32,516 nt of DNA from IMG/VR virus record IMGVR_UViG_3300042114_000046, positions 1 to 32,516 of that record, one strand, 5' to 3'. This DNA comes from a virus. Every line of letters starts with the position of its first letter. Position 1 is the stretch's first letter. Positions 1-32,516 of the stretch are shown here, piece after piece. The notes beneath the pieces were generated by a model, which was not told the origin of the DNA, made no database searches, and saw only the letters and a program-made list of their open reading frames with translations. The translations under genes and the position numbers were made by a program.

Positions 1-303
1 TGAGTTTCAATGGTGCGAACAATATATATAGATTGATATTGTTTATTTTGTTTAAATTGTTTAAATTGTTTAAATTGTTTAAATTGTTTAAATTGTTTAA
101 ATTGTTTAATTTGTTTAAATTGTTTAATTTGTTTAAATTGTTTAAATTGTTTAAATTGTTTAAATTGTTTAATTTGTTTATTAAATTCTTATGTTACTGG
201 TACAGAATACTTTATAATTTATTATATATCAACTATTTATACTTTTTTATCTTAAAAAAAACCGTTGTAAGTTACTGAGTTTCAATGGTGCGAACAATAT
301 ATA
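1..303. repeat. 303-bp direct terminal repeat, left copy
   Basis: These bases are identical to 32214-32516. The overlap shows that the sequence closes on itself, either as a circular molecule assembled with redundant ends or as a linear genome with direct terminal repeats. It holds one complete 275-bp unit (1-275) plus the first 28 bases of the next unit. Because the overlap lies inside an internally repetitive locus, the real number of 275-bp units may have collapsed in assembly. Confidence 0.9.
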
Positions 304-415
304 TAGATTGATATTGTTTATTTTGTTTAAATTGTTTAAATTGTTTAAATTGTTTAAATTGTTTAAATTGTTTAAATTGTTTAATTTGTTTAAATTGTTT
401 AAATTGTTTAATTTG
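1..415. repeat. 275-bp unit with 9-bp (TTTAAATTG) arrays, left side
   Basis: The first unit (1-275) has a head (1-50), fourteen 9-bp repeats (51-176; TTTAAATTG with TTTAATTTG variants) and a 99-bp tail (177-275). A second head starts at 276 and carries ten repeats (326-415), then stops exactly at the polymerase stop codon (416). Iteron-like arrays beside a polymerase gene suggest a replication origin or a binding site for a replication or partition protein, but this is inference. The region can be read as a Lys-Leu-Phe-repeat peptide starting from TTG. I regard that as a by-product of the 9-bp period. Confidence 0.85.
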
Positions 416-1663
416 TTATTTACTGTATGTTTTGTTTATTGCTTGTTTATTATTCATTCTTGTTTTTCTTTTTTCTATTAATTTATTTACTGATTTTATT
501 TCACTACACTCTTTAAACTTTAAATTAGGTATAATACCATATTTATTGTGGAAAATTGTTGTCAATGTTGATTTTACTGTTTTTACTTCATGTTCACTAA
601 CATAAACTGCATCGTGTGCGGAAAGGTAATCTCCTTCAAATAGGTTATTAAATTCACTGATAAATACATTCGATTCTAGTTCTTGAAGTTTACAAGATAA
701 TTCTTTAAAATCATCTTTTTTATATTTTTCTACAAATGAATAAATTGAAGGGAATATCTCTTTAAAAACTTTTCTGGTTTTACTTCTATATCTTGTTTCA
801 TTTCCTTTATCATTTTTTTCAGATGAAAAAAACATTTGTAATAATGTTAATTTAATGTCTAATTTAGTTACTTCATTATCTTTTAAAATTCTTCTGTATT
901 CTCCTAAAAAATAGTCGTATAATTCACCTTTAATACAAAGTTGTTTATATAAATCAGCATCTTTATTATCGAAGATAGTATTATCTTCATTATTAATTAA
1001 TATACATAAAAAGAATGGTTGTGAATTTGAACAATCAATTTCCCACAATCTATTATTGTTTATTAATACATAATATCTAAAATTAGACATCATTTCATTA
1101 AAAGGGTGATATACTCTACCTGTTTTACTGTTAGCTATGTTTTCCATTTTTACCTGTTTATTTATTATCTTATTAATATGTGAACTTATATTTCCAAATG
1201 ATTCTCCATAAAATTTCTGCAATTTTACACTATTTAATATTTCTACTATTCTTTGATCTACTGTTATTTTGTTTTCATATACATCTAAAATACGTTCTTT
1301 TATTTCTTTACTAACAACATCATTTCTTAAATCTTTACTTATATAAAAATCAGATATTTCTATTTCTATTAAGTCGGTTGTTGTAATATTAAATGTATCA
1401 ATTCTATATCCTAATGCACTTTTTTTGACAATATAACTTCCATTACATCTTATTATTTTATTTTCCAATAAAAAGTCAAGATATATTTCATAATTGCGTT
1501 TATATTGTTGTAAAAATTTAGAATACAAAGATACAAATCCAAATTCATTTATCTTAGGAAAATGGTTTATTAAGTGTAATATAAAATAAAGGTATTCTTT
1601 ATCTAATTTTGTATCAATTACTTCTATTAATTGATGTGCAGTTTTGTTTAATTGAATTTTCAT
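416..1663 (-). CDS. Divergent family-A-like DNA polymerase (TV-Pol-like)
   Basis: This 415-residue protein is the only candidate replication enzyme. Residues about 30-90 look like a winged-helix domain. The C-terminal half shows the spaced motifs of the superfamily-A polymerase fold: a Gly-Arg pair (182-183), a motif-A-like segment DCSNSQP (210-216), a Lys-containing helix (about 271-280, KLTLLQMFFS) where motif B is expected, and a motif-C-like SAHDAVYV (348-355) with the His-Asp pair. This combination, with a much-reduced core, resembles the TV-Pol family described from mobile elements and some DNA viruses, for which combined primase and polymerase activity has been proposed. No 3'-5' exonuclease domain is visible. 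The gene is transcribed away from the late block, behind a promoter-like motif and a structured leader, and its stop codon abuts the 9-bp repeat array. Assignment is from motifs only. Confidence 0.6.
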   Translation of the reverse strand: MKIQLNKTAHQLIEVIDTKLDKEYLYFILHLINHFPKINEFGFVSLYSKFLQQYKRNYEIYLDFLLENKIIRCNGSYIVKKSALGYRIDTFNITTTDLIEIEISDFYISKDLRNDVVSKEIKERILDVYENKITVDQRIVEILNSVKLQKFYGESFGNISSHINKIINKQVKMENIANSKTGRVYHPFNEMMSNFRYYVLINNNRLWEIDCSNSQPFFLCILINNEDNTIFDNKDADLYKQLCIKGELYDYFLGEYRRILKDNEVTKLDIKLTLLQMFFSSEKNDKGNETRYRSKTRKVFKEIFPSIYSFVEKYKKDDFKELSCKLQELESNVFISEFNNLFEGDYLSAHDAVYVSEHEVKTVKSTLTTIFHNKYGIIPNLKFKECSEIKSVNKLIEKRKTRMNNKQAINKTYSK

Positions 1664-1689
1664 AATTTGTCTTTATTTTTTATATATTT

Positions 1690-1760
1690 AAATGTCTTTT
1701 TAGTGTAACAGGTGGGGTGACTAGCTACTTTCACCCCATAAAGACATTTGGATAACCTGT
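1690..1760 (-). promoter_or_regulatory. Pseudoknot-like structured leader of the polymerase gene
   Basis: Three perfect inverted pairs occur. AAATGTCTTT (1690-1699) pairs with AAAGACATTT (1740-1749). GGGGTGA (1714-1720) pairs with TCACCCC (1731-1737). ACAGGT (1708-1713) pairs with ACCTGT (1755-1760). The first and third pairs cross, so together they define a pseudoknot enclosing a GC-rich hairpin, which is striking in such AT-rich DNA. In the minus-strand transcript this would form the 5' leader, ending about 27 bases before the polymerase ATG. A role in translational or copy-number control of the polymerase is inference. Confidence 0.5.
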
Positions 1761-1778
1761 ATATTATATATACTTTTT
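1761..1778 (-). promoter_or_regulatory. Phage promoter-like motif upstream of polymerase
   Basis: Read on the minus strand this is AAAAAGTATATATAATAT, the same sequence found on the plus strand at 3430, 8570 and 19662. It contains TATAAT. Transcription starting six to eight bases further on would place the 5' end close to the ACAGGT strand of the pseudoknot leader. This is the only copy found on the minus strand. Confidence 0.5.
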
Positions 1779-2021
1779 ACAGTATTTTTAATTTTGTACC
1801 GTATCCGACTTTCACATCTAAATACGGCTAAAAGAATGAACGACTTTTATTATATATTTATTTATTTGTAAAGTTTAGCGTTTTTAACAAAGTTTAACAT
1901 ATTATTCCCCTAATTTATATTCATTCTAAATAAGTGGTGAAACCTACATTGCATATAAAAAAGAAGATATTTTCTTATCGTTCATTGTAACCAGTTATAA
2001 TTAAAATAATTCCAAAAATAT

Positions 2022-2052
2022 TTTGTTTTATTCAAATTTTTTATTATATTTG
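2022..2052 (+). promoter_or_regulatory. Canonical Bacteroidota-type promoter
   Basis: TTTG (2022-2025) is followed after 19 bases by TATATTTG (2045-2052). This matches the Bacteroidota primary-sigma consensus (TTTG, 19-21 bases, TAnnTTTG) exactly. It points rightward toward the gene at 2315 and precedes the first control-module copy. It is the best single-site evidence for the host group. Confidence 0.55.
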
Positions 2053-2064
2053 CGTATATAATAT

Positions 2065-2131
2065 ACCATTTTTAATAAAAGTACCTTAAAGCAACATATA
2101 ATCATCTATAATAAAAAAACGATAATATTTT
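2065..2131 (+). repeat. Control module copy A (67 bp)
   Basis: These 67 bases are identical to 2222-2288, forming a direct repeat 157 bp apart. The core includes CCTTAAAGCAACATATAATC and a following run ending in ACGATAAT. A third, inverted copy lies at 30692-30806. Presence upstream of two separate operons and nowhere inside genes points to a promoter, operator or leader element. Confidence 0.8.
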
Positions 2132-2167
2132 TTAAATAATTGTTATACTTTGTTTCAAAAACACGAA

Positions 2168-2288
2168 TAAACACCGTTTTTAACGCAATACAGGCACTTT
2201 TATATATTTTGTTATATAATTACCATTTTTAATAAAAGTACCTTAAAGCAACATATAATCATCTATAATAAAAAAACGATAATATTTT
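2168..2288 (+). promoter_or_regulatory. Control module copy B (about 120 bp)
   Basis: This is the longer copy of the module. Its first half (AAACACCGTTTTTAAC onward) and second half both match the inverted copy C at 30692-30806, with only a handful of substitutions and one 2-base indel. Its second half (2222-2288) is identical to copy A. It ends 26 bases before the ATG of the gene at 2315, so it covers the expected promoter and leader of that operon. Confidence 0.65.
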
Positions 2289-2314
2289 AAAATATATAAA
2301 TAAAAAGAAACAGT

Positions 2315-2548
2315 ATGAATGAGACTATTTTACTAAGCCAAGAAAAAATGATATTACTATCATCATTCATTAATGATGAATCCAAATTATTGAAATATTT
2401 TAGAAATAGTAGAATTAATTTCTCTTACTTTTCAACAGTTAATGAATTGAGAAAAGAGATATATAAAAAAACAGATGAAATATATAAAGATAATACATCT
2501 AATATTAAGATGATAAAAAAAATAAACAAACAAAATGTTAAACTTTAA
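2315..2548 (+). CDS. Small hypothetical protein, first gene of the rightward early-type operon
   Basis: This is a 77-residue, Lys/Ile/Asn-rich, largely helical-looking protein with no recognised domain and no membrane segment. ATG at 2315 follows an A-rich leader (AAAAAGAAACAGT), typical of Bacteroidota initiation without Shine-Dalgarno pairing. It directly follows control module B. Its 3' end overlaps the next gene by 14 bases, which indicates translational coupling and supports it as a real gene. Function unknown. Confidence 0.6.
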   Translation: MNETILLSQEKMILLSSFINDESKLLKYFRNSRINFSYFSTVNELRKEIYKKTDEIYKDNTSNIKMIKKINKQNVKL

Positions 2549-2990
2549 TGATTATGAAGAAATCGGAAGATCAAAATTTAATAAAGTCTATTTAGCAAAC
2601 TATCCAGAAGCTAAAATATTTTTTATAAAAAATCCAATGTCAATATATGACGCATTAATATTTCAAGATAACGTATTATATATAACAGAAATTAAGAATC
2701 GTGATTATAAGTATATAAATTATTCAGATATGCTACTCGAATGGGATAAATATCAGAATTTATTATTAGAAAAAATACAATTACAAAAAAAGATAGATAA
2801 ATATGAAATAAAAATACTTCATGTTCATACTTATAATAATTCAGAACAAATTAAATATTCTATCTTAGATGAAAACTATACAATAGATGATTTCAAACAA
2901 GAGTATCAGCAGCGTTCACAGGTACTTAATAATGGAAAAAAATTAAAATACTTAAAATACATAACAGAAAATATAATTAAAAATAAATAA
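2535..2990 (+). CDS. Putative PD-(D/E)XK nuclease-like protein
   Basis: This 151-residue protein shows a plausible PD-(D/E)XK active site: Asp39 in SIYDALIF, then ITEIKNRD with Glu52 and Lys54, and a following LLEWDKY (about 68-73) where family members carry supporting residues. Strand-strand-helix order around these positions fits the fold. Such proteins cleave or process DNA, and phage members serve in recombination, host DNA breakdown or defence escape. Which one applies here cannot be told. It starts inside the preceding gene and sits in the operon behind control module B, as the plus-strand counterpart of the resolvase-like nuclease behind module C. Confidence 0.5.
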   Translation: MLNFNDYEEIGRSKFNKVYLANYPEAKIFFIKNPMSIYDALIFQDNVLYITEIKNRDYKYINYSDMLLEWDKYQNLLLEKIQLQKKIDKYEIKILHVHTYNNSEQIKYSILDENYTIDDFKQEYQQRSQVLNNGKKLKYLKYITENIIKNK

Positions 2991-2995
2991 AAATT

Positions 2996-3325
2996 ATGGC
3001 AAAGAAAAAAGAAATAAAAGAACCCATTGTTCAAGATATATATGAAGAAGTTACTAAGGTAGAAGAAGAACCTCAAGAATATCTTGCATATATTACATTA
3101 GTACCAAAAATTATCCACAAAGATTTTTTTGTAATTATTGATAAAGTAATTGAACAAAACCCACATATCAAATTCACAATTGATTATGATGACATAGATG
3201 TTCCTTATAAACAACATCTTTTTAATAGAAGTAAAATATCTTACGCTATTATAGACTATAATCCACAGATAAAAGTATTTAATAATCCTACTATAAAATT
3301 TATATACTGTTTTTACTATCGTTAA
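2996..3325 (+). CDS. Hypothetical protein with charged N-terminus
   Basis: This is a 109-residue protein. The first 30 residues are strongly charged (Lys-rich, then Glu-rich), and the rest alternates hydrophobic and polar residues as in a small alpha/beta domain. The start at ATGGCAAAG follows ATAAAAATT, a leader context repeated before many genes here. It follows the nuclease gene by five bases, so it is probably in the same operon. No family recognised. The antisense frame over the same bases is open but has no supporting signals. Confidence 0.6.
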   Translation: MAKKKEIKEPIVQDIYEEVTKVEEEPQEYLAYITLVPKIIHKDFFVIIDKVIEQNPHIKFTIDYDDIDVPYKQHLFNRSKISYAIIDYNPQIKVFNNPTIKFIYCFYYR

Positions 3326-3332
3326 GATTTTT

Positions 3333-3403
3333 ACTGACATAGTTTAATAGTAAACAGGTTGATTTATAATTATCAAATGATAGTTCGATTCTATCCGATA
3401 GCT
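3333..3403 (+). tRNA. Possible degenerate tRNA-Ile(UAU)-like element
   Basis: A T-arm of canonical form (GATAG-TTCGATT-CTATC, 3379-3395) is preceded by a D-arm-like TA-GTTT-AATAGT-AAAC (3340-3355) and an anticodon-arm-like GTTGA-TTTATAA-TTATC (3358-3374) with anticodon TAT (3365-3367), which would read ATA. Weak points are an acceptor stem with only three Watson-Crick pairs and one wobble, one mismatch in the anticodon stem, and no encoded CCA. ATA is very common in these genes, so such a tRNA would make sense. It could equally be a decayed tRNA or a chance fold. Confidence 0.3.
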
Positions 3404-3429
3404 CATTCGTTTTTATTTGTATATAATAT

Positions 3430-3448
3430 AAAAAGTATATATAATATA
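3430..3448 (+). promoter_or_regulatory. Phage promoter-like motif upstream of small terminase
   Basis: AAAAAGTATATATAATATA lies 26 bases before the ATG of the small terminase gene, the first gene of the late block. A similar TGTATATAATATA (3419-3430) directly precedes it, making a double element. The same motif occurs at 8570 and 19662 and, inverted, at 1761. Likely the main late promoter, by inference. Confidence 0.5.
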
Positions 3449-3474
3449 AATGAATACATAAAAATAAAAAAAAT

Positions 3475-3891
3475 ATGAAGAAATACGTTACGGCTCAATT
3501 AGATATATTAGATAAGATAATCGATGAGGTTGGCAATGAAAAGATTGTAGAGTCTTGTAAAAAAAACGGTATTACTCCAAAGACTTTTTATATTTGGTTA
3601 GAAGATAATATCAAATATAAAAGAAGATATGAAGCTGCTAAATATCAGTCTATAGATGAATATAATAAAGAATTGGTAGAAGAAGCAAAAGGATGTCTTC
3701 TTGATAAAGTAAGGGAAGGTAATTTTCCCGCTGTAAAATTTGCATTAGAACAAGGTAAACTTATCGAAGATGCTAAAATAGTTCTTATAAGAAAAATAGC
3801 AGATAATATTTTAAATATATTACCAAAACTATCAGGAAAAGATGTTGACAGGTTAATAGATATGTTTCATACAATTGATAAAAATGGTTAA
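3475..3891 (+). CDS. Phage terminase small subunit-like protein
   Basis: This 138-residue protein would recognise phage DNA and present it to the large terminase. Residues about 15-45 form a helix-turn-helix-like segment (IVESCKKNGITPKTFYIWLE), the usual N-terminal DNA-binding element of small terminases. The remainder is helical with a Lys/Glu-rich middle (about 60-100, including FPAVKFALEQGK, a segment pattern common in these proteins) suited to oligomerisation. It opens the late block, and only the endolysin gene separates it from the large terminase gene. Identification rests on the HTH, size and position. Confidence 0.65.
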   Translation: MKKYVTAQLDILDKIIDEVGNEKIVESCKKNGITPKTFYIWLEDNIKYKRRYEAAKYQSIDEYNKELVEEAKGCLLDKVREGNFPAVKFALEQGKLIEDAKIVLIRKIADNILNILPKLSGKDVDRLIDMFHTIDKNG

Positions 3892-4276
3892 ACTAATATC
3901 ATATATAATATTTTTAATACTAATACAAACACAAAATACATTATATATAAGAAAAGAAACAAATAACATAAATATCAACAGAATTTCAGTAACCAATTAT
4001 CTAAATGCACCTTACTTATATGGTGGAAATGATTTAAATGGTATTGACTGTTCAGGATTAATATGTTACATATATAAAGAAAAATTTAATACAAAAATAC
4101 CAAGAACATCTTATTTAATATCAAAATATGGAATTATATCCGATAATAAAATATATGATATATTAGTATTTAAAAATCACGTTGCATTACTTTTATCTAA
4201 TAATAAATTTATACACGCAACATCAAAAGGAGTTATAATAGACTCAATAGGTAATAATAATTGGAATTACTATTGA
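3884..4276 (+). CDS. NlpC/P60-type endolysin
   Basis: This cysteine peptidase of the NlpC/P60 fold likely cuts peptidoglycan stem peptides at lysis. A hydrophobic N-terminal stretch (ISYIIFLILIQ) looks like a signal peptide or signal-arrest segment. The core APYLYGGNDLNGIDCSGLI carries the catalytic Cys in the DCSG motif. NHVALLL supplies the catalytic His, and FIHATSKG holds the third polar residue. I chose ATG at 3884 (130 residues) over an in-frame TTG at 3875. With it the gene overlaps the small terminase by eight bases. Placement between the two terminase genes is unusual for a lysis gene, and the holin candidate is far away at 26792. Confidence 0.8.
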   Translation: MVKLISYIIFLILIQTQNTLYIRKETNNININRISVTNYLNAPYLYGGNDLNGIDCSGLICYIYKEKFNTKIPRTSYLISKYGIISDNKIYDILVFKNHVALLLSNNKFIHATSKGVIIDSIGNNNWNYY

Positions 4277-4304
4277 AGGAATAAATATATAAAAACAATA
4301 CATA

Positions 4305-5801
4305 TTGAAAGCAAAAGATAAAGATTATTATTCAGTTGAATCTGATGTATATTATCAATCTCTTAAAACTAAGTTTAACATCTTTGATAAGAAAACTAAG
4401 AAGAATGATTATATATTAAATGATTTTCAAGAATTTGTATCTACCTATTTTCAACATTATACTTTAGATACAAATAATAATGAGATAAAATTAGCTCCAT
4501 TTCATTTGGAATTAATTGAAGAATTAAAAGCTGATAAAGTAGAAATACTTGCAGAGATGTCAAGAGGTCATGCTAAGTCTAGTGTCTTTTCTTTATTTGC
4601 ACCTATATTCTTTATGTTGAGAGGTGATATACATCTTGCTGTTTTAATATCTGCTACAAAAGAATCATCAGTTAAATTATTGATAAATTTACAGGTAGAA
4701 CTTGAAACTAATCAGAAATTAATTAATGATTTTGGTCCATTTATTAAAGTAGGTGATTGGAAAAAAGGTTCTTTCACTATTGAAAAATATGATTGTAAAT
4801 TTGAATGTCTTGGAAAAGGACAGTCGGTTAGAGGTCTTAGATATAAGAATTACCGAATTGACTATTGTATAGTAGATGATATTGATACTGATCAAGACTG
4901 TAGAAATAAAGAAACGATTGAATATCAATATCAATGGTTGATGCAAAATGTATTTAATGCAATGGAAATTACTAAATATAAATTTTTATTCGTAGGTAAT
5001 AGATTTGCAACTAATATGATATTAGGCAAGTTCTCTGAAATACCTGATATAAAACATATAAAGATAAATGCTTTAGATGATAATGGTGAACCTTCTTGGA
5101 AAGGTAGATTTTCTAAAGAAGATTTAAAACGCATTGAACAAAAGATAGGTTCTATCAATTTTTTTAGAGAATATATGAATACTCCTATTAATATAGGTTC
5201 AATATTTAAAGATGAATGGTTTCAATTTAAGCAACCATTATCTTATGATAAGTATGAGTATATAGTAGTATATTTAGACCCTTCTTTCAAAAAAGAAGCA
5301 GATTATAAAGCCGTTTTAACTTTAGGATTTGTAAATAAAGAATATCATATATTAGATATTTATTTAAGAAGACAAACAATGAATAATGTAATTGAATATC
5401 TTTATAATTTAAATGATAAATTATTAAAAGCTCCTTATTCTATGTATTATGAAGCAAATTTTGCTCAGGATTTACACCAAAGAGAATTTAATGAAATAGC
5501 AGATAAAAAGGGATATAAATTACCTATTATACAAGATAAAGATAGGAAAGATAATAAACAAGCAAGAATAGAATCAATGTCTGTAGTATTTGAAAACAGA
5601 GATATATTTATATCAAATTTACTTGAATATTCGAATGATTATAAAGAATTTAAGAACCAAATGTTATCGTTTCCATCTAAAGGAGTAAATGACGATGGCT
5701 CAGATGCACTACAATCAGCATATGTAAAACTTAATTTATTCATTAGAAAGATGAGAAATGATATTATGTATGGTACAGACGATAGACTAATGCACTTTTA
5801 A
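4305..5801 (+). CDS. terL: Terminase large subunit (ATPase-nuclease)
   Basis: This is the DNA-packaging motor. The N-terminal ATPase has a Walker-A-like SRGHAKSS (86-93), a Walker B segment YCIVDDIDTD (187-196) and a coupling-motif-like VGNRF (230-234). The C-terminal RNase-H-like nuclease has VVYLDPSF with Asp325, YYEANF with Glu383, and DDGSDALQ with Asp467, the expected acidic triad. Length (498 residues) is normal. The start is TTG at 4305: an in-frame stop lies 15 bases upstream and the next Met is deep within the ATPase domain. A TTG start may keep motor protein levels low. It lies directly upstream of the gp36-like and portal genes, as in Mu-type head modules. Confidence 0.92.
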   Translation: MKAKDKDYYSVESDVYYQSLKTKFNIFDKKTKKNDYILNDFQEFVSTYFQHYTLDTNNNEIKLAPFHLELIEELKADKVEILAEMSRGHAKSSVFSLFAPIFFMLRGDIHLAVLISATKESSVKLLINLQVELETNQKLINDFGPFIKVGDWKKGSFTIEKYDCKFECLGKGQSVRGLRYKNYRIDYCIVDDIDTDQDCRNKETIEYQYQWLMQNVFNAMEITKYKFLFVGNRFATNMILGKFSEIPDIKHIKINALDDNGEPSWKGRFSKEDLKRIEQKIGSINFFREYMNTPINIGSIFKDEWFQFKQPLSYDKYEYIVVYLDPSFKKEADYKAVLTLGFVNKEYHILDIYLRRQTMNNVIEYLYNLNDKLLKAPYSMYYEANFAQDLHQREFNEIADKKGYKLPIIQDKDRKDNKQARIESMSVVFENRDIFISNLLEYSNDYKEFKNQMLSFPSKGVNDDGSDALQSAYVKLNLFIRKMRNDIMYGTDDRLMHF

Positions 5802-5817
5802 AAAATAAATATAAAAT

Positions 5818-6240
5818 ATGAAATATATCACTAAAACAGAATTATTAACATTAGTAAAAGAAAATATACTTAATGATTTAACCCAAGAAAACAATAATAT
5901 CTTAGATGAATTAGAGTTACTTGCTATGTCAGAAGTAGATGCAATTATTGGAAGTAAATATAATATGACTGAGGTATTTAATAGAAAAGGTGAAAATAGA
6001 AATCCTTTTATTAAAAATTTAGTTATAAATGTTATGCTTTATTATTTACATATGCGTTTAACACCTAACCAAATTCCAGTTATAAGAGAAACATTATATA
6101 AAGAAGCAATAGGATATTTAATGCAAGTAGCTAAAGGAGTTATATCTCCGCCTATTTCACGAAATGAATTACCATTTAATCCAAGAAGTTCTGAGTCTTT
6201 ATATGGATGTGGTACTAAAGTAAATGATAGTATATATTAA
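5818..6240 (+). CDS. Mu gp36-like (DUF1320-type) head-tail connector protein
   Basis: This 140-residue protein has the pattern of the Mu gp36/DUF1320 family: an N-terminal YITKTELLTLV segment, a central AMSEVDAIIGSKYNM helix (about 52-66) and a following helical segment LVINVMLYYLHMRLTP. The family is encoded beside the portal in Mu-like phages and is thought to form part of the head-tail joining region. Placement between large terminase and the DUF935 portal agrees. The C-terminal tail (PFNPRSSESLYGCG) looks unstructured. Confidence 0.65.
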   Translation: MKYITKTELLTLVKENILNDLTQENNNILDELELLAMSEVDAIIGSKYNMTEVFNRKGENRNPFIKNLVINVMLYYLHMRLTPNQIPVIRETLYKEAIGYLMQVAKGVISPPISRNELPFNPRSSESLYGCGTKVNDSIY

Positions 6241-6257
6241 AATAAAATAAAGTAAAT

Positions 6258-7406
6258 ATGAACATTATTGATAAATTATTTGGGAAACAGAACCCAAAAA
6301 GAGTCACATCTGAAATTATAGAGAGAAATAATTATCGAGTAAGGGAAACAATATCATCTTGGCAAAATGCAGTAACTCAGGCTGAGTCTAAAGATTCTTA
6401 TATGAAACCCGATAGAAAAGCTTTGATAAGAATATATAATGACATTATATTGGATAATCATTTGGCTTCTGTAATTGAACTTAGAAAAGAAAAGGTTCTT
6501 GAGTATTCATTTTATCTACATAGAAATGATGTTATAGATGAAGAATCAACAAAGAAAATAAATTCTGAGTGGTTCTATAAAGTATTAGGATATATATTAG
6601 ATATTATTTTTTACGGTCATTCATTAGTTCAAGTTGAATCAGTTTATTTAAATAATATTACTCAAATATCTTTAGTAGATAGGGAAAATATTATACCTGA
6701 ATATGGTGAATTTATGAAAGATGTATATAATAATTTAGATGTTATATCGTATATTGAACCTAAAATGTATTCTTGGTTATTTGAGTTTTATTCAGATAGA
6801 AAAGACTTAGGCTTATTAAAATCTATTGTACCATTAGTATTATGGAAACGGTCAGCAATGTCAGCTTGGGCAGAATATACAGAAGTGTTTGGCATGCCTA
6901 TTAGAATTGCTACAACTACATCTGCAGATACACAAGATAGAAAAAGATTAGCAGATTTTGTAAAGAATATCGGTAAATCAGCTTGGGCGGTGTTGGACCG
7001 AGAAGAAAAAATAGATTTTATAGAAAATAAGAAAACCGATTCATATAATGTATATGATAGATTGATAGAACTTGTAAATAAAGAAATATCAAAAGCTGTA
7101 TTAGGAGTTACAATGTTAAATGAAGATGGTTCAAGTAGAAGTCAAAGCGAAGTACATTCTGAACAGTCAGAAATTAAAACCAGAAGTGATTTAAGAAATA
7201 TAGAATTTATTATCAAAGATAAACTTATACCAAAATTAGTAGGTTTAGGTGTATTGCCAGAAGGTTTAGAATTTAAATTTGATATAAGTGAAGTGTCAAG
7301 TCCAAGTGAACAAATACTTATTGATAAGGAATTGGGTCTTATGTATCCTCTATCTAAAGAATATTTAAAAGAAAGATATTCAGTTGAATTTGAAAATATA
7401 TCTTAA
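6258..7406 (+). CDS. Portal protein, Mu gp29-like (DUF935 family)
   Basis: This is the dodecameric ring at the head vertex through which DNA passes. Family features include DNHLASVIELRKEKVL (about 70-85), the WKRSAMSAWAEYTEVFGMP segment (about 194-212) and GVTMLNEDGSSRSQSEVHSE (about 281-300), all typical of DUF935 portals. The last residues (YPLSKEYLKERYSV) also match the family, after which the protein stops early. A further 28 codons (7405-7488) are open in the +1 frame and would extend it with an acidic tail, so a C-terminal frameshift or indel is possible. Confidence 0.85.
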   Translation: MNIIDKLFGKQNPKRVTSEIIERNNYRVRETISSWQNAVTQAESKDSYMKPDRKALIRIYNDIILDNHLASVIELRKEKVLEYSFYLHRNDVIDEESTKKINSEWFYKVLGYILDIIFYGHSLVQVESVYLNNITQISLVDRENIIPEYGEFMKDVYNNLDVISYIEPKMYSWLFEFYSDRKDLGLLKSIVPLVLWKRSAMSAWAEYTEVFGMPIRIATTTSADTQDRKRLADFVKNIGKSAWAVLDREEKIDFIENKKTDSYNVYDRLIELVNKEISKAVLGVTMLNEDGSSRSQSEVHSEQSEIKTRSDLRNIEFIIKDKLIPKLVGLGVLPEGLEFKFDISEVSSPSEQILIDKELGLMYPLSKEYLKERYSVEFENIS

Positions 7407-7477
7407 TGAAGAAACGATACCTGATAACTTATATAAAGATATTGAAGAATATTTTATAAATAATAATATTAATTTCA

Positions 7478-7843
7478 ATGATACAAATTAAAGTTAATAC
7501 TAATAAATTTGAAAAAGATATAGCTAAATATTTAAAAGAATTGGAAAAGTTACCAATACAATTAGCTAAAGATATGTACGATGAATCTATAGATACTTTT
7601 ACCAATAATAATTGGGAATTAAAAGTAGATGGTAGTCCTGCAACTTTAATAGATACAGGTAGAATGAAAAGAAGTATAAAAAGTTCTTATGATACAGATT
7701 CTTCAACAGTATATAGTAATGCACTTTATTCAGGATATCATCAATATGGTACAGCAGTTTTACCTGTTAGAAAATTTATCATAGAAGATGAAGAAATTAT
7801 AAAAGTTTTAGTAGAAAATTTAATCAATAAAATATTTATATAA
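7478..7843 (+). CDS. Virion morphogenesis protein, Mu gpG-like
   Basis: This 121-residue protein matches the tail-completion/virion morphogenesis family that includes Mu gpG (and is similar in style to HK97 gp10). Diagnostic pieces are LIDTGRMKRSIKSS (about 66-79), YSNALYSGYHQYGTAVLPVRKFI (about 86-108), with the His-Gln-x-Gly-Thr and Pro-x-Arg signatures. These proteins act at the head-tail interface or in tail completion. It follows the portal after an atypical 71-base gap and ends one base before the next small gene. Confidence 0.75.
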   Translation: MIQIKVNTNKFEKDIAKYLKELEKLPIQLAKDMYDESIDTFTNNNWELKVDGSPATLIDTGRMKRSIKSSYDTDSSTVYSNALYSGYHQYGTAVLPVRKFIIEDEEIIKVLVENLINKIFI

Positions 7844-7844
7844 T

Positions 7845-8006
7845 ATGGATAAAGAACATTTAGATAAAATAAATTATCTACAAAGAAATACTATAAAGTC
7901 AGTAAGAAGTATATATGACAAAACACAAAGTAAAAGTATTTTAGAAATACTTAAAGATTTTATTATTTCATTACAAAGATTTAGAAAAAATATAACAAAA
8001 AAATAA
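7845..8006 (+). CDS. Small hypothetical protein (53 aa)
   Basis: ATG at 7845 directly follows the stop of the gpG-like gene (TATATAATATGG) and the frame is open for 53 codons, ending TAA at 8004-8006, five bases before the next ATG. The product is basic and helical-looking (many Lys and Arg, no membrane segment). The perfect tiling with its neighbours supports a real gene in the head-tail joining operon. Function unknown. Confidence 0.55.
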   Translation: MDKEHLDKINYLQRNTIKSVRSIYDKTQSKSILEILKDFIISLQRFRKNITKK

Positions 8007-8011
8007 ATATT

Positions 8012-8551
8012 ATGTTTAGTTACGTTTACAATTTTTTAAGATATATAATTGGTGATAGAATGCCAGATATAAAACATATTGACCTATTCAATAACCAATA
8101 TGATAACTTATCGGCAACTGATCCAATTCCATATCCATCAATTCTGATAAATATTATACCCAATACAGAATTTAAACAATATTCTAATAAACTGCAATCA
8201 TCTGAAATGACTGTAGAACTTTATCTTGGAACTGAGTTTGCTTCATCTTTAAGATCTAATGATAATAAAATAAGTCAGTCTTTAGAACACTTATCATTAG
8301 TTGATAGAGTATTTAAACATCTTGAAGGTTCTTCTAATAATGATTTGCCTACAGATATGAAATCAAGTATTTATGAGATTGGTACTTTACATAGAAAAAC
8401 AGTTGAATTTTTAAATAATTATACAACAATAAAAGTTACTAAAACATCTTTTATATTTAGATTTGCTGATGCTTCTGCATATCCGATATATACAGAAACA
8501 AATTTAACAGATATAGATGTGCAAGGTGAATACTTTTTAATTCTTCATTAA
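8012..8551 (+). CDS. Putative tail terminator / neck protein
   Basis: This 179-residue protein sits between the gpG-like protein and the capsid protease. Its sequence pattern (an N-terminal helix, YPSILINIIP, a beta strand SEMTVELYLGTEF, a helical region with SLVDRVFKHLEG, and a final beta pair TKTSFIFRFADA) resembles tail-terminator or minor neck proteins that measure variable-length tails in Mu-type clusters. No specific family motif is recognised, so the role is inferred from position and predicted alpha/beta layout. Confidence 0.4.
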   Translation: MFSYVYNFLRYIIGDRMPDIKHIDLFNNQYDNLSATDPIPYPSILINIIPNTEFKQYSNKLQSSEMTVELYLGTEFASSLRSNDNKISQSLEHLSLVDRVFKHLEGSSNNDLPTDMKSSIYEIGTLHRKTVEFLNNYTTIKVTKTSFIFRFADASAYPIYTETNLTDIDVQGEYFLILH

Positions 8552-8569
8552 TAATTCACTATTTTTTAC

Positions 8570-8588
8570 AAAAGTATATATAATATAA
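8570..8588 (+). promoter_or_regulatory. Phage promoter-like motif upstream of protease/capsid genes
   Basis: CAAAAGTATATATAATATA matches the motif upstream of the small terminase and lies 24 bases before the ATG of the protease-scaffold gene, after a 61-base intergenic gap. It would give extra transcription of the highly expressed capsid genes. Confidence 0.5.
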
Positions 8589-8612
8589 TGGAAAAAATAA
8601 TAAAACTATAAT

Positions 8613-9860
8613 ATGGCTTATCGTTACACACTTAGTTCAGATGACAAAAATGCTTATGGATATACCGTTTTAACAACAGGAATAGATTTATCAGAATTTA
8701 ATGAAAATCCTGTAATGTTATATAATCACGATATAAACAAAGTATTAGGTAGATGGACAGATATAAAGAAAGAAGAAGATGAAGATGGAAAATATGAATT
8801 GACTGCAACAGCTCAATTTGATGATGATGATTTTTCCAAAGAGATAGAAAAAAAGATAGCAAGGGATTATATAATTGGTGTGTCCGTAGGAGCGATTTTA
8901 TTAGATGCTTATGTAAATGCTGATGAAGAATTAATTGTTACCAAAGCATTATTAAAAGAATGTTCTATAACAGCTTTACCTGCTAATAAAAAAGCAAAAG
9001 TAAAGAAAGAAGCATCTTTAAATTTATCAGAAATGTCTGTAGAACTATCTTATAATGGAGAAAAAGATATTAATAAAATAAAAGAATATTTTATGAACAA
9101 AGATATAGAATTGACCACTTTCAATAACCATCCTGATGTATTAAAAAATATCATAGAGGAAACTAAAGTTGAAGAAGTGGTAATTGAAGAAAAACAAGAA
9201 GAAATTGCAAATCCTATTGAAGAAAAGATAGAACAAATAATTGAAGAATCTATCATAGTTGAAGAAATAGTTGAAGAAGTTAAACCAAAGTCTAAAAGAT
9301 CCAAAAAGGTAGACGAGTTACAATTATCAGAAACACTATTAAGAAATCTTAATTTAACTATAAATGAAGATGAATATATTGACTCTAAGATTATATTAAC
9401 AATTCAAGATTTGCAAGTAGCTTCTAATAAAATTATAAATGATTTTCCTGAGTATATAGAATTATCTATAAAACTTGTTGAAAAAGATAATCAATTAGAA
9501 AACTTAAAAAAAGAATTAGAAGAGATTAAATTATCTTTAAAAACTAATGAAGTATCTAATATTGTTGAATTAGCTATAACAGAAGGTAAAATTAAGTCTG
9601 AACATAAGGATTTAATTATCGAATTAGCACAAAATAATATTGATACAGTTAAAAAACTAATTGATTCTATTAATGTGGTTAAACAACCCGATATTAAATT
9701 AACAGATTCAATTAAAAAAGATATCGCTACATCTGTAAATAAAGATTGGAAATGGTATCAAAAAAATGATCCTAATGGATTAAAACAATTAAAATTAAAC
9801 AATTCTGCCATGTTCAATAAATTATATTTTAACGAATATAAAATTGAATATAAAGGATAA
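8613..9860 (+). CDS. Prohead protease fused to scaffold domain
   Basis: This 415-residue protein likely processes and scaffolds the procapsid. The N-terminal ~130 residues look like a herpesvirus/HK97-type assembly protease: NPVMLYNHD with His39, IIGVSVGA with Ser91, and LKECSITALPANK around Glu116. A highly acidic segment (about 180-230) leads to a Lys/Arg patch. A coiled-coil-like helix follows (about 280-320, with LEKKELEEIKLSL-type heptads near ENLKKELEEIK), and the C-terminal part resembles a scaffold with a basic end. Protease-scaffold fusions directly upstream of the major capsid gene are a standard arrangement, and the capsid gene follows here after 26 bases. Confidence 0.8.
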   Translation: MAYRYTLSSDDKNAYGYTVLTTGIDLSEFNENPVMLYNHDINKVLGRWTDIKKEEDEDGKYELTATAQFDDDDFSKEIEKKIARDYIIGVSVGAILLDAYVNADEELIVTKALLKECSITALPANKKAKVKKEASLNLSEMSVELSYNGEKDINKIKEYFMNKDIELTTFNNHPDVLKNIIEETKVEEVVIEEKQEEIANPIEEKIEQIIEESIIVEEIVEEVKPKSKRSKKVDELQLSETLLRNLNLTINEDEYIDSKIILTIQDLQVASNKIINDFPEYIELSIKLVEKDNQLENLKKELEEIKLSLKTNEVSNIVELAITEGKIKSEHKDLIIELAQNNIDTVKKLIDSINVVKQPDIKLTDSIKKDIATSVNKDWKWYQKNDPNGLKQLKLNNSAMFNKLYFNEYKIEYKG

Positions 9861-9886
9861 ACAATAAAAAATAAAAAATAAATAAT

Positions 9887-10801
9887 ATGGCTTTAAATAA
9901 AGAAATTTGGTTACAAACAATTGAAGAACAATTGTTTCCAAACAATGAATTTTATAGAAATGCAATGAATGATAGTGCTTTCATTGAAAATTTAACTGTA
10001 CATTTACCACAAGCAGGTGCAATGCCAGCAGTAGTAAAAAATAGAAGTTCTTTTCCTGCTTCTGCAAGTCAGAGAACTGATACCGAATTAAAATACTTTA
10101 TGGATGAGTATACAACTGACCCTATGTATGTAACAGATGTTGAATCTGCTGAATTTTCTTATGATAAGAGAATGAGTATAATGAGAGCAATGTTAGACAC
10201 ATTGAATACTACTGTTGCTGATTGGATTGCTTATAATTGGGCAGCTACTTTAGGAACTAATATTATAGAAACTACTGGTGTATCAAGAAATGCTTATCAT
10301 CCAAATCAAACTTCAACTCGTTTGAAATTAACTTTTGCTGATATTTTAAGAGCTTCTTCTATATTGAATGCTCAGAATGTTCCAATGGAAAATAGAAAAA
10401 TGTTAGTTGATGCTTATCTTTATCAAGATCTTTTAGCAATGTCTGAATTTAAAGATGTTTACACTTTACAATCAGGTATTTTAACTAATGGTTCAATTGG
10501 TAGAGTAGGTGGATTTGACGTATTTATGAGAAGTAGAGGTATTGCTTATGAACCTGGACCAACAGCAGTTGCTTTAGATCCAACTGAAGTAATCACAACT
10601 AATACCAATTTAGGTATTTTATGTTGGCATCCTAACTTTGTTAGATTCGCATTAGGTTCAAGAGTTAACTCTGGTATTAAAATATTCAGTCAAGGTGAAA
10701 ATCCTTTATATTATGCTGACGTATTTTCAGCACTGGTAAGAACAGGATCCAGCAAAGCAAGAACATCTGAAACTGGTATCGTTTCTATTATAGAAGGATA
10801 A
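9887..10801 (+). CDS. Major capsid protein
   Basis: This 304-residue protein forms the head shell. Evidence is its position right after the protease-scaffold, its size, its GC-richer and less biased codon use (highly expressed gene), and its fold-like layout. The layout runs from an N-terminal arm (EQLFPNNEFYRNAMND) through a beta region (HLPQAGAMPAVVKN) and a long helix region (MRAMLDTLNTTVADWIAYNW) to C-terminal strands (GGFDVFMRSRG; LGILCWHPNFVRFALGS). It resembles capsid proteins of Bacteroidota Mu-like phages. An HK97 fold is expected but not directly provable from sequence here. A hairpin (10827-10848) follows, as often seen after capsid genes. Confidence 0.8.
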   Translation: MALNKEIWLQTIEEQLFPNNEFYRNAMNDSAFIENLTVHLPQAGAMPAVVKNRSSFPASASQRTDTELKYFMDEYTTDPMYVTDVESAEFSYDKRMSIMRAMLDTLNTTVADWIAYNWAATLGTNIIETTGVSRNAYHPNQTSTRLKLTFADILRASSILNAQNVPMENRKMLVDAYLYQDLLAMSEFKDVYTLQSGILTNGSIGRVGGFDVFMRSRGIAYEPGPTAVALDPTEVITTNTNLGILCWHPNFVRFALGSRVNSGIKIFSQGENPLYYADVFSALVRTGSSKARTSETGIVSIIEG

Positions 10802-10826
10802 TTAGTAAAAAAAATATAAATTAATA

Positions 10827-10853
10827 AAGGGAGAGTAATATCTCCCTTGTTTT
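10827..10853 (+). terminator. Hairpin after capsid gene, possible partial terminator
   Basis: AAGGGAGA (10827-10834) pairs perfectly with TCTCCCTT (10841-10848) around a six-base loop, followed by GTTTT. The short, interrupted T-tract suggests partial termination or an mRNA 3'-end stabiliser, which would raise capsid mRNA relative to tail mRNA. Confidence 0.6.
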
Positions 10854-10884
10854 AAATTAAATAATAAAATAAAAATATAAAATT

Positions 10885-12114
10885 ATGGCATTAAATGATG
10901 TTATTTTCATTAAAGGGCAAGGTGGCTTAGGTAGAACTGCTGGTGATACTGATTATGTTTCTGGTCTTTTAATATATGATGTAAAATTTTTAGACAATGC
11001 TTCTTTTACTACTAATGGTATCACTACTTTTACTTCAACAAATCGTATCATATCTTTTAATAGAATAGCCGATGTTGAAGCTACAGGTTTAACTGAAACT
11101 AATACATTAGTGAAAGAATATTGGTATCAAATAAAAGAATATTTTAGAGCAAATTCTACTGGAAAATTATTTGTAGGTCTTTATAATGATACAACTAAAA
11201 ATCTCGTTCCATCAAGTTTAACATTTGATGAAATTTACACGATGCAAGTATTTGCAGAAGGTGAAATTAGACAAATTGGTGTTTATAACACAAAAAATAC
11301 ATATTCTACTGGTGATGTTGAATTAATTCAAAGTGTTGCTGCTGAATGTGAAACTGATCACATGCCTTTATCTTGTGTATATGGTGCAAACTTTAATACT
11401 TCTGCTTTTGCAGATTTAACAACTTTAGATAGTTTAAGAACTTTATCTACTCCAAGTCCAAAAGTATCTGTAGTTTTACTACAAGATGGTGCTAATGTTG
11501 GTAAATCATTATTTACATCTGAAGGAAATTCTATACCTGCTATTGGAGCTTTACTTGGTGCAATTTCTGCATCTTTAGTAAATGAATCTATAGCTTGGGT
11601 ACAGAAATTTAATGTTGCTTTTGGTGGTGAATTAGAAACTATTGCTTTTGTTAATGGTGATTTATACACTTCATTAACTAAAACAGAATTAAATGATATT
11701 AATAGTTTAGGATATATATTTGGAGTAAAACATATTGGTATTGCAGGTACATATTTTAATGATAATTATACTGCTGGTACAATTCTATCAGACTATGCTT
11801 ATATTAGTGAAGTTAGAACAATTGATAAAGCTATAAGAAAAGTAAGAACTGCTTTGTTACCTCAATTAAATAGACCTATTAAAGTAAAATCTAATGGTAC
11901 TATTGAAGGAACTACAATAGCATTTTTAAGAAATGTTGCTGTTAAACCAGTTGATTTAATGATTGGTGCTGGAGAATTAAGTGCAGGTGATGTATTTATT
12001 GATCCAAATCAAAATATATTAATTAATTCTAAATTAGAAGTTACTATTCAGTTAATACCTTATGGTACAGCAAGAACAATTGAAGTTACAATAGGTTTCA
12101 CAACTAACTTATAA
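10885..12114 (+). CDS. Contractile tail sheath protein (DUF2586 type)
   Basis: This protein forms the outer contractile sheath. The N-terminus MALNDVIFIKGQGGLGRTAGDTDYVSG follows the DUF2586 sheath family pattern of Bacteroidota Mu-like phages. The C-terminal part (VRTALLPQLNRPIKVKSNGTI, then a final beta strand region) fits the conserved sheath core that interlocks subunits. At 409 residues it is compact. Its presence defines the virion as contractile-tailed. It lies downstream of the capsid gene and upstream of two tail tube genes, the usual order. Confidence 0.8.
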   Translation: MALNDVIFIKGQGGLGRTAGDTDYVSGLLIYDVKFLDNASFTTNGITTFTSTNRIISFNRIADVEATGLTETNTLVKEYWYQIKEYFRANSTGKLFVGLYNDTTKNLVPSSLTFDEIYTMQVFAEGEIRQIGVYNTKNTYSTGDVELIQSVAAECETDHMPLSCVYGANFNTSAFADLTTLDSLRTLSTPSPKVSVVLLQDGANVGKSLFTSEGNSIPAIGALLGAISASLVNESIAWVQKFNVAFGGELETIAFVNGDLYTSLTKTELNDINSLGYIFGVKHIGIAGTYFNDNYTAGTILSDYAYISEVRTIDKAIRKVRTALLPQLNRPIKVKSNGTIEGTTIAFLRNVAVKPVDLMIGAGELSAGDVFIDPNQNILINSKLEVTIQLIPYGTARTIEVTIGFTTNL

Positions 12115-12138
12115 TTAATAAAAATAAAAATAAAAATT

Positions 12139-12528
12139 ATGGCAGTACTAACTAAATATACAATGAGACAGGGGGAATCGAAAGCAATGGAGATTCCTGT
12201 TGTTGATGAAAATGGTGTTGCAATAGATATATCAACACCAAATGTAACAAATATTATAGTTACATTATCAAATAATACAAGTGTAATAGCAAAATATTCT
12301 TTGAATTCAATGGGTTTAGGATGGGGTACTTTACTTGCAGATTCTAATATAGTAACTATATTAGCAACAAGAGAACAAACTTCTCTATGGGAAACTGGTT
12401 ATGTAAAAGCAACTGTAACGGTAGAATTTACAGATTTAACATTAACTTATTTAGTTGATGATTTTGAAAATACTACATTTTTACAGATTTATCCATCTAT
12501 AAATGCACAATATACTTTAATACATTAA
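12139..12528 (+). CDS. Beta-rich tail protein (BppU-N-like pattern)
   Basis: This is a 129-residue protein between sheath and tube genes. The pattern (MRQGESKAMEIPVVDENG, strands with alternating hydrophobics, and LATREQTSLWETGYVKATVTV) resembles small phage beta-sandwich domains such as the N-terminal domain of BppU-type appendage proteins. A structural or assembly role in the tail is likely from context. The assignment is weak. Confidence 0.45.
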   Translation: MAVLTKYTMRQGESKAMEIPVVDENGVAIDISTPNVTNIIVTLSNNTSVIAKYSLNSMGLGWGTLLADSNIVTILATREQTSLWETGYVKATVTVEFTDLTLTYLVDDFENTTFLQIYPSINAQYTLIH

Positions 12529-12548
12529 AAATAAAAATATAAAATACT

Positions 12549-13025
12549 ATGATATTAGATAATAATACAGAAATTAATGGAATTGCTTATGATTGGGCTT
12601 CTATCACTTTAAAATGGGTTGCTGGTACTACTGGTGTTGGTGATCAAATTACAGGAGTTGATGGTGCTACACTAATTGGTGTTTCAAAAATTGCTTATGG
12701 TGAAACTAGAGATTTTCAACATAATTATGGATATGGTTCTTATCCTATTTCAAAAGGACAAGGAAATATTACAGTTGAAGCAAGTATGACTATTAATATG
12801 CAAGAATATCTTAAACTTTTGGCTTTTGCTACAAATGGTAAAATTCAGAATTTAGGTTATTTTGACGTTCAAGTTTCTTATGCTCCTGGAACAGGTGATA
12901 CTCCAACACAAACTCACCTTATTCAATCTTGTTCATTAAGTTCCAGCTTCTTTGAAGTATCTCAGAATGATATGAATATGGAAGTTGAAGTAGATTTACA
13001 TCCTTTGAATATAAAATATAACTAA
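12549..13025 (+). CDS. Tail tube protein, first copy
   Basis: This 158-residue beta-rich protein probably forms the inner tail tube. It starts with an NGIAYDWASITLKW strand pair, followed by KIAYGETRDFQHNYGYGSYPISKGQG and a C-terminal SQNDMNMEVEVDLHPLNIKY segment. That arrangement resembles tube proteins of contractile systems. The next gene is a clear paralogue (same NGVAYDWGTI opening and the same SQGDMDIKYQFNL ending). Position directly after the sheath region and before the chaperone and tape measure fits. Confidence 0.7.
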   Translation: MILDNNTEINGIAYDWASITLKWVAGTTGVGDQITGVDGATLIGVSKIAYGETRDFQHNYGYGSYPISKGQGNITVEASMTINMQEYLKLLAFATNGKIQNLGYFDVQVSYAPGTGDTPTQTHLIQSCSLSSSFFEVSQNDMNMEVEVDLHPLNIKYN

Positions 13026-13027
13026 TA

Positions 13028-13567
13028 ATGACATTAGGAAATAATAATATATTATTAAATGGAGTTGCTTATGACTGGGGCACAATTATTCTATTAATAG
13101 AAGGTGTTCCCGTTGTAGGCATTTCAAGTATATCATTTAATGAAACAATGAATAGTCAAAACTTATTTGGAACAGGATTATATCCTATCCATGCAGGTTT
13201 TGGTAAAATAAATTCATCAGCTTCAATAACATTAAATGCAGATGAAATATTTGCATTACAGAATGTTGCTGTAAATGGTATATTACAAAATATTCCACCA
13301 TTCGATATTATTATAACTTATATGATGGAAGAATTGAATTTTTTCGATTCAAATGCTAAATTACCAAGAACTATTATATTAAAGAATTGTAGATTTACAA
13401 ATGTTGGGATGGATATTAGTCAAGGTGATATGGATATAAAATATCAATTTAATTTATCTATCAGTCATATAATATGGAAACCAATAACTCAAGATAATTT
13501 GATTAAATATGGAGGATTAGTTTTAGATACAATATCTGAATTGGTTGGAAAGAAAAGAAATAAATAA
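13028..13567 (+). CDS. Tail tube protein, second copy (paralogue)
   Basis: This 179-residue paralogue of the preceding tube gene starts two bases after it. Shared landmarks in order are LNGVAYDWGTI, VGISSISFNETMNSQNLFGTGLYPIHAGFGK, a helix-like DEIFALQNVAVNG and DISQGDMDIKYQFNLS. It carries about 25 extra C-terminal residues with a basic end (LVGKKRNK). It may form a special ring, such as a tube initiator or terminator, or co-assemble with the first copy. Confidence 0.65.
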   Translation: MTLGNNNILLNGVAYDWGTIILLIEGVPVVGISSISFNETMNSQNLFGTGLYPIHAGFGKINSSASITLNADEIFALQNVAVNGILQNIPPFDIIITYMMEELNFFDSNAKLPRTIILKNCRFTNVGMDISQGDMDIKYQFNLSISHIIWKPITQDNLIKYGGLVLDTISELVGKKRNK

Positions 13568-13578
13568 CAAATTAAAAT

Positions 13579-14145
13579 ATGAAAGAAGAAAGAAAAGAAA
13601 GAAAAGAAGTAATTCAATATGCTTCTTTAATAGAAAAATTTAAAAAAGAAAACATAGAATTTTATTCAATAGAAATAGAACCAGATTATGTATGTTTTCT
13701 TAAAAAAGCCGATAGAACTACCATTAAACAAGTTTTATCATTAGTACAAAAAGATAATATATCTGGCATGTATCTTTTATTCCAAAATACTTGGATAGGT
13801 GGAGATAAAGAAATAATGGAAGATTCTGAATTATTCTTATCTGCAATTTCTACAATTGGTGAAATATTTAAAAAATATGATGTAACATTTGAAAAAATAG
13901 ATAATAACTATAAATTTGTTATTGATAATAAAGAATGTATAATTAGAAAACCCAAAATAGCAGAGTTATCCAAATTATTTTCAACATTAGAAAAAGATCC
14001 TTTAGGAGCAAATGAATTATTATTAAATACTTGTTGGTTATCTGGAGATGAAGATATAAAAAAGAACGATGATTACTTTTTATCATTAAGTCCTATGTTA
14101 GAAAATATTTTAAATGTAAGAAATGCTACTTTAAAAAAAAACTAG
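13579..14145 (+). CDS. Tail assembly chaperone, short (G-like) product
   Basis: This 188-residue acidic protein lies between tube and tape measure, the fixed place of tail assembly chaperones. It contains two similar halves (DNISGMYLLFQNTWIGGDKEIMEDSELFLSA and PLGANELLLNTCWLSGDEDIKKNDDYFLSL), showing internal duplication of a small domain. The frame ends at TAG (14143-14145) just after a slippery A-run at 14133-14141. A -1 shift there would continue for 83 more codons to 14393, giving the longer G-T-type form. Confidence 0.75.
   Translation: MKEERKERKEVIQYASLIEKFKKENIEFYSIEIEPDYVCFLKKADRTTIKQVLSLVQKDNISGMYLLFQNTWIGGDKEIMEDSELFLSAISTIGEIFKKYDVTFEKIDNNYKFVIDNKECIIRKPKIAELSKLFSTLEKDPLGANELLLNTCWLSGDEDIKKNDDYFLSLSPMLENILNVRNATLKKN
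14133..14142 (+). promoter_or_regulatory. Programmed -1 frameshift site of tail chaperone
   Basis: Nine A residues followed by C sit two codons before the TAG stop. In the zero frame the final codons are TTA AAA AAA AAC, so both A-AAA-AAA and A-AAA-AAC slippery heptamers are present. Slipping back one base places the ribosome in an 83-codon open frame. Position at the 3' end of the tail chaperone gene is where most tailed phages have this switch. Confidence 0.75.
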
Positions 14146-14393
14146 ACGAATACACCATTCACAAAAACCCAAATAGAGACATCCTTCGAAAGACATTAGC
14201 TGCTCTCAGACGATACTTCAAAATAACCACAGAAGAAATTAATAATATGGATGACGATACTTGGGCTTTGCTGTACACAGAACTTCAGTGGATTCTTGAA
14301 CAAGAAAACCCACAACAGGATAAAATTTCCAAAGTAAATTATTCTAATCCTATTCAAAAAAGGAAAGATTACATTAATAAAATCTTGAAATAA
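14142..14393 (+). CDS. Tail assembly chaperone, frameshift (T-like) extension
   Basis: This -1 frame runs open from the slippery site to TAA at 14391-14393, adding 83 residues (LDEYTIHKNPNR... to ...YINKILK) to the chaperone. It has no ATG near its beginning and depends on the frameshift. It fills most of what would otherwise be a 368-base gap before the tape measure gene. Its content (NNMDDDTWALLYTELQWI) is protein-like. Codons are noticeably richer in C (ACC, CAC, GAC, ATC, TTC) than in surrounding genes, which is unexplained. Confidence 0.75.
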   Translation, partial: LDEYTIHKNPNRDILRKTLAALRRYFKITTEEINNMDDDTWALLYTELQWILEQENPQQDKISKVNYSNPIQKRKDYINKILK

Positions 14394-14498
14394 GATTTTA
14401 TGATTACATTAATAAAATCTTGAAATAAGATTTTATGATTACATTAATAAAATCTTGAAATAAGATTTTATGATTACATTAATAAAATCTTGAAATAA
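14367..14498 (+). repeat. 35-bp tandem repeat, each unit a perfect hairpin
   Basis: Three complete 35-bp units start at 14367, 14402 and 14437. A partial fourth starts at 14472. Each full unit contains ATAAAATCTT-GAAAT-AAGATTTTAT, a perfect 10-bp stem with a five-base loop. The first copy contains the end and stop codon of the chaperone extension, so the 3' end of that gene seems to have been amplified. Three successive hairpins could slow exonucleases, attenuate transcription into the tape measure gene, or simply be replication-slippage products. Confidence 0.85.
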
Positions 14499-14513
14499 AA
14501 TATTAAAACGATA

Positions 14514-16289
14514 ATGGCAAGTACAATTACAGTAACGGCAGTATTAAATAATTTAATATCACCTCAACTAACACGAATATCTACTCAATTAAATACTGTA
14601 TCTGATAGATTTAAATTTGTTGGAACTAATGCTACTAATTCTATATCTAAAACAACTAAAGGTATGACAGAATTAGGTAAGAAGATAGAAACAATTGCAG
14701 CAGGAGCTTTATTAGCACTTGGAGCTGGTTTTACTTTAATTACTAAAAGCATAATTGAGTCTACTGCTGAGATGGAAAAATATCAAGCAGTTTTAACTAA
14801 TACTTTTGGTTCAGAAAATCAAGCTAAAGCATCTATGCAAATGATTACTGATTTTGCAATTAAAACTCCATTTCAAATTGATAAATTAACTGAATCGTAT
14901 GTTAAATTAGTTAATCAAGGATTTACTCCTACGGAAAAAGAAATGACTAGCTTGGGTGATTTAGCATCTTCAACAGGCAAAGAATTTGATCAATTAGTAG
15001 AAGCAATGTTAGATGCTCAAACTGGTGAATTTGAAAGATTAAAAACTTTTGGCATAACAGCAAATACAGAAGGAGATAAAGTAAAATTTACATTTAAAAA
15101 TGTAACTACAGAAGTAGATAAAACTTCAGAAGCAATGAGAGAATATATATTATCTCTTGGAAATTTGAAAGGTGTATCTGGTTCAATGACATCAATTGTC
15201 CAAAGTTTAACAGGAACAATATCTAACCTAAAAGATACTGTACAACAATTTGGAGTATCAATAGGAAATGTATTCAGTGATAGTTTACAAGCTAAAATAA
15301 TATCTGTTGATACATTATTAGAAAAGATAAAACCTACTGTAATATCTATATTAACTCAATTTAAAAACTTAAATTTTGATTTTGATATAAGTGGTGGAAA
15401 AATACTATCTACATTATTAGAATCTATAAACAAGAATTTTTATATTTTTAAAGATGTATTTGATAGTTTTAAACCAGCTGTAACAGATTTTTTTTCATCT
15501 ATATCTAAATTATTTGGTTCAGATGGAAGTGGATTAACTACTTTATTTAAAGTTTTAGGAATAACTTTAAAAACTGCTTTAACACCAATGTATCTATTAT
15601 TAAAAGCATTAACATATATAAGCGATGCAGTTGTATGGATTAAAACTAAATTTGATGCATTATCTACAAGATTACAAAATGTAGTTAAGATATTATCGTT
15701 TGCACTTATGCCTATTATTACATTAGTTGTTGCAGGATTTAAACTAATAACTAATGCAATAAATAATTCTATTGCTTCAGCTAAAAAATTAGTTGATACT
15801 ACAAATGAATTAGTACAGCCTACAAGAAATGCAGAAGATAGATATGCCAGAATAGAAGAAAAGTTGATTGGTATCAATTTAGAATTAGAAGCTATGTTAG
15901 CTAATAATTTATTGATAGATATGCAGGCTTTATCTACTGATCCTTTTGCGTGGATGGATGAAGCATCGGATAAAATGAATAAATTGCAACGGTTAAATGT
16001 TTTATTAAAACAAAAAGCTAATTTAAGTACAGTTACTGCACCAACAGCATCAGATATTACATCTACAGATTTGGGTGCAACTGCGGGTTTAGATGAAACG
16101 AGCACAACATTAACTACTGATAGAAGTGTTACAAATATAACATTAGATATTGCTAAAGTAGTTGAATCGGGTGGAATAGTATTACAAACTACAAATATGA
16201 CAGAAAACTCAGCACAAATATCAAAGATAGTTGAAAATGCGTTAGTAAAAGCATTAGTAGATGCAACAAATATAAAATTAAGTAAATAA
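14514..16289 (+). CDS. Tape measure protein
   Basis: This 591-residue protein sets tail length and is carried inside the tube. Its N-terminal half carries a recognisable tape-measure domain: an alanine/glycine-rich hydrophobic helix (IAAGALLALGAGFTLITKS, about 57-75), then TAEMEKYQAVLTNTFGSENQAKA and FAIKTPFQIDKLTESYVKLVNQG. The C-terminal half alternates amphipathic helices and hydrophobic segments (about 335-420). By the usual rule of roughly 1.5 angstrom per residue a short tail of about 90 nm is expected. The start is ATG at 14514, 15 bases after the hairpin repeats. A long antisense open frame over its 3' half looks like a shadow. Confidence 0.85.
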   Translation: MASTITVTAVLNNLISPQLTRISTQLNTVSDRFKFVGTNATNSISKTTKGMTELGKKIETIAAGALLALGAGFTLITKSIIESTAEMEKYQAVLTNTFGSENQAKASMQMITDFAIKTPFQIDKLTESYVKLVNQGFTPTEKEMTSLGDLASSTGKEFDQLVEAMLDAQTGEFERLKTFGITANTEGDKVKFTFKNVTTEVDKTSEAMREYILSLGNLKGVSGSMTSIVQSLTGTISNLKDTVQQFGVSIGNVFSDSLQAKIISVDTLLEKIKPTVISILTQFKNLNFDFDISGGKILSTLLESINKNFYIFKDVFDSFKPAVTDFFSSISKLFGSDGSGLTTLFKVLGITLKTALTPMYLLLKALTYISDAVVWIKTKFDALSTRLQNVVKILSFALMPIITLVVAGFKLITNAINNSIASAKKLVDTTNELVQPTRNAEDRYARIEEKLIGINLELEAMLANNLLIDMQALSTDPFAWMDEASDKMNKLQRLNVLLKQKANLSTVTAPTASDITSTDLGATAGLDETSTTLTTDRSVTNITLDIAKVVESGGIVLQTTNMTENSAQISKIVENALVKALVDATNIKLSK

Positions 16290-16290
16290 T

Positions 16291-16914
16291 ATGTCAAAAA
16301 TAGATCAAATAAATAGTTGGAATAAAGAATTTGCAACTAGATTAGCAAGACAAGATTATGTGCTTGGTAAATATCAAGATAATGCTTTACATCCAGAAGC
16401 GTATTTAGATATATCCGCTAAGTCAACAATGTTAAATACACCAATCGGAGATAGATTTATAAGTTTTGTTATTCCAGATGTTACTATATCAAAAAACACT
16501 TTAGATGTAAGTGGTGTGGATGTTACAGGACAAATTACAGGATTTATAATGGAAGATCCTATTATAACAATAACAAGACCAAGAGAAATAGTTCAAACTG
16601 TTGTTAATGGTTTAGACGGTAAAATAATTGAAATTGTATCTAATGGAAATTATGAAATAAATATAGTAGGCACATTTGCTGGAGTTAGATTTTGGGAATA
16701 TGATAATGATAATTTAGTTTATCTTGAAAAGATATGCAAATATAAAGGAGAAATAGATATTTTATCACCTTATTTAAATAATGTATTTGAAGTATTTAAA
16801 ATTATTGTAACAGACCATAAAATAGCACAATCATCTGAATTTACAAATATTACTGCAATAGAACTTAATTGTGTAGCAGTATTAAATGAATCAATATTTA
16901 AAACAAATATATAA
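16291..16914 (+). CDS. Tail/baseplate protein of Bacteroidota phages (DUF6046-like)
   Basis: This 207-residue protein lies between tape measure and hub. The middle (DVTGQITGFIMEDPIITITRPREIVQTVVNGLDGKIIEIVSNG) shows the pattern of tail-tip proteins that link tube and hub. I recall this type in Bacteroidota phages under DUF6046, but the match is by memory and tentative. ATG overlaps closely with the upstream stop (one base gap), so coupling with the tape measure gene is likely. Confidence 0.5.
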   Translation: MSKIDQINSWNKEFATRLARQDYVLGKYQDNALHPEAYLDISAKSTMLNTPIGDRFISFVIPDVTISKNTLDVSGVDVTGQITGFIMEDPIITITRPREIVQTVVNGLDGKIIEIVSNGNYEINIVGTFAGVRFWEYDNDNLVYLEKICKYKGEIDILSPYLNNVFEVFKIIVTDHKIAQSSEFTNITAIELNCVAVLNESIFKTNI

Positions 16915-16917
16915 GTT

Positions 16918-18033
16918 ATGATATATGATTTAAATTGTGAAATAAAAGTTTATAATAAACTTATAGATAAAACATATAATTCTATTCCTGTTATTATTGA
17001 TAAAGTAATAGGATTTGAAATAGAATATAATGTTGATTCTTTAACTAATACTTGTAATTTAAAGTTACCGAGAAAAAATGCTATTATATCAAGAAAAGGT
17101 GAAACATCTGGTAAAAACGTATCTTTATATTATTATACTGATTTAACTCAGCAGATAGGAATTGGTGCTAAGGTAGAAATAAAATATGGATATAATATAT
17201 CGGATTTTGGTAGTCAATATATTAAATTTAATGGATATATATCTGATATAACAATAGAAGATACTTATGTTAATATTTATATTGAAGACTCAATGTATTT
17301 ATTAAAGAAAGCTAAAAGAATTCAAAATACATATATATCAAAAACATTAAAAGAAGTAATTGAAGATATAACTAAAGATATTGATATAGAATTAGGTGAA
17401 ATTTCAAGTTTTGTATTTCAAAATTTAAGAATACCAAATTTATTATCACCAAGTGAAATACTCAGTATGTTAAAAGATAATTATAGTTTTTATTTTTATT
17501 TTTATGACAATAAATTATATGGAGGATTAAGATACCCATTATCAATTGAAGGTAAAACATATCAATTTGGGTATCCATATGATAATACTAAAAATGTAAT
17601 TGCTAGTAAAAACTTTAAAAATACAAATTCAGAAATAGATGAAAGTATTGTAATAATAAATAGTATTCAAACAGATAACACAACATTAAAAGTATATGCA
17701 GATGTAGACAATTCAAATGGTGTTGAATATATAGATGACTCAACACTTCCAGAAAAAGATACTAAAGTAGAATTAAAAATACCTAATTTATTATTAGCAG
17801 AATGTATTCAACAAGCTGCTAATAGATTTGGACTATTCAGAACTAATTATATAGAAGGAAGTTTCATTACATTTGGTGAACCTTATTTAAAAGTATGCGA
17901 TATAATTGAATTAACATTAAACCAAGAAAACCAACAAACAATAAGTACATTTTATATTGACTCGATTATATTAAAATATGGTGATGGTGGAGGAATAACA
18001 CAAGATATAACATTAGGAAATCAAATAAACTAA
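16918..18033 (+). CDS. Baseplate hub protein (Mu gp44 / T4 gp27-like)
   Basis: This 371-residue protein would form the trimeric hub between tube and spike. Features are an N-terminal beta domain (VDSLTNTCNLKLPRK), a second beta domain with KFNGYISDITIEDTYVNIYIEDSMYLLKKAK, and the helical ILSMLKDNYSFYFYFYDNKLYGGLRY segment typical of late-control-D/gp27-like hubs. The end (LILKYGDGGGITQDITLGN-like IILKYGDGGG) fits as well. The spike gene follows at once (one base gap). Confidence 0.7.
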   Translation: MIYDLNCEIKVYNKLIDKTYNSIPVIIDKVIGFEIEYNVDSLTNTCNLKLPRKNAIISRKGETSGKNVSLYYYTDLTQQIGIGAKVEIKYGYNISDFGSQYIKFNGYISDITIEDTYVNIYIEDSMYLLKKAKRIQNTYISKTLKEVIEDITKDIDIELGEISSFVFQNLRIPNLLSPSEILSMLKDNYSFYFYFYDNKLYGGLRYPLSIEGKTYQFGYPYDNTKNVIASKNFKNTNSEIDESIVIINSIQTDNTTLKVYADVDNSNGVEYIDDSTLPEKDTKVELKIPNLLLAECIQQAANRFGLFRTNYIEGSFITFGEPYLKVCDIIELTLNQENQQTISTFYIDSIILKYGDGGGITQDITLGNQIN

Positions 18034-18034
18034 A

Positions 18035-19651
18035 ATGAGCAAAATATCAAATACATTAAAAGATATAAAAGATAAAGAAGAACCATGTTCTAAAATATGT
18101 TATGTTAGAAGAGTATCCACTTATAGTTTAACTATAGATGTAGAACCTATTGATTCTTATAATTTTAATAAAGATATTCCAAATTCTAATAATTATATTA
18201 TGAATGTTCAACTTACTCCAAGATTAACTATTTTAGGTAAGGAAGGACAATTTAGATTACCTAAAAAAGATAGTTATGTTATAGTTAGTTTTTTAAATAA
18301 GAATCAGGCTTTTGTTAGTTGTGCAAGTGCAATTGAAAATGTGACTATAGAAGCAAAAGATGTTAAGGTTAGTTTAAATGGTGGAGATATTTTATTTGAA
18401 AATTTTGATAAGTTTAGAATAAATACAGTTGACAATACAATATTAAATTTACAAGACCAAGAAGAAATAGCTATATTAAATATCGTTAATTTTGATAGAA
18501 TAAAGTTATTATCAAATGATAATTATGTTCAAATGACAATTGATGATATATCTATTAAAACTATAAATGATAAAATAGGAATATATAAATCTGATAAAGT
18601 AGATATTGTACAATTAAAAAAAGATTACAAAGTAAATGTTGTGGATAAAAGGTATTTAGATATAACTTGGGGGTTGATGTATTATTTTGCTTATTATTAT
18701 TCAAATAAAGATATAGGCATTTCTATTACTAATATAGAAAGTCTTGCTTCAGTTGTTGTTAAATATGATGTATTATCTAAACATTATAATGATATTTTAA
18801 TGAGATATACCTTAGAAGCTATATGTTATTTTAGTGGTTTAGAAATTACAGATGAAAATATAAGTTTAATTTTAACAAAACCTGAAAAGTTTGTTGATTT
18901 ACATTCAGTAAGTTACGCAAAAGGATATGAAAATTTAAGAAATACAGCTATTGCAAACGGTATAGATGTATCAATGTATGATGAGTCTTTATATAAGATT
19001 CAAGAAAAATTAGAAAATTATACTATAGATTTAGAATATTATTTTGATAAATTAAAATCAGGATATACTAAAGTTATTATTGAAAAAAGTGAGTATTCAT
19101 ATAATAATAGAAAGTATCTAAAATATAATATGAATAAATATAATTTAGATTTTTATATTGATTTTTTTGCATCGGTTACAGATACAAAAAGATATGAACC
19201 TATGGAACTTAGTAAAGAAGGTGCTACTTATACTTTAAATTATGAAGAATTAGATGCTTTATATAATGATTATATATTAAGTATAAAGTCAGAAATGGCT
19301 ACTTATGGAATACCAATTACTTCTGAAATGCAAAAATGGATAAGCATATATTTACCATCAACTATATTAAAAGAAAAAGAAACTAAAATAACTGATATAT
19401 TTACATATTTTTATGATTTAGCTAAAAAAATAATTATATCTATTATCAAAAAAGGAGAAGAATGGTTACACTTAAATGCTGGAACTGGTTTATTATCTGA
19501 TGGATTAAAAGATATAATTACAACTTTAAACAATTCAATGAAAAATATGATGATAAGTGACACTGCAATACCAAGTTCAGGAACAGTATCCATAGAAAGA
19601 ATAATAGCTTTAACACTAAACGAAACAAATATAAATTCTATATTAAAGTAA
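18035..19651 (+). CDS. Baseplate spike-like protein with large inserted domain
   Basis: This 538-residue protein has an N-terminal OB-fold-like region (about 20-100, with DSYVIVSFLNKNQAFVSCAS) and beta repeats to about 190, matching the following gene's spike protein. From about residue 200 to about 500 it carries a helical region not found in the second copy (YLDITWGLMYYFAYYYSN, LMRYTLEAICYFSG, KLENYTIDLEYYFDKLKSGY, SEMQKWISIYLPS). I recognise no family for this insert. A cell-wall or membrane-acting role at the tail tip is conceivable from position only. The C-terminal helix (SIERIIALTLNETNINSIL) resembles the spike's C-terminal helix-rich end. Confidence 0.55.
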   Translation: MSKISNTLKDIKDKEEPCSKICYVRRVSTYSLTIDVEPIDSYNFNKDIPNSNNYIMNVQLTPRLTILGKEGQFRLPKKDSYVIVSFLNKNQAFVSCASAIENVTIEAKDVKVSLNGGDILFENFDKFRINTVDNTILNLQDQEEIAILNIVNFDRIKLLSNDNYVQMTIDDISIKTINDKIGIYKSDKVDIVQLKKDYKVNVVDKRYLDITWGLMYYFAYYYSNKDIGISITNIESLASVVVKYDVLSKHYNDILMRYTLEAICYFSGLEITDENISLILTKPEKFVDLHSVSYAKGYENLRNTAIANGIDVSMYDESLYKIQEKLENYTIDLEYYFDKLKSGYTKVIIEKSEYSYNNRKYLKYNMNKYNLDFYIDFFASVTDTKRYEPMELSKEGATYTLNYEELDALYNDYILSIKSEMATYGIPITSEMQKWISIYLPSTILKEKETKITDIFTYFYDLAKKIIISIIKKGEEWLHLNAGTGLLSDGLKDIITTLNNSMKNMMISDTAIPSSGTVSIERIIALTLNETNINSILK

Positions 19652-19661
19652 CAAAGTTTTT

Positions 19662-19680
19662 AAAAAGTATATATAATATA
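19662..19680 (+). promoter_or_regulatory. Phage promoter-like motif abutting the second spike gene
   Basis: AAAAAGTATATATAATATA runs directly into the ATG at 19680. Another copy of the motif would place a transcription start at or just inside this ATG, giving a leaderless or near-leaderless mRNA, or a transcript for genes further downstream. Alternatively the motif is not a promoter but an initiation enhancer. The 28-base gap here is otherwise empty. Confidence 0.4.
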
Positions 19681-20375
19681 TGAATAGTATAAAAGATTTA
19701 ATAAATAAACTGACTGAAACCCAAGATGAGATATATTCTAAGATAGGTATATATCAGGGAAAAAATGAAGATAGTCCAAACCTTTGTACGGTTAAATTAT
19801 TGGATGGTTCAATGCTTTATAATGTAAGAATATCAGCAGATCCATATGGAGGTTCAAAAACAGATCCTTCTATAAATTCGTCTGTAATAGTTACATTTCT
19901 AAGTAAAGAAGATGCATTTATATCGTTAATATCTAACGCAGATAATACAAGATTGGAGAGTACAAATTCTTTTGGTGATATTACATCATTAGCGATTATA
20001 AATGAGAACAATCAAACTACAGTTGGATTTAATAATGTAGAAAATTTTAATGCAAATACTGTAAATGGAGGTACATTAAGTATCTATAAAGAAGAAACAA
20101 ATGATTCCTTTTTAGTTAAAGGTGTAAGTGAAATAAGAATGGGTGTTAATAATGGTTCAGAAATTATTATAAATGATGAAGGAATTGATATATTAACAAC
20201 AAGTCACATATTAATTGGAAATGATATATTTACATTAAAAGATGCTTTAATTGAAATAGTTAATACACTTTTAACTGTTCCATTAATTCCTTTAGTACCT
20301 ACAGTAGTATTAGATCCTGTTACAATAACAACTCTAATAGAATTAAAAGTAAAAATAAATAATTTATTGAAATAA
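19680..20375 (+). CDS. Baseplate spike protein (Mu gp45-like)
   Basis: This 231-residue protein has an OB-fold-like N-terminus (YNVRISADPYGGSKTDPSINSSVIVTFLSKEDAFISLIS), a beta-rich middle with short repeats, and a C-terminal ITTSHILIGNDIFTLKDALIEIVNTL helix followed by VLDPVTITTLIELKVKINNLL, a pattern familiar from Bacteroidota phage spike proteins. It shares its fold with the longer protein encoded upstream. It would trimerise at the tail tip and pierce the envelope. Its stop overlaps the next gene's ATG by one base. Confidence 0.65.
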   Translation: MNSIKDLINKLTETQDEIYSKIGIYQGKNEDSPNLCTVKLLDGSMLYNVRISADPYGGSKTDPSINSSVIVTFLSKEDAFISLISNADNTRLESTNSFGDITSLAIINENNQTTVGFNNVENFNANTVNGGTLSIYKEETNDSFLVKGVSEIRMGVNNGSEIIINDEGIDILTTSHILIGNDIFTLKDALIEIVNTLLTVPLIPLVPTVVLDPVTITTLIELKVKINNLLK

Positions 20376-22222
20376 TGATAAAAAATAAAAACACTTTAAA
20401 AAGTCAAAATACAACTCTTATTAAAGATAATAACAATAGAGAAATCACCGAAGCTATTTTAAGAGAACATTTAGGAGATGTAATAGATAGCTATCCAACA
20501 TTAATGGATACAAACTCTTTTGAAGCCATTCAATCTTATGATGACGAATATACTTTTACATTAGATAATGAAATCGTATCTAAAAAATACGTAGATGATG
20601 CAATCGGAGCTATACCTGTTGAAGAAAAAGTAATATCTATAACTTATAATAGTTTAGCAACATTAAGAAACGGCAATACGTTAGTACCAGGTCAATTATA
20701 TTTAATAACTGATTTTCAAAATATGACATTTTTAGGAGGTACTTCAAACATTAATGTTGGAGATATAGAACAAATTATTGTTAGATCATTATCTACAAAT
20801 ATGTTTGAAAGAACTATAAAATCAGTTCAAAGACCTCAAGATATATTATATTATAATTTTGATAATAGAATATTAGCTGACACAGAATATATATTAAATG
20901 GATTTTTAAGTGGGGGTGGTGATTTTGAGGTTGCTGTAATTAATTCTAAGTCGTTTTCCATAGCATCTTCTTTGGCATTTGATAACAATTTAATCATATC
21001 TATAAATGATGGAAATATTACAGCAGAGTATAACATGAATAATACGACAGATTTTTATGTTGAATTTATAAACGAAAATTTAAATATAATTCACATTTTA
21101 AATCCGAGTACAATCGATTTGAATAAATCATCTACAATTATAGAAGTTTATACATCAATGTACATTTTTAATAGACCAGGGTTAATAGAACGTAGAATTG
21201 ATACAGTTAAACAAATTGATACTACATTTGACTTCTTATCTTGTAAAGTAAGAATGTATAAACTTAATTATACATCTAAAGAATTTACACCAATGAATTC
21301 TTATGCTAAAGGAGAACCTGTATTTTACGATAATACTATTTATTTTTCATTATCAGATGTAAATACTGTAAATAATGTAAATATATCAACTAAATGGTTA
21401 AATAGTTCTATATCTACAAATCTATATTTTATTAAAAACATAGATTTATTTATATTTGATAGTTGGGGAATATTGTATAATGATAATGATTATTTAGATT
21501 CATTAATTATAAATTGGTATAATTGTTATAATTTTAAAGTAATAACACAAAGTTATGATAATAATAATATACAATTTGATAGTTCTAATAATTCTATTAT
21601 TAATGATATTTCAAATTCTCAAATAACAAATATCAATAATGTTAATATAACAAAAGAATGTGACAACAGTTATGTTTATAATTTTATGTATTCAAATGCA
21701 AACATTATAACCTCATCATTTATAACAGATTTTTCTAATACTAATATAAATAGTTGTAATAATTATAACGGTTTTTTTAATAAGGTTGAATCTATATCAC
21801 ATAATTTTATAAACTGTGTTGCAAATATAAATGAATGTATTTTTAAAGTAGATGCTGTTGATTGTTATATGTATCGCTGTATTTATAATAATTTTGAAAT
21901 TAATATGATTACAGGACTACATTCTTATAGTCTGGCGTTTAATAATAATATTATTAAAGGAGTTTTTGATTTAATTATTAATGAAAATTCTGAATTTTTA
22001 TATAATGAGCTGTGTAATATTAACTCTTGTATAATACCTGTCCATATAGTAGTTAGATATATTAATGCAACAACAGATTTAATAGGAATAAATTTTACTG
22101 GTGCAACAATAGTTAGTGGAGATTATAATAAAACAATATTTAAAAATTCAAATGGAGAATTAAGAATGAGTTATTATGACAGTTTAGATAATATAGTTGT
22201 AGAAACAAACATAACATTATAA
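20375..22222 (+). CDS. Tail fibre protein with beta-helix C-terminus
   Basis: This 615-residue protein is probably a receptor-binding fibre. The N-terminus (about 1-90) is a baseplate-attachment-like region ending in ISKKYVDDAIGAIP-type coiled coil (VSKKYVDDAIGAIP). Next is ITYNSLATLRNGNTLVPGQLYLITDFQN, a module common in Bacteroidota phage fibres. The C-terminal third is Asn/Ile-rich with short repeats (SSNNSIINDISNSQITNINNVNITK, then a series of N-x-C-containing strands), which suggests a right-handed beta-helix. About ten Cys residues in this part are unusual for this genome. Confidence 0.65.
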   Translation: MIKNKNTLKSQNTTLIKDNNNREITEAILREHLGDVIDSYPTLMDTNSFEAIQSYDDEYTFTLDNEIVSKKYVDDAIGAIPVEEKVISITYNSLATLRNGNTLVPGQLYLITDFQNMTFLGGTSNINVGDIEQIIVRSLSTNMFERTIKSVQRPQDILYYNFDNRILADTEYILNGFLSGGGDFEVAVINSKSFSIASSLAFDNNLIISINDGNITAEYNMNNTTDFYVEFINENLNIIHILNPSTIDLNKSSTIIEVYTSMYIFNRPGLIERRIDTVKQIDTTFDFLSCKVRMYKLNYTSKEFTPMNSYAKGEPVFYDNTIYFSLSDVNTVNNVNISTKWLNSSISTNLYFIKNIDLFIFDSWGILYNDNDYLDSLIINWYNCYNFKVITQSYDNNNIQFDSSNNSIINDISNSQITNINNVNITKECDNSYVYNFMYSNANIITSSFITDFSNTNINSCNNYNGFFNKVESISHNFINCVANINECIFKVDAVDCYMYRCIYNNFEINMITGLHSYSLAFNNNIIKGVFDLIINENSEFLYNELCNINSCIIPVHIVVRYINATTDLIGINFTGATIVSGDYNKTIFKNSNGELRMSYYDSLDNIVVETNITL

Positions 22223-22237
22223 AAAAATAAAATAAAA

Positions 22238-23020
22238 ATGGCAAAAAATATACAAATATTACCGTATCCATCATATACTACAGCTCAAAGAAATGCTCTT
22301 ACAAATGTTGTAATTGGATATAAGATAAAAAATACAACAACTTCTACATATCAAATGAATGATGGAACAAATTGGATAAATATTTACCCGAAAGGAATAT
22401 TATATAATGATAATCAATTAGGAACGCTATATTATAATGATGAATATCTGGTTACAGGTGGACAAGTTAGTCTTAGCTGGAAAGATAGACTATTAAGGGA
22501 TAGTACAAATCTTGAAACATTTGATTGGCAAAATAGAATTTTAAGGGATTCTAATGATGATATTGTTATGAATTTTAATGATGGTATTTTAATGAATCTT
22601 CCTACTTATTTAAACAATGCTACTGCTATAGCAGGAGGATTGAGTGAAGGTATGTTATATCAAACACCATCAAGAGAAGTTAAAACTGTTGTAGATGAAT
22701 ACGCTGGTATAAGAAGATATAAAGCATTAATTACTCAATCAGGTATAAATGCTCCAACTGCAATAGTTTTAGAAAATACACTTGGAGAAGTTCCAACATT
22801 TGAATATAATAGCACGGGAATTTATAGTCTTAAAACTACTGTTGACAAATTTGATGCGGCAAAAACTTTAGTAAGTATAACAGAAAGAACAAATGGAATA
22901 TTTACATTTATAATAGTATTATCGGATGTTTGGATTAGAATAGGAACAGCAAATGTTGGAGGATCTTATGTAGATGGTGCTTTAAATAAAACTTCGGTTA
23001 CTATTGAAGTTTACCCTTAA
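22238..23020 (+). CDS. Tail fibre / appendage protein
   Basis: This 260-residue protein has an N-terminal YPSYTTAQRNALTNVVIGYKIKNTTTSTYQM region (a common phage fibre entry module: text about running the sequence into a beta strand with DGTNWINI). It then has repeats of the type WKDRLLRDSTN and WQNRILRDSND, and a C-terminal beta domain (about 160-260) probably acting as a receptor-binding head. The RILxDSN repeats recur in the large fibre at 24137, so the two share building blocks. Confidence 0.55.
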   Translation: MAKNIQILPYPSYTTAQRNALTNVVIGYKIKNTTTSTYQMNDGTNWINIYPKGILYNDNQLGTLYYNDEYLVTGGQVSLSWKDRLLRDSTNLETFDWQNRILRDSNDDIVMNFNDGILMNLPTYLNNATAIAGGLSEGMLYQTPSREVKTVVDEYAGIRRYKALITQSGINAPTAIVLENTLGEVPTFEYNSTGIYSLKTTVDKFDAAKTLVSITERTNGIFTFIIVLSDVWIRIGTANVGGSYVDGALNKTSVTIEVYP

Positions 23021-23037
23021 TAAAAATAATACAATAT

Positions 23038-23319
23038 ATGAATGATATATTATTAAATACAGATTATGATTTAAAGTTTATAAATGGAGATTTATTTATA
23101 GAAAATAGTCTTAACCAAGAAATATCTTTAACTTGTTTATATGGAGAAGGTCAATTAAAGCAATACCCTACTTACGGAGTTGATATATTGAAATTTCAGA
23201 ATGGTAGTTGGAGTCAAGAATTGAAAGCTAAAATACAAAGAATGTTAAAAGAAGATGGTTTTACAGTTAATTCCGTAAACTATGCTGATAATAAAATAAA
23301 TATAGATGCTATAAAATAA
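23038..23319 (+). CDS. Baseplate wedge protein, gp25/Mu gp46-like
   Basis: This 93-residue protein matches the small wedge family near Mu gp46/T4 gp25. Its features are DYDLKFINGDLFIENSLNQEISL at the start, LYGEGQLKQYPTYGVDILKF in the middle, and a C-terminal MLKEDGFTVNSVNYADNKINIDA. These proteins start the wedge and polymerise on it together with J. It overlaps the next gene by one base (TAATGG), so both are probably made together. Confidence 0.65.
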   Translation: MNDILLNTDYDLKFINGDLFIENSLNQEISLTCLYGEGQLKQYPTYGVDILKFQNGSWSQELKAKIQRMLKEDGFTVNSVNYADNKINIDAIK

Positions 23320-23597
23320 TGGATATAAAAATAAGAAAATACTCAGAACAAAATATCTTTGATTATCTTTTAACTAATAAAGGTTCTATCGATAATATCT
23401 TTGATTTTTTATATAAACAGAATATAGATTATGATGATTTTTCATCATTGCCTGATATATTATACGATGAATATATTAGAACTACAACTACAGACTATTA
23501 CTCACGATATAATATTAATGTCGTTTCTAATAATAATTCATTCAATGTCATATCATCAGGATTTTCAATAGGATTTTCAATAGGATTTAATGCATAA
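23319..23597 (+). CDS. LysM-like baseplate protein
   Basis: This 92-residue protein has an N-terminal YSEQNIFDYLLTNKGSIDNIFDFLYKQNID pattern, which resembles the LysM-like proteins found beside gp25-like genes in Bacteroidota phages. The C-terminus ends in SSGFSIGFSIGFNA, coded by a 12-base repeat (AGGATTTTCAAT, 23559-23582) and part of a third unit, so its tail has probably expanded by slippage. Peptidoglycan binding or a hub-attachment role is inferred from the LysM resemblance. Confidence 0.5.
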   Translation: MDIKIRKYSEQNIFDYLLTNKGSIDNIFDFLYKQNIDYDDFSSLPDILYDEYIRTTTTDYYSRYNINVVSNNNSFNVISSGFSIGFSIGFNA

Positions 23598-23611
23598 AAA
23601 AAATTTACATC

Positions 23612-23872
23612 ATGAGCAAAAGAGTATATAATTATATACCCGAAAACATAGGGATATACGGGGATTTTCTATCTTACAAATTTGATGCTATTGATATAGT
23701 ATCAAGAAATACAAATGGATATCCAACACAAATAGACTTTTATCAAAATGGAATAAGTCTACCAATAAGCAGAAAAGTGATGTCAGTTTATGTTACTTAT
23801 GATACAAATGGATATAAAAAAACAATTGAAGTAGAAGACTTCATAACTGTACACGAATCAAATATATTTTAA
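23612..23872 (+). CDS. Small beta-rich hypothetical protein
   Basis: This 86-residue protein has many aromatic and beta-prone residues (NYIPENIGIYGDFLSYKFDAIDIVSRN, then VYVTYDTNGYKKTIEVEDFI) and no recognised family. ATG follows an A-rich leader. The next gene starts two bases after its stop. Location between the LysM-like protein and the large fibre suggests a tail appendage or fibre-attachment role. Confidence 0.5.
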   Translation: MSKRVYNYIPENIGIYGDFLSYKFDAIDIVSRNTNGYPTQIDFYQNGISLPISRKVMSVYVTYDTNGYKKTIEVEDFITVHESNIF

Positions 23873-23873
23873 G

Positions 23874-24122
23874 ATGAAAACAGAAATGACAGTAGGTAAA
23901 TATATAGCCTTAGAATTATTAGATATATTTGATGAAAAATCTAATTCAGAATTTAATGGTATAAGATTGAACGGTAAACCTTTATGCGGCATAAAATATA
24001 TTATCAATTCTAATGAAACACTAACTATTCCTACACAATATGAATACAATACTTTTAAATTAATAAATAACGGAGTTATAGAGTGTAGTGGGATAATAAC
24101 TATAATAAGTAACTGTTTATAA
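23874..24122 (+). CDS. Small hypothetical tail-region protein
   Basis: This 82-residue protein shows an alpha/beta-like pattern (VGKYIALELLDIFDEKSN, then KYIINSNETLTIPTQYEY) with two C-terminal cysteines. It starts immediately after the preceding stop and is followed 14 bases later by the large fibre gene. No family recognised. The antisense frame over it is open but has no start context. Confidence 0.5.
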   Translation: MKTEMTVGKYIALELLDIFDEKSNSEFNGIRLNGKPLCGIKYIINSNETLTIPTQYEYNTFKLINNGVIECSGIITIISNCL

Positions 24123-24136
24123 AAAAAAAAATAAAG

Positions 24137-26770
24137 ATGGCACAATTAAATTTATTAAAAACAACAACTTCTCAAATACCAGATATTAATAATGTTGGTA
24201 TGTATATTGATGAAAACGGAGTTGCAAAAACTATTGATGAAAATGGAGTTATTAAAACATTAGGTGGAGTTGAAAGCCCATTAAAAGATAATAATGATAT
24301 AAAATCAGTTGATTATAACAATAGAATATTATATGATTCTAATGAAAACGCTATCTTGGATTGGGAAAATAACATTATTACTCCGAAAATAACATTTAAA
24401 GATAGTATTGATGTTGATACCGAATCTATTAATATTAAAACTAATATAACACCTACAACAATTAGTATATTTAATTCTGTTGCAGATTCATTATTTGCAA
24501 TGGATTATAATGGATTAATATCATATACGAAAACAGATATAAATAAAAAAATAGTATTAGATTTTTCGTATGTTACTGATAATAATACATTATCACTTCC
24601 TGATAAAAGTGGTATTATTGCAACTACTGATGATATTAATAGTGTTTTGCATAATAGTTTAATAGATAAAGATACTTCGGGAAATCACTCTTTAATTGCT
24701 CCTTTAATCAATAGTGAAACAGCATTTAAAATAACAAAAGCTGATGGAATTACGTCCATTTTTAATGTAGATTCGACAAATAACAGAATATCAATTAATA
24801 GAGAAAATCCTGTCAATTGCTTAGAAGTTGGAATGGAAGATACAAATGATACTAATTATATAACTGTATTTTCCGATACTGATAAAACAAGAGGATTTTC
24901 AATAGATGATGCTAATGGTTATAAATGGGCACAATACGTCTATAAAAATGAAAATGGTAGTACATTATATATTGCTTCTGGTAATTCTGGTAGAGATATA
25001 TTAACTATGCAAAGTGGTGGTAGAGTAGGACTTAACGTTCCTACGTTATTATCTGATATTGAAATTTTAAGAATAGTTCAAACATCTGGAAACACTTATG
25101 CAACGGTAACAACAGAAGTTCCTCATAAACTTGCAAACAATACTCTTATTACAATAGAAGGTGCAGTTGAAACTAAGTTTAATGGCAATTTTGTTATTAC
25201 GAATATAACTACAATGACATTCAGAATAAATCAAATACCAATCGGAGCAATAACAGAATATCCAACGGATGCAAAAGTTATTAGTGATAGTACAATACCA
25301 GCTGCATTTTCAATTTTTCCACAATATTTTGATTCAGTTTACACTTTTGATAAAGCATTAGATACTGGAGCTGGAACTGGTTATAATAATATAACTAGTG
25401 AAATGAGAACAAGTTTTGGAACTGAAACAATATTACCTATTACAGTTGGAAGTTATTTATACTTAGGTAAATTAAATCGTTGGAGAGCAACATCAATTAA
25501 CATTCAAACAGCAAGTGCTGGAAGTACATCTATATTAGTAGAATACTCAACTGAAAGTGGTTGGACAGCTTTAACTACATCTACAACTTCGGGAAACAGT
25601 TTAGTTGATGGTACAAGTAGATTAACAAAAGATGGTTCAATACGTTGGAATTTAAAAACTTTTAGTAATTTATGGAAACCTCGAATAATTCAAATTGACC
25701 CTGCACCATATTATACACAAAATTTGCACTGGATAAGAATTAGCTTAAATTCATTAACTACTGCTCCAATCGCTTATGCTATAAGTAATCATGGTATAGA
25801 TAGATTAGGAGTTTATGCCCAAGCTAGTGATATTAATCCAACTTTTGCAGTGGATAATTTAGGTAAAGTTGTAATATCACCTGCCGAATTAACAACTAAA
25901 TATACAGCTGGGAATTTAAATGGTTTAACAAGCAGCCTATTTGAAGTAGTTGCAGAGGACGGTAATAAAAGTGATTATATCTATTATTTAGCAAATAATA
26001 ATGCAGCGTCTCATTCCGCAATAATAATGGCAAAAAGTAAAGGAACAATTGAAACTAAAACAGCAGTTGCAAATGGGGATGACTTAGGTGCAGTTTATGG
26101 GTTCGCTTATGATGGCACTACTTTTAGAGAAGCAGCTGGGATTTTATTTGAAAATGTAGGGACACCTGTTGCAGGAAGTATAAGTGGTAGAATTGCTTTT
26201 AAAACAAGAAATACAACATCATCATCTACTGAAAAAATGAGAATTACTGAATTAGGTAATGTTGGTATAGCAAACACAAATCCAACAGAAAAACTAGATG
26301 TAACAGGTAATATAAAAGCAAGTGGATATATTAATGGATTAAAATCTGGAGTATTTGCATTTTTACCAATACCAACTAATACAACTATTACAACAGCAGG
26401 AACATATTATCCAATAGCAGGCACTTTTAATAATCCTGTAATTGAAAATTTTACAGTATTAGCAACTCCAGCAATTAGATATGATGGAACTTTAACTCAA
26501 TATTTTAAAATAGATTGGCACTCAACAATTTTAGTTGATAATGCAAGTACAATAATAACAATAGGAATTTATAAAAATGGAAGTTTAGTAACTGGTTCTA
26601 ATATGTCGCATTTTTGTAAAAATGCAAATGAATTATATTCACACTCTGGAACTAGTGTTATATCATTGGCAACAAACAATACGATACAGTTAGTTATTAC
26701 ATCTGATGGAGATGGAGATGTTTTAACAGTTAATAATTTTACAACCACTATCAATGAATTTTTTGATTAA
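24137..26770 (+). CDS. Large tail fibre / receptor-binding protein
   Basis: At 877 residues this is the largest protein. The N-terminus (1-30) is followed by RILYDSNENAILDWENN repeats shared with the 260-residue fibre. A middle region carries KADGITSIFNVDSTNNRISI and QSGGRVGLNV segments. Residues about 690-720 hold MRITELGNVGIANTNPTEKLDVTGNI, a motif common in Bacteroidota surface proteins and fibres. The C-terminal ~130 residues form a beta-rich, jelly-roll-like head (AFLPIPTNTTITTAGTYYPI, FKIDWHSTIL) resembling TNF/C1q-type receptor-binding domains. Likely the main host-recognition fibre. The modular build suggests exchange between phages. Confidence 0.65.
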   Translation: MAQLNLLKTTTSQIPDINNVGMYIDENGVAKTIDENGVIKTLGGVESPLKDNNDIKSVDYNNRILYDSNENAILDWENNIITPKITFKDSIDVDTESINIKTNITPTTISIFNSVADSLFAMDYNGLISYTKTDINKKIVLDFSYVTDNNTLSLPDKSGIIATTDDINSVLHNSLIDKDTSGNHSLIAPLINSETAFKITKADGITSIFNVDSTNNRISINRENPVNCLEVGMEDTNDTNYITVFSDTDKTRGFSIDDANGYKWAQYVYKNENGSTLYIASGNSGRDILTMQSGGRVGLNVPTLLSDIEILRIVQTSGNTYATVTTEVPHKLANNTLITIEGAVETKFNGNFVITNITTMTFRINQIPIGAITEYPTDAKVISDSTIPAAFSIFPQYFDSVYTFDKALDTGAGTGYNNITSEMRTSFGTETILPITVGSYLYLGKLNRWRATSINIQTASAGSTSILVEYSTESGWTALTTSTTSGNSLVDGTSRLTKDGSIRWNLKTFSNLWKPRIIQIDPAPYYTQNLHWIRISLNSLTTAPIAYAISNHGIDRLGVYAQASDINPTFAVDNLGKVVISPAELTTKYTAGNLNGLTSSLFEVVAEDGNKSDYIYYLANNNAASHSAIIMAKSKGTIETKTAVANGDDLGAVYGFAYDGTTFREAAGILFENVGTPVAGSISGRIAFKTRNTTSSSTEKMRITELGNVGIANTNPTEKLDVTGNIKASGYINGLKSGVFAFLPIPTNTTITTAGTYYPIAGTFNNPVIENFTVLATPAIRYDGTLTQYFKIDWHSTILVDNASTIITIGIYKNGSLVTGSNMSHFCKNANELYSHSGTSVISLATNNTIQLVITSDGDGDVLTVNNFTTTINEFFD

Positions 26771-26791
26771 TATATAAAATAAAATAATAAA

Positions 26792-27229
26792 ATGTTACTA
26801 TTTACATTACTTGATGATATCATCGATTCAGCACTAACTACCGAATCATTTTTACAATATGGAATCTTGGGAGCATTTGCCTTACTAATGATACTTATCA
26901 TTAAATATCAGGATACAACTAATAAAGCACAACAAGAAAAAGTATTAGAAACATATAAATCGGTTAATGATAGTTTTAAAAGCGAATTAAATGATTTAAA
27001 GAAAGAAAAAGAAGCTGTTTATGCAGACTTTTTATTGTACTTAAAAACTACAGAAGAAAAATTACTCGCTATAATAAGTGAAAACACAAATGCTTTTAAA
27101 CTAATTGTAGCATCAAATGAAAGTATATCAAAAGCTATAAACGGATTAGTTGAAAGTATATCGAAAAGAGATGAAACATCTAAAGAATTAAACGATAACT
27201 TAATAAAATTAGTTAATAAAAATAAATAA
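26792..27229 (+). CDS. Holin-like protein (single membrane segment and coiled coil)
   Basis: This 145-residue protein has one strong membrane segment (about 21-38, YGILGAFALLMILIIKYQ) after a short N-terminus, and then a Lys/Glu-rich coiled coil with no second membrane segment. This layout matches the small BhlA/UviB-type holin-like proteins. It is the only clear membrane protein besides the endolysin signal. It is encoded inside the baseplate cluster, so a structural role tied to the tail is an alternative. Confidence 0.45.
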   Translation: MLLFTLLDDIIDSALTTESFLQYGILGAFALLMILIIKYQDTTNKAQQEKVLETYKSVNDSFKSELNDLKKEKEAVYADFLLYLKTTEEKLLAIISENTNAFKLIVASNESISKAINGLVESISKRDETSKELNDNLIKLVNKNK

Positions 27230-27234
27230 AAATT

Positions 27235-28095
27235 ATGGCAAGAACTGTATCACAAATTTATGACAGTCTATTTGTTGAAAAAACAACTATGGCTTCATTA
27301 AAGAATGAATTATTAAATGAAGATGGTAGTACAACATTATCAACTTCTCAAGACTTGTTGAATAGATTAACAACAACAAGTAAAACAGCTATATGGAAAT
27401 TGATGTTTTATATTATTGCTGTAATTATGAATATACAAGAACAATTATGGGATTTATTCAAAACAGAAATAGAAGAAATTAAAGCAAGTGCTTTTGTTGG
27501 AACATTAAAATGGTGGGAAGATAAAAGTGAAGCATTTCAAAATGGAGATACTTTAACAATTAATGCAAATACATATGCAGTTGAATATTCAACTATTGAT
27601 AAAAGCAAGCAAATAATTAAACATTGTGCAGCAAATGAAAAAGCTGGAATTGTGTTTTTGAAAGTAAGAAGAAAAGATACAGATATATTATCTGTTAATG
27701 AATACAACGCATTTCAAAGTTATGTAAATCAGATTAAATTTGCTGGTACAAGATTAACTATTTATAATTTAAATGCTGACGATTTAAAATTATATTACGA
27801 AATATTCTATGATCCAATTATATCTATAAGTACATTACAACCTTTAGTTGAAGCTGCAATAAATAATTATATAGAAAATATACCTTTTAATGGTGAATTT
27901 GATGTAAACCAACTTAATATTAATTTAAAAACTATAACAGGTGTTAAAGCTGTTAGATTTATATCTGGAGAAGGTAAAAACGCAGGAGATGCTTACATAG
28001 CATTTGATAATTATTATTCAAGTGTAGCAGGATATGCAATAATAGACATTGCTTTTCCATTATCAAGTACCATTCTATATACAAAGAAATTCTAA
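27235..28095 (+). CDS. Baseplate J-like protein
   Basis: This 286-residue protein belongs with the Bacteroidota version of baseplate protein J. An N-terminal helical region (SLKNELLNEDGSTTLSTSQDLLNRLT, then WKLMFYIIAVIMNIQEQLWDLFKTEI) leads into a beta domain (GDTLTINANTYAVEYS). The C-terminal ENIPFNGEFDVNQLNINLKTITGVKAVRF matches the family's signature end, in which a region of NGxxxVNxLxxxLxxxxGV links subunits. It would form the wedge arms that trigger sheath contraction. Confidence 0.75.
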   Translation: MARTVSQIYDSLFVEKTTMASLKNELLNEDGSTTLSTSQDLLNRLTTTSKTAIWKLMFYIIAVIMNIQEQLWDLFKTEIEEIKASAFVGTLKWWEDKSEAFQNGDTLTINANTYAVEYSTIDKSKQIIKHCAANEKAGIVFLKVRRKDTDILSVNEYNAFQSYVNQIKFAGTRLTIYNLNADDLKLYYEIFYDPIISISTLQPLVEAAINNYIENIPFNGEFDVNQLNINLKTITGVKAVRFISGEGKNAGDAYIAFDNYYSSVAGYAIIDIAFPLSSTILYTKKF

Positions 28096-28098
28096 AAT

Positions 28099-28659
28099 AT
28101 GATAAGAAAACAACCAATAATTAGTATAGATAATATCATTAGAGATTTATTACCTGTATTATATAAAGCTAAGTATCAGTTGAATAATAACTTATATCAA
28201 TTAATACAAGTATTTAGCAAGGGTAGTAAAGATTTATATAATGATTTTATTACTTATGAAAAAGATAATTTTTATGAGTTATTACATAATGCTCAAGTGT
28301 TAAGTTTAGAACATCAATTAAATGATTATTACCATTTACCATTTCCAATAGAACAAACGCAAAGTATATGGATTGGTGATGGTGCTTACTTAGATCAAAC
28401 TTATATCTTTTTGAATGAGGAAGGTGATGCTGGAGGATTAAATGATGTACAATTATACTTATTTAATAATAGTGAATATGGAAATCCATTACAAACTGAT
28501 ACTTTCTTATTTAATAATAGTGAATACGTTATTGATAATATAGATTTCACAATAAATTATCCAGATACAATAACAAATACAGATTATATAAGTAGTATTG
28601 TAAATAAATATCGTCTTGCTGGATATACATACAAACTTATTTCTTATATATCAAGTTAA
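28099..28659 (+). CDS. Baseplate protein I-like (Mu gp48-type)
   Basis: This 186-residue protein directly follows J by three bases, the standard location of the tail protein I/gp48 partner. Landmarks are LLPVLYKAKYQLNNNLYQLI near the N-terminus, LSLEHQLNDYYHLPFPI (about 75-92), and the end YISSIVNKYRLAGYTYKLISY, which resembles the family's conserved tail. A repeated LFNNSEY (two copies, 16 residues apart) points to a recent internal duplication. Confidence 0.6.
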   Translation: MIRKQPIISIDNIIRDLLPVLYKAKYQLNNNLYQLIQVFSKGSKDLYNDFITYEKDNFYELLHNAQVLSLEHQLNDYYHLPFPIEQTQSIWIGDGAYLDQTYIFLNEEGDAGGLNDVQLYLFNNSEYGNPLQTDTFLFNNSEYVIDNIDFTINYPDTITNTDYISSIVNKYRLAGYTYKLISYISS

Positions 28660-28691
28660 TACTTAAAAAAATATAAATAAAAATATAAAAT

Positions 28692-29546
28692 ATGAAAAAT
28701 TTAATTACAGAATACACAGGCGGGTTACCGTTGGTAGCAGATGATATAAACTTCTTACAAAATAATTTTAAAGATAATATAAATAGTGCAATACAACTAT
28801 TTTCTGAAGTTACAACAATATTTATTATATCTGGAGGAGAACTTAATGGCAATACATGGACAGCAGGAAAGCTATTTCATAATGGAGAGATATATGAATT
28901 TGATGAATATACATTTACAGGAGATGAAAGAGATGTATATATTCACAATGTAATAACATATGAGCCAATAGGAAATAAACTATTTAAAAGTGGGTTATCT
29001 TACAATACATATCAAGTTTTGAGTGCATATTTAGATAAAACTTCAACAGGAGGAGAGACTTTTAACTACGAATTTTATATGATACCAAGATTAGAACAAC
29101 TTTTTATAACAAAATCTTATGGTTCTGTGTCAAAAATGAGTTATTTGTCATCTGCAATATTATCTAATTATGTTCCTGTTTGGAATAATATGTCTTTATC
29201 AACTGGAATTTTAAGCACATTAGGATTAAAATATACTAAAAATCCTTATGGAGTGGTTTCAATTAAAGGTACAGTTTATAGAGAAACTGCTGCTAATGAA
29301 GCACCTTCTTTTGTAGGTTCACCAGGAGCACAAATTTCAACTTTAAATGCAGAATGTAGACCTGTTAATAGTTCTTATTTTAAGATAAGACAAGCTGCTG
29401 CACATAATACATATGCTTATCCAGATGCTTATTTATATGTTCAATCCAATGGTAATGTAAATATATTCATAGATGCAATAGGTACTAATACATATTTTAG
29501 TACACCTGTTTTTATTATAGATATAACATATCAATTAGGATTTTAA
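28692..29546 (+). CDS. Terminal tail appendage protein
   Basis: This 284-residue protein is the last gene of the late block. The N-terminal ITEYTGGLPLVADDINFLQNNF pattern is common in fibres or tail appendages of Bacteroidota phages. The rest is beta-rich with Gly/Ser/Thr and ends in a strand-rich domain (AYPDAYLYVQSNGNVNIFIDAIG) suitable for a receptor-binding or attachment tip. It is followed by the main rightward terminator. Confidence 0.55.
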   Translation: MKNLITEYTGGLPLVADDINFLQNNFKDNINSAIQLFSEVTTIFIISGGELNGNTWTAGKLFHNGEIYEFDEYTFTGDERDVYIHNVITYEPIGNKLFKSGLSYNTYQVLSAYLDKTSTGGETFNYEFYMIPRLEQLFITKSYGSVSKMSYLSSAILSNYVPVWNNMSLSTGILSTLGLKYTKNPYGVVSIKGTVYRETAANEAPSFVGSPGAQISTLNAECRPVNSSYFKIRQAAAHNTYAYPDAYLYVQSNGNVNIFIDAIGTNTYFSTPVFIIDITYQLGF

Positions 29547-29569
29547 AAAACATTCTTTCTTTTATTTTA

Positions 29570-29595
29570 GGGGTAGTGTAATGCTACCCTTTTTT
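29570..29595 (+). terminator. Rho-independent terminator of the late block
   Basis: GGGTAG (29571-29576) pairs with CTACCC (29584-29589) around TGTAATG, followed by six T. It lies 23 bases after the last late gene and ahead of the convergent minus-strand operon. No U-tract follows the hairpin on the other strand, so it works rightward only. Confidence 0.85.
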
Positions 29596-29624
29596 GAAAT
29601 AAGTTAATAAAATTATTAAATATC

Positions 29625-30113
29625 TTATCTATTTAATATACTTGTTTTTATTTTATTATATAATGTATCTAAGTAAACCGAATTAATTTTTACTATATCT
29701 TTTCTTTTTACTCTCCATTGTTTATCTATCTTTATTTTATCTTCTATTTCATAATATTCGGATATCATATCTTTTGTCTTTTCATCTAATTGATATATAT
29801 CTTCTTCCGCTTTATCTCTATATGTAATACTCGGTTCTTTTACTGATTCTAATCTGTGATAATCTCTATGTAAATTAACTGCCATTGTATAGATATAAGA
29901 CTGTATATTATTTTTTACATTTATTCTATTATTTTTTAAAGCAATATAAAACTTTGTAATACCATTTGTAATTATATAATTTCTAATATCATTTTTCATT
30001 ACACGTCTTGAATTTAAAACTTTATTCATAATGGTTTTAAATTCATTTACTACATTCAATAAGTTTCTTTCTGTTTCATTTTCATTGTAAATATTTATTA
30101 ATTCGTTTATCAT
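29625..30113 (-). CDS. Sigma-70-region-2-like putative transcription factor
   Basis: Residues 65-90 (NVKNNIQSYIYTMAVNLHRDYHRLES) resemble sigma-70 region 2.3-2.4, where ECF-type factors read F-x-x-W/Y-L-Y-x-I-A-x-N-x-x-x-D-x-x-R. Residues about 109-160 (LDEKTKDMISEYY, then RKDIVKINSVYLDTLYNKIKTSI) could be a diverged region 4, with a helix-turn-helix near the end. At 162 residues the size fits an ECF-like factor. It is the last gene behind control module C. If it is a sigma factor, it could serve the AAAAAGTATATATAATAT motifs. Resemblance is partial, and a DNA-binding protein of another kind is possible. Confidence 0.4.
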   Translation of the reverse strand: MINELINIYNENETERNLLNVVNEFKTIMNKVLNSRRVMKNDIRNYIITNGITKFYIALKNNRINVKNNIQSYIYTMAVNLHRDYHRLESVKEPSITYRDKAEEDIYQLDEKTKDMISEYYEIEDKIKIDKQWRVKRKDIVKINSVYLDTLYNKIKTSILNR

Positions 30114-30138
30114 TGTTTTTTCATTTATTTATTTATAG

Positions 30139-30333
30139 TTAAGATTTAAAAATAAAACTAAATTTTCTATATAAGAATGATAATAAAGCTGATAAATAAA
30201 ATATATCATCTTCTTTTTTACCTGTGTCTATTATTTTATGCAGTTTAGTATGATCATCTGGTGATAATTTTATAGTATCCTTAGATTTATAATACTTCTT
30301 AGGATAAATGTGGTGTGATTCCATTATATCCAT
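30139..30333 (-). CDS. Mini HNH-nuclease-like protein
   Basis: This 64-residue protein opens with MDIMESHHIYPKKYYKSKDTI, and LSPDDHTKLHKII follows, giving the core His-His...Asp...His...His pattern of HNH nucleases. The zinc-ribbon or extra N-terminal region usually present is absent, and there is little room for a full domain. It could be a minimal HNH, a remnant, or a protein whose missing part is supplied by a partner. The start overlaps the resolvase stop by one base (TAATG), so translation is probably coupled. Confidence 0.5.
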   Translation of the reverse strand: MDIMESHHIYPKKYYKSKDTIKLSPDDHTKLHKIIDTGKKEDDIFYLSALLSFLYRKFSFIFKS

Positions 30334-30677
30334 TATTCCTCTGTATATGATTTTAACAAATCCATAAAAAAATCAATTTCTATGGTAGCATAAGTTTTTG
30401 AATTATTTCTTTTAAACACTAAAACTGGATTAAATTCTTTAGCATTCTTTTTACATTGTTCTAATGCAGACCATATACTTAGCTTTTCTTGATTTTTGCA
30501 TTCAAAACTGACTTTTAATCTTTTTTGAACACATTTTTTCATAATAATATCCTCACCTTGTACAGAAGATGGAACTCTAAATACATCCTCTTCTGTTAAT
30601 GCAAAATTCTTTTTTAAAAGAGATACTACAAAATCTTCTAATCTTTTTCCTTTAACTTTTGCTGATTTTCTTTCCAT
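30333..30677 (-). CDS. Holliday-junction-resolvase-like PD-(D/E)XK nuclease
   Basis: This 114-residue protein has the order of motifs in phage PD-(D/E)XK resolvases: RLEDFVV with Glu14, GEDIIMK with Asp43, SFECKN with Glu59 and Lys61, and a following ALEQCKKNA with Gln74 as in RecU/Hjc-type enzymes. Such proteins cut branched DNA before packaging, which would suit concatemer or recombination-generated DNA from the polymerase. It is the first gene behind control module C. Its ATG lies 14 bases from the module's edge. Confidence 0.65.
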   Translation of the reverse strand: MERKSAKVKGKRLEDFVVSLLKKNFALTEEDVFRVPSSVQGEDIIMKKCVQKRLKVSFECKNQEKLSIWSALEQCKKNAKEFNPVLVFKRNNSKTYATIEIDFFMDLLKSYTEE

Positions 30678-30691
30678 GTTGGTTTTTTTTT

Positions 30692-30806
30692 ATCGTTTTT
30701 TTATTATCGATGATTATATGTTGCTTTAAGGCACTTTTATTAAAAATGGTATATTATATAACAAAATATATAAAAGTGGCTGTATTACGTTAAAAACGGT
30801 GTTTAT
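30692..30806 (-). promoter_or_regulatory. Control module copy C (inverted)
   Basis: On the minus strand this reads as module B (2168-2281) with only a few substitutions and one 2-base indel: it begins ATAAACACCGTTTTTAAC and ends with the CCTTAAAGCAACATATAATC block. It is directly upstream of the resolvase, HNH and sigma-like genes. In the closed circle, copies B and C face outward and flank the polymerase and repeat region. Confidence 0.65.
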
Positions 30807-30809
30807 CGT

Positions 30810-31019
30810 TTATTTATTTAATTTGTCAAAAGGTATTTTAAAATTTGCGATATAATCTCCAAAAGAAATTGTCATATAACTTTTATATAATTTTGTTTCT
30901 TTCGTTAAATGCAATCGTAATTCATCCGTTAAAATTCTTGTATCATAGCACTTGCAAACTACATTATTATTTATTAATAATGTCACATCCCATAAATTAT
31001 TAAATTTTTTTATATACAT
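30810..31019 (-). CDS. Small hypothetical protein
   Basis: This 69-residue protein (NNLWDVTLLINNNVVCKCYDTRIL, then KSYMTISFGDYIANFKIPF) has an alternating beta-like pattern. ATG on the minus strand follows an A/T leader downstream of the 45-bp repeats. No family recognised. A plus-strand frame overlapping its 5' end is hydrophobic, starts only at TTG and lacks signals, so I prefer this gene. Confidence 0.5.
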   Translation of the reverse strand: MYIKKFNNLWDVTLLINNNVVCKCYDTRILTDELRLHLTKETKLYKSYMTISFGDYIANFKIPFDKLNK

Positions 31020-31335
31020 ATTATTGTTAATTTATTTATTAATAACCCTTTATAACCAATTATTAATCAATGTTGAACATTATTTTTGTCCTTTTTTTGT
31101 TGTTGTAATTAATTGGTACAAATTACGTTCCACCGATTGCTTCAATCATAAGTAAGACGGTTTAATTTTATTATATCATTTAATAATAGTGGATACAATT
31201 TAATTTATACATCTTAGATACCATTTAATAATAGTGGATACCATTTAATTTATACCTCTTAGATACCATTTAATAATAGTGGATACAATTTAATTTATAC
31301 ATCTTAGATACCATTTAATAATAGTGGATACTATT
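31020..31335. other. 316-bp non-coding stretch with tandem repeats
   Basis: This stretch lies between two minus-strand genes. Its left half (31020-31170) shows no gene or clear structure beyond an AT-rich leader for the gene ending at 30810. Its right half is the 45-bp tandem repeat. It may include the promoter for the 69-residue gene and a protein-binding array. Confidence 0.6.
31171..31335. repeat. 45-bp tandem repeat (about 3.5 copies)
   Basis: CATTTAATAATAGTGGATA recurs at 31177, 31222, 31267 and 31312, exactly 45 bases apart. The spacer (AATTTAATTTATACATCTTA with small changes) is also repeated. Units two and three differ from each other by single bases such as ACAATT against ACCATT. 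The regular spacing and small divergence suggest binding sites for a dimeric protein (iterons or operators) rather than a microsatellite. Confidence 0.8.
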
Positions 31336-31599
31336 TTAATAATCGTATATATTATTTTTTTTTATCTTATCTTTTGTTATAAATGTGATTTTTATATTAC
31401 CAAAACTATCAAACTCTATAATTGTATTTTTTATATCTTTTAATTTTTCAAATTCTTTATATAAAACCATTGATAAATAGATATTTGGACGCATTTGGCA
31501 ATCATCATCTATATTAATAGTCATATAATATTTTAATTCTTCAATTGCAGATTTATTTCTACTAAACATTTTTACTAATACTGCTTTTAATTTTTTCAT
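31336..31599 (-). CDS. Small hypothetical protein
   Basis: This 87-residue protein has a basic N-terminal helix (KKLKAVLVKMFSRNKSAIEELKYY) and a beta-like second half (FDSFGNIKITFITKD). ATG lies three bases from the stop of the upstream zinc-ribbon gene, so the two are probably cotranscribed. No family recognised. The stop codon is at the edge of the 45-bp repeats. Confidence 0.55.
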   Translation of the reverse strand: MKKLKAVLVKMFSRNKSAIEELKYYMTINIDDDCQMRPNIYLSMVLYKEFEKLKDIKNTIIEFDSFGNIKITFITKDKIKKNNIYDY

Positions 31600-31602
31600 T
31601 AC

Positions 31603-32103
31603 TTAGTTCTTTTTATTTATATATTTTAAATAATATTCAATCTTTATCTTAGTTCCTTTTTTAATCCAATCTTGAGTTATTATCCAATTAAGATATGATA
31701 GAGGAATATTTTTAAATTCTATATCTTTATATTTACCAAAATTAAGTTTGAAATTTGGAGATTCTTTAATATTTAATAGCACGTCATCTAATAACTTTTT
31801 ATCTTTAATAGCTTTTTCTCTATCATTATCCTCTCTTTTGCCTACATAATCTTTATGATAATAGTGTTTACAATGCGAACACATTACTGTAGGTTCTATT
31901 TTATTGCTATGAAACCAGAAATTTGTATCATAATATAGCACTTCTTCAGTTGAATACCTTCCACATGAATGACATTGTAATTCTTTAGGCGGATTAATTA
32001 TAGTGTAGGTTATACTTTTGTTTTCATCTTCTTCATAAACATAACTTCTATATTCTTCTTTTCCTATTATCAATTCAAAATTATTATATTTTATCTTTTC
32101 CAT
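31603..32103 (-). CDS. Zinc-ribbon protein with DUF3820/ExoX-C-like end
   Basis: This 166-residue protein has two CxxC pairs (CHSC at 44-47, CSHC at 75-78), forming a probable zinc ribbon. After a charged linker, residues about 118-165 read KLNFGKYKDIEFKNIPLSYLNWIITQDW, matching the small DUF3820-type domain also found at the C-terminus of exodeoxyribonuclease X. Together they suggest a DNA-binding accessory protein, perhaps for replication or recombination. It is the gene nearest the 275-bp repeats, and a motif-like AAAAAAGTATAAATAG lies on the minus strand about 80 bases upstream of its ATG. Confidence 0.6.
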   Translation of the reverse strand: MEKIKYNNFELIIGKEEYRSYVYEEDENKSITYTIINPPKELQCHSCGRYSTEEVLYYDTNFWFHSNKIEPTVMCSHCKHYYHKDYVGKREDNDREKAIKDKKLLDDVLLNIKESPNFKLNFGKYKDIEFKNIPLSYLNWIITQDWIKKGTKIKIEYYLKYINKKN

Positions 32104-32114
32104 TTTTATTATTA

Positions 32115-32516
32115 TTTATTAAATTCTTATGTTACTGGTACAGAATACTTTATAATTTATTATATATCAACTATTTATACTTTTTTATCTTAAAAAAAAC
32201 CGTTGTAAGTTACTGAGTTTCAATGGTGCGAACAATATATATAGATTGATATTGTTTATTTTGTTTAAATTGTTTAAATTGTTTAAATTGTTTAAATTGT
32301 TTAAATTGTTTAAATTGTTTAATTTGTTTAAATTGTTTAATTTGTTTAAATTGTTTAAATTGTTTAAATTGTTTAAATTGTTTAATTTGTTTATTAAATT
32401 CTTATGTTACTGGTACAGAATACTTTATAATTTATTATATATCAACTATTTATACTTTTTTATCTTAAAAAAAACCGTTGTAAGTTACTGAGTTTCAATG
32501 GTGCGAACAATATATA
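32115..32516. repeat. 275-bp unit copies at the right end
   Basis: A 99-base partial unit tail (32115-32213; same as 177-275) is followed by a full unit (32214-32488) with fourteen 9-bp repeats (32264-32389), and the first 28 bases of another. Bases 32214-32516 are the right copy of the 303-bp terminal identity. The locus, read across the junction, is tail, full unit, then head with a shorter array, and contains 24 copies of the 9-bp repeat. Confidence 0.9.

Follow-up and report, generated by a model that had tools for sequence, protein, structure and literature searches.

A small tailed phage combining a Mu-related virion cassette with a lone family-A polymerase, very probably of TV-Pol type

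TV-Pols were described as proteins of 400-600 amino acids with a conserved hairpin arginine, an RRM-like palm carrying two aspartates and an RxxxK motif, and without a fused nuclease (PMC2579912). Their genes are frequently associated with D5 helicase, resolvase, integrase or transposase genes; standalone forms exist, so that this context is not strictly defining for a TV-Pol (PMC2579912). In 2008 they were predicted to be prim-pols, mainly because TV-Pols and AEP-type modules displace one another beside D5 helicases; Iyer et al. argued for functional equivalence from such a replacement of non-homologous genes at a single locus (PMC2579912). CcPol, the one relative with published tests, is restricted to primer extension as long as the OB-fold protein MP, its partner, is lacking (PMC7581432, PMC10061031). 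The divPolA2 proteins of barbaviruses have been discussed as possible RNA or repair polymerases (PMC11348598). Among phages with Mu-like virions, all Winoviridae possess Mu-like structural proteins and only some encode MuA (PMC8776804). A Mu-like virion together with non-Mu replication genes, namely VirE_N and a D5-type helicase, is already known from isolated Flavobacterium Winoviridae (PMC8776804).

The sequence analysed here (the window) is a single IMG/VR virus record of 32,516 bases, which comprises approximately 32.2 kb of unique sequence and a direct terminal repeat of 303 bp at its ends. The exact closure is uncertain, because the ends lie inside a tandem repeat region consisting of ATTGTTTAA 9-mer arrays. 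In the sibling contig G002, the sequence is unbroken from the tail genes to the terminase, by way of the early region, and spans the corresponding junction. Due to the terminal repeat and this continuity, the gene list can be regarded as essentially complete, and the record is effectively a complete tailed phage genome of about 32.2 kb. The host is most likely a Bacteroidota bacterium. Two units are discernible, a leftward one beginning with the polymerase gene and a rightward one extending from position 2315 through packaging, head and contractile tail genes:

1..417: AT-rich repeats immediately downstream of the polymerase gene, including the terminal repeat
416..1663, minus strand: family-A polymerase, very probably of TV-Pol type, 415 residues (alignment, AlphaFold2 model, profile comparison)
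1664..2314: non-coding region between the leftward and the rightward (late) unit, holding an exact 68-bp direct repeat
2315..2548, plus strand: conserved protein of 77 residues, 72% identity in G002; one boundary marker of the presumably swapped region
4305..5801, plus strand: terminase large subunit, weak Terminase_6C match, closest to G002/G003
5818..7406, plus strand: Gp36-like protein (DUF1320, 4.5e-9) and Mu-type portal (DUF935, 3.5e-67)
8613..10801, plus strand: prohead protease (S78) and major capsid protein
10885..12114, plus strand: tail sheath (DUF2586, 1.8e-38; phrog_907, 2.6e-32) of a contractile tail
12139..29546, plus strand: tail, tape measure, baseplate and fibre genes
29625..30113, minus strand: protein of 162 residues, last gene of the leftward unit, homologue in G002, shared boundary
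30139..30333, minus strand: conserved protein of 64 residues, 84% identical in G002; the other boundary marker of the presumably swapped region
30333..30677, minus strand: RusA-like/PDDEXK nuclease (phrog_244, 2.6e-19; PF24608, 5.6e-7)
31173..31343: iteron-like 45-bp tandem repeat, about four copies

The open reading frame 416-1663 (minus strand) starts with ATG, is intact and encodes 415 residues. The first-pass annotation had noted motif-A- and motif-C-like segments in this protein, and both are present: EIDCSNSQP (D210) and SAHDAV (D351), preceded by TGR (R183). The protein can be divided into a winged-helix-like N-terminal domain (residues ~1-100), a thumb region, the hairpin R183, motif A with D210, the fingers K267xxxK271 and motif C with H350-D351. 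It contains neither a fused nuclease nor any other Pfam domain. As a single sequence it gave no useful match in Pfam, PHROGs or PDB sequences and, used alone as a query for related loci, no relative; for Pfam DNA_pol_A (PF00476), no match was found in the window at E<=1 (positive control: 7/7 bacterial genomes). By tblastn against phages, however, homologues were detected in six megaphages (record lengths 595-735 kb; best match 3e-10). By means of an alignment of the megaphage homologues, 128 confirmed viral stretches, of which 80 were kept, and 20 stretches in bacterial genomes were collected. Sequence-family searches with the resulting 64-row alignment yielded nothing useful, and two candidate ORFs of Ma-LMM01, tried as a published TV-Pol yardstick, gave no match.

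In the alignment of 64 sequences, R183, D210, N213-P216, G246, Y249, K271, F300, P305, E330 and D351 are invariant. Since the family was retrieved partly with NSQP- or GR-containing patterns, the invariance of these stretches is in part an ascertainment effect; K271, E330 and D351 lie outside the patterns and are free of this bias. Fingers position 267 is occupied by Arg or Lys in 63/64 sequences. The Lys of the window polymerase can thus be read as a conservative variant of the RxxxK motif.

The AlphaFold2 model of the polymerase (pLDDT 88.8, pTM 0.82) has as top PDB fold matches exclusively family-A DNA polymerases, with apicoplast Pol as the best (7.8e-6), further Aquifex PolI, Bst, Taq and T7; none lies outside the fold. 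The corresponding TM-scores are modest (~0.3-0.45, normalised to the query length), which is partly due to the larger size of the matched chains. A further fold match is a 435-residue barbavirus protein annotated as DNA polymerase (6.8e-6). When the family was compared with a profile built from seven bacterial PolI sequences, T7 gp5 and a megaphage PolA, the two aligned collinearly over the TGR hairpin Arg and motifs A, B and C (P=5.3e-5, probability 67%). Motif B of PolI fits the family pattern K-xxx-[YF]-xxx-[FY]-G, from which the window polymerase deviates at two places, L275 and S280. In the register of this comparison, the invariant Q215 is aligned with the steric-gate glutamate of PolI. 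The earlier proposal of D210 and D351 as active site residues is borne out by their conservation in 64/64 sequences and by the PolI fold and profile match. That the protein is a family-A polymerase is virtually certain. Its assignment to the TV-Pol type, which follows from the fit of size, core and absence of a nuclease to the published description (PMC2579912), is very probable.

Residues 1-112, when modelled separately (pLDDT 85.8), resemble mostly winged-helix DNA binders. The best PDB match has an E-value of 0.043, which is not significant, and none was found below E=0.04; the model is suggestive of a winged helix in residues ~1-100.

With the TV-Pol family, the window polymerase shares the size, the family-A palm with two Asp, the hairpin Arg, the basic-xxx-K fingers motif, the lack of a nuclease, and kin in Bacteroidota, Planctomycetota, Verrucomicrobiota and large phages. 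It differs in the Lys replacing the Arg of RxxxK and in being carried by a small tailed phage, and no D5 helicase, resolvase, integrase or transposase gene lies beside it. The lack of an associated helicase is at odds with the contexts published for TV-Pols. CcPol is likewise a stand-alone, mobile-element-borne family-A catalytic domain with a proposed role in replication and an essential Asp pair (D169, D324); in contrast to the window polymerase, it has a different N-terminal domain, requires the OB-fold protein MP and is encoded together with a helicase, and neither MP nor helicase was found in the window. The divPolA2 proteins also lack an exonuclease and have, in front of a family-A palm, a globular N-terminal domain of unrelated type, but they accompany a PolB replicase in phages of 80-85 kb (PMC11348598), whereas the window contains no other polymerase.

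In a tree of 69 sequences, the window polymerase groups with sequences from Bacteroidota, Ignavibacteriota, Planctomycetota and Verrucomicrobiota (23 rows, 19 cellular and 4 viral; support 100/99), and the megaphage sequences fall in a separate viral clade of 46 rows. The exact place of the window polymerase is unsure due to its long branch. Its closest kin are found in mobile elements of Bacteroidota and neighbouring phyla. A family member is found in 10/198 Bacteroidota genomes, including the one that seeded the search, and several members in bacterial genomes adjoin integrase or AlpA-type genes. A Hymenobacter plasmid with a TV-Pol relative was considered as a precedent for a replicon relying on a TV-Pol only and was rejected, as it encodes its own replication initiation protein. 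A canonical PolA gene comes immediately after the TV-Pol gene in one lineage of large phages (L046:2437-4883, L089, L094, L104), which suggests a division of labour between the two. Multiple copies occur in Rufibacter latericius (G027), L188 and others; the twelve TV-Pol matches in one genome, several of them partial, have the appearance of a multi-copy mobile element family.

The virion genes point to a Mu-related ancestry, as had been stated in the first-pass annotation. The DUF935 portal and DUF1320 were confirmed by Pfam; the proposed gpG-like protein was detected only below threshold (PF05069, E=0.036). Identity of the capsid protein amounts to 77% with the siblings G002, G003 and G004 and to 29-36% with full-length matches from Flavobacterium, Porphyromonas and Elizabethkingia phages. 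Porphyromonas phage010a and Elizabethkingia TCUEAP3 both encode MuA and MuB, a prophage-type virion relative contains a strong transposase match (2.7e-106), and Flavobacterium phage lotta8-1 (Winoviridae), in which no transposase is annotated, encodes VirE_N together with a D5-type helicase. The virion module is accordingly related, by protein homology, to those of MuA/MuB-transposing Bacteroidota phages and of Winoviridae. The window was nevertheless assigned to neither group. Phage010a and TCUEAP3 share with it the Mu-type head genes but possess MuA and MuB, which have no match in the window, and a classification as Mu-like transposable phage was therefore rejected. Lotta8-1 resembles it in capsid (36%), sheath (39%), portal (29%) and lack of Mu transposition, but differs in its VirE_N/D5-type replication genes and Clp-type protease, and its terminase was not matched. 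From the Winoviridae core set (Clp protease, neck, MCP, sheath, protein D, portal), MCP, sheath and portal have homologues in the window, and a baseplate hub was recognised by profile. An assignment to Winoviridae was rejected on the tested features: the protease is of the S78 type instead of Clp, and TerL was not matched. In 23 capsid- or terminase-related contigs, no convincing polymerase copy was found; G014 contains a weak 54-residue match with stop codons.

In accordance with the first-pass annotation, no transposase, integrase, helicase or primase was recognised when every sizeable ORF of the window was scanned against Pfam. The MuA, MuB, VirE_N and D5-helicase proteins of the virion relatives gave no tblastn match in the window better than E=0.5. 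No Walker-A motif was detected in window ORFs of >=60 residues, with a pattern that misses the degenerate P-loop of the terminase. Pfam gave no match for the small leftward ORFs 30810-31019 and 31336-31599. The further statement that there is no other replication enzyme holds for a transposase or replisome but not for the nuclease at 30333-30677, which probably serves in branch resolution before packaging. Taken as a whole, the first-pass interpretation is partly supported, namely as regards the polymerase fold and the joining of Mu-related virion genes to a family-A/TV-Pol-type polymerase.

The sibling G002 shows what may occupy the same place. Homologues of the window gene at 2315 flank its early region on one side, and homologues of those at 30139 and 29625 on the other; its homologue of the 162-residue protein displays a likeness to sigma-70 region 2 (PF04542, 1e-4) that is below the cut-off. 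Between these flanks, a 489-residue protein (L047:13527-14996) is found in place of the TV-Pol, and the RusA-like gene is absent. The protein matches phrog_9765 DNA primase (2.5e-5) and, by eye, contains an AEP-like LDYDDG motif; based on these features, it is with moderate confidence a candidate AEP-like primase. No relatives were detected in phages, plasmids or 198 Bacteroidota genomes, and in viral contigs only the protein itself was retrieved. No P-loop and no recognisable helicase were found in G002. The best reading is a shared virion cassette around which the replication module was replaced, and the different primase candidate of the sibling at this position makes the combination in the window more interesting.

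Two repeat arrays are candidates for an origin. Within the region 1..417, the ATTGTTTAA 9-mers occur 16 times at 38-180 and 12 times at 313-417, within a tandem unit of ~276 bp; this array may be an origin or an initiator-binding array. The 45-bp array at 31173..31343 is an alternative candidate. The exact 68-bp direct repeat (2064-2131 and 2221-2288) is located upstream of the rightward unit, and by eye a similar sequence in opposite orientation is found at ~30690-30770, upstream of the RusA-like gene. These elements look like shared promoters or regulator sites.

We consider it likely that the polymerase serves the replication of the phage itself. It is also likely, if with slightly less assurance, that the entire combination is as it appears, namely a Mu-related virion cassette in which a single TV-Pol-type polymerase replaces the usual replication module, down to its use in replication. 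The polymerase would be expressed first from the leftward unit, and its N-terminal winged helix would bind the origin repeats or orient the template. At the melted origin, the core would lay down a short DNA primer or extend an existing one; helicase, SSB and replicative polymerase of the host would finish replication, and the RusA-like nuclease would resolve branches before packaging. Unaided priming should not be assumed, because CcPol only extends primers unless it is paired with MP, and the chance that the window polymerase makes primers itself appears to us a little below even. More tentative still is the idea of an initiator-primase fusion, in which winged helix and TV-Pol form the sole replication protein of a complete tailed phage; this protein would recognise the phage's own repeats, prime with no helicase from the phage, and be replaceable at its locus by an AEP-type primase.

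Three other explanations have to be weighed against a role of the polymerase in phage replication. The polymerase might be cargo from a mobile element that acts in repair or in competition between elements, while the host replicates the phage DNA. TV-Pols are indeed mobile-element genes, with members adjoining integrase or AlpA-type genes, a relative resides on a plasmid with its own initiator, and the virion-related contigs contain no convincing copy. However, neither a recombinase nor an insertion boundary adjoins the gene, which is the first of the leftward unit and has a primase-like counterpart between the same flanking genes in the sibling; moreover, the window contains no other replication enzyme. 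We therefore regard cargo as unlikely. Alternatively, the protein could be a single-subunit RNA polymerase or a DNA polymerase for repair, functions suggested for divPolA2 (PMC11348598); the fold match to the barbavirus protein brings this into play. The best solved matches are DNA polymerases, though, and a second replication enzyme that could be assisted is absent. At the steric-gate position, the family has an invariant glutamine, whereas T7 RNA polymerase has a glycine, and this function is improbable. Finally, the true replication genes could have been lost at the repetitive ends, where closure by the assembler within the tandem repeat could mask sequence. This is highly improbable given the terminal repeat, the continuity of G002, which also lacks a recognisable helicase, and a size in agreement with that of complete relatives (33-35 kb).

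Two phages with most of the virion cassette in common thus contain a TV-Pol and an AEP-like primase candidate, respectively, between the same flanks, and neither has a recognisable helicase. If the polymerase does act in replication, a further mode of replication would stand beside MuA/MuB transposition, VirE_N/D5 helicase and AEP-like primase for one Bacteroidota virion lineage. The phage would offer a small, complete system for testing priming by TV-Pols and the minimal needs of a tailed phage for starting replication. Should the fusion and exchange reading be true, the two phages would represent a natural experiment indicating that TV-Pols are functional equivalents of prim-pols.

Two minor elements were observed in the rightward unit. 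Positions 3333-3403 (plus strand) match the Rfam tRNA model with 32.2 bits, just above the cut-off, and were not called by ARAGORN; stems of the T-arm and the anticodon arm are visible and the acceptor stem is weak, so that this may possibly be a degenerate or odd tRNA. The interval separating gene 13579-14145 from the tape measure gene contains, at 14367-14505, four tandem copies (98%) of a 35-bp unit with an inverted repeat.
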